From a virus: a DNA stretch of 47,199 nucleotides. Below are positions 1 through 47,199 of this stretch, one piece after another. The notes under the pieces are model-generated. The model did no database searches and was not told the origin of the DNA. It saw only the letters and a program-made list of their open reading frames with translations. Numbering within the stretch: the first letter of the stretch is position 1; each line of letters opens with the position of its first letter. The stretch is taken from positions 1-47,199 of IMG/VR virus record IMGVR_UViG_3300028610_000650; one strand, 5' to 3'. The position numbers were made by a program, and so were the translations under genes.

Positions 1-144
1 CTGCCCGGAGTTGTCTGAGTAAACCCAAGATCATCGCCCATTTGAAAATCCCTGTCGTTAAGCCGTACCTCCGCTTTTTTTGCCCCCGATATGAGGTTAG
101 CAAAATATTGCGGTTGTATTTTGAGCTTATGTATCATTTTCACT
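1..144. repeat. Left copy of 144-bp terminal redundancy
   Basis: Bases 1-144 are identical to 47056-47199. This is the overlap expected when a circular or terminally redundant genome is linearised by an assembler, so the real map is about 47,055 bp. The repeat lies inside the ASCH-type gene, and its left part (1-137) is the 5' portion of that minus-strand gene. A true short packaging repeat is possible, but the arbitrary position inside a gene favours an assembly overlap. Confidence 0.95.
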
Positions 145-169
145 CCTTTACTTGAATGTGTATTGTCAT

Positions 170-361
170 TTATTGCTCTGAATTAGGTTTTTCTCTGCGA
201 TACATCCTGTCACACGAAGGGTGAAATATTACCATAACGTGCCTGTAATGTTCGCTTTGGGGATCATTGCAATAACCGTGTTCTTCCATTCCATCGTACT
301 CGAAACCTTCACAGTTATCACAAATATCTGTGTGTTCTTCTTTGTTGGTGTCTTGAGTCAT
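170..361 (-). CDS. Small Cys/His-rich putative zinc-binding protein
   Basis: 63 codons. I do not recognise the family. Cysteines occur as an ICDNC pair near residue 15, one in GYCND and one in HPSCD, with several histidines, compatible with a treble-clef or zinc-ribbon fold. The start overlaps the stop of the upstream gene (358-564) in an ATGA-type junction, so the two are probably translationally coupled. It is the second gene of the unit driven by the promoter at 715-742. Confidence 0.75.
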   Translation of the reverse strand: MTQDTNKEEHTDICDNCEGFEYDGMEEHGYCNDPQSEHYRHVMVIFHPSCDRMYRREKPNSEQ

Positions 362-564
362 CCCACCCCCTGCGAAATATTAGCTACAAAATCTGCACAA
401 TCCTCCCACGGATCATATATGCCATCGTCGTTCTCAATCTCAAATGAACCGTCCCAGTGTCCTTTTTTGCAATGGCAATTGAACTGCCCTGCCCCACATT
501 CATCCGGCCCAAGCAAGTATACGCCATTGAATGCACATTTTCCGCATTTCCATTCGGTACTCAT
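358..564 (-). CDS. Cys-rich small protein behind a structured leader
   Basis: 68 codons starting at MSTEW. This ATG is preceded by GCGGAGG, whereas longer in-frame extensions read through the leader hairpin and are not credible. Pairs CGKC, DEC, NCHC and a late DC suggest a zinc-binding fold. The function is unknown. It is the first gene after a promoter, pseudoknotted leader and terminator-like hairpin (581-742). The same leader type precedes the gene at 46076-46669, so the two are likely co-regulated. Confidence 0.8.
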   Translation of the reverse strand: MSTEWKCGKCAFNGVYLLGPDECGAGQFNCHCKKGHWDGSFEIENDDGIYDPWEDCADFVANISQGVG

Positions 565-580
565 CCCCACCTCCGCGCAT

Positions 581-618
581 AAAAAGAACGCCCGGCCAGT
601 TTGCACCAGCGGGGCGTT
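581..618 (-). terminator. Terminator-like hairpin in leader of 358-564
   Basis: Read on the minus strand, AACGCCC (618-612) pairs with GGGCGTT (593-587) and is followed by C and then TTTTT before TATGCGCGGAGG and the start codon. This is a Rho-independent terminator shape placed between promoter and gene, that is, an attenuator position. An equivalent hairpin lies at 46686-46724. Confidence 0.7.
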
Positions 619-626
619 TCTATGTC

Positions 627-706
627 TGCCGCCTTGCGTAGTTGGGAACGACGAAACGCTCCCGGCGGGCAATTGAACATACTCAAATATCTATCTTCAC
701 TACGCA
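627..706 (-). ncRNA. Pseudoknotted leader RNA, copy 1
   Basis: Minus-strand RNA with stem P1 TGCGTAGT (706-699) pairing ACTACGCA (642-635). An internal hairpin GGGA...TCCC (663-644) has a TTTCGTC-containing loop. A pseudoknot pairs TGC(C)CGCC (671-664) with GGCGGCA (633-627). The copy at 46730-46813 has the same layout and the same loop motif but different, still complementary, stem sequences. P1 begins 8 bases after the -10 hexamer, so it is at the 5' end of the transcript. Likely a cis-regulatory RNA; the ligand or partner is unknown. Confidence 0.7.
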
Positions 707-714
707 TGAAGGGC

Positions 715-742
715 ATTATATCAGTTCCTATCTATTTGTCAA
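715..742 (-). promoter_or_regulatory. Sigma70-like promoter for 358-564 unit
   Basis: On the minus strand TTGACA (742-737), a 16-base spacer and TATAAT (720-715), a consensus match in both hexamers. The next feature downstream is the structured leader. The promoter lies between the end of gene 757-966 and the leader, so it starts a new unit in the early region. Confidence 0.85.
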
Positions 743-756
743 GAGCTATTTCAAAA

Positions 757-966
757 TTATATATCTCGCCATTCTAAATCTTCTGGGTTTGTCGCCGCTG
801 CGGTGTAACTCGCATAATTGTTCCAGTTATCATCACAGTTGTAGACAACGAAAATCCATTTGTCATTCCATGATTTAATGCGGCCTTCTTCTGTTTTGCC
901 CGTACTATCACGATAGATAACACGTCCACCTTCGTCATCTTTCGTTAAGCCGCTAATAGCTATCAT
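757..966 (-). CDS. Conserved small phage protein (DDEGGRVIYR type)
   Basis: 69 codons. The N-terminal KDDEGGRVIYRD block, the central EGRIKSWNDKWIFVVY and the C-terminal NPEDLEW belong to a small protein widely seen in phage genomes with no assigned function; this is from memory of the family. Predicted as a short beta-rich domain. Its start overlaps the stop of the gene at 966-1184 by one base, so it is coupled to it. Confidence 0.85.
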   Translation of the reverse strand: MIAISGLTKDDEGGRVIYRDSTGKTEEGRIKSWNDKWIFVVYNCDDNWNNYASYTAAATNPEDLEWRDI

Positions 967-1184
967 TATTTCACCTTGTCTACGATTTTATCGATCTCGT
1001 CGCTCATTTCGGCGAAAGCACTGTCGTCATAGGCCATAGTATATCCTTGATCTTGTCGCCGTACGTTTTCAACTTTCATGCCCTCTACCTGAACCATAAT
1101 GCTCTGTATAGCTCCAAATGCAGCTACAGATTCGCCAAACTCAGCTACACATCTGCCAAATTCGTCAATATCATTGTTGTCCAT
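966..1184 (-). CDS. Small acidic helical protein, unknown function
   Basis: 72 codons, mostly acidic and helical, with an FG-spaced pattern (EFGRCVAEFGESVAAFG) near residues 8-24 that resembles an amphipathic or coiled-coil repeat. No recognised family. The start codon overlaps the upstream stop (TAATG) at 1184, and its own stop overlaps the next start at 966. Probably a coupled accessory gene. Confidence 0.75.
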   Translation of the reverse strand: MDNNDIDEFGRCVAEFGESVAAFGAIQSIMVQVEGMKVENVRRQDQGYTMAYDDSAFAEMSDEIDKIVDKVK

Positions 1185-1360
1185 TATTTTTTCACCTTTA
1201 TTAAAATACCTTCACGGGCGGGGCAATCGGTGGGGAAGCTAACATCTTTGTCGCCGTTGTGTTTGGGGCATCTAATCGGCCTAACAGTGCAAATCCCGTC
1301 TACGTGAACAGGACAGTCTTTTACAACCAGCCCGATTGTATATGGGTTGTATTCTTTCAT
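1184..1360 (-). CDS. Cys-rich 58-residue protein, unknown
   Basis: 58 codons from ATG at 1360, preceded by GGGAG six bases upstream. Four cysteines (KDCP, GICT, IRCP, TDCP) and two histidines suggest one metal site. It ends in TAATG overlap with the next gene. A large hairpin leader (1385-1448) and a candidate promoter (1452-1479) precede it. Confidence 0.75.
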   Translation of the reverse strand: MKEYNPYTIGLVVKDCPVHVDGICTVRPIRCPKHNGDKDVSFPTDCPAREGILIKVKK

Positions 1361-1384
1361 TTATGGCTCCCTGTGCGAAAAGGT

Positions 1385-1448
1385 GGGCAGGCCGAAGCCA
1401 CTATTAGCTTCAAGGAATTGCAACCTGCGATTATTCTTTCGCCTGCCC
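1385..1448 (-). promoter_or_regulatory. Long-range hairpin leader of gene 1184-1360
   Basis: On the minus strand GGGCAGGC (1448-1441) pairs perfectly with GCCTGCCC (1392-1385), enclosing a smaller hairpin GAAGC...GCTTC (1411-1394) next to the 3' strand. This matches the outer-stem-plus-adjacent-hairpin layout of the other leaders, but a second interleaved stem is not clear (a bulged GCGAAAG/CTTTTCGC pairing overlaps P1) and there is no U-tract. Confidence 0.55.
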
Positions 1449-1451
1449 ATT

Positions 1452-1479
1452 ATTATGCTACCTCTTTGTTATGTGTCAT
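1452..1479 (-). promoter_or_regulatory. Candidate promoter upstream of gene 1184-1360
   Basis: Minus strand ATGACA (1479-1474), a 16-base spacer, CATAAT (1457-1452); five of six matches in each hexamer and the same 16-base spacing as the promoters at 0.7 and 46.8 kb. It overlaps the 3' end of the gene at 1469-1795. P1 of the leader starts only three bases downstream, closer than at other loci. Confidence 0.45.
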
Positions 1480-1795
1480 TATTGGCTGCTTCTGTCTTTG
1501 TTTTTCTTTCAGCATGATATTCTGGCACCGCTTCACCCCAACACTCGTACATGACAGCCTCTGTTTCACCCTGTTTACGAACAGCAATGTCCATCCTGCC
1601 GCCATCCAGCAAACCGTAGTCACCCGCATCCATTTTCACAGCACGCTTTTTGGTGGCTTCTTCGGCATCTGTTGCGTATACAGGAAACCACTCATCCCCA
1701 TCATAATCATCTATGTTAGTTTCCCACACTGGCGGACAAACGTGGCTATTGTTAAATCCCCATTCGCCACATATTGTACATTTATCATATGCCAT
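1469..1795 (-). CDS. Zinc-finger-type small protein
   Basis: 108 codons. The N-terminus MAYDKCTICGEWGFNNSHVC gives a CxxC plus HxxC arrangement, a likely single zinc site, followed by an acidic body with a GDYGLLDGGRMDIAV strand region. No family named with confidence. The start overlaps the stop of 1795-2070 (shared base 1795), which implies coupling in a two-gene unit behind the 2.1 kb leader. Confidence 0.8.
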   Translation of the reverse strand: MAYDKCTICGEWGFNNSHVCPPVWETNIDDYDGDEWFPVYATDAEEATKKRAVKMDAGDYGLLDGGRMDIAVRKQGETEAVMYECWGEAVPEYHAERKTKTEAANNDT

Positions 1796-2070
1796 TATTG
1801 GCCTCCTGTAGACAAAACGGCCTCGTATGTCATTTCAAAAATATCCGGTTTACAGGGATAGAACTCGTCCTTAACATCTTGGATAATGAAGTCGCCGATA
1901 TCGGCCTGCATACGCCCTTCAAGTGTTTCGATTGCGATTCCATCGATTTTCCCGTGTGGGTCGTATTGCGGTCTGCCGCCGCACCACTCACATATCATCT
2001 GTACTCTACCTTCAATAAGTCGGGCGGCCTGTATGATGACGGGCTTCTTTCTGTATGTTCCAATATTCAT
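1795..2070 (-). CDS. Conserved phage protein of the YRKKPVxI type
   Basis: 91 codons. YRKKPVIIQAARL at the N-terminus, GDFIIQDVKDEFYPCKPDIFEMTYE at the C-terminus and a central CEWCGG are hallmarks of a small protein family common in phages of many hosts; the function is not established. It directly follows the pseudoknot/terminator leader at 2083-2163, with TGGAG upstream of the ATG. Confidence 0.9.
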   Translation of the reverse strand: MNIGTYRKKPVIIQAARLIEGRVQMICEWCGGRPQYDPHGKIDGIAIETLEGRMQADIGDFIIQDVKDEFYPCKPDIFEMTYEAVLSTGGQ

Positions 2071-2082
2071 AATTCACTCCAT

Positions 2083-2163
2083 AAAAAAACCACCCAAAGG
2101 CCGAACCGCGAAGCAAGAACCTTTTGGGTGGTTGTCGTACTGCACTAACTTCTTATCGCGGTT
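2083..2163 (-). promoter_or_regulatory. Interleaved-stem attenuator leader of 1795-2070
   Basis: Minus strand. P1 AACCGCGA (2163-2156) pairs TCGCGGTT (2111-2104) and is extended by AAGAA (2154-2150) with TTCTT (2119-2115). Stem B ACCACCCAAA (2132-2123), inside the P1 loop, pairs TTTGGGTGGT (2098-2089) after P1 and runs into seven Ts. B alone is a perfect intrinsic terminator; P1 and B are either mutually exclusive or form a pseudoknot. I found no convincing promoter immediately upstream; the 2164-2371 interval holds no other feature I can support. Confidence 0.7.
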
Positions 2164-2371
2164 CATCATACAAGTGTCCAAAACCAGTATAATCCAGAAT
2201 GTGTATCGTACTGAAACAATTGGCGAACTCTACAGAGTATACCTTAACAAATATTTCGGGAAAGTCAAGGGGGTAGGCCAAATTTTCTTGAAAAAAGTTG
2301 AAAATCGTTTCTACCATGTCGTGAGCGGGGGTAAAATTGCCCAATCATTCAAGATACCGCAGGTAAGTTTC

Positions 2372-2399
2372 TTGACTTTGCTGAAATATAGTGTATAAT
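2372..2399 (+). promoter_or_regulatory. Plus-strand promoter of isolated gene 2449-2649
   Basis: TTGACT (2372-2377), a 16-base spacer, TATAAT (2394-2399). It points right, against all surrounding genes, and lies 50 bases before the start codon of the isolated plus-strand gene. Confidence 0.8.
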
Positions 2400-2448
2400 G
2401 TATATAGATAGTTAAAAGTTCTTTTACAATTTTAGAAAGGAGAATGAT

Positions 2449-2649
2449 ATGGGACTCAAGAAGGGCGACGAAGTAATGGTATTCCAAAAATGGATCACCC
2501 GTGAAGACGAAGAAGCTGTTGCTGTTTTGCGGCAACGGGTCAATTGCCCCTCCAATCCACCAAGAGCGGAAACATGGGAACTCCATTTCTGGGGTGACGG
2601 AGAAGGCAAGAACTATTGCCGCACGGTATGGGAAGAAGATAAACGATGA
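2449..2649 (+). CDS. Stand-alone small protein in its own transcription unit
   Basis: 66 codons with an excellent ribosome site (AAAGGAG, six bases before ATG). The product starts MGLKKGDEVMVFQKW, a short beta-barrel-like opening (KGDEVMVF), and is acidic and Trp-rich towards the end (WELHFWGDGEG). Not recognised. It is flanked by its own promoter and a strong terminator and opposes the neighbouring genes, an arrangement typical of independently expressed phage accessory genes (morons) such as anti-defence or host-takeover factors; that role is inference only. Confidence 0.85.
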   Translation: MGLKKGDEVMVFQKWITREDEEAVAVLRQRVNCPSNPPRAETWELHFWGDGEGKNYCRTVWEEDKR

Positions 2650-2655
2650 GTATCA

Positions 2656-2686
2656 GGGCCGGGTTAATCCCCGGCCCTTTCTTTTT
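2656..2686 (+). terminator. Rho-independent terminator of gene 2449-2649
   Basis: GGGCCGGG (2656-2663), loop TTAAT, CCCGGCCC (2670-2677), then TTTCTTTTT. A strong intrinsic terminator just after the plus-strand gene. It also sits against the 3' end of the convergent minus-strand gene at 2686. Confidence 0.9.
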
Positions 2687-2946
2687 CAATTCCGTCGATT
2701 AGCCACTTTTATTCTGCTCGCAATGCTGTATATTTCGTCCCGTTCAGCTATCGTCAGTCGCCGAAAACAAGTTGTGAGCCTTTCCACACATTGTTTTTCG
2801 GTCAATAAATACATGACTTCCGGGTTTTTTAGAATCACAACAAGTTTCCTGCGCGCTGCCTGGTCGGCTTCAATCCTTACAAATCCGACAGGGGTAGCAG
2901 CGGCATCCTGCTCGATTAAACACTTATATGGGTCTTGATAAATCAA
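2686..2946 (-). CDS. Small basic helical protein, unknown
   Basis: About 86 codons. I choose the TTG at 2946 because AGGAGG lies seven bases before it and it overlaps the upstream stop as TTGA; a longer in-frame start at 2988 lies inside the preceding gene. The product is mixed charge, with a C-terminal helical RLTIAERDEIYSIASRIK segment. No family recognised. Last gene of the minus-strand run ending at the convergent terminator. Confidence 0.65.
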   Translation of the reverse strand: MIYQDPYKCLIEQDAAATPVGFVRIEADQAARRKLVVILKNPEVMYLLTEKQCVERLTTCFRRLTIAERDEIYSIASRIKVANRRN

Positions 2947-3275
2947 CTGTATGCCTCCTGCACTTCTTTGGGGCAATGTTTGAGACAAAGCGGATGATCG
3001 TAAGCCCCCCTCTTAATGTATACCGCAGGCATTCGGCAGCCCTGCTTACTGCAATTCTTTCCTATGAGCGGCAGGAGTTTTTTCTTTTTTGCCGTACGTT
3101 CCTGTCCGCTTTTCTTCCACAAGACAAGCTGTGAGCCTATATTCGTTATGGCCTGCCCGTTAGCCCGTACCCATCCCTGTGCGTTGAAGTGATGGAAAAA
3201 CAATTCGGCGTCGTCATCGGTGAGCCCCGCAAGGAACGCTGCCGCCTTGACTTCTTCAAGTGTTGGGTCTTTCAT
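2943..3275 (-). CDS. DnaT-like / zinc-binding putative replication accessory
   Basis: 110 codons. Residues about 23-55 (ELFFHHFNAQGWVRANGQ, then ITNIGSQLVLWKK) resemble the short motif found at the C-terminus of phage replication initiators and DnaT-like proteins, in which an aromatic-rich 'YNGW..GK..I.NW...W' segment binds partner proteins. The C-terminal part carries CSKQGCRMP and CLKHC, a probable zinc site. Start overlaps the methyltransferase stop (ATGA). No helicase or primase is seen nearby, so this may be the phage's link to host replication; that is inference. Confidence 0.65.
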   Translation of the reverse strand: MKDPTLEEVKAAAFLAGLTDDDAELFFHHFNAQGWVRANGQAITNIGSQLVLWKKSGQERTAKKKKLLPLIGKNCSKQGCRMPAVYIKRGAYDHPLCLKHCPKEVQEAYS

Positions 3276-4177
3276 TGTTGTTCTCGGAATAGAGCGTATT
3301 TATCACGTTCGGCCTGTATGCGTTTCAATAAAGTCCTGAAAGCTAACTCTGCCTGAGTAGGGACGACTCCGTTGCCCAGGAGTCGAAGTTCGTCCACCCT
3401 GCTTCTAAACCCATCAACTGTTCTACCCATGCCGGATTCAACTGTCCTCGGTTCTTCCCATTCGTATTGTTCTTGACCTTGCCAAGCAACTCCTCGGACA
3501 TGGCAACTGCGGTCGGTAAGTCGGGTTCGTGTCTCTTTCGTTCTGCTTTCCCCGCCGTTCTGCAATCCCTTGCTTTCGGTCTGGGCCAGCGTTTCACCGC
3601 TGTCGATAATCCGTCGCCGCTTGTCTTGCTCGCATCCTTCCGGTTGTGGTTCCCACATACCGTTGGTCGAGGCCATAATGTATAATCGGCGACCAGTGAA
3701 CGACCCGTGAAGTTCTGACGCAGAGCATAAGAATGATTCAACCGCATAACCCAAACCTCGAAGGCTTCGGTAAACTTCTGCGAATCCCAACTGCAAGTGC
3801 CCTCCGACATTTTCAAAGAATGCCCAAACAGGTCTAATTGTTTCGATATGTTGAAGTAGATACGGGAAAAGGTGTCGGGGATCGGATTCTCCTTTTCGCT
3901 TGCCGGCGATGGAGAATGGCTGACACGGATATCCGGCAGTGATGCCGCGTACTTTGTTACGAAACTTTCGTGCAGAGAAGGTTTTAAGGTTCGTCCAAAC
4001 AGGTGCTGCATCCAGCTTACCTTCTTCAATCTTTGCAACCAGGTTCGCAACTGCGAAGGCTTCGATCTCCACATAAGCGATTGTTCGCACATTTGGCAGA
4101 ACTCGTTTGACTCCGAGTTCGAGCCCTCCATATCCGGTACAAAATGAGATAACTGTTTGGGTATTATCCACATTCAT
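3272..4177 (-). CDS. DNA (cytosine-5) methyltransferase
   Basis: 301 residues with the ordered motifs of the Dcm/C5-methyltransferase family: motif I SFCTGYGGLELG (11-22), YVEIE (35-39), the catalytic PCQP loop (84-87) with IAGKRKG, ENV (122-124), GRRLYIMA (162-169), a variable target-recognition region, and LLGNGVVPTQ with GNG at about 268-270. All key residues are present, so it should be active. It methylates DNA cytosine at C5 using S-adenosylmethionine; the site is unknown. No restriction enzyme is adjacent, so it is an orphan enzyme, probably protecting phage DNA. An 11-codon GTG reading frame just upstream overlaps the start and may couple translation. Confidence 0.93.
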   Translation of the reverse strand: MNVDNTQTVISFCTGYGGLELGVKRVLPNVRTIAYVEIEAFAVANLVAKIEEGKLDAAPVWTNLKTFSARKFRNKVRGITAGYPCQPFSIAGKRKGESDPRHLFPYLLQHIETIRPVWAFFENVGGHLQLGFAEVYRSLRGLGYAVESFLCSASELHGSFTGRRLYIMASTNGMWEPQPEGCEQDKRRRIIDSGETLAQTESKGLQNGGESRTKETRTRLTDRSCHVRGVAWQGQEQYEWEEPRTVESGMGRTVDGFRSRVDELRLLGNGVVPTQAELAFRTLLKRIQAERDKYALFREQQ

Positions 4178-4237
4178 ACCACCATATCAAGTATTTCGTC
4201 TATTTTCACTGTATCCCGCCGGCTTTGCGGTAGTCAA

Positions 4238-4627
4238 TCACTTAAGCTGTTCCAATAATATCTTGCGGGCCTTTTTCATATTACGAACTAATTCACGGAT
4301 TGCTTGCCGTACAGGGGCGATAGGGTTATTTTTGAGAAACAGCTTTATCGCATCCTCGCACTGACGGTATCCATCACACGAATAAAGACCACATGGCATT
4401 GTTAATGGGCACATGGCGTGACACCATGCCCCTGTCAACTGATTCACACGGACGCAACATGCACAATACCGTCCACCGAAATAGTCCCAATTGAGTAATA
4501 ACTTCTTTCTTAATTCTTTCGCTGGGGCATCTCGTATCTGTGTCCATTTCTCGATTGAATTGTTCAACGCCGCCAACGGCCCTTTTTTTGCCGCCCGCTC
4601 TACTTGTCTTTTTGTCATCCAACGCAT
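4238..4627 (-). CDS. Cys-rich protein, unknown function
   Basis: About 129 codons from MRWMTK (4627), with GGAG five bases upstream; the next in-frame ATG is three codons in and overlaps the preceding stop. The N-terminal half is basic and helical. The centre has a cysteine cluster (YCACC, WCHAMC, PCGLYSC, QC) that suggests two metal sites, and the C-terminus is a basic helix. No family recognised. Lies between an HNH-type gene and the methyltransferase, so a DNA-related role is plausible but unproven. Confidence 0.8.
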   Translation of the reverse strand: MRWMTKRQVERAAKKGPLAALNNSIEKWTQIRDAPAKELRKKLLLNWDYFGGRYCACCVRVNQLTGAWCHAMCPLTMPCGLYSCDGYRQCEDAIKLFLKNNPIAPVRQAIRELVRNMKKARKILLEQLK

Positions 4628-5010
4628 AACTGCTCCCATTTATCCTTATAAGTACCGTCCATTTGGCGCATGTCTTTTTTGTTTTCTTCGTACCATTGGA
4701 ACTGTCCGGGCCTTGCTTTTTCCAGCCACGCCAGGAACCGTTCGTTTGAGTAGCTGTCTACGTGCGGCGAGATTGAGGCGTCGAAGTTGTGGCATGTAGA
4801 GCACAGGCAGATGCCGTTTGACAGGTCGTGACGAAACCTGAGGCGGTCACGGGTAATTAGGTGGTGTGAATGAAGCTGTCTTGTGGTTGAACCGCAATGT
4901 TCACAGCAACCAACTGCACGTATCTGTTTTTTCCATGCATCATCAGCCTTCTTCTTCCACGTCCGGGAATTAGGGTTCGCAAGGTTCGGTTTTCGGCGTT
5001 TCTTCTTCAT
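4615..5010 (-). CDS. HNH-type nuclease / NinG-like protein
   Basis: 131 codons from MKKKRRKPN at 5010, chosen because AAAGGAG precedes it. After a basic N-terminus, CCEHCGS (CxxC), LHSHHLI and CLCSTCHNF form the zinc-framed beta-beta-alpha HNH core (about residues 34-75). Proteins of this kind act as metal-dependent DNA nucleases, or as NinG-like recombination accessories in lambdoid phages. The acidic tail carries WLEKARPGQFQWYEENK. It overlaps both neighbours, consistent with an operon. Confidence 0.8.
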   Translation of the reverse strand: MKKKRRKPNLANPNSRTWKKKADDAWKKQIRAVGCCEHCGSTTRQLHSHHLITRDRLRFRHDLSNGICLCSTCHNFDASISPHVDSYSNERFLAWLEKARPGQFQWYEENKKDMRQMDGTYKDKWEQLCVG

Positions 5011-5614
5011 CTTGCTCCTTTGGGGTGAGGGCATCTTTTGCAGATTCAATGGCTTTGGTGTTAAACGCTATCTGTTTTTCTAAGTTTCTGCATGTTGTAT
5101 CATCAACAAGGGATTTAACAGTTGCAAGACGGTTAGACGAAGCTCTCAACTCCCTCCACGTATCTGCCAATGCCGCGCGCAGCCGCTTGTTCTCGCATTC
5201 TGCCGTTCTAACCCGTGCAATAAGCACCGCCGAATCTTTAATGTTTAGACAGCTTTGTTTCAGCCTTTCGATCTCGTCGAGCAGGGAAGGAATGTCTTGG
5301 CGGGCGTGGGCGATGAATTCAGCATCTTCTTCGGTTACGTCGCCAATGCCTCTGCCAGTATTCTCGAATATTGCATTTTCGCCAATAATATTTGTTGCGG
5401 GGGTTGGTTTTGTCCTGACAGATATTCCACCGTAGTAGTCTTCTCCTACATACCACGGCTCCGGCGTCGCCGCCTCGCACCGCTCCCGTATCTGTTTCAG
5501 GTCTGGTTTCATTTTTGCTCCTTTTCTAACCGGAGGTTTTCGCGGCGGAATATAATTGTCGCACTCCTCGCAAACATCTGCTGTGCAAGACGCATTTGGA
5601 TGACATCCCATCAT
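4970..5614 (-). CDS. Ea22-like phage protein with Cys-rich N-terminus
   Basis: 214 codons from 5614, with an internal start at 5512 (MKPDLKQ) that also has a strong AAAAGGAG. The body (IRERCEAATPEPWYV, then DAEFIAHARQDIPSLLDEIERLK and a coiled coil) matches the Ea22/'AATPGPW' proteins common in phage early regions; the function is unknown. The first 34 residues (CHPNASCTADVCEECD) form a small zinc-type module joined in frame. Either a fusion or two proteins from nested starts. The 5614 start overlaps the upstream stop (ATGA). Confidence 0.85.
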   Translation of the reverse strand: MMGCHPNASCTADVCEECDNYIPPRKPPVRKGAKMKPDLKQIRERCEAATPEPWYVGEDYYGGISVRTKPTPATNIIGENAIFENTGRGIGDVTEEDAEFIAHARQDIPSLLDEIERLKQSCLNIKDSAVLIARVRTAECENKRLRAALADTWRELRASSNRLATVKSLVDDTTCRNLEKQIAFNTKAIESAKDALTPKEQDEEETPKTEPCEP

Positions 5615-5925
5615 TCTTCCTCCAATAAGGCCTTACGATACGCCTCTGCACCGTGCATATCACAGATATACCTATCGCGGGCATATTCCGTATTAGGCCC
5701 CATGCGTCCGTCCAGTGTCAGTACAAGCCCGTCCTTGCCCTCGTAACCCTCTGTGTTAAGGAACTTCTGTAGTTCAAGGGTATCCTCTGGTAATAGGCCA
5801 CCAACCCCTGCCGGTGAGGTAGAGGTGGTGGCCTTAGGAGGAGGAGAAAACTTCACTGTTAATGCCCCTAATGCACAGGACAGTATACATAGTATTATTA
5901 CGAGCAAGATTTGGTTTTTAGTCAT
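5611..5925 (-). CDS. Membrane-anchored peptidoglycan-binding protein
   Basis: 104 codons. A single hydrophobic segment at residues 6-24 (ILLVIILCILSCALGALTV) acts as a signal anchor, followed by a Pro/Thr/Ser linker. Then comes a domain at about 50-90 (LELQKFLNTEGYEGKDG, LDGRMGPNTEYARDRY) that fits the PG_binding_1 pattern of cell-wall hydrolases. There is no catalytic domain. It may position a lysis or wall-modifying factor, or act at superinfection. No endolysin is recognised elsewhere, so it is the best wall-directed gene here. Confidence 0.75.
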   Translation of the reverse strand: MTKNQILLVIILCILSCALGALTVKFSPPPKATTSTSPAGVGGLLPEDTLELQKFLNTEGYEGKDGLVLTLDGRMGPNTEYARDRYICDMHGAEAYRKALLEEE

Positions 5926-6140
5926 CTTAGCATTAACCTCACTTTTTTCTTTTCGCCGTAGTCGATTACCATACCTGTTAAGTCCACGAACACATCATGT
6001 CTCATAGACAGAGAAGTCCCCTGCCCACTTATCCAATTGTCGTCTCTGTGGAACGATGCGTTGTTATGGTATCGCCAGATAAATACTTTGTCCGGCGCAT
6101 AGCCGCCTTGCCCATCCCTTGTTACCCAGAATGTTTTCAT
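5922..6140 (-). CDS. Small protein of unknown function (MKTFWVTRD)
   Basis: 72 codons. Start at 6140, where AAAGGAG lies upstream; an in-frame ATG at 6158 overlaps the previous gene and lacks a site. The product, with WVTRDGQGGYAPDKVFIWR and a C-terminal DVFVDLTGMVIDYGEKKKVRL, looks like a short beta domain of phage early regions. Its stop overlaps the next start (ATGA). Confidence 0.75.
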   Translation of the reverse strand: MKTFWVTRDGQGGYAPDKVFIWRYHNNASFHRDDNWISGQGTSLSMRHDVFVDLTGMVIDYGEKKKVRLMLR

Positions 6141-6154
6141 TTGATCTGCTCCTT

Positions 6155-6373
6155 TCATTCAGGGTGCTCAGTATCTAATCCGTTTATCGCAGAAATGATA
6201 TCGCGCAGATATAAGTCCGGCGTGGTTTGTTCGTATAGTTTAGTTACAACCTTAGTCAGTTTAGTAATCTTAGGGGTGTAGCCGTAACCACCGTCCGCCC
6301 CCGCCCCCTGCTGCCACTCTTGGCCGCACTCCGTTTGCACTTCCTCGATTTTCGTGATTGTTATTGTAAACAT
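6155..6373 (-). CDS. Small phage protein, unknown
   Basis: 72 codons (MFTITITKIEEV). The product has alternating hydrophobic residues at the N-terminus, a Gly-rich linker (GAGADGGYG) and a TKLTKVVTKLYEQT segment, resembling short conserved phage proteins of no known role. GGAG lies about ten bases before the ATG. A 24-base motif just upstream (about 6397-6420) recurs before the gene at 6412-6606. Confidence 0.7.
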   Translation of the reverse strand: MFTITITKIEEVQTECGQEWQQGAGADGGYGYTPKITKLTKVVTKLYEQTTPDLYLRDIISAINGLDTEHPE

Positions 6374-6411
6374 TATCGTGCTTCTCCGTATACTTGTTAA
6401 TATTTATGGAC

Positions 6412-6606
6412 TCACCCGCCTCCGCATAACCCACAATCACAAGGGTCGTTGGGGTAGTTGCAGTAGGATTTGTGGCTGGTTCTACGTTCGCTCCGTCGGT
6501 GTACTTCGCAGCTACATGGTTCGGACGGGTAACCGCACCCTGCCCTGTGCGATGCGCCGCCTGTGCGTTTTTCTTCTTCTCGGATTTGTTTCGCTGTTCT
6601 CGCCAT
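6412..6606 (-). CDS. Tandem Cys-motif small protein
   Basis: 64 codons with AAGGAG before the start. Two copies of a C-x-YP-xx-PC-x-C motif (GCGYPSEPCSC at about 24-34 and YCNYPNDPCDC at about 48-58), separated by a basic stretch, followed by GLCGGG. Each copy may bind one metal or form disulfides. No family named. Probably an internal duplication. Confidence 0.75.
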   Translation of the reverse strand: MARTAKQIREEEKRTGGASHRAGCGYPSEPCSCEVHRRSERRTSHKSYCNYPNDPCDCGLCGGG

Positions 6607-6641
6607 ATTACTGTCTCCTTATAAGGTTAATTGTTAATATT

Positions 6642-6681
6642 GGACTCACCCGCACAGGTGATCCTGTCTGCGGGCGAGTCC
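6642..6681 (-). promoter_or_regulatory. Strong hairpin upstream of gene 6412-6606
   Basis: GGACTC-x-CCCGCA pairs TGCGGG-x-GAGTCC with an inner CAGG/CCTG, a nearly perfect 40-base hairpin. No U-tract follows on either strand, so it is not an obvious terminator; it may be an RNA processing or stability element. The right arm plus TAATATTAAC recurs near 6397-6420. Confidence 0.6.
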
Positions 6682-6748
6682 TGCAACATGCTATCGCGTA
6701 TGCCGCATTTATTCAGGAACGGGCAGGATTCGATACCTGCACGGCGCA

Positions 6749-6811
6749 GCTACTCATCGGCATTGTGAACCTCCTCGTCAGAAGGTTGGGTAGCACCAAT
6801 TACCACAATGC
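6749..6811 (-). promoter_or_regulatory. Leader-like RNA fold in 6607-6868 intergenic region
   Basis: Minus strand GCATTGTG (6811-6804) pairs CACAATGC (6767-6760). An inner hairpin AACCT...AGGTT (6787-6768) abuts the 3' strand, and GCTAC (6794-6790) could pair GTAGC (6753-6749) beyond P1. This is the layout of the other leaders, but the second stem has only five pairs and no promoter or U-tract is visible. The 6607-6868 interval otherwise holds a 15-codon frame starting at about 6764 with a good GAGGAGG, too short to call. Confidence 0.4.
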
Positions 6812-6868
6812 GTTGCCTCGTGAATGCGTCTACTGTTCCGCCACCATTCCCAAAATGTTGTCAAAGAG

Positions 6869-7045
6869 CTATGATATTTCTGTGATACAATAACTAATCG
6901 CCACCCTGTACTTACACCCGCACGGGTCCGGGCACGTAATCAGCCTGCCTTTGTTGCTGTTCCTGCCTCTGGCCGGATTCAGCCGCTTACACTTAGGGCA
7001 GCGGGGCTTGTGCAGGTGCTTGAAATCTTTGAGTAGCTTATCCAT
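6869..7045 (-). CDS. Zinc-ribbon miniprotein
   Basis: 58 codons from ATG at 7045, overlapping the stop of 7038-7547 (ATGGATAA). CPKCKRLNPARGRN followed by TCPDPCGCKYR gives a CxxC...CxxxCxC zinc-ribbon of the kind that recognises nucleic acid or mediates protein contacts. The remainder is basic. No named family. Confidence 0.75.
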   Translation of the reverse strand: MDKLLKDFKHLHKPRCPKCKRLNPARGRNSNKGRLITCPDPCGCKYRVAISYCITEIS

Positions 7046-7547
7046 TACGCTCCCTCAGTTGGGTTGCCCGCATTTGTTGGAGATACAGGATGAATTTGTC
7101 GAAAAAATTACTGGCAATTAAAACCTTACTGCCCCCATCGCCTGATTCTGTCAAAAGGAAGTCACCACATGCGACAACTTCTCCTCGCACTTTCCACACT
7201 CCCTCGCCAATCTCAAACTCCGCCCGGTCCTCTTGCAGGGCTTTGAGGTCGTCGAAGATATTGCCGAGTTTTTGGAAATCCCCCGGAGTCATGGTATCGT
7301 TATTGTAATTTGCTGGTTTTTCCGCGCCTGCCCATTTTATAAGTTCAGAGTTGATTGTTGTTCTCATTAGCACAGTAGGCATTTTATTATAGGTATCTGC
7401 TCCATAATCCCCATGCCGCAGGTTTGGCTTCTCGGCTTCGGCTATCTTGTCCGTGATTTCGTTTATACGCTCCTGTGTTTGTGCAATTGCGTCCTGATGA
7501 TGCTGCATGCAGGCTTCTTGTGTTTTTAGTTCTTCTTTCAGGTTCAT
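7038..7547 (-). CDS. Coiled-coil phage protein, unknown
   Basis: 169 codons, GGAG six bases before the ATG. The N-terminal 45 residues form a coiled coil (EELKTQEACMQHHQDAIAQT and onwards); the C-terminal half has a beta pattern (FEIGEGVWKVRGEVVACGDFLL). No recognised family. It follows the HNH gene by ten bases, so it belongs to the unit started by the promoter at 8088-8116. Confidence 0.8.
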   Translation of the reverse strand: MNLKEELKTQEACMQHHQDAIAQTQERINEITDKIAEAEKPNLRHGDYGADTYNKMPTVLMRTTINSELIKWAGAEKPANYNNDTMTPGDFQKLGNIFDDLKALQEDRAEFEIGEGVWKVRGEVVACGDFLLTESGDGGSKVLIASNFFDKFILYLQQMRATQLRERNG

Positions 7548-7556
7548 TTTGTTCTC

Positions 7557-7976
7557 CTATGTGTGTTCGTGAATTTCGTGACATTTTCTACATAATGGGA
7601 TCACGTCGAAAATATGCTCCGGCCCATACCCGTTATGGTGATGATATCCCTGCGCCTGTTGTCCGCATTCGCATACGCAATCACTGGCCTTGGGTATTTT
7701 GCCAATCTTAACAAGATAACCTATTTTGCTTCTTATTCTAATTTTTGCACCATGCTTGATTCGCAATAGCTTTGCAGTCGCTCTGCCTTTTTCACTACGA
7801 GCATATTTCTGCTGAGACTTATGAATTATTATCAGTCCCTTTGGCGTTCGTCTGTAGTTGATATTGTATTGTGTAATGCATTTTATGCATATACTCCTAT
7901 GGTTATCCTTACTTCTTTTGTCTTTAGCATATTCAGCTAATGACTTGTTTGTATAGCACTGCGTGCAGGTTTTCAT
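7557..7976 (-). CDS. HNH endonuclease
   Basis: 139 codons from MKTCTQC at 7976, with TGGAG nine bases before. An N-terminal zinc knuckle (CTQC near residue 4, CIKC near 36) is followed by a basic helical region and then a C-terminal HNH core: CVCECGQQ, GYHHHNGYGPE, IPLCRKCHEIHEH. Such proteins are free-standing phage endonucleases, sometimes homing or packaging-associated. The frame stays open upstream to an ATG at 8084 through the leader RNA, but that extension overlaps the terminator stem and is probably not translated. Confidence 0.88.
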   Translation of the reverse strand: MKTCTQCYTNKSLAEYAKDKRSKDNHRSICIKCITQYNINYRRTPKGLIIIHKSQQKYARSEKGRATAKLLRIKHGAKIRIRSKIGYLVKIGKIPKASDCVCECGQQAQGYHHHNGYGPEHIFDVIPLCRKCHEIHEHT

Positions 7977-7991
7977 TGATACGTCTCCAAT

Positions 7992-8078
7992 AAAAAAACC
8001 GAACAGGTTGCTATCAGAGCGGACGGGTTGCGTCCAAGAACTGACCTGTTCGGCTGTGTTTTGAATCTCTCTGATAGC
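7992..8078 (-). promoter_or_regulatory. Interleaved-stem attenuator leader of HNH gene
   Basis: Minus strand. P1 GCTATCAGAG (8078-8069) pairs CTCTGATAGC (8019-8010), 10 bp perfect. Stem B CCGAACAGGT (8053-8044), inside P1, pairs ACCTGTTCGG (8008-7999) and runs into seven Ts (7998-7992), a full intrinsic terminator. A small hairpin GGACG...CGTCC (8035-8021) abuts the 3' strand of P1. P1 begins nine bases after the -10 box. Either a pseudoknot or a switch between two folds. Confidence 0.8.
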
Positions 8079-8087
8079 ATACATGGT

Positions 8088-8116
8088 ATTATAACCTATT
8101 TATTGGAGACTGTCAA
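8088..8116 (-). promoter_or_regulatory. Sigma70-like promoter of the HNH unit
   Basis: Minus strand TTGACA (8116-8111), a 17-base spacer, TATAAT (8093-8088); exact consensus hexamers and optimal spacing. Confidence 0.9.
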
Positions 8117-8123
8117 CATTATT

Positions 8124-8516
8124 TTATGTATGTGTGAGGTGTTTGTTTTTGGAACGGAGCGCGTCCAAATCCTTTTCCGCTGCCGAAATAAATGCTTTGC
8201 AAACATCAAGCTCAACCTTATCGTCACCCCTCCGAACGTCCCATCCGGCAATCACACCTTCCGCTACACCTTTGATGTTGGCGGCGGCCATTTTTTTACC
8301 GCCTACCAACTGTTCCCGTTTCGTGTCTTTATCAATAAGATACTGTTCGCCTTTAGCCAGTCCGTTTGTGACCCTTGCCCGTTCTATTTTATACCTTGCC
8401 TCAGACCGGACAACGGCCTTGCCAAGCTCCTTGAGGCGTTCCGTCTGCTCTTTTAGCTCGGTACGGGCGCTGTCCATTTCTCTTGCAACTGCTACCATTT
8501 CACCTAAATCAGTCAC
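8124..8516 (-). CDS. Coiled-coil protein, unknown
   Basis: 130 codons (MTDLGEMVAVAREM). Residues about 8-55 form a charged coiled coil with heptad-like spacing, followed by a mixed region and a second helix (VCKAFISAAEKDLDALRSK). No enzyme motif seen. Lies directly downstream of the SSB-like gene and upstream of the 8.1 kb promoter, so it closes the csrA-containing unit. A role in DNA metabolism is possible only by context. Confidence 0.75.
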   Translation of the reverse strand: MTDLGEMVAVAREMDSARTELKEQTERLKELGKAVVRSEARYKIERARVTNGLAKGEQYLIDKDTKREQLVGGKKMAAANIKGVAEGVIAGWDVRRGDDKVELDVCKAFISAAEKDLDALRSKNKHLTHT

Positions 8517-8526
8517 CGATCCCTCC

Positions 8527-9012
8527 TTAGAAAGGCACTTCCTGATCTAAGTCCGCAGGTACATCCGCATCGGTTGGTGCCGGGGGAGTTTCAAACGGGA
8601 CAACACCGGGGGTCTTAGCCATTGCGGTATTGATCTTGCCCTGATTCGCTACGGCGTTAGGGGGCGGTGCGAAAGTGGGCTGGACTTGGGGCTTATTAAC
8701 CCAAACCCGTATACCACCAGTCCTTTCGTCTCCGAACATCACACTTTCGTCGAACCACAACTGGAGAACTTTGCCTACAAGCTCGTCCCGCGTTTGCGCC
8801 CCTGTCGCTTCCTGAGCAAGTCCGGCATTTGTCGGCTTTAGTACAAAGCCTTTCTCGACTCCTTCAAAGTACAGAATCGTTTCCATTTGTTCCGGCTTGT
8901 CATCCCGCGACAAGTCTTCTTCACACCATCGGGCAACAGTAACCGTGATACCATTACCAATTTCTTTCTTTGTTAGATACTTACTTTTTGATACTTCATC
9001 TTTGAGTCCCAT
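8527..9012 (-). CDS. SSB-like / OB-fold-type phage protein
   Basis: 161 codons from MGLKDEV (9012), chosen because AAAGGA precedes it. The N-terminal 100 residues (LKDEVSKSKYLTKKEI, VTVARW, ILYFEGVEKGFVLKPTNA, GKVLQLW) fit a beta-barrel protein family frequent in phage recombination/replication regions. The C-terminus is Pro-rich and ends in an acidic tip DVPADLDQEVPF, like the terminal peptide by which bacterial SSB recruits partners. I infer single-stranded DNA binding; the exact family is not certain. A 34-codon frame (8996-9100) overlaps its start but has no good ribosome site. Confidence 0.7.
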   Translation of the reverse strand: MGLKDEVSKSKYLTKKEIGNGITVTVARWCEEDLSRDDKPEQMETILYFEGVEKGFVLKPTNAGLAQEATGAQTRDELVGKVLQLWFDESVMFGDERTGGIRVWVNKPQVQPTFAPPPNAVANQGKINTAMAKTPGVVPFETPPAPTDADVPADLDQEVPF

Positions 9013-9104
9013 TTCGTTTCCTTTCTGATTCAAGTTCCTGTTCTTGTACTTCACAAGGCCGTCTCGGATTGTATCGACAATCCAAGCCCTCACGTTCCAT
9101 TATT

Positions 9105-9329
9105 TCAATCTGTATCATGGGTTTTCGTATTGTCACTGTTTGTATCCTTTAGGAATTGTTCAATTGCGTCTCGGACAGATATAAATGTATTACCAAGATC
9201 TTCGTATGTAGATGAGGATTCATGCAATCTCCACCCGCGTCTTGCTGATATCCTAAGAATACAACGGCCCGTATACTCAGCCTTGTCGTTTAATTCTTGC
9301 AGTGCATCTAACAGTTCCGTGTCAGTCAT
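9105..9329 (-). CDS. Small acidic protein, unknown
   Basis: 74 codons (MTDTELLDALQELNDKAEY). Two helices flank a short basic strand (CILRISARRGWRLH). Not recognised. The start overlaps the previous stop (TAATG at 9329), indicating translational coupling within the csrA-SSB operon. Confidence 0.7.
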   Translation of the reverse strand: MTDTELLDALQELNDKAEYTGRCILRISARRGWRLHESSSTYEDLGNTFISVRDAIEQFLKDTNSDNTKTHDTD

Positions 9330-9490
9330 TATACTTTCCTCGCCATATAAACATGCACCATTTCAGCTAAATCCTCAATCTCTTTATCACTCAATTCGTC
9401 CAAAGTCTCGTCAATGTATCGTATTTTTGCCTCACGCTCAATGGCGATATTGTTCTTTGCCATAGCTGTTCTTAGTTCACCCTCATTCAT
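9329..9490 (-). CDS. 53-residue helical protein, unknown
   Basis: Starts at 9490 (MNEGELRTAMAKNN), overlapping the stop of 9483-9710. Almost entirely helical and charged (IEREAKIRYIDETLDELS, DKEIEDLAEMVHVYMARK). No family known. Kept because it fills the operon without gaps and overlaps both neighbours in the usual way. Confidence 0.65.
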   Translation of the reverse strand: MNEGELRTAMAKNNIAIEREAKIRYIDETLDELSDKEIEDLAEMVHVYMARKV

Positions 9491-9710
9491 GGTTCTCTCT
9501 CAATACATCACTACGCTTAATATCTTTGGCCTTGAATACTTTGTTGGGCTTAAACTTAATCCCGCGTTTTTCAGCCGTAGCTATCAAGAGTCGCAGGCAG
9601 GATGGAAGTTTACCTATACTATCCCTGTCCCGTCTCTGGGCTAAGTCCTTTACAGACGCATGTAGTAACCTATCACGTCCGTTGCCTATTTCTATTCCGT
9701 CATATAGCAT
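9483..9710 (-). CDS. Small basic protein, unknown
   Basis: 75 codons (MLYDGIEIGNGRDRLL). Central segment RRDRDSIGKLPSCLRLLIATAEKRGIKFKP is basic and could contact nucleic acid. No family recognised. Follows the two-helix membrane peptide gene within six bases. Confidence 0.65.
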   Translation of the reverse strand: MLYDGIEIGNGRDRLLHASVKDLAQRRDRDSIGKLPSCLRLLIATAEKRGIKFKPNKVFKAKDIKRSDVLRENHE

Positions 9711-9715
9711 TTATT

Positions 9716-9880
9716 CTACCTCTTTCCAGTCCACGTAATAGCGTACAAAATGGTAGCTGTAGCAATGCAAATAATAAATGCAAGAACTGCATGTTCAGGG
9801 TTTGCGATTTCATCGTTCAGGAATAACGCGCCCAAGACAAGCCACAACAAAGCTACAATGGCGGTTATTGCTTTCCTCAT
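9716..9880 (-). CDS. Two-helix membrane peptide
   Basis: 54 codons from MRKAITA at 9880, overlapping the upstream stop as ATGA, with GGGGGTGAAAG upstream. Two hydrophobic segments (AITAIVALLWLVLGALFL and HAVLAFIICIATATILYAI) separated by a short polar loop, with a positive C-terminus. The size and topology fit a small holin-like or inner-membrane accessory protein, but its early-region location makes lysis uncertain. Confidence 0.65.
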   Translation of the reverse strand: MRKAITAIVALLWLVLGALFLNDEIANPEHAVLAFIICIATATILYAITWTGKR

Positions 9881-10155
9881 TCTTTCACCCCCGCAAGAGC
9901 AAGGGCGGCCCTGAAAACTTGCGCGATTTGTGTCCAATACATCCGTGTACCAAATGTCTTATCTTTGAAGGTGCCAGATTGCAATTGGCCAATTATTTCA
10001 TCGTTGCCATGCTTGCACGCTTCAACTAACGCCTCATGGCTGTTGTGTTCACGGAGTACTTGTGCGGCTCTTTGGGGATTGTGCATGAAGCCAATCGGAG
10101 CATTGCCTTCTTTTACACAAGCCCCATCGTTGGGATCAACTTTCCACTCAGCCAT
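9877..10155 (-). CDS. Conserved phage protein, unknown
   Basis: 92 codons (MAEWKVDPNDGACVKEG). Contains PIGFMHNPQRAAQVLREHNSH, a pattern I associate with small phage proteins of unknown role, then a helical C-terminus. The start overlaps the stop of the 25-codon membrane peptide. No catalytic motif. Confidence 0.75.
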   Translation of the reverse strand: MAEWKVDPNDGACVKEGNAPIGFMHNPQRAAQVLREHNSHEALVEACKHGNDEIIGQLQSGTFKDKTFGTRMYWTQIAQVFRAALALAGVKE

Positions 10156-10225
10156 AAAACACCACCCACAGCAAAAAGGCTGCTGCTATCGTTGCTGTTA
10201 TGCTTCTAAATAGTCGTCTTGTCAT
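10148..10225 (-). CDS. 25-residue single-helix membrane peptide
   Basis: ATG at 10225 lies inside the 3' end of csrA and has AGAAGGAG seven bases upstream. The product has a basic start (MTRRLFRS) and one membrane segment (ATIAAAFLLWVVFYG). Its stop (10148-10150) overlaps the next gene start (10155). The perfect ribosome site and seamless overlaps argue it is expressed. Such tiny phage membrane peptides often modulate host processes; the function here is unknown. Confidence 0.6.
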   Translation of the reverse strand: MTRRLFRSITATIAAAFLLWVVFYG

Positions 10226-10394
10226 TATCTTTCTCCTTCTGGATAGCCTCGTAAATCTCCTGCCGCTGGACCCTAACGTCTCGCGGGGCGTCTATGCCTA
10301 ATCGGACTTTACTGCCTCTTATAGCCGCCACGGTTATCACAATATTATCCCCTATCCTGATTGACTCGTCCTTTTTCCTTGTCAAAACTAACAT
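10206..10394 (-). CDS. csrA: CsrA carbon storage / translational regulator
   Basis: 62 residues matching CsrA/RsmA from end to end: MLVLTRKKDESIRIGDNIVI, then VAAIRGSKVRLGIDAPRDVRVQRQEIYEAI. The RNA-contacting segments (LTRK near residue 4; VxRxEIY near 42-49) are intact. CsrA dimers bind GGA motifs in mRNA leaders, usually blocking ribosome access or changing decay. In this phage it may redirect host translation or regulate phage mRNAs. Its own leader has a hairpin with GGA in the loop and GGA in the ribosome site, as expected for autoregulation. Confidence 0.95.
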   Translation of the reverse strand: MLVLTRKKDESIRIGDNIVITVAAIRGSKVRLGIDAPRDVRVQRQEIYEAIQKEKDNDKTTI

Positions 10395-10399
10395 TAGAA

Positions 10400-10454
10400 T
10401 CCTTTCAATATCTGGCGTGACACCTTACGACTGCATCCGTTCAAGGCTCACGCC
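10400..10454 (-). promoter_or_regulatory. Hairpin leader of csrA with GGA sites
   Basis: Minus strand GGCGTGA (10454-10448) pairs TCACGCC (10420-10414), with an inner CCTT/AAGG extension. The apical loop carries ACGGATG, close to the CsrA core GGAUG, and the ribosome site AAAGGAT adds a second GGA. Two GGA sites, one in a loop and one at the ribosome site, are the classic CsrA repression layout; the autoregulation itself is inference. Confidence 0.6.
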
Positions 10455-10463
10455 GGTAGTCCG

Positions 10464-10880
10464 TTATTTATGTGTCTTGAAGTATTGTTTCGGGGACGGG
10501 ATTTTGATTTTGTTAGTGACGTAGCAAATCCGCCGACGCCCCTCAACCCATTGCTCTCCAATTGTCGCTATCCAAGAACGCTTGATTCTGCAAGGGACGG
10601 CGTACATTTTAGGTCTATATTTAACGCTCAACATTGCTACTCGATGAGATGTATAACAGTGGAAGCCCGATACATATTGATCGCCTCCGGAAGTACGTAG
10701 TGGTTTATTGACAGCTATATGCTCCTTCCCGCTATATGCTTTGCGGTGATATTTCCACTGAGACAGCCATTCGTTGCGGCTGGGGTAATACCCAAACACC
10801 TTCCATACAGTAACCCATTCAGGCAGCTTGACAACAGCTTCCTTTTGGGCCTTGCGGGTTAATCTTGAACTTAGACACAT
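10464..10880 (-). CDS. Conserved basic phage protein, unknown
   Basis: 138 codons (MCLSSRLTRKAQKEAVVKLPEW). Central part SGFHCYTSHRVAM followed by PCRIKRSWIATIGEQWVEGRRRICYVTNKI resembles a small conserved phage protein with a beta-rich core and Cys/His residues; no function is established. Preceded by AAAGGAT. Sits between the first early gene and csrA. Confidence 0.75.
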   Translation of the reverse strand: MCLSSRLTRKAQKEAVVKLPEWVTVWKVFGYYPSRNEWLSQWKYHRKAYSGKEHIAVNKPLRTSGGDQYVSGFHCYTSHRVAMLSVKYRPKMYAVPCRIKRSWIATIGEQWVEGRRRICYVTNKIKIPSPKQYFKTHK

Positions 10881-10892
10881 ACCGCTATCCTT

Positions 10893-11090
10893 TCAAAAAC
10901 CCAAAATATCTGATTCGATTACCGCGTCTGTTACAGTGTTGTCCGGTTCCAATCGACGGAGCAGTTCTTTTGCATCTAAGACGGTGGTTCGAGTTCGCCT
11001 CGTAGTCCAATTGTATCTCTCGGCCTGCATAACACTCACGAAGAAATTACGGATAGTCTGCTGATTAGATTCTGTTTTGCGATTTGCCAT
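10893..11090 (-). CDS. First early gene, small basic protein
   Basis: 65 codons (MANRKTESNQQTIRNFF). N-terminal helix with NFFVSVMQAERYNW, then a basic RRTRTT turn and a helix DAKELLRRLEPD. No family identified. It is the first gene after the early promoter and the attenuator leader, with GAGGAT upstream, so it should be the earliest expressed product of this arm. Confidence 0.75.
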   Translation of the reverse strand: MANRKTESNQQTIRNFFVSVMQAERYNWTTRRTRTTVLDAKELLRRLEPDNTVTDAVIESDILGF

Positions 11091-11104
11091 TATTCTATCC
11101 TCTC

Positions 11105-11187
11105 AAAAAAGCCGAAGCGGGTGTGTGCAGAACAGGGGAGTGTTCTCCCGCCCGGCCAGTAGTTGTGAATGTTTTTCGTTCTGCACA
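11105..11187 (-). promoter_or_regulatory. Interleaved-stem attenuator leader of early arm
   Basis: Minus strand P1 TGTGCAGAAC (11187-11178) pairs GTTCTGCACA (11133-11124), 10 bp perfect. Stem B GCCGggCGGG (11156-11147) lies inside P1 and pairs CCCGCttCGGC (11121-11111) beyond it, followed by six Ts. A hairpin GGGAG-aaca-CTCCC (11149-11136) abuts the P1 3' strand and shares its first bases with B. P1 starts seven bases after the -10 box. Same architecture as at 8.05 and 2.1 kb. Confidence 0.8.
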
Positions 11188-11194
11188 TGGTTAA

Positions 11195-11223
11195 ACCATA
11201 CGCAATGCGAACGGAAAAGTCAA
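11195..11223 (-). promoter_or_regulatory. Early promoter of leftward arm
   Basis: Minus strand TTGACT (11223-11218), a 17-base spacer, TATGGT (11200-11195). It lies just downstream of the late-operon terminator and starts the csrA-containing transcription unit. Confidence 0.75.
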
Positions 11224-11257
11224 ATTAAACTTGCTAATACTTCGATAAGATGTGTTT

Positions 11258-11293
11258 ATAAAAACCCTAACCCCCTGCGATGCAAGGAGTTAG
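11258..11293 (-). terminator. Terminator of the late operon
   Basis: Minus strand CTAACTCCTTGC (11293-11282), loop ATC, GCAGGGGGTTAG (11278-11267), a 12-bp hairpin with wobbles, followed by GGTTTTTAT. Placed after the last late gene (11328) and before the early promoter, it separates the two programmes. Confidence 0.88.
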
Positions 11294-11327
11294 AGTCGGA
11301 GGAGGGTGATGAAAAGCCTGAATATTT

Positions 11328-11696
11328 TTATGGCCCTGTCGGATTTATTGCGTTCAGGATATCTCTGTGGTCTGAGTCGTTTTCTGTCTTGATTGAATCT
11401 ACGGTTTCTTTGAGCGCGGCAATTTGTTCTTCAAACCTCACCCATTGTTTCTCTATGCGCACCATATTATAGGCGTTTGTACGGGTGGGATCGCAACCAT
11501 TTGACTTGAGGGTTTCGATCTTTTCTTCAACATCTTCAATGACGTGTTTCTCGATTGCTGCCGTCGCCGACTTGTCTTTTTCTGCTTTGACGTAATCCAA
11601 CAAAGCACCGCCACCGAGACTGATTATGCCCATTATTCCGCCAACGATGCCAACAACTACATAGATTTTGTAATTCCTGTTCTTTTCTTTTGCCAT
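11328..11696 (-). CDS. Membrane-anchored coiled-coil protein (lysis candidate)
   Basis: 122 codons. A short basic N-terminus, one membrane segment at about 11-33 (IYVVVGIVGGIMGIISLGGGALL) and then a long charged coiled coil to the end. This N-in/C-out layout is seen in inner-membrane spanin subunits and in XhlA-like lysis proteins; neither is confirmed. As the last gene of the late operon, next to the ejection proteins, lysis or DNA delivery across the inner membrane are both plausible. Confidence 0.75.
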   Translation of the reverse strand: MAKEKNRNYKIYVVVGIVGGIMGIISLGGGALLDYVKAEKDKSATAAIEKHVIEDVEEKIETLKSNGCDPTRTNAYNMVRIEKQWVRFEEQIAALKETVDSIKTENDSDHRDILNAINPTGP

Positions 11697-11705
11697 GATG
11701 TATCC

Positions 11706-14174
11706 TTAAAATCCTCTGCCGCCAAATCCACGCTGCTCTCTCAGTGCCGGAGTTGTTGGCCTTGCCAGTTGCAGTCTTAATTTACGCCGTTGTTCTTCCT
11801 CGAACTTTTCCAGCCTTGCCTGCTTCTTGAGCATTTCCCGTTTAGTTCTTAACATACCTGCTATGAACTGCCCTTCCGCTCCCGCCAGAGCACCGGTCTT
11901 TATACCTGTAGTCAAGAGTTTTCGCCCGGCAGGAGACGTAAGGAACTGTCCTAAAACAGCCGGGCCACCCAATGCCAACAAGGCTATGCTTTCTTTGCCT
12001 GTCGCGGCACCTGCCCCAACAGTACCCACCTGCGCAGACTTAACTATTAAGGAGGCAATCTTCCGAGACTTCTTTCCTAATAACCTACTGTGCAATACTA
12101 TATCATTTATGCCAGCAATCTCTTTCGGACTGAACATTTCCTTCAATGCCGGTTCGCCAAAATTACTGAGTATTTTCTGAAATGACGTTCCTCCTATCAC
12201 TTCGTCAACATCGGCGGCGGTTTTTAATTTGGATGTTAGCCACCCAAACCGTATCTGGTCCCACGCAAATGTATCATTTACAATCTCACCTGCGTTCTTA
12301 CCTGCCGTACCGGTAAGCACTTCTTTGACATTGCGAACCGCCGTTAGCGGAGACAGTGTTTCGTCTCCCGGTGCCCCAAATATCACCCGTAATACTTTTT
12401 CCGGTGGAGTTTTTTCGACAATGAGTTTTCGTATGAGGTTAGAACCGAAACGTTTCTTCCCCTCGGATGAGAATAATAGTGCTCTTTTTAAGTCAGACGC
12501 CACACCCGGCCCGGCTCTTCTTGCGGCGTCGTTCATTAACTCTGTTATTTCTTTCATTACAGGAGCAAGCACTTGTTCGACTTTGGGCTCGTCCGCCAGT
12601 TTAGCCGCCCGCACCAAATCGCCAATATCTGATCTGGCAAATATCAGGTCCCGGATATTCTTTGTGCTTCCGGTATCTACAATATTTTGCAAAATACCTG
12701 CCGTTTTTTCGGGCAGTTTCAATCTCGGCCCGCCAACAGCGGCTTCGTCCAGAACACTCTTGGCTATTCTTTGCGCACTTGAAATGTCAACCGTTTCTGG
12801 AACTTTCTTGGCTATGTCATCAAACAAAGTACGAGTCACTGCACGAAACGCTCCACTGGCTCCTCTTGTTGACTGCCCGCTTATCTTTGAACCGTGTATG
12901 GCATCTTGAGCTAAGACACCTATTTCATCTAACGGCAACACATCGAGTCCTTCTGTGATCTGATTGATTTTATTGGCTACGAATCTGGGAGAAGCCGCTT
13001 TTTGCGCTATCTCTCGCGTCTTGCCAAGTCTGCCGCCGCCAAAAAACGCTTCTTCCGTAACACCTTCAATTGTTGCCACTAACTTAGAGGCCGTTTGTTG
13101 GGATGGCAATAAATCAGCACTCACATTCGGACTCAAGCCTATTGCGCCCAGCGCCCTTCCGGCAGTAGTTGTCTGTATTGGAAGTTGTGTGCCGAGCAAG
13201 GGTGACGCTCCGCCTTCTCTTGCAACCTGTCTACCTGCCTCTGCAAGTTCTCCCGATATCCTGCGTGCGCCGGGTATTGTTGCCTTAGCCCCCGGACGTA
13301 ACACAAGGCCAATCAGTGGGTCTATAACGAACCGCCCGCCTGCCTCGCCTAATGCTTCTGTTGCAGCCGTGAAAGCTACGTCTTTTGTCAGGTCCAAAGC
13401 CCCTCTGCGTCGTTCCGGCCTGAATGTTCTCTCGAACGGTTCCCTGAGCAACTCGACCCCACCTGCGCCAATGGCCGTGCCTATAATGGCTCCGCGTTTC
13501 ATAGCAGCAGGATCACCGCGACCTGCAAGAGCGCCAACACCTGCCCCGATAAAGCCACCGATAGTTTCAGGAAGTTCCTCTTTCAAGCCCGCGACAAATC
13601 CGGTTGGCTTATCCAGTTCGGTGAAAGTTCTTATGAACTCGTCCGGTATCTGTCGTCTCTTCAATTCCTTAAAAGCAAGGTTCCTTTTCCTGCTGTCTCT
13701 GAACAGTTGCGCCTGACTTACTGTTTGTAACAACGTAAATGTATCAGTATCCCTCAAGGCGGTTCCGCTTATGAATTTGGAAGGTTTAAGGAACTCTGTT
13801 GCTGTTGCTTCCAGTTGTACATCTGCCTGTCTGCCTGCCGCAAATGCTTCTGATCGCAATTGTGCTGTAGTTGCCGGTTCGCTTACTATTTCCTGTCCTG
13901 CCGGTATCTGGCCGCCGAATAACTGTTGAAACACTGCTTCTTCTTCCGGCGTTCTCTCCGGTGCTTGTGCTATGCGGGCGATTTCCTGTTGATTCTGTGG
14001 AGGGAATTGGCTAACCACTTGCTGTATTTGCTGTTGCGAAACTTGTGGTTGGCCTTTAGCTTCCAGGGATGCCAGTTCTGCTTCTTCCTCGGCGGTTAGC
14101 CCCCCCGTTGTCTGCGTTGGACCTTTAGCCTCTAATGCTTCGAGTTCGGCCTGTTCTTCAACCGTGAGAGGCAT
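11706..14174 (-). CDS. Large internal virion / DNA-ejection protein
   Basis: 822 residues. The N-terminus carries two near-repeats of a TAEEEAELASLEAKG helix (residues about 3-42) and a Gln-rich stretch. Residues about 200-240 are a glycine-zipper hydrophobic region (GGFIGAGVGALAGRG, GAIIGTAIGAGG) able to insert in membranes. A second hydrophobic Gly/Ala region is near 725-770, and the C-terminus is basic and helical. No lytic domain was seen. Position and composition match podovirus ejection proteins that form the trans-envelope channel. Its start shares one base with the stop of the preceding gene. Confidence 0.75.
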   Translation of the reverse strand: MPLTVEEQAELEALEAKGPTQTTGGLTAEEEAELASLEAKGQPQVSQQQIQQVVSQFPPQNQQEIARIAQAPERTPEEEAVFQQLFGGQIPAGQEIVSEPATTAQLRSEAFAAGRQADVQLEATATEFLKPSKFISGTALRDTDTFTLLQTVSQAQLFRDSRKRNLAFKELKRRQIPDEFIRTFTELDKPTGFVAGLKEELPETIGGFIGAGVGALAGRGDPAAMKRGAIIGTAIGAGGVELLREPFERTFRPERRRGALDLTKDVAFTAATEALGEAGGRFVIDPLIGLVLRPGAKATIPGARRISGELAEAGRQVAREGGASPLLGTQLPIQTTTAGRALGAIGLSPNVSADLLPSQQTASKLVATIEGVTEEAFFGGGRLGKTREIAQKAASPRFVANKINQITEGLDVLPLDEIGVLAQDAIHGSKISGQSTRGASGAFRAVTRTLFDDIAKKVPETVDISSAQRIAKSVLDEAAVGGPRLKLPEKTAGILQNIVDTGSTKNIRDLIFARSDIGDLVRAAKLADEPKVEQVLAPVMKEITELMNDAARRAGPGVASDLKRALLFSSEGKKRFGSNLIRKLIVEKTPPEKVLRVIFGAPGDETLSPLTAVRNVKEVLTGTAGKNAGEIVNDTFAWDQIRFGWLTSKLKTAADVDEVIGGTSFQKILSNFGEPALKEMFSPKEIAGINDIVLHSRLLGKKSRKIASLIVKSAQVGTVGAGAATGKESIALLALGGPAVLGQFLTSPAGRKLLTTGIKTGALAGAEGQFIAGMLRTKREMLKKQARLEKFEEEQRRKLRLQLARPTTPALREQRGFGGRGF

Positions 14175-15376
14175 TATAACCCTCTCTTTCTCAAGAGTTC
14201 CTGTCTGCGTGCTTCCTCTGCCGGTGTTCTTCCGGTTTGGCCTTCGAGATTTTGCTGGATAACATCTTTGATACCGAGCGGCTGTGGCGTTACTGGTGTA
14301 AGTACTTCCTGTGGCGCAATGTCTGTAATAACGTCAGCCGGATCAACCTCAACCCGGTTTGACAGTTTTGTGTATCGTATTATCAATCGTTCTTGTGTCT
14401 TTTTTTGTTTCTCGAAAAGCCTTCCCGCCCTGTTTAGGAAATCCGCTCTCACAACAGGACTGAGCCTTTCGCCATTTAGGATTTTGAGCCCAGCAGCTTT
14501 TACTCTCTCGCCAAACGCTCCACTTGCCGCAGCATTCGCAAACTCACTTTCTCGTACAACGGAACCGGGGTCAAGCACTTTCATAAAATTAAAAATAAGA
14601 GCAAGATCGCCAGCCGCCGACGGATCTTGGGCGGAGGCCTGTACTCTATTAAACGAATCGCGCGATACTCGGAAGTCTTTCGATAAGGCATCAAATTCTT
14701 TCCTGAATATTGTAGCTTGCGCCCGTATCTGCTCCGGCGTCAACTTGCCCTTTGACTCTCTCAGTAATTTATTGGTTTCTGCACGATTTTTACGAATTAT
14801 ACTTTTCGTTTGATCTGTTTCTAACTTCGATATGGTTCTCGGCTCTATACCTGCTGCTATCAAATCAGCTCTTTTTCTTTGATCTAACGTAAGCGTGTCT
14901 GGTTCAACTAATGCTATCTGCTTACCTGTTGCCGGATCAACTAATTCCTGTCCGGGGCTTAGTGCAACTGGCGTGCGCGGTAACGGTGCAAGTTGTGCAA
15001 TTGGCTTGCCTTGTGCGTCGAATCTTTGCCCGCCCGGCGTTAATGTAAATCCCGGCTGCGGCAGGATACGCTGGGCCGCTCCTGCTTGTGCCAGTCTCAA
15101 ATCAATACCCGATTGTATATCTGCTTGCTGTAATGCGCTGGGCTGCTGTGCAAGAAATTGAGCCGCTCCTGCCGCCCCGCCCGCCGTCTGAAACCTCGGC
15201 AGTATCGGTTGCCCGCCACCTTGTGTTTGCTGAATGAATTGAAGCACTGCCTGAGCATCAGCAAGTTGTTTTCTTTGCTGAAACTGTTGTTCCAAACCAC
15301 CGACTAAATTCTGTGCGCCTTGTCTGAGTCCAGCGAATCTATCAAGTGTTGGGAGTATTTGTATTCCGTTTGCCAT
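14174..15376 (-). CDS. Internal virion / ejection-type protein
   Basis: 400 residues. Gln/Ala-rich helical N-terminus (QNLVGGLEQQFQQRKQLADA), a Pro/Leu linker region (LAPLPRTPVALSPGQELVDPATG), then a long helical C-terminal half with LDPGSVVRESEFANAAASG and KTQERLIIRYTKL. The PGSVVREsE pattern resembles segments of phage internal proteins. It sits between two other ejection-type genes and overlaps the larger one by a base. Assignment is by context and composition. Confidence 0.7.
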   Translation of the reverse strand: MANGIQILPTLDRFAGLRQGAQNLVGGLEQQFQQRKQLADAQAVLQFIQQTQGGGQPILPRFQTAGGAAGAAQFLAQQPSALQQADIQSGIDLRLAQAGAAQRILPQPGFTLTPGGQRFDAQGKPIAQLAPLPRTPVALSPGQELVDPATGKQIALVEPDTLTLDQRKRADLIAAGIEPRTISKLETDQTKSIIRKNRAETNKLLRESKGKLTPEQIRAQATIFRKEFDALSKDFRVSRDSFNRVQASAQDPSAAGDLALIFNFMKVLDPGSVVRESEFANAAASGAFGERVKAAGLKILNGERLSPVVRADFLNRAGRLFEKQKKTQERLIIRYTKLSNRVEVDPADVITDIAPQEVLTPVTPQPLGIKDVIQQNLEGQTGRTPAEEARRQELLRKRGL

Positions 15377-15384
15377 GATTTATC

Positions 15385-16371
15385 CTATCTAAAGAATGTA
15401 CTCAACCCCGGAGGTACGCCACCGCCGCCAAACCCAAATAAGTTACTAACTCCGCCTGCTAATGAACCTAATCCGCCCGCTATTGCACTACTACCCGCTC
15501 CTGAACCTGCAAAACTACCCAATGCGGGCAATAGCGCTTGGAGTAATCCCGGCTGTTGTTGCTGCTGGAAGTTTGTAAATGCCTGACTACCAAGTCCCAG
15601 AGGTCCGAATTGACCCAATAATTGTGCCGGTTGCTGTGCTGCCTCAAACTGAGCCGCCAGAGGCTCTTGTGCAATGCCTCTCTGCAAACCACCTACATTG
15701 AGTAGTTGACTCAATAAATCAGACCCCGCTGCACCAATACCCAATCCCTGCCCCGCTAATTGACCCGGAAGCTGGGCAAAATTACCTGCTAATCCCGCTC
15801 CTGCTTGTTGTAGTCCGGGGGCCTGCAGGGCCGCTTGGCCCACAAAGGGGGCTTGCTGTGCAGCTAACCCCAAACTGAGATTTTCACCCGCACGCGCCAG
15901 TTGGCTCTGTAAGGCCCCTGAGCCGCCGCTGGATGCTCCAAATCTCTCAAGTAGCTGTGGGACTATATCCTGCTGGAACGTATTCAGGGCTAACTGACGG
16001 CTCGGACCGAACGCCTGAGAGATAGCTTGTGTATCAACTGGCTGGAGACCACGCTGTAGTGCGCCTCCTGCTTGCCCTAAAAAACCCTGAGCAAGTGACG
16101 GATCGAATCCACCTAATTGTTGTCCGGCTATACCTAATCCCTGTTGCCCTAATCCGCCTAAAGCACCAAATCCGCCAAAAGCCTGCTGTTGCAGGGGCGA
16201 AGTTGGCGCAAATTGACGTGGACCGGCAGGGGTTAGAGCCCTTCCTGACAATCCCTGCAATCCGCTAAGAAGCGGTAACAGGAAATCCAATTGTTCTGGT
16301 AACAAAGTAGGAGCCTGCTGTATATCCGGGCTATCGTTACCGCCAAAACCTAAAAAATCTAAAACTCCCAT
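15385..16371 (-). CDS. Gln/Gly/Ala-rich internal virion protein
   Basis: 328 residues opening MGVLDFLGFGG, then low-complexity Leu/Gln/Gly/Ala sequence throughout (for example GFGALGGLGQQGLGIAG) and a glycine-rich end with FGFGGGGVPPG. Predicted amphipathic helices with small residues, typical of pore-forming ejection proteins (compare the first of the three internal proteins in many podoviruses). GGAG precedes the start. Composition bias makes homology calls unreliable. Confidence 0.7.
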   Translation of the reverse strand: MGVLDFLGFGGNDSPDIQQAPTLLPEQLDFLLPLLSGLQGLSGRALTPAGPRQFAPTSPLQQQAFGGFGALGGLGQQGLGIAGQQLGGFDPSLAQGFLGQAGGALQRGLQPVDTQAISQAFGPSRQLALNTFQQDIVPQLLERFGASSGGSGALQSQLARAGENLSLGLAAQQAPFVGQAALQAPGLQQAGAGLAGNFAQLPGQLAGQGLGIGAAGSDLLSQLLNVGGLQRGIAQEPLAAQFEAAQQPAQLLGQFGPLGLGSQAFTNFQQQQQPGLLQALLPALGSFAGSGAGSSAIAGGLGSLAGGVSNLFGFGGGGVPPGLSTFFR

Positions 16372-16426
16372 AATTTACTCCAATACATTCGGGTCTATGT
16401 TGGCCATGTTTACTTCGTCAATTGCT

Positions 16427-17569
16427 TTATGGGTCAATGAACCTGTTTTGCGTAAACGTGGCTCCATCGTCATCAAGCACGGCATCAAACAAAGTGCCAT
16501 CATCGTCAAAGTTCCTGATAGTATCTAAGACAACAGTCACAAGACGTTTTTGGAATCGTATCCTGTACAGATAGTTTAGCATTTGTGCAATCGTTGGTTC
16601 CTCCGGCGGGCCGCCCGTGACATCTGTTTCATCGTAAGTATCAACTGCTATAACATCCAGAACTTCACCATTGATCTCGGCAAGGAAATCTGCTGCGGTA
16701 GCTGCGGCGTCAATCACATTAGCCGCAAAAGCTGTCACCGTTACTGTGGCGCAGGCTGTATCAAGCTGGTCCGTAGCGTCAACTGTCTCTATTGTCACTA
16801 CATCCACTTGTACGTCATTCGCAACAGCGGCATCGGTAATCGCATTAGCGGCGTAGGTTGCTGCGTCAATAGCTGAATTGGCAATCTCGGAAGCGCCTAT
16901 AGCCGAAGCAGCGATAGAGTCGGCATCAATCGCTCCAGTAGCGAGTTCGTCCGTTGTAATACAGTCTGTCGCCAATTCAGAAGCAGTTATGGCACTGGCC
17001 GCAATCTCATCCGCTCCGATTGCATTTGTAGCTATTTCATCGGCCCCAATAGCCGAAGCGTTGATCGATGCTGCTGTGATAACATTCGCAGCAAGACCGT
17101 TCACCGTGCCTGTTACCGTAGCCGTGCCCGTTGTTGTTACTGTATCAATCGCCCCGCCGGTTACGTTGATCGTACTCCCATCATCTGAGGTTGCAATATT
17201 TAGCGGGTCGCCGACCATTGTACGGATGAGGATGGTTTGGGTTATTGCATCGTCTGACTTGACTTGAATCGTGACATAAGGATGATTCAGTTCTCCCGCC
17301 GTCAGAACCAAATAATACTGCCCTGTTGCCCCTACTTCAACAGCCTCATTCGTCAGGTCTGCAAAACCATCCGGATTATCGCCTGAGTCGCTGAACTGGT
17401 CTGACTCGCTGTCCGGGTTCCCTGCCCCTGACTTGAGTAACAGTGTATTAGCCGAATCAATCAGGGGGAACATTATCACACTTGCTACGTTCCTCTGCCG
17501 CTCAAGTTCAATCGCGGAACACGGCAAGCACAATGCGAGAATGAATAAAGCTACAATTATCTTCTTCAT
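16427..17569 (-). CDS. Secreted-looking fibre protein with tandem repeats
   Basis: 380 codons from MKKIIVALFILALCLPCSA at 17569; an upstream in-frame start lies inside the LamG gene. A Sec signal peptide covers residues 1-19. The middle (about 155-260) is a run of roughly 10-residue repeats such as AIGADEIATN and AIGASEIANS, the beta-solenoid-like pattern seen in phage tail fibres. The C-terminus includes EEPTIAQMLNYLYRIRF, a segment I associate with fibre C-termini. Overlaps the LamG gene start-stop (ATGA). Likely a fibre, with an unexplained signal peptide. Confidence 0.78.
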   Translation of the reverse strand: MKKIIVALFILALCLPCSAIELERQRNVASVIMFPLIDSANTLLLKSGAGNPDSESDQFSDSGDNPDGFADLTNEAVEVGATGQYYLVLTAGELNHPYVTIQVKSDDAITQTILIRTMVGDPLNIATSDDGSTINVTGGAIDTVTTTGTATVTGTVNGLAANVITAASINASAIGADEIATNAIGADEIAASAITASELATDCITTDELATGAIDADSIAASAIGASEIANSAIDAATYAANAITDAAVANDVQVDVVTIETVDATDQLDTACATVTVTAFAANVIDAAATAADFLAEINGEVLDVIAVDTYDETDVTGGPPEEPTIAQMLNYLYRIRFQKRLVTVVLDTIRNFDDDGTLFDAVLDDDGATFTQNRFIDP

Positions 17570-18393
17570 CGGTAAACTCCTGTATAAATTCCTGAACCAA
17601 TACCTTGTATGATTCTGCCAATTACCTCTGCCCCACTGAACATCCAAACCGGGGTTGTGTCCTCGAACATCAGCCATTGCCTAATATACAATGCCTGAAT
17701 TTCGGATGTTGACAGGGCACGGCTGTAGATGAGCACATAGGAGATATTACCGGTGATACGGAAGCCAGCCCCGCCTGTCCTTGCCCCTATTATAACATTC
17801 TGGGCCTCTTCCGCCGCCACTCCGACTGGCAGAGTGCCTCTTGATACACCATCAATATAAAACCTCGCCGTTGTCCCATCCCACGTATAAACAACTGTAT
17901 GCCAAGTGCCATCAGCTAATGTTATGCCGGTAGAATTGATAGAGCCGCGTAAATTAGACGCAAGAATACCGTTAGTCGTTAAATACATCTGAAATGTACG
18001 GCTTCCCCCCGCCGCACCAGCTTTAGCCACAATACTGCCGGTAACACTTGAAGCCGCCTTAAACGCCGCAATAACGCTGAATTGCTCCCCTGAGTCACAA
18101 AATAAACCAGTATTAACAAAATCTTGCATGCCCAAATCTACATAATCTCCGCCATCAAAAAATAGCCCCTGCCCCTGCCAAGTAGCACCGGTGATCGCCC
18201 CGTGATTGCTGTAGTGGGAGCTATCGGGCAGGTTTCCGGTTTGTCCTGCAAAAGTCCACAACCCCACAAGGCGTTCGGCAAACTGCCCCCCTATTTGCTG
18301 GCCGAATATCGGCTTTGAGTCGTTAGAAATCTGTTGCGCAAACAGCGACGAACACAGTATGAGTATTAACAGAATGTGGAGTAGTTTTCTCAT
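17566..18393 (-). CDS. LamG/concanavalin-like domain protein with signal peptide
   Basis: 275 residues. Signal peptide MRKLLHILLILILCSSLFAQ, then a LamG-type jelly roll: LVGLWTFAGQTGNLPDSSHYSNHG, QFSVIAAFKA, GTWHTVVYTWDGTTARFYIDG, RALSTSEIQALY at the end. Such domains bind glycans. In the fibre region of a phage it is a good receptor-binding candidate. The start overlaps the previous stop (ATGA). The signal peptide could indicate export to the host surface. Confidence 0.85.
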   Translation of the reverse strand: MRKLLHILLILILCSSLFAQQISNDSKPIFGQQIGGQFAERLVGLWTFAGQTGNLPDSSHYSNHGAITGATWQGQGLFFDGGDYVDLGMQDFVNTGLFCDSGEQFSVIAAFKAASSVTGSIVAKAGAAGGSRTFQMYLTTNGILASNLRGSINSTGITLADGTWHTVVYTWDGTTARFYIDGVSRGTLPVGVAAEEAQNVIIGARTGGAGFRITGNISYVLIYSRALSTSEIQALYIRQWLMFEDTTPVWMFSGAEVIGRIIQGIGSGIYTGVYR

Positions 18394-19070
18394 TGTATCG
18401 CTGTGACCTCAAGTATGCGCGAATGATAGTGAATGTCCGAATCGGCGTCGGTGTTGTTGTAACTTACCCTGACAAAAGCAGCAGCAAAGGGAATTGAAAA
18501 TGTGTGTTGCCTGACTATGCTCCATGTTACCTCCGCGTCAGCGTGGGCATTTTTCATACCCTCCGCAAGAGTAACTACCTCACCTGCTTCCGACACAGTT
18601 CTCACGACCTCACTATCAGCAAGCGTCGTATCAATAATAAACCATACCTGTCCCACTGTATCAAAGCCAGTCGCGTCTGTTAACGTTACAGTTCCATCGC
18701 CGGGGGCAGTCCCCCCACCCTCATCGAGATCGTCCGCAACCGCCGTGCCGCCAAGAGTCGTTATAGTTCCACCCGGTAAAGGTGCCCATAGTTCATCGGT
18801 AGCGTAGGATATCTCCACAATGATATCAACTCCTGCCTGAGCCTGGACATCAGTGTAAGCTATCTCGATAACCAGCAGAGCATTACCAAAGCTGCCTGAG
18901 AGATCGTACGGCGTCCCTATCTCCATTGTGGCTGCACCCTGAGCGTTCCAGTTGTCAACTACGGTAAAGGCGGCTGTCTTCGTTAGAGCGGCATGTGAGT
19001 CGTTTATCGGGTAAACCAGAACCGCACATACTACCGCAAGAGCGGCAAGCCATTTCGCGTACTTTTTCAT
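18390..19070 (-). CDS. Secreted-looking structural protein
   Basis: 226 residues. N-terminal basic-hydrophobic signal (MKKYAKWLAALAVVCAVLVY, cleavage after about residue 27, SHA). The mature part is beta-rich and acidic with DNWNAQGAATMEIGTPYDLSG and RVSYNNTDADSDIHYHSRILEV, a small jelly-roll-like pattern frequent in phage structural proteins. No named family. Coupled to the LamG gene downstream. Confidence 0.72.
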   Translation of the reverse strand: MKKYAKWLAALAVVCAVLVYPINDSHAALTKTAAFTVVDNWNAQGAATMEIGTPYDLSGSFGNALLVIEIAYTDVQAQAGVDIIVEISYATDELWAPLPGGTITTLGGTAVADDLDEGGGTAPGDGTVTLTDATGFDTVGQVWFIIDTTLADSEVVRTVSEAGEVVTLAEGMKNAHADAEVTWSIVRQHTFSIPFAAAFVRVSYNNTDADSDIHYHSRILEVTAIQ

Positions 19071-19077
19071 GTTATCC

Positions 19078-19449
19078 TCACAAATTTAGGTTATTTTCGA
19101 TTCGCCCATTAGCATTATTCATTGCCGGGGAATCATCAATTGCTTTTAGTACCTTATATAGAGCAATATCCTTCTGCATCCGCTTTGTTACTTCCGCCTC
19201 TTGAGCACTATTAAGCCCTTCTGTCGGCGAAAAGTTGAGCCGATAATCCTTGTCGATTACAGTCCGCCCCGTAGAGACTTCAACAACGTTCAAGTGTTTA
19301 CCGGCAGTGTTTAGCGTTGAAGGTATGCTTGTCACCGTTGCCGTCAAGTCCCCTACCGTTACATCTGCTTTCGATTCCGGTGACAACAGCGACACACTCC
19401 CAAATGCGATTATCACCACGCATGTTAGACCCATAAGAATCTTTTTCAT
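19078..19449 (-). CDS. Small exported protein, unknown
   Basis: 123 residues with a signal peptide (MKKILMGLTCVVIIAFGSVS...SKA). The mature part has an N-terminal beta region (DVTVGDLTATVTSIPSTLN) and a helical C-terminus. Not recognised. It lies between a lipoprotein gene and another signal-peptide protein with only a few bases spacing. Confidence 0.7.
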   Translation of the reverse strand: MKKILMGLTCVVIIAFGSVSLLSPESKADVTVGDLTATVTSIPSTLNTAGKHLNVVEVSTGRTVIDKDYRLNFSPTEGLNSAQEAEVTKRMQKDIALYKVLKAIDDSPAMNNANGRIENNLNL

Positions 19450-19450
19450 G

Positions 19451-19672
19451 TTACAACCCTTTCGTTCGTCTGATTCGTTCTATTATCTGATCTGGATTAG
19501 TAAAATATCCAGAGTGCATTTTGCCGTCTGACCCTTCCCATATATACAGCCGATCTTCATGGGTGCCTATATTCCGGGTATTGATATGTCGGGTGTGAAT
19601 ACTCTTACGCCGAACTTCTTTATCGCAGCCCACGAATATTATAACTGCAAGCACAATAATTAACTTTTTCAT
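19451..19672 (-). CDS. Small lipoprotein
   Basis: 73 residues. MKKLIIVLAVIIFVGC gives a basic start, a hydrophobic core and a lipobox (FVGC, Cys at about 16), so it should be lipid-anchored. The mature part is basic with a HTRHINTRNIGTH stretch and a short helical end. It could be an outer-membrane spanin subunit or a superinfection-exclusion lipoprotein; nothing decides between them. Confidence 0.72.
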   Translation of the reverse strand: MKKLIIVLAVIIFVGCDKEVRRKSIHTRHINTRNIGTHEDRLYIWEGSDGKMHSGYFTNPDQIIERIRRTKGL

Positions 19673-19683
19673 AATGGCTCTCC

Positions 19684-21153
19684 TTATTTTGAGGTTATCG
19701 CCCTGCTGCCAACCGTGTCTTTTTCAAAATGAACATCAAAATCCTTTATAACAATTCCACCCGCATAATTATCACCCGCCGCAGCCACACGCTCAATCCT
19801 GCACAATAGAACAGATGAAATTGTGTGGCCTGAACCATCAATACCCGCCGCCGTAACATTAGACGCTTGATGTTGCCATTGGGTATTTGCTCCGGTACTT
19901 ATCTCTACATTCGTCAATGTCGTATTAGCGGGAAAATCCTCACCAATATCAGCCCACCAATACTCGAAATCGATATCAAAGTTATCCGCAGGGTCTACGT
20001 CAGTTGTAGCCATCCAGTGAATATGAGGGTAGATTGTCGTCCCTTCTTTCCAGCTATGCGGCATTTGGATAGTAACCAAAACTTCGTCACCGTCGCCAAA
20101 AACCAATGCCCACACACCCGTAGAACCTGCCCCATCATCTGCAAGTTTTGTAAGAGTGGGATCGTTCGCCGCACCGCCAAACGTTGCCCTTGTTATAGGG
20201 GTCACATAATCGTCCCATACAGTGGCGTTACCGTTAAATTCAATAGTCCCATCCGGTTCTATGTCAAGATAGTTCGTCGGTGCCCCTGCCGAACTGTCGC
20301 CAATCCTAACACCACCATCGGCAAAGATGTCCATGAAACTATCGGCTTGAGAGTAGATTCCTATGGCTGTGTCCCTGAGTTGAATCTTTTCTGCGGTGGT
20401 CATTAAGAGGTCGTCATTGAACAACAGATAATCTTCGTCCTCCATCCACGTCAGAATTCCATCGTTCGATTCGCCGTCGAAAGTCAGCGTGTAATCAATC
20501 CCCGCCCCACCGCTGGTATTTCTACCTGCAAACCACGCATAAACTCTCCTGTCCGCTGCGTCGATGGTGCCGTCTGGTATAGGAAAAGAATTCGCCTGTG
20601 CCCGACGACTGTTCGCAGCCGAAACAACAGGTCCGGCGGGCACTGTATCACCGTCGCCTATCGTGGTATTAGTGCTTACAATCCATAACTCTGTGTCGCT
20701 TTTATAGGTGATCGTTTGCGGATTGTCGCTTGTGCCGTTCATTGTGATAACGGCATCTGTTCCGCTGGTATTGTCTACTGATAATGCACCCACAATGACC
20801 GTGCCTGTTGTTGTATAATCTTTCGCCCTGAATACAGGCGCACCATTATCGCCATCGGTATCGATCCAGTATTGATCGTGCGGGTCTACTTGCGGGGCGG
20901 GCGCAGGCTGCCATTCAAGAGTACCATCTGTGTTACCGAGCAATTGTCGTGTAGCCGCAACGGGAAGATCGACAGGCCAGATATAGTTTGTCGTTTCGGT
21001 CATGCTTGCGGACGCGGCAATACTGACTATCCATGAGTTATTATTCCATATAACTTTTGCGCCATCAACGGTAAGTTCATAGTCACCGAATGCACCGAAG
21101 CATGTCCCGGCTATTATTAGCATCAACAAGAGTATTGCACCTGCACGCTTCAT
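19684..21153 (-). CDS. Fibre/spike-like structural protein with signal peptide
   Basis: 489 residues. Signal peptide MKRAGAILLLMLIIAGTCFG (residues 1-20). The mature protein is beta-rich: an N-terminal GDYELTVDGAKVIWNN, a repetitive middle region with TITYKSDTELWIV and KIQLRDTAIGIYSQADSFM (the 'properties of an object' pattern often seen in phage fibre stalks), and a C-terminal WKEGTTIYPHIHWMA domain with many aromatic residues, a known C-terminal fibre module by memory. Probably part of the tail fibre or baseplate decoration. Confidence 0.78.
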   Translation of the reverse strand: MKRAGAILLLMLIIAGTCFGAFGDYELTVDGAKVIWNNNSWIVSIAASASMTETTNYIWPVDLPVAATRQLLGNTDGTLEWQPAPAPQVDPHDQYWIDTDGDNGAPVFRAKDYTTTGTVIVGALSVDNTSGTDAVITMNGTSDNPQTITYKSDTELWIVSTNTTIGDGDTVPAGPVVSAANSRRAQANSFPIPDGTIDAADRRVYAWFAGRNTSGGAGIDYTLTFDGESNDGILTWMEDEDYLLFNDDLLMTTAEKIQLRDTAIGIYSQADSFMDIFADGGVRIGDSSAGAPTNYLDIEPDGTIEFNGNATVWDDYVTPITRATFGGAANDPTLTKLADDGAGSTGVWALVFGDGDEVLVTIQMPHSWKEGTTIYPHIHWMATTDVDPADNFDIDFEYWWADIGEDFPANTTLTNVEISTGANTQWQHQASNVTAAGIDGSGHTISSVLLCRIERVAAAGDNYAGGIVIKDFDVHFEKDTVGSRAITSK

Positions 21154-21154
21154 G

Positions 21155-21430
21155 TTATCCGTCCCATTGTGCTGTTGTTGTCCATGTGCCGCTTATTAGT
21201 TTCTGAATTCTCAAATCGCCACTTACCACTATTATTCTCCAATTATCGTCATCGCCCGGCTTATTTCCTTCCGGTATTATTTCGATTCCTTCACTGAAAA
21301 CTCTGTCAAGCAACCAATTAATTCTGCGAGAAACTATTTTGTATATCTCATTTTCAATCCACCTTACCAGCCTGCTTTGCTTCGGTTCGGCAGGAAATTT
21401 CTTGAATACAGGCATTTTCTCTATACTCAT
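21155..21430 (-). CDS. Small tail-region protein
   Basis: 91 codons from MSIEK at 21430, overlapping the stop of the stabilisation protein (ATGA). The N-terminus is helical and basic (RLVRWIENEIYKIVSRRINWLLDR) and the C-terminus a beta hairpin pair (NWRIIVVSGDLRIQKLISGTW). This small module is common between tail tube and fibre genes of podovirus-like phages. Role unknown. Confidence 0.75.
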   Translation of the reverse strand: MSIEKMPVFKKFPAEPKQSRLVRWIENEIYKIVSRRINWLLDRVFSEGIEIIPEGNKPGDDDNWRIIVVSGDLRIQKLISGTWTTTAQWDG

Positions 21431-23571
21431 TTCACTTTCCCCGCAGGCTTGAACCACAATCTCATTGCGTGAATGACAGGCCGATTGCTGGATGCGTTAT
21501 TTGTAATGTTCAAACTATGAAACGAACCTGTTGTTTCAGCAAAGGCTGTGTACCAGGCCGTTTTGTCGGAACCTTCAACCGGTTCCGTTGTAATAGTAGC
21601 GGTCTTGTATTTCGTCGTGTCCGAGTTAAGAAAGAACTCAACATCGAAACTCACATCTGCGTCTACATCACATAGGAATTCCGCTTTCCAGAACTTCGCT
21701 TTTCGGCCCTGTTTGTTGTATGGATTGAATCTGGCTGTTTTTGCATTAAACTGTATCGCCGCACCGTTATCACTGCCGCTTACGTTCAACTGAAATAACA
21801 ACCCGTCATGGTCGCCTATAATAGTAAAGGGAAAACCGGAAACCGTATTAGAGGCATTCCATGAAAAATCAATATCCTCCCACGCCTCGTCCAAATCCCA
21901 TGTAACATCCGACTCAAGAGCGGAGAATCCTATTGCATGGATATCATGCCCGTGTACGGCCCAGTTATTATCTTCATAGTTCAGAACTAAAGCCCTGTCG
22001 GGGTATTTATTTCCATCTGCATTGGCTGTGGTTTCGACTCTTGCATAAGTAAATAGTATCTGTCTTTCTTCGTCTACGTCCGCACTTGCGCTGAATCCAG
22101 CCGAATCGGGATTCCATTCCAAGACCACATCGGGAACCTTTTCATCAATCGGTCCGACAATATCCGCGTTATTAGCAAGTATCTGAGTTGAGCCGATAGC
22201 TCTTTGAATGTTGTTTCTTTCCGTAACGGACATCTGTGCTATTGCTCCGTCCTGATCGGACACCTTCTGCCAATCGAACGGGTCAACTGAGTCACCTGTC
22301 CATACAAAGCGCCATACACTTCCGCCCCGCTCACCTGTCATCCAGATATATAGATCGTCGCCTAAAAACCCCCCCGCGACAATGTAATCAGCAGTAGGAG
22401 CATCTTTAAAACTGTCAGTGGGCCACACAAACGGCTGCTTAATTCCTGACCATCTCGCGCGTTGCGGGGCTAATACCTGACTGCCCGTACTATTGTCGGT
22501 CACGTTGAACAAAACCACTCGTTCTTTTACAATGAATACGAGTAGTGCGGTAGTGACTTCATTAAGCCCTGCTCTTGCTGCGGCTGTACCTATGTCAATT
22601 GAGAGTTGAGACAAATGTGCGCCATCATATATCTGTAACGGGTCGTTGTTGTTAGTGATGTAGGTTTTCGGCTCGCCACCTAATGTCCATTTAGCCGTCC
22701 AGAAGAAATTCGTATTGTCACCGGTAAACGCTTCGTCGGAGTTGGCGGCAAGGGCGTAGCCGTAAATATCACCTGTATCCAGCACGCCGGAACTATTCAA
22801 TTGCTCCCCTGCCTGAAATGTACCTGTAACCGTGCCTCTATCAAAGACTAACGTTCCAAACGCTGTACCTGAACCGAACAATCCATAATCTGCAATAGCA
22901 CCTCCGGCGGCAAGAGTTGCGGTTGCCCCGCTTGTAACGCCGTTTATTGTTACACCTGTGGCCGGTTGGGTATCTTGATCGTTGCCCACTCCTGTGGGCC
23001 CAATCCGTATTTTATTCTCTGTGGCGTCGGTGAACTGTTCCTGATTGACTTGCGAGGTCGCCCCCATTGTCTCGGCAACAAAAGCACTTTCGATATCGAA
23101 TGTCGTTGCTGCTTTCGCTTCTACCCTGTATGTGCCGTCATAATTTGTTGTGTTGGTTATTGTTACAATATCATCGGCGGATATCCCATGCCCCGCCGCA
23201 ACTGTAAACCTCACCACGTTAGGCGCACCACCAACGTCAACTACAGACAAAAGAATTACACCGGACACTTTATCATCCACAAACGTATTCATTCTGGCTT
23301 TGTCGAATACGATAAGTTCTTCCGTGTCGCCGTCGAGGTGATTATATACTCCCATTACGGGATTGGTTTGTAATGTGGGATTAAGTGTAGCAGTGTCAAT
23401 CTTAACAATCTGGCCGAGCAAAGATTTGCCCCTGCGCTTTTCGAGCCTGCCTCTTTTGAGATTGCAGTCGTTCATCTCCTCAAACGCATCGGAAGGTATC
23501 AGCCACGGGTCACGCTTTGTAACCTTGCCTTCTACGAGGTTGGATATCAAAAATGGTGTGTAGTCCGGCAT
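21427..23571 (-). CDS. Tail tube/stabilisation beta-propeller-like protein
   Basis: 714 residues. N-terminus PDYTPFLISNLVEGKVTKRD and NDCNLKRGRLEKRRG, an inserted Ig-like region at about 95-270, then a repeating W-rich beta pattern (ERVVLFNVT, RWSGIKQPFVWPT, DDLYIWMTGERGGSVWRFVW) that suggests a propeller, and a C-terminal jelly roll. This size, order and gene position, after the connector, match podovirus tail/stabilisation proteins (T7 gp12 or P22 gp10 role). It has no signal peptide, unlike its neighbours. Confidence 0.78.
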   Translation of the reverse strand: MPDYTPFLISNLVEGKVTKRDPWLIPSDAFEEMNDCNLKRGRLEKRRGKSLLGQIVKIDTATLNPTLQTNPVMGVYNHLDGDTEELIVFDKARMNTFVDDKVSGVILLSVVDVGGAPNVVRFTVAAGHGISADDIVTITNTTNYDGTYRVEAKAATTFDIESAFVAETMGATSQVNQEQFTDATENKIRIGPTGVGNDQDTQPATGVTINGVTSGATATLAAGGAIADYGLFGSGTAFGTLVFDRGTVTGTFQAGEQLNSSGVLDTGDIYGYALAANSDEAFTGDNTNFFWTAKWTLGGEPKTYITNNNDPLQIYDGAHLSQLSIDIGTAAARAGLNEVTTALLVFIVKERVVLFNVTDNSTGSQVLAPQRARWSGIKQPFVWPTDSFKDAPTADYIVAGGFLGDDLYIWMTGERGGSVWRFVWTGDSVDPFDWQKVSDQDGAIAQMSVTERNNIQRAIGSTQILANNADIVGPIDEKVPDVVLEWNPDSAGFSASADVDEERQILFTYARVETTANADGNKYPDRALVLNYEDNNWAVHGHDIHAIGFSALESDVTWDLDEAWEDIDFSWNASNTVSGFPFTIIGDHDGLLFQLNVSGSDNGAAIQFNAKTARFNPYNKQGRKAKFWKAEFLCDVDADVSFDVEFFLNSDTTKYKTATITTEPVEGSDKTAWYTAFAETTGSFHSLNITNNASSNRPVIHAMRLWFKPAGKVK

Positions 23572-24483
23572 TTAGTACCCTATCGCAAACCATTGTATTG
23601 TGAACGTTAAATCACCACCGTTAGTAACTTGCAATATAGATGTTTCTGACGCTGCCTTTGCCTGACATGCAACATTATCGTCAATATCAGCCGACGCACT
23701 TTGCAGCGTACACCATGAATTCACAAAAGCTGTCGGAAACGCCGCACTGTAAGTAACTTCATCCGTTGTATTTGCAGCCACCGATTCCGTGCCCTGCTTC
23801 ATAATCAAGCCATTTGGGAACGTGATGCTTTGTTCCCCGGCATAAGATGCCGGAGTCCAGTTGGCCGAACCGATATTGTTATCTACATAAGCTTTAATAC
23901 TTTGCTGAGAAGCTACCTTATCAGCAGCATCAGAACCCATTGCATCTTCGTCAAGAAATCCACCATTGGTTGTTTCGTAAGTAGTCGGGTCAATATTGCC
24001 CGTTACATCGAGCGTAGTTCCAACTGTAACGGCACCGGATGCCGTTAATGTCCCTGTTACATCCAATGTACTCCCGAATGTTCTGGCAGAGGCTAATAGA
24101 GTTGCAATCACCTCTGTTGATACAGGCGTCCACGTAGGAGTTGTGACAGTAAGAATGTAAAGAGCATTATCGTCGGTATCAACCCACAGAGAACCTAAAT
24201 CCCCTGCTTCAAAACCATTGCCGTCTATCCTTGTAGCTGGCGCGGATGCTTGCGAAAAACATCGTGCCGAACCTTGTGTATGGTCCCCGTCTTGAGTACC
24301 ACCTGTAGCAAAGGCATGTTCATTGTCTATCGCTGTTTCGAGAGCAGCCCAGTTCGCAAGAATCTCAGGGTTGGAACTTCTCAGAGACGTACTTGCGGCT
24401 GGCTTGTCTTTGTCGAAAGCCCCCATGAGCAACGGAAGCCATGCGACGGCAATTACTAATACATACGTCAATAGTTTCTTCAT
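23572..24483 (-). CDS. Head/tail fibre-type protein with signal peptide
   Basis: 303 residues. Residues 1-22 are a Sec signal (MKKLLTYVLVIAVAWLPLLM). The mature start FDKDKPAASTSLRSSNPEILANWAALETAID is the characteristic N-terminal block of a phage structural family (compare FNKNKPxA...NPEILANWxALE). A repetitive LDVTGTLTASGAVTVGTTLDVTG stalk follows, then a beta-rich C-terminal domain ending ITFPNGLIMKQGTESV...FTIQWFAIGY, a common fibre C-terminus. The signal peptide grafted on a standard fibre protein is unusual. Confidence 0.85.
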   Translation of the reverse strand: MKKLLTYVLVIAVAWLPLLMGAFDKDKPAASTSLRSSNPEILANWAALETAIDNEHAFATGGTQDGDHTQGSARCFSQASAPATRIDGNGFEAGDLGSLWVDTDDNALYILTVTTPTWTPVSTEVIATLLASARTFGSTLDVTGTLTASGAVTVGTTLDVTGNIDPTTYETTNGGFLDEDAMGSDAADKVASQQSIKAYVDNNIGSANWTPASYAGEQSITFPNGLIMKQGTESVAANTTDEVTYSAAFPTAFVNSWCTLQSASADIDDNVACQAKAASETSILQVTNGGDLTFTIQWFAIGY

Positions 24484-25571
24484 TAGAAACTCCTTTCAAC
24501 AACGCCACCCAAAAGGCGTTTGATTTTATCGGAACGTATAGACCCGAAATAATACTTCACTTGTCGGATCAAACTTGGGTCAATTGTTTCTTCTTTCGAC
24601 TCCATATAGAGAATCGCCGCCTGTAAGGCGATTGCCGGTCCCCACTTCAAGTCAGCTACAGCGTCCGAATCACTTAAAGCTGTTGGCCTGTCAGCTATTT
24701 GGAGGGCTTTGAACTGGTAAATATCGTTTGGTTTCGGGAACACGTACAACTTCTGTCCGTACAAAAGGGCTGAAATTGGGGTCGTTCTTCCCTCAAATCG
24801 TCCATCAGTGAATGTCGCGGTTACATTAGCCGCGTCAAGGGCTGTGGTGGCCGGTGTGAAGGCCCCGTCGGATTTTATGACTGTAACATACCCCATGTAA
24901 GCGGAGTCGCTGTCAGAGTTGTCTAAGGCTTCTAACGCCTTTCTGGGCGTTGCGTATCCCGTCGAGTTCTCAGTTGCTTCTGCAACGGTTATGTCACCAT
25001 TCTCGTCAATCTTCAAAGACCATGCCCCATAAGTGCCTTGTGGCACCGCCGAACCTGTCAAATCCACTTCACTCGAAACTTTTGAATAAGCAAAATTATC
25101 GATATTATATGAAAATGCACTGTTTTTCACTTTCTTACTATCGCTGGAACCGATAACCAAAGTCGGTGCAGTTATAAACTGCTCGTCCTCAAATTTCCTG
25201 AAATGTGTATTATGCAGAGTCATCAAAGACAGAAAATGATGATGGTGTCCGTGATGATGATGAAGATGTAAGTCGGAAAAGAACGCTTCTCTGTCGCGGA
25301 AGAATCTTATCTGATTGCCATTGATCGTTACAGGGTCGTCGAATCTGTCTACACTCTGGTCGATATCATAAATACCGTCATCGGTAGCTGAAAGGGCCTG
25401 GGTAAAGAAGGTATCGAACTCGTCTACCTGCGCATCGTTTGAGAAATGATTAACATAATAATCGTTAATCAAATCATTTACATCAGAGTCGGATATCTGG
25501 CCGGTAGTAGACCGCCCGGTATATTTCCGCCACCTTGTGCGCATCTCAGCTAAAGTCCATGTAAAAGCCAT
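24483..25571 (-). CDS. Head-tail connector/adaptor with His cluster
   Basis: 362 codons from MAFTWTL at 25571 (AAAGGA seven bases upstream). The N-terminus (LAEMRTRWRKYTGR, then ISDSDVNDLINDYYV) matches phage proteins located between capsid and tail genes and taken to be connectors or tail adaptors. At residues about 102-112 lies a natural polyhistidine stretch, HLHHHHGHHHH. The C-terminus is PAIALQAAILYMESKEETID, helical. A 58-base hairpin lies upstream. Shares its last base with the start of the fibre gene. Confidence 0.75.
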   Translation of the reverse strand: MAFTWTLAEMRTRWRKYTGRSTTGQISDSDVNDLINDYYVNHFSNDAQVDEFDTFFTQALSATDDGIYDIDQSVDRFDDPVTINGNQIRFFRDREAFFSDLHLHHHHGHHHHFLSLMTLHNTHFRKFEDEQFITAPTLVIGSSDSKKVKNSAFSYNIDNFAYSKVSSEVDLTGSAVPQGTYGAWSLKIDENGDITVAEATENSTGYATPRKALEALDNSDSDSAYMGYVTVIKSDGAFTPATTALDAANVTATFTDGRFEGRTTPISALLYGQKLYVFPKPNDIYQFKALQIADRPTALSDSDAVADLKWGPAIALQAAILYMESKEETIDPSLIRQVKYYFGSIRSDKIKRLLGGVVERSF

Positions 25572-25593
25572 GAGCCATCCTTTCGACAAGAAC

Positions 25594-25651
25594 ACCGCCC
25601 TTGCGAGCCGCCTGTATCGTGTTATAGTGCTGCTGCTCGTTTAAGGGCGGT
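25594..25651 (-). promoter_or_regulatory. Long intercistronic hairpin before connector gene
   Basis: Minus strand ACCGCCCTT (25651-25643) pairs AAGGGCGGT (25602-25594), extended by CGAGC/GCTCG. No U-tract follows. It occupies almost the whole gap between the beta-helix gene and the connector gene, so it may act as a processing or stability site within the late transcript. Confidence 0.55.
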
Positions 25652-25663
25652 ATCCCTGTGTCT

Positions 25664-28087
25664 TTACTGAGGAACAACAACAACGCCGTCAACAAGCGGG
25701 ATGAACGTCATGTGCCACGTCCATATCCCGTTCTGGGCATTGTCTTCGCCGTCAACCTGTTCAATCATACCAACCGGACAGAACCACGGGCTCATCAGAT
25801 TACTTGAACCAACTGCGCCAAGTTCAATCGGCGTCAATACTGCCGCGTTTACGTTAGTGAAAATAATACGACTGCCACGAACTATACCAGTCATATCCAC
25901 GGCTGTTGAAAACAGGAAATCATCCACACCATCGAACGAGACGGTAAGCGTTTCTGCTGCACCTGCCACTGTCTCAGTAACGAACCCGGTAAAACTGGTA
26001 ATCAAAATGGCACCACCCTGCACGTCGAAGATATCATCGTCGCCGTCCGGCAAAGTAATCGAAAGGGCATAGGTTTGTCCGGGTATCAATGGAACATCGA
26101 TACCAGCCTGACTTACGGCCACAGTCTGGGTGTTGCCTTGAACACGGGCGTTACCGTGAAGCAGAATTGCCCCATAAGTGTCACTGGCCAGAATGTTATC
26201 GTGAATAACACCTGTTGCTCCGCCCGACCCTTCGATACACGCCTCACCTGTTCGGAGGTTGGTAATGGTGTTGTCACGAAAAATTACATCGGTAGGAACT
26301 GCTGCGCCCCACCAGATACCGGATTCGGCAAGATCGGCCCAGACGGTACATCCTTCAACAGTTGGATTGACAATAGTAGCTGCATCCAGATTAACGAAAG
26401 TATCGTTCTCACCGGATGTCTCTGTTGAGGTATAGTCACAATTCCGAACAGTCACATTTGTTGCAGTTGTGCCGACTACTATGCCATCGATAAACTCATC
26501 GGTTCCCGCTGCTTCACCGTCGATGAAAGATACATTCTCGATCACAGCGTAGTCGCCTGCGTTCTCGACATCAATACCTAAGAGGACTTCTGTAATACCG
26601 GGCATAAGCTGAATGTTTTTGATAGTCACGCTTGCTGCACCAATGACAATCTCAGCGGCTGCGTCGTCAAAATCAAAACGTGGCCGCTCAGTGCCTTGAC
26701 CGAGACCGATGATAGTGACACCTTGTATATCAATATCGACTGCGTCTGCGCCTGTGAGATTCTCGTTATGGTTAGCTGCGATGAAGATAATCTCATTTAT
26801 GTCTCCAGATAGATTATCTACAGCGGCATCTAATGTTAGTTCTGCTGTCGCCCATGTAAGACCATCCGTACCGCTGGCATTTACCGAATCCACATATTGA
26901 ATTTCACCGACATCGAAACCGCCATTGCTGAGATCAGCAAGAAGTGCAACGGTCTGGCTTCTCAAAAATTCCTGCCGTTCTAACACAGACCCATTTTCAT
27001 TAGCAACAACCGTAGAAGAATCATAAGCGTTATTAGCATCATTGAAACCGAGTCTGTTCGTCGTGGAGTCTATGATCGGATTGACCTCAACCGCTTCCAT
27101 ATCGGTTCCTTGAGAACTTATCCATGTATTGCCGTGACAACTCAATGCACCGTTATCAATTGCTGTTGCAATAGCATTTGTCTGGAATGCGTTGTTCTTG
27201 CAGGTTCCGGTCGCGTTATCGCTGAGTTCGATAGCCCAGTCGCTGGTTTCAAGATTAGTGATAACATTGTCAAGAATCAACAACTCAAGATCGACCTGAT
27301 CGCTGAATATCGCAGCAGCGTCGAAACTCCCGTAAATGAAGTTACCCAAAATCTGATAGCCAACTACGGCAGCAGCGCCACCATCAAGAAACGATTCGCA
27401 ACCGGCGGCATCAGCGGAATAAAACGTATTGCCCGCGATAATCGCGTAATTGCCGCCAGTCACCATCTGGATACCGATATTGAACTCCCATGTTGAGGTA
27501 GTCGGTTCGGGGAAAATACAATTGACAATAGTGCAATTCGTCCCCGCAGCCTGAATCTCAATAGCATTAGCTACCTCTGACACACCCGCAAGAAATCGCA
27601 AACCTGATATATACACTCCGTCGGCATTGACAACAAACTCATCTGTAGTCGTGTCGTAGAGAATTTGCGGCATATCGTCGCCATTGCCAAGTCCTATAAT
27701 CGAAATCCCTGCAACATCGGCATCGATTGCATCCGAAGTGCCGTTATCGACAGTCTCTTCGTGATTCTGTATCACAAAGACGACATCACCTCGATTCGCC
27801 GTACATGCGTTAATGCCGCCGTCGATAGTTGCCTTTGCCAATGCAGGAGTAACACCCGTAAATGAGTCGCTACCAACAGCACTATCGACATAGAACACCT
27901 GCCCTGTTCCTCGATTGCTGAACGGATCACCTGCGTTAGTAATGTCGGTATTAGTAATGCCAAACCACCGCCGCAGATAGAAGTCCAGCCTGCCGGATGT
28001 GACATTGGAAAAATTGACTTCGTTGAGATTGACTTCTGCGAATGCAAGCCCACAGAGGACCATAAATATGATAATATACTTTCGCAT
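25664..28087 (-). CDS. Duplicated right-handed beta-helix protein with signal peptide
   Basis: 807 codons from MRKYIIIFMVLCGLAFA at 28087 (AAAGGAG seven bases before); a longer frame start overlaps the preceding small gene. Signal peptide of about 17 residues. Two homologous parallel beta-helix units follow: the first opens with QVFYVDSAVGSDSFTG and contains ISIIGLGNGDDMPQI, the second opens with IQYVDSVNASGTDGLTW and contains VTIIGLGQGTERPRF, each with repeated short coils. A shared C-terminal beta domain follows. Beta-helices of this type are tailspike or pectate-lyase-like folds that bind or cut polysaccharide; no catalytic triad can be assigned. Confidence 0.85.
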   Translation of the reverse strand: MRKYIIIFMVLCGLAFAEVNLNEVNFSNVTSGRLDFYLRRWFGITNTDITNAGDPFSNRGTGQVFYVDSAVGSDSFTGVTPALAKATIDGGINACTANRGDVVFVIQNHEETVDNGTSDAIDADVAGISIIGLGNGDDMPQILYDTTTDEFVVNADGVYISGLRFLAGVSEVANAIEIQAAGTNCTIVNCIFPEPTTSTWEFNIGIQMVTGGNYAIIAGNTFYSADAAGCESFLDGGAAAVVGYQILGNFIYGSFDAAAIFSDQVDLELLILDNVITNLETSDWAIELSDNATGTCKNNAFQTNAIATAIDNGALSCHGNTWISSQGTDMEAVEVNPIIDSTTNRLGFNDANNAYDSSTVVANENGSVLERQEFLRSQTVALLADLSNGGFDVGEIQYVDSVNASGTDGLTWATAELTLDAAVDNLSGDINEIIFIAANHNENLTGADAVDIDIQGVTIIGLGQGTERPRFDFDDAAAEIVIGAASVTIKNIQLMPGITEVLLGIDVENAGDYAVIENVSFIDGEAAGTDEFIDGIVVGTTATNVTVRNCDYTSTETSGENDTFVNLDAATIVNPTVEGCTVWADLAESGIWWGAAVPTDVIFRDNTITNLRTGEACIEGSGGATGVIHDNILASDTYGAILLHGNARVQGNTQTVAVSQAGIDVPLIPGQTYALSITLPDGDDDIFDVQGGAILITSFTGFVTETVAGAAETLTVSFDGVDDFLFSTAVDMTGIVRGSRIIFTNVNAAVLTPIELGAVGSSNLMSPWFCPVGMIEQVDGEDNAQNGIWTWHMTFIPLVDGVVVVPQ

Positions 28088-28088
28088 A

Positions 28089-28253
28089 CTATTCTCCTTT
28101 CGCTGTTTTTTCGTTGAACTCGTTGACTTCTGCATTGAAAACATCGATATCCGCATTAGCCAAATCGTTCTCGTTCAGTTTGTCGATTATCTTATTGAGA
28201 GCCTTGCAGACTTCCTCGGACGAATCGACCTCGTTAATTCTTACTCGTTGCAT
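28089..28253 (-). CDS. 54-residue acidic protein
   Basis: Starts at 28253 (MQRVRINEVDSSEEVC) and ends two bases before the beta-helix start. Helical and acidic (KALNKIIDKLNENDLANADI). Found in the virion operon with normal spacing on both sides. Function unknown; possibly a minor head component. Confidence 0.7.
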   Translation of the reverse strand: MQRVRINEVDSSEEVCKALNKIIDKLNENDLANADIDVFNAEVNEFNEKTAKGE

Positions 28254-28254
28254 A

Positions 28255-29085
28255 TTACACCGCTACTTTCTTCATTAACCTGTCTTTGAGGGATTTATCG
28301 TAGACAACGCCAAAGGGTGTTTCTTGCGGAGCTTCGGCAATCAACTCGAAAGTAAACCTCGGCCTCACGCCGTCCTGCACGGTAGTTTCGCCAAAGTCGC
28401 CTTCTTTGGTGGCTTCATGCTTGACTCGCTTGTAAACAGGAACGACGGCCCTTTGCCGCATAAAATGGAAGATATACTCAGGCAGGCAGTGCAACTGGTC
28501 GGGAATAAAATCAAACCGATACTTACCTCCGACATTACAAGAAATGTCCACGTCGGCCTGTTCGAGGTTTCGGAAGATGTAGTAGTTTTTCTTACTGGCC
28601 TCGATAGCAAGAGTTTCAGGAGAGGGTTTCGGTATGAGCTTCTTCATACCGAGATCACGCCGGGCTTTCGCCAAATCGAGTTCCGTACATACTTCCGGCA
28701 GAGTCACCAGGATACCGAGAGATTCGGACTCGGCAATTATGTCTGCGCGGTCCTGTTTCAAACGATATTCCTGCATGAGCTTTTCGCGTACCTCAATACG
28801 GATTCGCTCGGTATCCTGTATCTGCTTTCGCTGAATAGTATTGATAACGTCCTCTTTGTCCAGCCCGTCCACGTCAAGGCCGAGCTTGAAGGCTTCGGTT
28901 TTCAACCGTTCAAATTCGGTTATCTCAACTGTTCCGCCGGAACCTGTAGGCGCAAAATTGATTGCCTTAACAAGATCGTCTTTCTTCATGCCCGTCACAT
29001 CGATACCGAGAGCCTTAGCCTCTCTTTTGAGTTTGTGAAACTCCGCAACACCTTCGTTTGTTCCAGTTTTTTTAACTTCGTCCAC
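28255..29085 (-). CDS. HeH/SAP-like repeat protein, head region
   Basis: 276 residues. Two copies of a helix-extended-loop-helix motif: LKREAKALGIDVTGMKKDDLVKAI (split here as residues 19-30 and 31-42) and LKTEAFKLGLDVDGLDKEDV (61-80). These short repeats resemble HeH/SAP nucleic-acid or protein-binding modules. A coiled coil (about 86-125) and a C-terminal beta domain (CNVGGKYRFDFIPDQLHCLPEY) follow. The C-terminal part looks like proteins encoded next to N4-type capsid genes. Possibly a capsid-associated or head-completion protein. Confidence 0.72.
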   Translation of the reverse strand: MDEVKKTGTNEGVAEFHKLKREAKALGIDVTGMKKDDLVKAINFAPTGSGGTVEITEFERLKTEAFKLGLDVDGLDKEDVINTIQRKQIQDTERIRIEVREKLMQEYRLKQDRADIIAESESLGILVTLPEVCTELDLAKARRDLGMKKLIPKPSPETLAIEASKKNYYIFRNLEQADVDISCNVGGKYRFDFIPDQLHCLPEYIFHFMRQRAVVPVYKRVKHEATKEGDFGETTVQDGVRPRFTFELIAEAPQETPFGVVYDKSLKDRLMKKVAV

Positions 29086-29110
29086 GATAAATCCTTTCAG
29101 TTATTAGTTA

Positions 29111-29743
29111 TTAGTTAGCGTCCGGGTCGATACCATCGGTCCAACCGTCAATGTCGCCATGATCGATTGACTGATTAGCCTGTCGTGCCTCGTAGTACCA
29201 CTCCTGACCGTTGGTGTTCAAGGCCGCCGCAATTATGACACCCTGATAACCGATACGTTCGAGGCTCTGATCTACACGTTCCCAGACGTTACTGCTTGCG
29301 TCCGTTACTTGCTCACCAACTGCATCCGGCCATGTCGGTTCGACACCTACGGCTCCTGTCAAAGTGACACATTCAAAAATTGCGCCTCTGTCAGTATCCG
29401 ACGCAACGGAAGGTCGGGTGAAAGTACCCGGAGCAGTAGCGGTTCTGGCTGTCGGAGAACCCACGGCTGCGTATTCGGTTATAGTCGGACCCTGCGTGCC
29501 TGTATCATAGGCCGTGATGCCGCCAGCGTCTGCGAGCTTGGTAATAACACCATCGGCGCCATTCGTAATCATACCTTCCTGCGAACCGCTGGCCTCATCG
29601 GTTTCCTGTGCTTTGTACCATCTGATATGGTCAGGGTTGGTAGTACCAACCTCGTCCATCTCAAAGATATCCGGCACAAAACCGATAGGCAGATTCACAA
29701 GGCCATCGTCTGCCAGATAATGTCCAGTTTTTATCTTATTCAT
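29111..29743 (-). CDS. Putative capsid decoration protein
   Basis: 210 residues, directly downstream of the major capsid gene. N-terminus LPIGFVPDIFEMDEVG and IRWYKAQ, then Gly/Thr-rich beta regions (FTRPSVASDTDRGAIFECVTLTGAVGVEPTWP) and a GVIIAAALNTNGQEWYYEARQ end. No named family; position and composition suggest a head-surface decoration protein. Confidence 0.7.
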   Translation of the reverse strand: MNKIKTGHYLADDGLVNLPIGFVPDIFEMDEVGTTNPDHIRWYKAQETDEASGSQEGMITNGADGVITKLADAGGITAYDTGTQGPTITEYAAVGSPTARTATAPGTFTRPSVASDTDRGAIFECVTLTGAVGVEPTWPDAVGEQVTDASSNVWERVDQSLERIGYQGVIIAAALNTNGQEWYYEARQANQSIDHGDIDGWTDGIDPDAN

Positions 29744-29758
29744 TTTTCAACCTTTCTA

Positions 29759-30697
29759 TTAGACAGTCGTTATAAGGACGTGTCCGAAGTTGTCATTGAG
29801 GATTCGGGCTGCGAAATTCTGCAACCAACCGAGCGTACTGAAACGCTGCAAAGGCGAACCGGTCTTGTCCTTTGGTGTAAAAATCAAAGGCCTTGCCGCC
29901 GAGTTGCCGTCAATCTTGACCGTACCGAAAAACTGTTGCCCGAAGATAAGATTCTGATATCCGGTGGTAGTGGTGGTTCTTGGAGCATTGGTGGTCAAGA
30001 GCCACCTTACGTCACCGGTGTTGCCGAATTCTTCCGCAAACTGGTTCGTCGGCGAAGCATAACTCGATACGTGCTTGAAACCACTGACATTCTCAAGACT
30101 CGTTCGCATCGCAGTATGACCTATGCCGATGAATGCCGCTCGGATGGGAGACGTGGCAACCTTTACAGTTGCGTTTATCTGACTCAGCATCATTCGGGCG
30201 TTTTCACCGACAAGATTCGTGACAATTGTATCAATGTCGGTTTTGTTGACAAGAGTCGCCGTCCCTACACCGTTTGAAGCAGTGGTCTGTGAAGCTGTCC
30301 CGCTTGCAACGTCCCTGCCTAATGTATCGAGAGTCAGGGCCATATTATCGGTAAGAACGTCGGCCATCTGGGTTTCATCATCGGTAATACCCGTGAAGGT
30401 CATCCACGAACTTGTAATGATGTAAGCACCGTATTCCCTCATCTGAACCTGAATATCGGTTTTTGCCAACAGGATCGGTGCGGGATCGACACCCTCAACG
30501 AGAGGAGTCGTCTGAGCAGCAGGATTAGACCATCTGCGCCACTTGTTTGTATCGCCCATGTGCTGTCCCATTGTGGCGGGTTGAGCGAATTGGTTGTAAA
30601 CGAACGCGGCAATTACCCTCAATAGAGTCTTGCTCTGGTAAAATATGTTGATTGGATGATTGACGCGCGAAGTCGTCATCATTAGCTTATTAGCCAT
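29759..30697 (-). CDS. Major capsid protein, N4-gp56 type
   Basis: 312 residues. The segment around residues 55-90 (AAQTTPLVEGVDPAPILLAK, IQVQMREYGAYIITSS) is the signature of the N4-gp56 family of HK97-fold capsid proteins, followed by LTDNMALTLDTLGRDVASGTA (E-loop/spine-helix side) and a C-terminal sheet region. Length is a little below typical members. Flanked by scaffold upstream and decoration downstream, as expected. It forms the icosahedral shell. Confidence 0.9.
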   Translation of the reverse strand: MANKLMMTTSRVNHPINIFYQSKTLLRVIAAFVYNQFAQPATMGQHMGDTNKWRRWSNPAAQTTPLVEGVDPAPILLAKTDIQVQMREYGAYIITSSWMTFTGITDDETQMADVLTDNMALTLDTLGRDVASGTASQTTASNGVGTATLVNKTDIDTIVTNLVGENARMMLSQINATVKVATSPIRAAFIGIGHTAMRTSLENVSGFKHVSSYASPTNQFAEEFGNTGDVRWLLTTNAPRTTTTTGYQNLIFGQQFFGTVKIDGNSAARPLIFTPKDKTGSPLQRFSTLGWLQNFAARILNDNFGHVLITTV

Positions 30698-30712
30698 TTT
30701 CTATCCTTTCTT

Positions 30713-31507
30713 TTACGAATATTCACCGGCTGCACGTTTGCGGTCTATCTCATCGACTTCCTCTTGCGTCAGAAGTTTTTGATTGTCAACAACATCGCCA
30801 CCACCCCCGCCTGCGGCAGAGCCGCCGAGGGGCAGAGTTGCATTTTCAACTTCCTGCCTCGCTTGATGTTGCCTGCTGACAGCATCGTTCTGTTCGAGTT
30901 CGGCAAGTCGCCGCTCCTGTATGACAATGTTGTAAGTTGCTTGAAGACTTACATTACACGCACCGGCTAAATACGGTTTTCTGGCAAGTATAGCTCCGAG
31001 TTCGGGACTCATTACCATAATTTGCCCTGTTGCGGGATTTACACTTCCTACAACCTGTGACACGTCTGTATGTGCTGACATGAACTGTTGATTCGACAGG
31101 ACTGCGTTTTGCTGCTGTGTCTGAACCCTGTCGAGTTGCTCTTTACGGTTCATAACCTTTACATGAGTTTCACCGTAGCAATCGTCAGCCGTCACACCCA
31201 GATCAGCCATAGCCTGCTCGTAAGAAGACTTTGGCTGTTGCTGTGGTTGAACCGGCTGCATCCGTTGCATTGTTGCGAGTTCGAGTTGGCGCTGTGCGGT
31301 CATCAAATCTTCTTCCGCAGTTTTCGCCCTTTTATTAGCTTTCTCAAACTCTGAGTATTTAACAGTTTTGTCCTTGTTCGTACCATCCGCCAGCACATCC
31401 TGATCAGAGGCCGCCTGATCCGTTAGGCCCTGCCGATCGACCGAACCAGCCTTGTTTAGGTCTTGATCAGTGACCATCTGATCGTTGTTTAGGTCTTTGT
31501 CTGCCAT
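30713..31507 (-). CDS. Scaffolding protein
   Basis: 264 residues, acidic N-terminus (MADKDLNNDQMVTDQDLN), a coiled coil at about 48-85 (YSEFEKANKRAKTAEEDLMT), Gln-rich linkers, and a C-terminal helix (LTQEEVDEIDRKRAAGEYS) like the capsid-binding tail of phage scaffolds. It lies immediately upstream of the capsid gene and just after a terminator-like hairpin, so its level may be tuned by that hairpin. Confidence 0.82.
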   Translation of the reverse strand: MADKDLNNDQMVTDQDLNKAGSVDRQGLTDQAASDQDVLADGTNKDKTVKYSEFEKANKRAKTAEEDLMTAQRQLELATMQRMQPVQPQQQPKSSYEQAMADLGVTADDCYGETHVKVMNRKEQLDRVQTQQQNAVLSNQQFMSAHTDVSQVVGSVNPATGQIMVMSPELGAILARKPYLAGACNVSLQATYNIVIQERRLAELEQNDAVSRQHQARQEVENATLPLGGSAAGGGGGDVVDNQKLLTQEEVDEIDRKRAAGEYS

Positions 31508-31532
31508 GATATTGTCCTTTTGTTAAGGTATT

Positions 31533-31577
31533 AAAAAAGCCCTGTGCGCGTCCCACAATGGGAAACGTCACAGGGCT
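31533..31577 (-). terminator. Terminator/attenuator hairpin before scaffold gene
   Basis: Minus strand AGCCCTGTG (31577-31569) pairs CACAGGGCT (31546-31538), with an inner TCCCA/TGGGA, followed by TTTTTT. A T-run flanks the other side too, so it could work on both strands. It is inside the late operon, upstream of scaffold and capsid, with the tRNA-like element just before it, so it probably terminates only partially or is regulated. Confidence 0.75.
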
Positions 31578-31611
31578 CATTTTTTGAGTAATCCTGATTT
31601 ATTTAGTTGTT

Positions 31612-31722
31612 AATATGCCGTCAGTCTGTGGGAGTTGAACCCACACCGCTTTATAAGTGGTTCGCCCAACTGGCCTTTTTACGGGCCGCTTGCTTCCATT
31701 ACACCATCGCCAACAACATATT
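31612..31722 (-). ncRNA. tRNA-like structured element
   Basis: Minus strand. A canonical T-arm, GTGGG-TTCAACT-CCCAC (31644-31628), is followed three bases later by CTGACGGCATATT, which pairs (with wobbles) with AATATGTTGTTGG at the 5' end (31722-31710) to give a 13-bp closing stem. The middle contains a D-arm-like GGTGTAATGGAAGC and a GGCC/GGCC stem with an eight-base loop, but no clean seven-base anticodon arm. It is too long (111 nt) and irregular for a standard tRNA. I call it tRNA-like or a decayed tRNA, placed before the 31.55 kb terminator. Confidence 0.5.
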
Positions 31723-31906
31723 ATTCATTTTTAGCCTTCCAGCTTTTTATACCGTCAAGCACCATATAAACCGCTGCCACACCACCGGCAACATACGCTT
31801 TCGTCTCCGGCGGGATGTCCGGCGCCTGCGATAAGAATACCAGTATCGCGTACACAAGTCCAGAGCGTTTCGATAACACGCCTGATAAATCTATGTTCTT
31901 TTCCAT
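31721..31906 (-). CDS. Holin-like two-helix membrane protein
   Basis: 61 codons from ATG at 31906 (GAGGGG six bases before), overlapping the upstream stop. Two hydrophobic segments (SGLVYAILVFLSQ and AYVAGGVAAVYMVLDGI) joined by a short Pro-rich loop, and a charged C-terminus (KSWKAKNE). Size and topology match class II-type phage holins, which permeabilise the inner membrane at lysis. No adjacent endolysin was recognised, so the role is tentative. Confidence 0.65.
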   Translation of the reverse strand: MEKNIDLSGVLSKRSGLVYAILVFLSQAPDIPPETKAYVAGGVAAVYMVLDGIKSWKAKNE

Positions 31907-32325
31907 TACCAACCCCTCGGAGGTTCCGATTTCAATTTTATGCTGTAGAGAATTTCCCCTAACATCTCATAAAGACTATAACACGCCTTACTGAAACTAC
32001 TGTAATTGTTCTGCAACTTCCCGCCCCAGTTTTCTTCATATAAAGATTTCCATGAAGCTGCAACATCTTTGGCGGCGCTATGCCAGCGCGTATACGCTTT
32101 TATAATATTAGAATCGTCGCTGTCAATATACTTTACAAGTTTCTGGAGCCCCTTGCTGTCAATAGACCAGTCCACTAATTGCCAGTCACCGCGAATCCAC
32201 AGATATAACTCTCGAATATACTGTTCGCACAATTCGAGAATTTCTTCGTGTTCCCGGCACTTCCGGGCAAGGTCGCGTCCGGCACCAACTATCACAGCAT
32301 TTTTCATAAATTCACGCCTGTTCAT
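31906..32325 (-). CDS. Helical protein with Tat-like N-terminus
   Basis: 139 residues. The start MNRREFMKNAVIVGAG has the twin-arginine RRxFxK pattern and a short hydrophobic run, resembling a Tat signal, but the remainder is a charged helical protein (HEEILELCEQYIRELYLWI). It may be coincidental. The start overlaps the upstream gene; no ribosome site is evident, so coupling is likely. Function unknown. Confidence 0.65.
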   Translation of the reverse strand: MNRREFMKNAVIVGAGRDLARKCREHEEILELCEQYIRELYLWIRGDWQLVDWSIDSKGLQKLVKYIDSDDSNIIKAYTRWHSAAKDVAASWKSLYEENWGGKLQNNYSSFSKACYSLYEMLGEILYSIKLKSEPPRGW

Positions 32326-32476
32326 TTGGAGGGATTATCCCGCTTTGTTTTGTGTTATAATTTACATTATTATGAGTTTTCGCAAGATTGAAACTTATTT
32401 GTAGATTATCCTTTGGCCATGCGGCCTTGAGTAACTTGTTTGCATTTATCAGTGCTTTTTTCTGTTGAGGACTCAT
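32312..32476 (-). CDS. Small basic protein, unknown
   Basis: 54 codons from MSPQQKKALINANKLL at 32476, overlapping the upstream stop (ATGA). A basic helix followed by an Asn-rich tail. No family recognised. Part of a chain of overlapping small genes between portal and scaffold. Confidence 0.65.
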   Translation of the reverse strand: MSPQQKKALINANKLLKAAWPKDNLQISFNLAKTHNNVNYNTKQSGIIPPNEQA

Positions 32477-32670
32477 CTTTTCTTCACATGAATAACCGGT
32501 TGTCCTTTGTACATTTTTACTTTCCACGTCAAATCTTCATACTTGCAGTCGTATACTTTCATGGCGTGCGTCAACGTAGCAAGTAACGGCTGCTTTATGC
32601 TGTCCGGCATATTATCGCAAGACTCAGGCAATACGATAGATTCGTCAATTTCAAGTTGAAGAACCTTCAC
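32473..32670 (-). CDS. Small protein, paralogue of 32651-32869
   Basis: 65 codons from GTG at 32670 (AAAGGA nine bases before). The segment SIKQPLLATLTHAMKVYDC, then LTWKVKMYKGQPVIHVKKR, aligns in register with the neighbouring gene product (ELRQEMLAAMRDAAVKLNC, LRLQVCEKGGKPGFNIERI): a helix, a C residue, a W/R-K-V strand and a G-x-P turn. The two are tandem duplicates. Function unknown. Confidence 0.7.
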   Translation of the reverse strand: MKVLQLEIDESIVLPESCDNMPDSIKQPLLATLTHAMKVYDCKYEDLTWKVKMYKGQPVIHVKKR

Positions 32671-32869
32671 TATCGGGTATCCTTTCGATATTGAATCCGG
32701 GCTTTCCGCCTTTTTCACACACTTGAAGTCTCAATTGTTCGGGGTGACAGTTAAGCTTCACCGCCGCATCCCGCATGGCCGCTAACATTTCCTGTCTCAA
32801 CTCCGAGCCCAAGTTCTCTGTAGGACTGGACGGTAACAAAATTCTCGGTTGTTTATTTGGCTTTACCAC
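32651..32869 (-). CDS. Small protein, paralogue of 32473-32670
   Basis: 72 codons from GTG at 32869 (AAGGGGAAG upstream). Pro-rich N-terminus (PNKQPRILLPSSPTENLG), then the helix-Cys-strand-GKPGF module shared with the next gene. Overlaps both neighbours. Unknown role; perhaps a small subunit of the virion or a regulator of head assembly. Confidence 0.7.
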   Translation of the reverse strand: MVKPNKQPRILLPSSPTENLGSELRQEMLAAMRDAAVKLNCHPEQLRLQVCEKGGKPGFNIERIPDSEGSST

Positions 32870-32993
32870 GTTTCTTCCCCTTTGCAACTGACAGGGCTAT
32901 TGCCACCGCCTGTTTTCGCTTTCGACCCGTTCGCCGTAACTCACGAATATTGGCGGCGATTGCCTTTCTGGATTTACCCTTCTTGAGAGGCAC
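32853..32993 (-). CDS. Small basic phage protein (KKGKSRKAIAANI type)
   Basis: 46 codons from GTG at 32993, overlapping the upstream stop as TAGTG. PLKKGKSRKAIAANIREL and KQAVAIALSVAKGKK match a very common short phage protein found near portal and head genes, with no assigned function. Strongly basic, so it may contact DNA in the head. Confidence 0.75.
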   Translation of the reverse strand: MPLKKGKSRKAIAANIRELRRTGRKRKQAVAIALSVAKGKKRGKAK

Positions 32994-33295
32994 TATATTT
33001 TCACCATAGGCATTATCGCGCTTGCAACACCGTTCGCAAACGCATTAAATTGTTTATGAGTCATCACAAAAACAGATTCATCATCACTCGCTTCATATCG
33101 TACGTGTTGCTCGCAAGTTACCATTTCCATAACTTCGTGCATAAAGTTCTCGAATTTGCGTTCCGCTGTCTGTTCGTCACTCATACCAACAGTTATTTGT
33201 TGTTTCCCCGTCACACCACTGCCGCCCCATTTTTTGTCTTCCTCGACAATAGTGTATTGTTTGCCGCAAATTTGCATTGTGTTTGGCAGATTCAT
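32993..33295 (-). CDS. Metallopeptidase-like small protein
   Basis: 100 residues. N-terminal beta hairpins (KQYTIVEEDKKWGGSGVTG) then FENFMHEVMEMVTCEQHVRYE. The HExxE/H...H arrangement resembles the zinc-binding helix of minimal phage metalloprotease-like domains, but the canonical second His of HExxH is replaced by Glu. Either a degenerate relative or a binding protein. It overlaps the portal stop by four bases (ATGA), so it is made together with the portal. Confidence 0.65.
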   Translation of the reverse strand: MNLPNTMQICGKQYTIVEEDKKWGGSGVTGKQQITVGMSDEQTAERKFENFMHEVMEMVTCEQHVRYEASDDESVFVMTHKQFNAFANGVASAIMPMVKI

Positions 33296-35268
33296 TTAGT
33301 CCCTTTCGCTAAGGTATTTTGACTTTTCAAAACACTAACCAGTTTCACGAACCCATCAAAAGCCGCCTGATTCATTCCGGCCCTGTTCTTATTTATTTCA
33401 CTCATTGTCTTAGCGTTATCAAGAATGGCACTTGACCTCGCCTCTTGGGCATCGGCAATGTTCTCCTGAGCCTGAGATATCTGAACCGCCGTTAAACCTT
33501 CTTGCAGTTGAGCGTTACGCTGTTCCTGCTGCTGCGCCTTTTGCATAGCCTGCTGTTGTTTCTGTTGTGCCTGCTGGATTCCTTTCTTGGTCTGGTTCTT
33601 GAACTGCATCGGAGAGGCTTCAATCAGCATGTCAAGTGTAATAATCCCTTGAGTATCCTCCGGAAATTCCCGTTTTAGTTCTTTGAGCTCCTGATAGTAC
33701 ATATTCTGCTGCGAATCGGTAAGAAGTCCCTCGGTTGGATTGCAGTCGAACCTTGTCAAATCTTCCTCGTAAAAACCTTCTACCGGAGGCTGATTGAGTA
33801 TTTTCTGGACTCTCTGGGGATCGTAATTCAACTGAACTAATTGAACCTGCTTGCGCCCCACGTCTCTTTTAGAAGCCCTCAAGTCTTGAAACATCCATGC
33901 CTGCGCCGTTAATGCCTGCCCTGTCCTGTAAGCATGAAGGACGCCGGGGATGTCCTTATCGTCTGAGCCAAATATCTCCTGATTGAGCCCTCCAGCTTCC
34001 GTCTCAGCCTTGTCGGTTGCCTCAAGAGCGGCGAAAAGAGACTGGGGCACCTCAGACCCCGAAGTTTGCAGGAAAATCTGCTCCAGCGGCACTTCCTTGC
34101 CCGCCTCGTTCACTTGGAGCACAACGCCTTGCCCGGATTTATAAGCATCTTCTGGATTCAGTACAAGCTGGCTTTTTACAATACGAAGATTCTGTATCTG
34201 GCTCTCAATTATATCGTAAATCTGGTTGATTCTTCGGTTGAAAGCCCTCTGGGGGTCGCGCAAGCCCCTGACAAAACTCTGTAGTTTCAACTCGGTCCGG
34301 GGTTGTTCGGGGCACCACAAGCCATGCACCCATGTATAATTAAAGTCTCTTAATTTGGTAGGATTGTCGCCTTCCCACAGAAATTGATCGTCAAGAAGGA
34401 TTCTAAGCCTGATTTTTGGCCTGATATCCCTGAATTTAACTAAAACCGGGGTGTTGTTCTGGTCGCGGAGTTCGTCAAGTATCCTGATTGCTACCTTGTC
34501 GTCATTCTCAGCGAAATCACGCTTAAATTCATCGAAAGTCATTTTGACACCGGTTTGGCGATGCTGAACAACCGAAACTTCCTCGTTCTCCCTGTGCCAC
34601 CACTGCTCGAATAGTCGCTTTTCGGCCTTGTTCTGCATAGCAGGAGTGCCCTGAAATTCCCATCGGCTCGAAGTCACCAAAGGCTGTATATCTTCAATCT
34701 TTCCCGCCCTCGTGGGAACGAGTTCTTTCGCTTTCTCCGTGGAAATCCACTGTCCTGTAAAAATATCCTGACAGTCCGACAAATCGGGATTAGTTAAACC
34801 GTGATCTAACAGGAACTGGTTCCAGCCCAGGCGACCAAATTGAATCAAACCGTTCCTGTCACGCCATTGCTCTATCAAGTTGGAACCCTGAACCAAAGCA
34901 CCCCACTTAAACGCCTCGGAAAGCGCATCATATCCGCCGTGACGGCCCATAATCGACATCACCACGCCCGTATGCTGATTGCAGGCTTCGTCCTCTTTCT
35001 CCTCGAAAGCACCCTGTTGACCTATCTTGAGAATATGGCGGTTCCTTATCTCATAACCGTGTAAGAGATTGACTTGACGCCCTATCTTGTCGATTGTGTG
35101 TAGTATCCTGCCCTGCCTGTCTGCCGCCGCAGCTTCTTCGGCATCATGCTGGGCCTTGAGGAAATAATCCAGGTCCAACTCCGCCTGCTCCAGAAAAGGA
35201 CGCCACGCCGTTGCATTGATCTCGTAGGCATCGTGATATTCTGATACTGTACTGGCTTCATTAGCCAT
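33292..35268 (-). CDS. Portal protein, P22-type
   Basis: 658 residues, the usual length for P22-like portals. The N-terminal half includes LHGYEIRNRHILKIG, RLGWNQFLLDHGLTNPDLSDC and WISTEKAKELVP, a signature region of podovirus portals; the middle HGLWCPEQPRTELKLQSFVRGLRDPQRAFNRRI region (residues about 325-357) is the stem/clip area; the C-terminal 130 residues are a Gln-rich helical barrel (about 555-640). Forms the dodecameric ring through which DNA is packaged and ejected. The start overlaps the small gene upstream. Confidence 0.9.
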   Translation of the reverse strand: MANEASTVSEYHDAYEINATAWRPFLEQAELDLDYFLKAQHDAEEAAAADRQGRILHTIDKIGRQVNLLHGYEIRNRHILKIGQQGAFEEKEDEACNQHTGVVMSIMGRHGGYDALSEAFKWGALVQGSNLIEQWRDRNGLIQFGRLGWNQFLLDHGLTNPDLSDCQDIFTGQWISTEKAKELVPTRAGKIEDIQPLVTSSRWEFQGTPAMQNKAEKRLFEQWWHRENEEVSVVQHRQTGVKMTFDEFKRDFAENDDKVAIRILDELRDQNNTPVLVKFRDIRPKIRLRILLDDQFLWEGDNPTKLRDFNYTWVHGLWCPEQPRTELKLQSFVRGLRDPQRAFNRRINQIYDIIESQIQNLRIVKSQLVLNPEDAYKSGQGVVLQVNEAGKEVPLEQIFLQTSGSEVPQSLFAALEATDKAETEAGGLNQEIFGSDDKDIPGVLHAYRTGQALTAQAWMFQDLRASKRDVGRKQVQLVQLNYDPQRVQKILNQPPVEGFYEEDLTRFDCNPTEGLLTDSQQNMYYQELKELKREFPEDTQGIITLDMLIEASPMQFKNQTKKGIQQAQQKQQQAMQKAQQQEQRNAQLQEGLTAVQISQAQENIADAQEARSSAILDNAKTMSEINKNRAGMNQAAFDGFVKLVSVLKSQNTLAKGTK

Positions 35269-35440
35269 TATTTATCAACCCAAAAAAACACGGATCACCT
35301 AATTTAGTAGGCCCTGTAGGTCTCCAGAAGGGCTTATTCGTATATCCCATAGCATTGCACGTTGTCAAATCTGGTCGCCCCTTCCACCAAACTTCGTCTT
35401 TGTGGTGCCTGCATCTCTTGTGGCATTTGTTGTTAGCCAT
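35261..35440 (-). CDS. Cys/His-rich small protein next to portal
   Basis: 59 codons from 35440, with GGAGGG eight bases upstream, directly adjoining the previous stop. N-terminus NNKCHKRCRHHKDEVWWKG has CxxxC and paired His residues, then a later Cys, giving a possible zinc site. The C-terminal part is Pro/Gly-rich. Its stop overlaps the portal start. Unknown function; seen only as part of the terminase-portal gene chain. Confidence 0.7.
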   Translation of the reverse strand: MANNKCHKRCRHHKDEVWWKGRPDLTTCNAMGYTNKPFWRPTGPTKLGDPCFFGLINNG

Positions 35441-35599
35441 TTACCTAACCCTCCATGCAACCCATAACGTATGCCACGATAATATCTTGAATATCCACAT
35501 ATAGTCAAGAGACTTGCGTTTAGTCCGCCAAAACCAAACACGAAACTTTGGTTTGCCCGTATCTTTCCATGTCTTGATTTCGAGTCGCCCAATATTCAT
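35441..35599 (-). CDS. Basic aromatic 52-residue protein
   Basis: Starts at 35599, overlapping the upstream stop (ATGA) and ending next to the following start. Sequence MNIGRLEIKTWKDTGKPKF followed by RVWFWRTKRK and several Trp residues; strongly basic. No family recognised. Kept because it fits the operon spacing exactly. Confidence 0.6.
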   Translation of the reverse strand: MNIGRLEIKTWKDTGKPKFRVWFWRTKRKSLDYMWIFKILSWHTLWVAWRVR

Positions 35600-35742
35600 C
35601 CAACATCCCATACTACCATATCAATCAATGTCTCGCCACAATACTCGCACGACCTTCTCTTGTACTCCTCGCCTTGATAAGAATATTTGTTGCCTTCACA
35701 TTTAACATCTTTGCATGTTTTGGCTGGTACTCTTTGTCGCAT
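35596..35742 (-). CDS. Zinc-finger miniprotein after terminase
   Basis: 48 codons from MRQRVPAKTC at 35742 with AGGAGGG nine bases before. Contains CKDVKC and CEYCGE, a CxxxxC plus CxxC zinc-binding layout. The TerL stop is two bases upstream. Possibly a Com-like or terminase-associated small protein; this is inferred from fold and position only. Confidence 0.7.
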   Translation of the reverse strand: MRQRVPAKTCKDVKCEGNKYSYQGEEYKRRSCEYCGETLIDMVVWDVG

Positions 35743-35743
35743 T

Positions 35744-37306
35744 CTACCCAACCCTCCTGTACTTTTCGGACCAGTCCTGTATATCTTTATCGGACACACT
35801 GTTATTGTCTACCATGACATACAGCTCATCTTCGATTACAGTGCTCAGATACCTCATAGCGTCACTGTAGTGGCTTGCTGAGTCGTGGACCGGCTTCTCA
35901 GCGTACATACCGGATGCCTCTATCCACTCCCTCCTGTAGGACGTGAGGGCCTTAATCAGGGGCTGGCACTTCTCCGAGTCCATCCAGAGAGAGGGGAACA
36001 TATTCGTAACCCGTTCTATACCGTCCAGGACACTTAGCTCTCTTTTCAGTTTTGTAAAAATAATTCCCTGTTGTTTGGCGGTTTCATAGAGAGAAAGGCC
36101 TGTCCCCTGCTCTTCCTTGCTCACGTCCGCAGGACAGAAATACTTACCGTAATTGTACTTGAACCGGTCTTTCTTTGCATCCAGCATAGACTTATAGAAG
36201 GCCATACCACCCCGCGCATCATCTTTCTTATCGAGGCAGAAACAATCGATTATCCGCACTTGAAGATTGATTACTTGAAAGAATATCCACGGCGTATTTA
36301 CCATAATCCCTAAATCACACACCGTATGAACCGGGAACCGGGGGTTGTGAGGAACTACGGTTATCCTGCCGTCTTCCCTTGTTTCGCTTACCTCCTGGGC
36401 GTAATAGGAACCTTCGACCGCCGACATGAACAGTTCTTCAAGAGTAGATGGATGTTCTTTATAGATTAGATGCTTGAGCGTCTTTTTCTTCGCGGTGTAC
36501 CATGCCCGCTGCCCAGGGGTTAATATCGTCTTGTATATCCTTTCAATACCGTCGAAATAGTCATGCAGTTTGTCACTAATCTCAACATACTTCGGATCAG
36601 TAACATTGCTTTCTTTCTGGTGCCATGCGAAGAAATGCCTCCTATAGTCCATTGGGCCTAATTCCGCCCCACTCAGTTCCTTTTGCCCCGCCGCTTCACA
36701 CATTTCGGGAAAATCACCTATCGGGCCTTCCGCCGTTGCTTCGATTAAGATAAACCCCCCTGCGTGAACAGTCTCTAATGCCCCCGACTTAACCTCCTCA
36801 GCCTTCTTTGGGGCGTGGGTGCACATCCAGCCATATTCCGATACATGGAGAATCTGGAGCGTACCGGACCGCATAGACGTTCCAACATAAATACTTGAAT
36901 TGTTCGAGAACAGAAGTTCTTGAGCATCGTCTTTGATTAAAGTTATACACGACAGCAAATCTTTCGGCAGATTGTCGTAAGCATACCTGATCTTGTCCCT
37001 GAATATCTTCTTTGCGTCGGCAAGTTTATGAGCAATCAGGCCCGCGCGAATATTTGAGTTGAACAAACACGAATCCAGCATGAATACGCTGATAAGAGTC
37101 GTGATTCCATGCTGCCTGCTTTTGGGGATAATATTGTTCCACCACAAAGCAAAGTACAGAATCTTCTGCACGGCGTTCATTTTGAACAGGAACCGGTTGC
37201 CGTCCTCGTCAAGCTGGTAATACAGGTGATTCAATCGCCAGTATCTATTCCCCAGCTTCTTCGCTCTCTGTTGAACTTGGGAGTTTTCCTTTAGTGCTAC
37301 CATCAA
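35744..37306 (-). CDS. terL: Terminase large subunit
   Basis: About 520 residues. The N-terminal ATPase domain shows the Walker A variant PKSRQHGITT (61-70) and Walker B-like LQILHVSEYG (150-159). The C-terminal RNase-H-like nuclease has CDLGIMVNTPW (D331), an ADVSKEEQGTG segment and HYSDAMRYL near 490, the three acidic positions. It translocates DNA into the prohead and cuts concatemers. The start is a TTG at 37306 or the next ATG at 37303; both lie inside terS. Overlap with terS is about 60 bases. Confidence 0.93.
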   Translation of the reverse strand: MMVALKENSQVQQRAKKLGNRYWRLNHLYYQLDEDGNRFLFKMNAVQKILYFALWWNNIIPKSRQHGITTLISVFMLDSCLFNSNIRAGLIAHKLADAKKIFRDKIRYAYDNLPKDLLSCITLIKDDAQELLFSNNSSIYVGTSMRSGTLQILHVSEYGWMCTHAPKKAEEVKSGALETVHAGGFILIEATAEGPIGDFPEMCEAAGQKELSGAELGPMDYRRHFFAWHQKESNVTDPKYVEISDKLHDYFDGIERIYKTILTPGQRAWYTAKKKTLKHLIYKEHPSTLEELFMSAVEGSYYAQEVSETREDGRITVVPHNPRFPVHTVCDLGIMVNTPWIFFQVINLQVRIIDCFCLDKKDDARGGMAFYKSMLDAKKDRFKYNYGKYFCPADVSKEEQGTGLSLYETAKQQGIIFTKLKRELSVLDGIERVTNMFPSLWMDSEKCQPLIKALTSYRREWIEASGMYAEKPVHDSASHYSDAMRYLSTVIEDELYVMVDNNSVSDKDIQDWSEKYRRVG

Positions 37307-37682
37307 TCAAACCTAAAAGTGTCGCCGTATCTTTATCTACTGCAATTTCCAGTTTTCTGTTAATCCTCTGTTTTAGTTCATTATAATGTTTTACTGCACC
37401 GAGCTTTACAGGCAATTCAGCATTTTGTGTCATCAAAAAACTAAGCTGTTTATCTGCATAGACCTCACTAAACCCTGTTTCGGACATAATCTTGTTGATA
37501 TAGGTTAATATCCGAACGTCTTTTAACAACCGTTTGGCACATGCTCCCGCCGAATTATATTTTTCAGCAGGTATATTATATGCCTCAATGTACGATTGCA
37601 CACCATTACCGAAGAACTCTCTATCGGTTGCGTAAAACTTACAAAACAGCTTCTGTTCTGGATTTAAGGCTCTCGCTGCTAT
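37245..37682 (-). CDS. terS: Terminase small subunit, non-canonical start
   Basis: The frame ending at 37245 has its first standard start (GTG) at 37601, but the reading frame upstream of it encodes LNPEQKLFCKFYATDREFFG and NGVQSYIEAYN, the conserved N-terminal helix-turn-helix of small terminases. The likely start is therefore ATA at 37682, seven bases after AAGGGGG; ATT at 37688 is too close to that site. The total would be about 145 residues. The C-terminus is coiled-coil and acidic. It recognises phage DNA for packaging. A +1 frameshift from the upstream gene at the G5 run is an alternative. Confidence 0.82.
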   Translation of the reverse strand: MAARALNPEQKLFCKFYATDREFFGNGVQSYIEAYNIPAEKYNSAGACAKRLLKDVRILTYINKIMSETGFSEVYADKQLSFLMTQNAELPVKLGAVKHYNELKQRINRKLEIAVDKDTATLLGLIDGSTKGKLPSSTESEEAGE

Positions 37683-37683
37683 A

Positions 37684-38601
37684 TCAATACCCCCTTGCCA
37701 ATAACTTACAATCGCTATCCGCTGTAGTGGGAACCGCTACTATTACATCGGCACCCAATAAGTCCACATTTGTCACGGCTACCCTGTTATTACCAGCCGG
37801 GCTCTTTGTCGTAAAGCCGCTGGGAGCGTCCCAATCCGATTCTGTCACACTGAGGGTGTCTGCTATCTCGAACGTCAATAAATCGCTTGCGGCATGTGTG
37901 TATGAGTTTGCACTTACCGTAGTTCCCGCCCTTGTAATCGAGATTGTCTCGGAATTAGTGAAAGTACCTGATTTTGTCGTATATTGGATGGTTCCCGCCG
38001 CATCACCATCCGCCCATGCACCACCCGACAGCGCTTTAGACACTACAACCGCCGTCTCTGCACTACTGTTACCTGTTGCGATATCACCCGCAAGAGGCTC
38101 AAAAGGACCGCCACTGGTAAATGTGATTTGATGATGAATTGAGGACTGAGTGCCTATTACCGCTGTCAAGGTGCCGACAAGGGCTAATTCACAATCAGCC
38201 GTAGTGGAGTCAATGTCCCTGTTCCCGTCTCCTAAAGTACCGGCGTATATATTATAGACTACATCTTCAGTGTCCCCACCTTCAGCTAAAATCCTAAATC
38301 TGATAATATTCCAGTCACGGGGGATGTCGAATATAGATATTTCACCCTTGTCGATACCGGAGCCCGCTCCGTCTATTTGAACTTTGGTAAATTGATAAGT
38401 CCGCTCCGTAACCGCCAAATCGTTCGGTTCGGTGCCCGCCGCCGTTGTTTCGTCGATTACAACCCATTCAGGCCTTGCCGTCTGTACGTTGCCGGGGTCA
38501 ACCCTTGTGCCTGTCAGGTCGAGAGGGATGATCTGAGTGTTGGCGTAAACTACAACTGCTACTATTAAGATAGTTATTAGAATGATTAGCTTTTTTCGCA
38601 T
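37684..38601 (-). CDS. Exported-looking structural protein, unknown
   Basis: 305 residues. Signal peptide MRKKLIILITILIVAVVVYA. The mature part is beta-rich: PEWVVIDETTAAGTEPND, TYQFTKVQIDGAGSG, DWNIIRFRILAEGGDTEDVVYNIYAG, TIQYTTKSGTFTNSETISI. This reads like a jelly-roll or fibre-cap protein. It is encoded immediately before terS, with overlap, an unusual position for a fibre gene. Confidence 0.72.
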   Translation of the reverse strand: MRKKLIILITILIVAVVVYANTQIIPLDLTGTRVDPGNVQTARPEWVVIDETTAAGTEPNDLAVTERTYQFTKVQIDGAGSGIDKGEISIFDIPRDWNIIRFRILAEGGDTEDVVYNIYAGTLGDGNRDIDSTTADCELALVGTLTAVIGTQSSIHHQITFTSGGPFEPLAGDIATGNSSAETAVVVSKALSGGAWADGDAAGTIQYTTKSGTFTNSETISITRAGTTVSANSYTHAASDLLTFEIADTLSVTESDWDAPSGFTTKSPAGNNRVAVTNVDLLGADVIVAVPTTADSDCKLLARGY

Positions 38602-38611
38602 AATATATCCT

Positions 38612-39931
38612 TTATCTGTTTCGTCTACCTCTTAATCGTCCGCTTGTACTGCCTTCACCACTACTGAAATTCATATCGCCCGGTGTTGTCGGAGGGCCTG
38701 CGTCACCTTGCGGGGTGTATGCTCCTGATTCACTTGGATCGGTTCTTTTCCAGTAACTCGCACCGTTTGCTCCTCCTAATGTAGTGGATAGAATCCATGA
38801 ATCCACGCCGTTCCAGTAGATAAACCAGAAGGACGAACCACCCGCGCCGTCCGGTAGCTGTGAGGTGCTCTTGAAATAATTATGTCCATTATGGCAACAT
38901 AATATCTCCCATGCACCGCCGGGGCCTGTTTCCTGGTTAACCCCTAAATAATCCACCGCACCGCCGCCACCGGTGAAGTATTGCACACCTGAAACCCCTT
39001 GTAGTGGGTCCACCATCGACACACTGTCAAGAGTACAGGTATCGCCGATTGTGCTGTTGCCGATAGAAAAGGTTATGCCTGTCCCGCTTGAGGCCGATTC
39101 GACATAAAAAGTATAAGAGCCGTTAGAATAGACTTTCGAGCCAGGCTGCACCCCGTCAACTTCATTCAAGGTTATGTTGAGAAATGTATCCGCCTGGTTA
39201 AACGAGATTCCCGACACTACAACCGACACTTTATAGAGTTTACCGGTAATGAGGTTGGAAATGGGCTGTCTAACTAACTGGGTACTGTCATTGCTCGTTG
39301 CAAGCCATGAAGCGTCTGTGTTACTGGTCAAGTCCCATTCATTGACAAATAGCCAGGGCGTAGACAAAAACTCACGGAAAAACACATTATCCCAAGTAAA
39401 ATCAATAGCAGCGGCGGGAGTGGCCCTATCAATGGAGATTGTCGTAGTTGCTGCATCGCTGGTTTCATTTACTGAATAATGCCGTGACCCCGCCGTAGGA
39501 TTTACTATATCCTTATCCCCCCCTAAATAACCAATGTCACCCTCGTCCGATCCTACATTAGCCCAGAAGTCAAAATCAACATGATAGCGCGTACTCCCTA
39601 CTATCTCATTGCCGGTGTAAACAATATTAACAGTGTTGCCGCCGCCGCCGCTTCCAAACATATTAACAGCACCGCTTCCGGCACCGCCCTGAAACTCTCC
39701 CGCTCCCACTTGAGAGGCTTCCCCATCCCCAAACTTATTTTCTTGCCAACTGTCCGGTGTTCCTCCTGTCCATGCTGTAAAATCCCCGTTTGTAATCAGA
39801 TTTGGAAAGTCCGTATTCAGCGCAAAACCACCATACTGCACAAGTTCGGTTTGGGCAAAAATGCTTGTTACTGATGTGATAATACAGATAATGACAAATA
39901 ATGCTTTTTTGGTCTCAAACAACCAACTCAT
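38612..39931 (-). CDS. Carbohydrate-binding-module-like fibre protein
   Basis: 439 codons from MSWLFETKKALFVIICIITS at 39931 (AAAAGGG seven bases upstream); a longer frame from 39979 would hide the signal peptide. After cleavage near FAQ, the protein has NLITNGDFTAWTGGTPDSW, the hallmark start of CBM-like jelly rolls, then a second module (NEWDLTSNTDASWLATSN ... GTGITFSIGNSTIGDTC), a WEILCCHNGHNYFKS domain and a Ser/Gly/Arg tail. First gene of the late operon, so abundantly made. Likely binds surface glycans. Confidence 0.78.
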   Translation of the reverse strand: MSWLFETKKALFVIICIITSVTSIFAQTELVQYGGFALNTDFPNLITNGDFTAWTGGTPDSWQENKFGDGEASQVGAGEFQGGAGSGAVNMFGSGGGGNTVNIVYTGNEIVGSTRYHVDFDFWANVGSDEGDIGYLGGDKDIVNPTAGSRHYSVNETSDAATTTISIDRATPAAAIDFTWDNVFFREFLSTPWLFVNEWDLTSNTDASWLATSNDSTQLVRQPISNLITGKLYKVSVVVSGISFNQADTFLNITLNEVDGVQPGSKVYSNGSYTFYVESASSGTGITFSIGNSTIGDTCTLDSVSMVDPLQGVSGVQYFTGGGGAVDYLGVNQETGPGGAWEILCCHNGHNYFKSTSQLPDGAGGSSFWFIYWNGVDSWILSTTLGGANGASYWKRTDPSESGAYTPQGDAGPPTTPGDMNFSSGEGSTSGRLRGRRNR

Positions 39932-39994
39932 ATTGCTACCCTTTTTTGTCTTGTCTGGATTTGTTTGCGCGTTTGTCATGGTTTATTTACAGGT

Positions 39995-40023
39995 AGTATA
40001 CGTTACTGACGGTAGGATTGCAA
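39995..40023 (-). promoter_or_regulatory. Late leftward promoter
   Basis: Minus strand TTGCAA (40023-40018), a 17-base spacer, TATACT (40000-39995). It drives the late structural operon. The -35 hexamer is itself the palindrome TTGCAA, one of several copies in this region. Confidence 0.7.
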
Positions 40024-40095
40024 GATAAATCTTTTTTATTTATTTTTGACGTGTAACTGCTTGCTTTTACTGCACTTACGATTGTCTAACTATTT

Positions 40096-40114
40096 TTGCA
40101 ATTGCATAATGCAA
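40096..40114 (+). promoter_or_regulatory. Operator-like inverted repeat over rightward -35
   Basis: TTGCAA (40096-40101) is followed by the perfect inverted repeat TTGCAT-A-ATGCAA (40102-40114), whose left arm is the -35 hexamer. A protein bound here would block the rightward promoter. Further TTGCAA copies lie at 40018, 40142 and 40185. Confidence 0.6.
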
Positions 40115-40130
40115 GAGGCGCGGGTATAAT
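40102..40130 (+). promoter_or_regulatory. Rightward promoter of plus-strand operon
   Basis: TTGCAT (40102-40107), a 17-base spacer, TATAAT (40125-40130). Expected transcript start near 40137, immediately before the attenuator leader. Confidence 0.85.
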
Positions 40131-40140
40131 TTAAGTATGG

Positions 40141-40213
40141 CTTGCAACCTTCCAAATTTGATTATTAGACTCGTTCGGAACTTCTTGCAAGTCTGTTTCG
40201 GGCGGGTCTTTTT
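40141..40213 (+). promoter_or_regulatory. Interleaved-stem attenuator leader of plus operon
   Basis: P1 CTTGCAA (40141-40147) pairs TTGCAAG (40185-40191). Stem B GACTCGTTCG (40168-40177), inside P1, pairs CGGGCGGGTC (40199-40208) with wobbles and runs into TTTTT. This is the same order as in the minus-strand leaders, ten bases after the -10 box, here on the opposite strand. Confidence 0.65.
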
Positions 40214-40229
40214 CTTTTGAGGTGATATT

Positions 40230-40478
40230 ATGGAACCAATTAGACTAAAGGCTAATTATGGATACTGGCGCACTAACCACTATCCAATCGGCGGCGATTT
40301 CAGACGTGCGAGCGTGCACGGTGAAATTATAACCCGTATTATTCGAGATATCGACCCACCGTACAAAAACTGTGACATCGAGGTAGAGCTCGCCGACAAA
40401 ACAACAGCCGCAATCAACTCACAAAACACAACTGCAACTTGCATTGATTGCCTTAGTAAACTAAGAGCCAACGTTTAA
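40230..40478 (+). CDS. First gene of plus operon, unknown
   Basis: 82 codons (MEPIRLKANYGYWRTNHYP), GAGGTG upstream of the ATG. A beta-rich N-terminal half (EIITRIIRDIDPPYKNCDIEVELADK) and a Cys pair at the C-terminus (TCIDC). Not recognised. As the first gene after the rightward promoter it could encode the operon's regulator, but no DNA-binding motif is visible. Confidence 0.7.
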   Translation: MEPIRLKANYGYWRTNHYPIGGDFRRASVHGEIITRIIRDIDPPYKNCDIEVELADKTTAAINSQNTTATCIDCLSKLRANV

Positions 40479-40484
40479 CCTCCC

Positions 40485-40523
40485 GCCCCGTCACGGTTCG
40501 CCGGTTCGACTCCGGCGCGGGGC
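40485..40523 (+). ncRNA. tRNA acceptor/T-arm-like minihelix
   Basis: GCCCCGT (40485-40491) pairs GCGGGGC (40517-40523) to give a seven-bp acceptor-like stem. GCCGG-TTCGACT-CCGGC (40500-40516) is a perfect five-bp T-arm with a consensus TTCRANY loop placed directly against its 3' strand. An eight-base linker replaces the D and anticodon arms. This is the geometry of a tRNA top-half minihelix. It lies between the first two plus-operon genes. No CCA follows. Confidence 0.65.
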
Positions 40524-40556
40524 TTGTAAACTATAACTTTTTTAAGGGGTAAAGAA

Positions 40557-40775
40557 ATGACAAGAAGCGAGCATTTACAGTGGTGCAAAGATAGGGCAAT
40601 GGAGTATGTCAACAATGGAGATATCCCGAACGGCATTAAATCTATGATGTCTGATATGACGAAACATCAAGAAACATGCGACCACATGGGCCTCAGTTTA
40701 GGCGTGATGTTGCTAATGGGAAGCCAGTTAGAAACAGAGAAAAGCGCAACTGACTGGATTCTCGGCTTTAATTGA
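40557..40775 (+). CDS. Conserved small phage protein (EHLQWCKDRA type)
   Basis: 72 codons, AAGGGG upstream. MTRSEHLQWCKDRAMEYV, MMSDMTKHQET, then SLGVMLLMGSQL and ATDWILGFN are the blocks of a very common small phage protein that I recognise as a family of unknown function. All-helical prediction. Confidence 0.88.
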   Translation: MTRSEHLQWCKDRAMEYVNNGDIPNGIKSMMSDMTKHQETCDHMGLSLGVMLLMGSQLETEKSATDWILGFN

Positions 40776-40839
40776 AGCCTTCACTCCCTCTCCTGTGTTT
40801 GCGGGGGCGGGCGTAAATGTTTTATTAAGGAGTCTTGTT

Positions 40840-41040
40840 ATGTTGGATGTTTATTTGATGACTATTTGCGGCGACAAGGCAGCAACTATGGGAATGCGAT
40901 GCTCGGCGATATATAATTGGGCAAGGCACCATTCCGTTGCCTGGAATGTAATCGTAACAGCTCAACAAGACGTTTTACTTATTGCTGTCTTAAATGACAT
41001 TACCTTAGACGCCGCCAAAACACTGCTTGAAAACGCTTGA
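40840..41040 (+). CDS. Small helical protein, unknown
   Basis: 66 codons from MLDVYLMTICG (AAGGAG before). Hydrophobic/helical with MGMRCSAIYNWARHHSVAWN. Its leader GCGTAAATGTTTTATTAAGGAGTCTTGTT is near-identical (quoted here only as positions 40813-40839) to that of the next gene. No family known. Confidence 0.65.
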   Translation: MLDVYLMTICGDKAATMGMRCSAIYNWARHHSVAWNVIVTAQQDVLLIAVLNDITLDAAKTLLENA

Positions 41041-41078
41041 TTTGCGTAAATGTTTTATCATTTGAAAGGGGTCTTGTT

Positions 41079-41267
41079 ATGACCGTTAGGAATGACTGGG
41101 TTGGACATTTACGGCGATACCCCTTAAAAGAATTACGCCGCCGACAAAATCTCACTGCTCAACAAATTGTTATCGCGTACAGGGCCAATAATATAAGGAC
41201 CTTAACTGATTTACAAAACATGGCGGATAGCTTGACAGAAGCTGTCTATTTGAACGAATTTACTTAG
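41079..41267 (+). CDS. Small basic protein, unknown
   Basis: 62 codons from MTVRNDWVGHLRRYP, with AAAGGGG upstream. Contains LKELRRRQNLTAQQIVIAYR, a helix-turn-helix-like stretch, so DNA binding is possible. Preceded by the same untranslated motif as the gene before it. Function unknown; it is the best candidate in this operon for a transcriptional regulator. Confidence 0.65.
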   Translation: MTVRNDWVGHLRRYPLKELRRRQNLTAQQIVIAYRANNIRTLTDLQNMADSLTEAVYLNEFT

Positions 41268-41291
41268 TCTTTATTTGAAAGGGGTTAGATA

Positions 41292-41612
41292 ATGAATTAT
41301 GCAAAAGTGTTAATGGGTGAACATGCCCTATCGCTTCCATTTAATTTCGTGCGACAAAAAGCGGATGAACAGCGTGGGTTAATATTGGGGCAAGAAACAG
41401 GCCGAGCATTGGCTTTTGGTTCCGATATGACCCATGTATTCGTAATGGGCGATATGGTATTCAGGCCCCATCTTGCTATTGAAAGCAACCACTGCAAGGG
41501 CATGGGGGCGGCAGCAATTATAACATCGTCGTCGTTTTGTGACGTTGATGAATGGATTCGTAATGGTAACATATTACTTAATCATTATGTATCTCCCTCA
41601 GAGCAGCTTTAG
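41292..41612 (+). CDS. 106-residue protein, unknown
   Basis: MNYAKVLMGEHALSLPFNF, then RQKADEQRGLILGQETGRAL, HVFVMGDMVFRPHLAIESNHC and a C-terminal segment with CDVDEWIRNG. Alpha/beta pattern with no catalytic signature. AAAGGGG precedes the start. Middle of the plus operon. Confidence 0.7.
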   Translation: MNYAKVLMGEHALSLPFNFVRQKADEQRGLILGQETGRALAFGSDMTHVFVMGDMVFRPHLAIESNHCKGMGAAAIITSSSFCDVDEWIRNGNILLNHYVSPSEQL

Positions 41613-41637
41613 TCGCCCTGAACTTGTAAAATAACAC

Positions 41638-41661
41638 CCCGCATTATACGTTTAGTGCGGG
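41638..41661 (+). promoter_or_regulatory. Intercistronic hairpin in plus operon
   Basis: CCCGCA (41638-41643) pairs TGCGGG (41656-41661). It is followed by CTAACGTCAAGGG and a T-run, but the run is 13 bases away, so it is a weak terminator at best. Confidence 0.45.
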
Positions 41662-41698
41662 CTAACGTCAAGGGTTTTTATTGTTTAAGGGGTTAATT

Positions 41699-41989
41699 AT
41701 GCAGTTTGAAATAAAACCGTCGGATTACAATACAAAACGCAGCTTCATGGACACGATTTGGCAGAACTCAGAACGCGAAACAATCGCCCGCAATATTGTT
41801 ATCATTCAAGGTGACGACTTCGCGCCCTTCACTTTCGATGAATATGTCAAGCTCTGTGGCCATGCCAGTGCTCCCGGTGATGAATGGGTAGTTGAAGCTC
41901 TTGCCGATGAGGGTTATCTCGACAGAAGCGGAGAGACATTTATGGTCAACCTCAATTTTCTTGGCGCAATCGAAAAATATCGCAACTAA
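41699..41989 (+). CDS. 96-residue protein, unknown
   Basis: MQFEIKPSDYNTKRSFMDT with AAGGGG upstream. Contains RNIVIIQGDDFAPFTFDEYVKLCG and WVVEALADEGYLDRSGETFMV, the latter like a winged-helix beta wing, so this may be a small wHTH-type protein. No family name assigned. Confidence 0.7.
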   Translation: MQFEIKPSDYNTKRSFMDTIWQNSERETIARNIVIIQGDDFAPFTFDEYVKLCGHASAPGDEWVVEALADEGYLDRSGETFMVNLNFLGAIEKYRN

Positions 41990-41995
41990 CCCCTG

Positions 41996-42031
41996 CACAT
42001 CCTGCGCCGCCCGGTTAGGGCGTGGGGTGTG
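41996..42031 (+). promoter_or_regulatory. Two-part hairpin before gene 42052-42225
   Basis: CACATCC pairs GGGTGTG-like bases at 42025-42031, with an inner CGCCC-GGTTA-GGGCG (42008-42022) against its 3' side. An outer stem plus adjacent inner hairpin, as in the minihelix at 40485. Confidence 0.45.
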
Positions 42032-42051
42032 TATTTTAAGGAGGTAGAATT

Positions 42052-42225
42052 ATGTCCCCTGATAAAAAGAAACTTGTTTGCGGGCACAAAATAACACAGT
42101 ATTATTGGAGCGGCAAAGATGTTGTATATCTTGACAACCGTGCCGTGCCTGACAAATATGATACGATCACGCCCGACACAATCGAGGATGTTATCGCAAG
42201 AATGGTTGTAGGTAGAACTGAATAA
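42052..42225 (+). CDS. 57-residue protein, unknown
   Basis: ATG at 42052 with AAGGAGG, an ideal ribosome site. MSPDKKKLVCGHKITQYYW, GKDVVYLDNRAV, then TPDTIEDVIARMV. A short alpha/beta domain, not recognised. Confidence 0.75.
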   Translation: MSPDKKKLVCGHKITQYYWSGKDVVYLDNRAVPDKYDTITPDTIEDVIARMVVGRTE

Positions 42226-42249
42226 GTTTCTATTAACTTTCAAAAGACC

Positions 42250-42275
42250 GCCCCGATTCTAACCGAATGAGGGGC
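42250..42275 (+). promoter_or_regulatory. Hairpin before holin-like gene
   Basis: GCCCC (42250-42254) pairs GGGGC (42271-42275), with an inner ATTC/GAAT. It sits just before AAGGAG and the gene at 42296 and has no U-tract, so it is more likely a stability or spacing element than a terminator. Confidence 0.4.
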
Positions 42276-42295
42276 AAGAGTCAAGGAGAATTGTT

Positions 42296-42454
42296 ATGAG
42301 TAAAATAGCTAACCTTAGTGTTGTTACTGGTCTTATCTTGATGATCGCCGGGTTTATATTTAGTTTTATCGACCACGAAAGCTGCGTTGAGATTCTATTA
42401 ATGGGTATTTTCAACCTACTATTCGGTATTGCCTACCAAACATCTAAGGAGTAA
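42296..42454 (+). CDS. Two-helix membrane protein (holin-like)
   Basis: 52 codons (MSKIANLSVVTG) with AAGGAG upstream. Two hydrophobic helices (LSVVTGLILMIAGFIFSF and VEILLMGIFNLLFGIAY) separated by a charged DHESC turn. Too small for most transporters; fits a small holin/antiholin or a membrane regulator. Ends five bases before the next start. Confidence 0.7.
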   Translation: MSKIANLSVVTGLILMIAGFIFSFIDHESCVEILLMGIFNLLFGIAYQTSKE

Positions 42455-42458
42455 AACC

Positions 42459-42653
42459 ATGACTGTCTCACGGAAATGGCTGCTTGCCCTGTTCCGGGCT
42501 GAATCTATGGCTAATTATGATTTTGAATCATGCATGGAATATATCCGCAACAGCTATCTGGTCCACGCAGCAGGAGCCTATGCCTTCTATCAAGAGGGTA
42601 TGAAGGCGGTTCGGTATGCTGTGAAGAAGATTGATCGGGGCCTATCTAATTAG
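42459..42653 (+). CDS. Last gene of plus operon, unknown
   Basis: 64 codons from MTVSRKWLLALFRAESM, AAGGAG seven bases before. Helical, with an amphipathic VHAAGAYAFYQEGMKAV region. Its 3' end overlaps by 12 bases the 3' end of the convergent minus-strand gene at 42642. No terminator is visible between the two arms. Confidence 0.7.
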   Translation: MTVSRKWLLALFRAESMANYDFESCMEYIRNSYLVHAAGAYAFYQEGMKAVRYAVKKIDRGLSN

Positions 42654-43103
42654 CTCCAACAACGATTTCAGTCCTGTATCATCCGGGTATTTTTCGATTA
42701 ATTCCACCGTCCGATTCATCGTTGTGTTAGGATCAGGTAGTTCATAGTCGTCATAAGGACGACTTACCCACATGCCGTCAACCAGTATCCAGCGCCTCTT
42801 ATCAAGCGAATTGGGATCGAATATTCTTCTGGTATAGGTTGGGTACAGATCGGTCAGCGAATAAAAAACTGTTTCACTTGTTGTAATATGATCTATTTCA
42901 TACCGATCTGTTTGGGGGTTCCAATACTTCACGGTTCTCTCTTCGAGTTTGGATTTGTATGGGTACGGCACTCCCAGCATATATCCCAGCACAAATTCAC
43001 CCCATTCCTGTAAACTGGGGTTTGCCTGGTAGTTCTGAATTGCCTGCTCTAATGATGTGTTTTGGCAGGCGAATATTATCAGGAGGATTAGGGCTTGTTT
43101 CAT
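42642..43103 (-). CDS. Putative lipoprotein, unknown
   Basis: 153 codons from MKQALILLIIFACQN at 43103, with GGAGG five bases before and the start overlapping the upstream stop (ATGA). The N-terminus is a short lipoprotein-type signal with Cys at about 13. The mature part is an acidic helical/beta mix with no family (ERTVKYWNPQTDRYEIDH, RRWILVDGMWVSRPYDDYELP). It is the terminal gene of the leftward early arm and may alter the host envelope. Confidence 0.72.
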   Translation of the reverse strand: MKQALILLIIFACQNTSLEQAIQNYQANPSLQEWGEFVLGYMLGVPYPYKSKLEERTVKYWNPQTDRYEIDHITTSETVFYSLTDLYPTYTRRIFDPNSLDKRRWILVDGMWVSRPYDDYELPDPNTTMNRTVELIEKYPDDTGLKSLLELIR

Positions 43104-43240
43104 TTTGGCCTCCAGAACATGAATCGAACGTACCATCTGGGAGAATACATTGTCTTGTCATGCATCTCACAAATCTTGCCGAAAGAACATTCCCGCCACG
43201 CATAACTATTACGACTTTTACAATCCCTGCATCGTTTCAT
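43100..43240 (-). CDS. 46-residue Cys-rich protein
   Basis: Starts at 43240 (MKRCRDCKSRNSYAWREC), giving CxxC, C and C (ICEMHD) for one zinc site, with a C-terminal basic-aromatic tail. The pattern 'RDCKxRNxxxWxxC...C.MH' resembles short phage zinc proteins. Overlaps neighbours on both sides. Confidence 0.7.
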   Translation of the reverse strand: MKRCRDCKSRNSYAWRECSFGKICEMHDKTMYSPRWYVRFMFWRPK

Positions 43241-43512
43241 TTATTATTCTCCTGTAACCATCGCTTTTGACATTCTGCACATAGCGACGGGCTCATTTCG
43301 TCCTTATCATTATAGACATACTCGCGGTGTTCGTCACAAAAGAACTTGCCGCAGCCGTGCGGCTCTCCGTATGGGTTGCTACCGCAGACAAAATACAAGC
43401 CACGGTCGATCTCAACAGTGCAACCCGCCTCATCACATTCTGCAATGATGCCGTAGCCTATATCCTGGTCTCCTTCTAACCTGTTTGTATCTGTACCTAA
43501 TGACCAACCCAT
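43237..43512 (-). CDS. Zinc-ribbon protein
   Basis: 91 codons (MGWSLGTDTNRLEGDQDIGYG). Contains AECDEAGC, FVCGSN, GCGKFFCDEH and SLCAEC, enough for two zinc sites in a treble-clef or RING-like arrangement, a style common in phage early genes. GCGKFFC..H is a B-box-like motif. Function unknown. Confidence 0.78.
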   Translation of the reverse strand: MGWSLGTDTNRLEGDQDIGYGIIAECDEAGCTVEIDRGLYFVCGSNPYGEPHGCGKFFCDEHREYVYNDKDEMSPSLCAECQKRWLQENNK

Positions 43513-43955
43513 TATTCTTTCTCCTTTGCCCTTGCAGCAGCTATCAGTTCTTTTATTCGCACGGCTACAACTAAGAAGTCGCGGGGCGACGCTCGAAACG
43601 CGAAGTAAGTATCACAATCGCAGCTACCCGTTATGGTGCTCGCCACTTCTTCAAAGATATCATACCACGCAAACCCTGACTCATTTATCACCCAATCCCT
43701 CCACTCCATAGCCACATTCCAGTCATCCGAGTCTATGGGGTTGGGGATGGGGCAGGGATGTACTTCACACCATTCCCAATCTTTTTCACACTTTTCACAG
43801 ACATCGAGGGATTGTAATCCTGTGAATTGCTCATGCCGCCGAATGCCTGTTTCTGGTATTAACTTTCCGTGTTTCCACGGCCCCAAAACCTTTGCAAGCT
43901 CAAGATCAAGCTCGGCTTTGGATAAGGCTAACCTTTTTTTTGTTGTCTTGGCCAT
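43512..43955 (-). CDS. Early phage protein, unknown
   Basis: 147 codons from MAKTTKKRLALSK at 43955 (GGAG eight bases before). Basic helix, then an acidic body with QSLDVCEKCEKDWEWCEVHPC, a four-Cys/His cluster, and WRDWVINESGFAWYDIFEEVAS. The combination is familiar from phage proteins of unknown function. Confidence 0.75.
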   Translation of the reverse strand: MAKTTKKRLALSKAELDLELAKVLGPWKHGKLIPETGIRRHEQFTGLQSLDVCEKCEKDWEWCEVHPCPIPNPIDSDDWNVAMEWRDWVINESGFAWYDIFEEVASTITGSCDCDTYFAFRASPRDFLVVAVRIKELIAAARAKEKE

Positions 43956-43982
43956 TAGTACTACTCCTGAAACGGACATTCG

Positions 43983-44294
43983 TCAGTATCCACAACCCGT
44001 ACACTTTTCGTCTTGTAGTTGTTCCTCTAACTCCTTAATTCGTTTGTGCAAATCCCCCACCTTATAAGAATCAAGATCATGCCGATAGGATTCGATAGTA
44101 TTGCGGAGGTGCTCGTTTTCGCCCAACAACTTCGCTATCGGTTCGTGGCGGCGGTTCAATGCAGCTATTAGCTTGTCCTTGTCCGGTTGCCACATAGCCA
44201 GGCCACACTTACACACTGCCTCGCAGCCACTATCACTATCATAGTTGACGGTAAACTGGTTCCCACAGCAAGGGCATTCTTTTAATTCACTCAT
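43983..44294 (-). CDS. Lar-like restriction alleviation zinc protein
   Basis: 103 residues. The N-terminal half (LKECPCCGNQFTVNYDSD, CEAVCKCGLAMWQPDKDKLIAALNRR) has the CxxCG...CxCG...ALNRR plan of Lar-family proteins, which in lambdoid phages modulate type I restriction. The C-terminal half is a coiled coil ending CTGCGY. Shares its first base with the stop of the YopX gene. The family match is by pattern; activity is not established. Confidence 0.7.
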   Translation of the reverse strand: MSELKECPCCGNQFTVNYDSDSGCEAVCKCGLAMWQPDKDKLIAALNRRHEPIAKLLGENEHLRNTIESYRHDLDSYKVGDLHKRIKELEEQLQDEKCTGCGY

Positions 44295-44725
44295 CAGTTT
44301 CCTTTCAGCAGTTCGGGGTGGGTATGGATTGAACCTATGACTTCATTATATACAAACACTGATTCTGAGTAACAGGCAGGCTCTAATGATATTTCCCCGG
44401 CTATCCATGACTTATAATCTTCTATGTCCGTGTTGTCGAATTTGCAATCGTCTGCGTCCCACACTACCACACTCCTATTGCCCTGCTTGTCCTCAAAAAC
44501 ATCCCCTTCAAATATCTTCTGCCCTTCCGGGAATTCCTTGGTTCTCTTGGAGTCGCGGAGGCCGGTGGATTGCATAAGAATCGCATTAGGGGCAGGTTGA
44601 TAATTACCGTCCTCGTCCGCAAACTCAATTTCCTGCCCGCCGCCGCCTAAGCAACAGATATAGGGCTGTTCTTGCATAATATTCATGTCCGGGTCCCATG
44701 CCCTGAATTCTATTTCTCGGCTCAT
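44294..44725 (-). CDS. YopX-family phage protein
   Basis: 143 residues with the YopX hallmarks: MSREIEFRAWDPDMNIM at the start, LMQSTGLRDS in the middle (the 'MQyTGLkDknGkeIyEGDI' motif; here KRTKEFPEGQKIFEGDVFED) and a C-terminal VIGSIHTHPELL. Common in phage and prophage accessory regions; biochemical function unknown. Confidence 0.92.
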   Translation of the reverse strand: MSREIEFRAWDPDMNIMQEQPYICCLGGGGQEIEFADEDGNYQPAPNAILMQSTGLRDSKRTKEFPEGQKIFEGDVFEDKQGNRSVVVWDADDCKFDNTDIEDYKSWIAGEISLEPACYSESVFVYNEVIGSIHTHPELLKGN

Positions 44726-44755
44726 GTCTTTGCTCCTGCCTGTATGAACTATACC

Positions 44756-44974
44756 TCAAAAGGTTAATTTTATTCGTACCCGGATTCTTTCCCCTCCTAC
44801 TTTGTGAAAACTTGCGACAAGAGGGCATGTAACATGTTTGAAAAAGCGGTAGTCTTCGCTATATCTGCCGTTGGCGGCTTCTTTGGGACACCACGGAAAA
44901 CTAAAGCTTCCAAGCCAAGTATTCGTCCACCGCGTAAAACCATCGAACTGTATTCGTTTAGGACGCTTTTTCAT
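44756..44974 (-). CDS. Small basic protein, unknown
   Basis: 72 codons (MKKRPKRIQFDGFTRWTN) starting inside the preceding gene. Basic and aromatic, with FPWCPKEAANGRYSEDYRFF. The start is weakly supported by AAAGAAAATG, so expression relies on coupling. No family recognised. Confidence 0.55.
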   Translation of the reverse strand: MKKRPKRIQFDGFTRWTNTWLGSFSFPWCPKEAANGRYSEDYRFFKHVTCPLVASFHKVGGERIRVRIKLTF

Positions 44975-45236
44975 TTTCTTTCATTAACTGCCTGATATGA
45001 TAAAGCCTCTTAGATACTGCATTGCCAGGGACATCTTTAATGACCTTGAGAATACCTGTCGGCGTCGTTCCAAAATCTGAGAACTCAGCTACCTTCAAAA
45101 AAGCCTCGTCGTCAAGGTCTCCATCTTTGAGAATATCCCTGATAATATCGCACTGGAACTGCTGCATCACACACTTAATTTCATAGTGATACCTTTTTGG
45201 CACCATATTAGGTATGGCTGGCAACTTTCGCTTCAT
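44958..45236 (-). CDS. Helical protein, unknown
   Basis: 92 codons (MKRKLPAIPNMVPKRYHYE). Predicted all helical, with LDDEAFLKVAEFSDFG and NAVSKRLYHIRQLMKEN. AAAGGA precedes the start. No recognised domain. Confidence 0.7.
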   Translation of the reverse strand: MKRKLPAIPNMVPKRYHYEIKCVMQQFQCDIIRDILKDGDLDDEAFLKVAEFSDFGTTPTGILKVIKDVPGNAVSKRLYHIRQLMKENEKAS

Positions 45237-45263
45237 TATTCTGTCCTTTCAATAACTGACGAA

Positions 45264-45575
45264 TTATCCACAACCCGTATTGAATACATTTCTTTTTTTT
45301 AGCTTACGGATCACCTTTTGAGGTTTGCCTTTCTGGAATTTGGTCCTGCTTGGCGTTATCACTGTTAGCGCTCGGTTCTTTTTCTTGTCGTACACGACAC
45401 GAACTTTTACACCATCAACAACACAATCCCATACTGACACCCTATTACTCTTTTTCTTTACAAACTGCCCGTTCCCAGATCGAATATCCTTTCCTATTTG
45501 GCGAATCTGCATATTGTCCAAGGCAAGACCGAATCTTTCAACGGCCCTTGCCTTTATGTGTGGTTCATTTACCAT
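45264..45575 (-). CDS. RelE/toxin-fold-like small protein
   Basis: 103 codons from MVNEPHIKARAVERFG at 45575. The pattern IKARAVERFGLALDNMQI, VKVRVVYDKKKNRALTVITP is shared by small phage/bacterial proteins in which a helix is followed by a curved four-strand sheet, reminiscent of RelE-like or DUF4258 folds. No antitoxin is evident beside it. Basic C-terminus. It marks the 3' border of a 500-base noncoding region. Confidence 0.6.
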   Translation of the reverse strand: MVNEPHIKARAVERFGLALDNMQIRQIGKDIRSGNGQFVKKKSNRVSVWDCVVDGVKVRVVYDKKKNRALTVITPSRTKFQKGKPQKVIRKLKKRNVFNTGCG

Positions 45576-45773
45576 TATTCGCCTCAACTAACTGGTTTCT
45601 CTTGGTTTTTCCTTAGCTTTTTTGGATACTTTCAGCTTGCGTAGATTCTGGTTTCGTTCTGTTCTGTCGTTGCCATGTTATTCCTTTCCTGTTTACCCCA
45701 TTCACCTTCGGTTGCCAGTTGGTGCGCAATCCCCCCGACGAATCGGGGAAGATTGTCAAGCTATTCACCTTTC

Positions 45774-45831
45774 GGCGCTCAGCGGCGACTTATCCCAGTG
45801 TGTTTCTTTCACTGTTTAAGCGCCTTTTTTT
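45774..45831 (+). terminator. Plus-strand terminator in noncoding region
   Basis: GGCGCT (45774-45779) pairs AGCGCC (45819-45824), with an inner CAGTG/CACTG (45796-45800 with 45810-45814), then TTTTTTT. It implies a rightward transcript through 45.6-45.8 kb, although no plus-strand gene or clear promoter is seen there. Confidence 0.7.
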
Positions 45832-45924
45832 AACGTGGTGGCGGGTAGGAACACACCAAATACTCCCATACTACAAAGGTAGTAGCCTGTACCGGGGGGT
45901 CTAATACAGGTCAAAAACCACGTT
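45832..45924. ncRNA. Multi-hairpin closed RNA element
   Basis: AACGTGGT (45832-45839) pairs ACCACGTT (45917-45924). Inside lie TACTAC-AAAG-GTAGTA (45869-45884) and CCTGTA...TACAGG (45886-45910), both perfect. A roughly 93-nt multibranched fold; the strand is undecided because perfect stems read equally on both. No coding frame overlaps it. Confidence 0.55.
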
Positions 45925-46015
45925 ACTCTGCAACCTGTTTCTGTCGACTGCTGCCCTGCCTTGTCCAGCTACGCCGCAGCGTTAATCTGCTGGCAGACCG
46001 AATCAATTATTACCT

Positions 46016-46062
46016 AAGACTTTTTTGCACCTTGCTTGCCTTGTGCGTGGCGAGTCTTTTTT
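46016..46062 (+). terminator. Second plus-strand terminator
   Basis: AAGACT (46016-46021) pairs AGTCTT (46053-46058), with an inner GCAC/GTGC, followed by TTTTA. It lies against the 3' end of the minus-strand gene at 46076, where it could also stop antisense transcription. Confidence 0.6.
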
Positions 46063-46075
46063 ATATTGTAACCAC

Positions 46076-46669
46076 CTATGTTTTAGTCTTGTCGTATTGC
46101 TGGATTGCATAAACGACTGCGTACAGGCACCAAATAAACCGGTAGCTGTACTCCTGAACATTCGGATAAAAATCCTCGAATACGAAACCATTAGATTCAA
46201 ATTGGAGAATACGACTGAACGCCAAATCAGCACTGTTATCGTCGCCGTAAAAAATATCCCTCTTTATGTCCGCCCATATCTCATCTTGCGTCTTCTTGGA
46301 TTCTGCCGTGTCCACGACGTACATATCAAAATACTCTTTAACCGCCCCCTCGAATAACTCGGAACTATACCGCATGGCCCCCCCGTCACGCTCTGCGGCC
46401 TCGCATTTCTCATGCCAATAGCCCGGATTGATCTGTAACACATCCTGCCTGAAAAACTTAAACATATCTTCGACTCTACGAAACACGAAAGAGCCCATGT
46501 CGCCTGTATAGCATAAGTGTTGTGGGAATGTTGTGATTTCGTATTGATAAACAGAACCGCCCCTACTCATAACGATATGCCTGAAAACGCCGTCATCCTT
46601 GAGGATTGTGAGTTTGTGATCTTTCGTGTCTTGCAAGAATCGCTCTTTTGTGCATGATTCTTTGCTCAT
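46076..46669 (-). CDS. Conserved phage early protein
   Basis: 197 codons from MSKESCTKERFLQDT at 46669, preceded by GCGGAGG. The central blocks YEITTFPQHLCYTGDMGSFVFRRVEDMFKFFR and PGYWHEKCEAAERDG (the first spans residues about 43-74) are the signature of a family frequent in phages of proteobacteria, with unknown function. The C-terminal half includes FVFEDFYPNVQEYSYRFIWC. First gene behind the duplicated structured leader. Confidence 0.9.
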   Translation of the reverse strand: MSKESCTKERFLQDTKDHKLTILKDDGVFRHIVMSRGGSVYQYEITTFPQHLCYTGDMGSFVFRRVEDMFKFFRQDVLQINPGYWHEKCEAAERDGGAMRYSSELFEGAVKEYFDMYVVDTAESKKTQDEIWADIKRDIFYGDDNSADLAFSRILQFESNGFVFEDFYPNVQEYSYRFIWCLYAVVYAIQQYDKTKT

Positions 46670-46685
46670 TTTGTCCTCCGCGCAT

Positions 46686-46724
46686 AAAAAATGGCGCTCC
46701 GGCCCGTTAAGGCGGGAAACGCCA
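46686..46724 (-). terminator. Terminator-like hairpin in leader of 46076-46669
   Basis: Minus strand TGGCG (46724-46720, read with its flank) pairs CGCCA (46696-46692), with an inner CCCG/CGGG, followed by TTTTTTATGCGCGGAGG. Equivalent to 581-618, including the identical TATGCGCGGAGG that leads into the ribosome site. Confidence 0.7.
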
Positions 46725-46729
46725 ATATC

Positions 46730-46813
46730 TGCTCGCATACATGGTTGTGGGAGACGAAACCCCCACGCGAGGCAATTAAACTAAACGGATTATTCCTTAT
46801 CTTCACCATGTAT
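46730..46813 (-). ncRNA. Pseudoknotted leader RNA, copy 2
   Basis: Minus strand P1 ATACATGGT (46813-46805) pairs ACCATGTAT (46745-46737). The hairpin GTGGGG...TCCCAC (46766-46747) has the loop GTTTCGTC. The pseudoknot is TGC(C)TCGC (46774-46767) with GCGAGCA (46736-46730), including the same bulged C as copy 1. Every stem differs in sequence from copy 1 but stays paired. Confidence 0.72.
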
Positions 46814-46820
46814 AAGAAGC

Positions 46821-46848
46821 ATTATATCATATCACGCTCGTTTGTCAA
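46821..46848 (-). promoter_or_regulatory. Sigma70-like promoter of 46076-46669 unit
   Basis: Minus strand TTGACA (46848-46843), a 16-base spacer, TATAAT (46826-46821), identical in design to the promoter at 715-742. Confidence 0.88.
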
Positions 46849-46937
46849 GTAAAATATCGACTCTACTCTCATTTTATATAGCGGCGAGACTTTTACGCGA
46901 ACCGCTTGAATGTGTATTGAATAATAAATTGTCATAC

Positions 46938-47192
46938 TTAACTGTCTTCTTTTAAGGTGCGGTCATGCTTGAGCGATAATACTACATAGTTTGGTTGCAG
47001 TCCGAGCCCTGCGTGAATGTGGGTAATTGTGAAATAGTCCGTTCGTGGTGCGTCGCTGCCCGGAGTTGTCTGAGTAAACCCAAGATCATCGCCCATTTGA
47101 AAATCCCTGTCGTTAAGCCGTACCTCCGCTTTTTTTGCCCCCGATATGAGGTTAGCAAAATATTGCGGTTGTATTTTGAGCTTATGTATCAT
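46938..47192 (-). CDS. ASCH/DUF3850-type protein
   Basis: 84 codons; start at ATG 47192 because AAAGGAG (seen in the left copy at about 142-148) lies five bases upstream of it. HKLKIQPQYFANLISGAKKAEVRLNDRDFQMGDDL and FTITHIHAGLGLQPNYVVLSL fit the small DUF3850/ASCH beta-barrel that binds RNA or modified nucleotides in phages. The 5' part is duplicated at 1-137. It closes the circle between the 0.17 kb and 46.7 kb genes. Confidence 0.9.
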   Translation of the reverse strand: MIHKLKIQPQYFANLISGAKKAEVRLNDRDFQMGDDLGFTQTTPGSDAPRTDYFTITHIHAGLGLQPNYVVLSLKHDRTLKEDS

Positions 47193-47199
47193 TTTCACT
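47056..47199. repeat. Right copy of 144-bp terminal redundancy
   Basis: Identical to bases 1-144. Joining the two ends gives a continuous minus-strand ASCH-type gene with an intact ribosome site, which supports circular completeness of the assembly. Confidence 0.95.

Follow-up and report, generated by a model that had tools for sequence, protein, structure and literature searches.

Interleaved stems join an intrinsic terminator to the start of promoter-proximal leader ORFs in an uncultured tailed phage

The window, the whole stretch of DNA analysed here, comprises 47,199 bp and is a virus record from an uncultured tailed phage (G000). Its terminase is <60% identical to every record in the named-phage collection, and the region from 7.5 to 11.7 kb gave no DNA match among named phages. 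Relatives were retrieved from viral contigs via the terminase and are labelled G003/G004, G005, G007, G009, G012 and G013, with G008, G010 and G011 being near-copies of G009. A contig from another metagenome (G001) is identical to the window over 14,586 bp (31829-46414), indicating that the phage has been recovered more than once.

Direct reading of the 8.05, 11.15, 2.1 and 40.15 kb loci confirmed what a sequence-only reading had described there: two stems, P1 and B, are interleaved in the order P1 5', B 5', P1 3', B 3', and a U-tract follows B (Table 1). The interleaved order is kept at 0.6 and 46.75 kb, where, as had also been noted, a separate terminator lies behind the pseudoknot. P1 had been placed closely behind a -10 box, and it starts 7-8 nt past this box at 8.05, 11.15, 40.15, 0.6 and 46.75 kb, whereas the -10 and -35 elements at 2.1 kb are weak; all promoters and transcription start sites are predictions. 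At 8.05 kb, a 13-nt loop separates P1 5' from B 5', 24 nt containing a 5-bp hairpin precede P1 3', and the U-tract after B 3' reads TTTTTTT. The small hairpin described after B 5' and before P1 3' can be read clearly at 8.05 (GGACG/CGTCC), 0.6 and 46.75 kb; its counterpart at 11.15 kb (GGGAG/CTCCC) competes with the end of B 5', and no such hairpin lies between these arms at 2.1 and 40.15 kb. Eight loci had been proposed as members, of which these six stand; the 1.4 kb locus forms a nested hairpin across a start codon, and the 6.75 kb locus a tRNA-like fold.

Table 1 Features of the leaders and reference genes in the 47,199-bp window (promoters and transcription start sites, TSS, are predicted).
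Locus (kb)	Feature	Position	Strand	Remark
	Terminase gene	35.7-37.3 kb
	Portal gene	33.3-35.3 kb
8.05	Promoter TTGACA-N17-TATAAT (12/12)	8088..8116	-
8.05	Leader ORF, 35 codons, MLSERFKTQPNRSVLGRNPSALIATCSVFLLETYQ, then stop	7973..8080	-	AUG = predicted TSS; stop/next ATG overlap (ATGA)
8.05	Second ATG	8084	-	Frame fused to endonuclease gene
8.05	P1 5' arm TGCTATCAGAG	8069..8079	-	Begins at T of AUG
8.05	B 5' arm AGCCGAACAGGT	8044..8055	-
8.05	Small hairpin GGACG-CAACC-CGTCC	8021..8035	-
8.05	P1 3' arm CTCTGATAGCA	8009..8019	-
8.05	B 3' arm ACCTGTTCGG and U-tract	7992..8008	-	0 nt from P1 3'
11.15	Promoter TTGACT-N17-TATGGT (9/12)	11195..11223	-
11.15	Leader ORF, 32 codons	11090..11188	-	AUG = predicted TSS; TAATG overlap with next gene
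11.15	P1 (11187-11177 with 11134-11124)	11124..11187	-
11.15	B (11156-11147 with 11121-11111, internal loop) and U-tract	11105..11156	-
40.15	Promoter TTGCAT-N17-TATAAT (9/12)	40102..40130	+
40.15	Leader ORF, 27 codons	40137..40220	+	AUG = predicted TSS
40.15	P1 (40139-40147 with 40185-40193)	40139..40193	+
40.15	B (40167-40181 with 40195-40209) and U-rich tail	40167..40214	+
2.1	Leader ORF MMNRDKK...GGFFME, then stop	2074..2169	-	Next gene 3 nt past stop; weak promoter
2.1	P1 (2165-2156 with 2111-2102)	2102..2165	-	Begins at second AUG
2.1	B (2133-2123 with 2098-2088) and U-tract	2083..2133	-
0.6	Promoter (12/12)	715..742	-
0.6	Leader ORF, 48 codons	561..707	-	AUG = predicted TSS; ATGA overlap with next gene
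0.6	P1 (706-699 with 642-635)	635..706	-
0.6	B, bulged C (672-664 with 633-626)	626..672	-
0.6	Hairpin H, 7 bp, loop TTTCGT	644..663	-
0.6	Separate terminator	580..618	-
46.75	Promoter (12/12)	46821..46848	-
46.75	Leader ORF, 47 codons	46666..46809	-	ATGA overlap with next gene
46.75	P1 (46812-46805 with 46745-46738)	46738..46812	-	AUG inside
46.75	B, bulged C (46775-46767 with 46736-46729)	46729..46775	-
46.75	Hairpin H, loop TTTCGT	46747..46766	-
46.75	Separate terminator	46686..46723	-

The most important difference from the earlier description is a feature that it had missed, namely that the leaders are short ORFs beginning at the 5' end and crossing the terminator. Each of the ten leaders tested has an AUG-started ORF that is open past the terminator. 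The AUG lies 6-16 nt past the -10 box outside two cases: 8.05 kb has two AUGs, 3 and 7 nt past the box, and the G003 leader has its AUG 37 nt past the box, behind a Shine-Dalgarno site. In shuffled sequence, the chance of such an ORF is 2-6% per leader (AUG <=12 nt from the -10), ~4% at 2.1 kb (<=20 nt) and 14% at the G003 leader at 30 kb (<=45 nt). The AUG coincides with the predicted transcription start at four loci of the window (Table 1), and it overlaps the stop of the upstream gene in G005. Stop/next-start overlaps (ATGA, TAATG or TTGA) occur at 0.6, 46.75, 8.05 and 11.15 kb as well as in G013 and at G003 14773. Base 2 or 3 of an AUG is the first base of the P1 5' arm in seven of the first nine members, against 4.7% of null hits, and in the remaining ones the arm contains or abuts the AUG. 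The leader peptides themselves show no conservation between members, so that only the act of translation can matter; we dropped selection on the peptide sequence for the same reason.

In a relative, at G003 14773-14650 (-), a 12/12 promoter is followed by an AUG 11 nt past the -10 and a 32-codon ORF whose stop overlaps a TTG; this ORF passes through a plain terminator without P1, indicating that the ORF-through-terminator part can stand alone. The leader on the reverse strand of G007 at 1990 has a 16-bp P1 with a 2-nt bulge and the AUG within. At G007 597, also on the reverse strand, P1 begins at the predicted +1 and the frame is open, yet there is no AUG at the predicted 5' end. The capture of the extreme 5' end by P1 in most members, the AUG-less G007 597 included, would suit a terminated product that serves as a stable small RNA, a regulator or decoy with its 5' end in P1 and the terminator at its 3' end, read-through merely feeding the next gene. 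Such an RNA, however, would have no common sequence to recognise and no need for ORFs that continue across the terminator and in many cases overlap the following start codon; we regard it as distinctly unlikely.

Interleaved stems in a loose form give dozens of matches per strand, so that interleaving alone is uninformative. Whether shuffled sequence yields such stems equally often, as the sequence-only reading had asked, therefore depends on the form: the loose one is common by chance and the strong one did not appear in shuffles of this phage family. In three scans, whose thresholds were fixed after the first loci had been seen and whose exact enrichment ratios should not be over-read, scan A (promoter-like site, U-tract and summed stem energy <= -36 kcal/mol) counted 7 sites across nine records and an average of 0.00 per set across 16 local dinucleotide-preserving shuffles, with no excess over their own shuffle in ~2.6 Mb of other phage and bacterial loci (2 vs 2); scan B (AUG and open frame required, energy <= -40) found 5 sites in 349 kb, 0 in eight shuffles and 0 in 2.5 Mb of controls; and scan C (L1 10-35, L2 <=30 and L3 0-4 nt with a U-tract, <= -36, with no promoter or AUG condition) found 10 distinct sites in 305 kb of the phage family, compared with none in either the five shuffles or 376 kb of more distant phages and with 2 in 2.5 Mb of control loci from phages and bacteria. 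Scan C recovered the 8.05, 2.1 and 40.15 kb loci of the window and added sites in G003, G005, G007 (two), G009 and G013 and a doubtful one in G012. Neither ten more distant records nor ~150 loci from phages and bacteria had the strong form above chance, no strong promoter with an ATG behind it turned up when these ten records were searched by pattern, and a search for relatives of G013 brought nothing new. Enrichment of the strong form is thus confined to this phage family.

The 0.6 and 46.75 kb leaders are alignable paralogues. All 23 pairs of P1, B and the inner hairpin are kept in both, with nine two-sided compensations between them, three per helix, and the bulged C in B is conserved; sliding the partners by 1-3 columns left 0-1 two-sided compensations. 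The compensation in two interleaved helices indicates that both are selected as RNA structure in this single pair of paralogues. Homologues of these two leaders in viral contigs amounted to two chance matches. The other leaders have no alignable relatives, and their evidence is therefore enrichment and geometry. The covariation that had been proposed as a check was found in the 0.6/46.75 pair, and the leaders are not one homologous RNA family, which deprives the suggested eight-locus covariance model of meaning; a pseudoknot cannot be encoded in such a model in any case. Related phages carry the same design before unrelated genes, without sequence homology between the leaders.

The pseudoknot topology that had been suggested is supported by this covariation and by geometry. 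In eight of nine members as first drawn, L1 is 13-29, L2 3-24 and L3, the distance from P1 3' to B 3', 0-3 nt; G009 has L3 = 0 with a longer P1 (18-19 pairs including G-U). L1 13-30, L2 <=24 and L3 <=3 are found jointly in 2.2% of null hits. Ordinary terminators with chance pairing are a highly improbable account of the leaders: loose interleaved stems are common and small ORFs across U-tracts are easily found, but the shuffles and 2.5 Mb of control DNA, the two-helix covariation, and an AUG register and geometry far from the null all speak against it. We also rejected attC-like or REP-like DNA elements, the U-tract and ORF being strand-specific, and considered and dropped a type I toxin-antitoxin.

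A spacing of 0-3 nt between P1 3' and B 3' is what an end-to-end stacked pseudoknot would require, and a mere exclusion of the stems would give no reason for it; the geometry therefore favours a coexisting pseudoknot. A rough estimate from stacking energies and a fixed penalty of 9.6 kcal/mol favours the pseudoknot over the nested optimum by 5-16 kcal/mol. Nested folds make P1 and B mutually exclusive at several loci, and P1 is predicted to pair with a probability of 0.91-0.98 before B 3' has been transcribed; formed in this order, P1 could be a hindrance rather than a help to termination. These two predictions would suit P1 as an antiterminator that forms first and keeps B 5' unpaired, so that unhindered RNA reads through and an occupied 5' end (by an idle ribosome, a protein or an antisense RNA) frees B for termination. 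Exclusion, however, needs neither the tight P1 3'/B 3' spacing nor the long L1, both of which fit coexistence, and by estimate neither nested fold is as stable as the pseudoknot. We consider this antiterminator role of P1 unlikely.

The genes behind the leaders are varied. HNH endonuclease genes (PF01844) lie downstream of the G013 and G007 597 leaders, and an endonuclease-family gene (PHROG matches), without close relatives in viral contigs, lies downstream of the 8.05 kb leader. A relative of phrog_419 follows the 2.1 kb leader and phrog_4657 the 46.75 kb leader, both of unknown function, and small proteins lacking any match follow the remaining leaders. The device therefore does not belong to any single gene family. 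The unrelated downstream genes are a point against a riboswitch, or a pseudoknot bound by a phage protein, controlling termination, as are loops and stems without conserved bases between members outside the 0.6/46.75 pair. Rfam covariance models, which gave no match in the window and one chance lncRNA match in the leader loci, agree with the earlier statement that no known class fits. Despite the riboswitch-like layout of a pseudoknot with a terminator, we find this explanation quite improbable.

At G003 2419 (+), a 12/12 promoter precedes a Cys-rich gene resembling the endonuclease downstream of the 8.05 kb leader. Its leader forms a nested hairpin without a terminator, indicating that this endonuclease-like gene need not carry the device. 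The device is missing at this promoter and also at the 11/12 promoter 2372 (+). Of the phage-wide attenuation that had been envisaged, an attenuator after phage promoters is still the best reading, and its placement at each early promoter was too strong.

The anatomy of the ORFs, as read from sequence, points to translation gating and not to a riboswitch or a put-like antiterminator RNA. We lean, with slightly better than even confidence, towards a translation-gated transcription attenuator whose intrinsic terminator forms one pseudoknot with a lock on the start codon. To the structure, enrichment, 0.6/46.75 covariation, AUG register, read-through ORF and pseudoknot-compatible geometry, all established computationally, this attenuator adds steps that we infer: B would terminate in vivo, the ORFs would be translated, translation would suppress B, and the signal would be ribosome availability or timing.

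In such an attenuator, the promoter would give an mRNA with its AUG at or very near the 5' end, and this AUG, being the first to emerge, would have the longest possible time for ribosome loading. If a ribosome starts before the polymerase reaches the leader end, P1 would be blocked, the loaded ribosome would trail the polymerase through the terminator strand so that termination fails, and it would then arrive at the next start codon through the ATGA-type overlap. If no ribosome is loaded in time, the P1 3' arm would capture the start codon, and with the start codon sealed by P1, the adjacent B and U-tract would end transcription. The released RNA would be a sealed pseudoknot with its stop-less ORF closed to translation. 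At 0.6 and 46.75 kb, lock and terminator are two distinct elements. We also conjecture that the leaders stop transcripts initiated upstream, in which the AUG is internal and without a ribosome site, and pass those from the local promoter.

Ribosomes are known to suppress intrinsic terminators, and pyrBI works in this way (PMC4824070, PMC5021804). Terminators in the first ~100 bp of a coding region, however, are usually not suppressed unless RNA polymerase pauses (PMC4824070). This rule counts against gating, and pausing would be needed for early terminators; the leader terminators end ~80-135 nt from the -10. G007 597, without a 5' AUG, and the doubtful G012 count against translation gating as well.

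Among known systems, pyrBI (pyrL) of E. coli resembles the leaders in that a leader ORF contains the intrinsic terminator. The ribosome-binding site of pyrL is a conventional one, and pausing there is UTP-sensitive. In the phage leaders, by contrast, the AUG usually sits at the 5' end or close to it, the stem over the start codon interleaves with the terminator, and many unrelated phage genes have the design in front of them. Of the pyrBI-type features, the leader ORF through an intrinsic terminator is present in 10/10 leaders, one of them in a relative without P1, and a GC-rich terminator stem with a U-tract is present as well, as a separate hairpin at 0.6 and 46.75 kb. In pyrBI, close coupling of translation and transcription suppresses termination (PMC5021804, PMC4824070).

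The trp and his leader-peptide attenuators share with the phage leaders a short leader ORF and alternative helices that decide on termination. The phage segments, however, pair 1:3 and 2:4, as in a pseudoknot, as opposed to the 1:2, 2:3 and 3:4 of the trp type; the phage ORF runs through the terminator, and the terminator loop holds the partner of the start codon. Runs of trp-type control codons are absent from the leader peptides. In rpsO/S15 and repY-repZ, a pseudoknot touching the start codon, or translation of a leader ORF, controls expression, and these systems target translation by means of a protein or antisense RNA. Unlike the phage leaders, their pseudoknots are not known to have an intrinsic terminator inside.

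The put RNAs of HK022 are likewise promoter-proximal structured leaders acting on elongation or termination, and they act on downstream terminators by binding RNA polymerase (PMC9378689). The phage structure differs in that it contains the terminator and lies inside an ORF; two adjacent stem-loops suppressing downstream termination, as in put, were not found in the leaders, where the stems are interleaved with the terminator inside. We rate the device as working like a translation-coupled attenuator in which the pseudoknot lock on the start codon is the new part.

The open-access literature on leaderless leader-ORF attenuators and pseudoknot terminators in phages yielded no description of this arrangement, in line with the earlier impression. 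The broader proposal, to which we would give a little less than an even chance, is a new RNA control device: a terminator pseudoknotted with its own 5' end and start codon, which would end transcription and switch off translation together, as an interchangeable, sequence-independent module at many promoters of one phage family that is read by ribosome loading. If so, whether many promoters lead to expression would hinge directly on ribosomes loading within the first seconds of transcription, and a fail-safe would keep ribosomes from starting on truncated, stop-less RNAs. The device would also be among the rare regulatory RNAs that keep their topology but not their sequence and that are invisible to homology-based RNA discovery. 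The leaders would then offer a compact module for studying leaderless initiation against RNA folding and termination.

Several further structures were observed in the window. In the 0.6 kb leader (611-661, transcript of the - strand), GGAGCGTTTC could form a 10-bp helix with the separate terminator's 5' side, GAAACGCCCC; this helix, a possible antiterminator, would compete with the inner hairpin. At 1400-1451 (-), a nested 8-9 bp stem (GGGCAGGC...GCCTGCCC) lies over the start codon of a short ORF, MGRRKNNRR..., which stops at the next ATG; this simpler start-codon hairpin is possibly a relative of the device. The tRNA-like RNA at 6714-6851 (-), called neither by ARAGORN nor by Rfam, is 138 nt long and has a 7-8 bp acceptor-like stem, a 5-bp T-arm-like stem and a D-arm-like sequence resembling that of tRNA-Leu, with a long structured insert replacing the anticodon arm. 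Behind it lie a long, nearly perfect hairpin (6681-6642) and a gene with a Shine-Dalgarno site.
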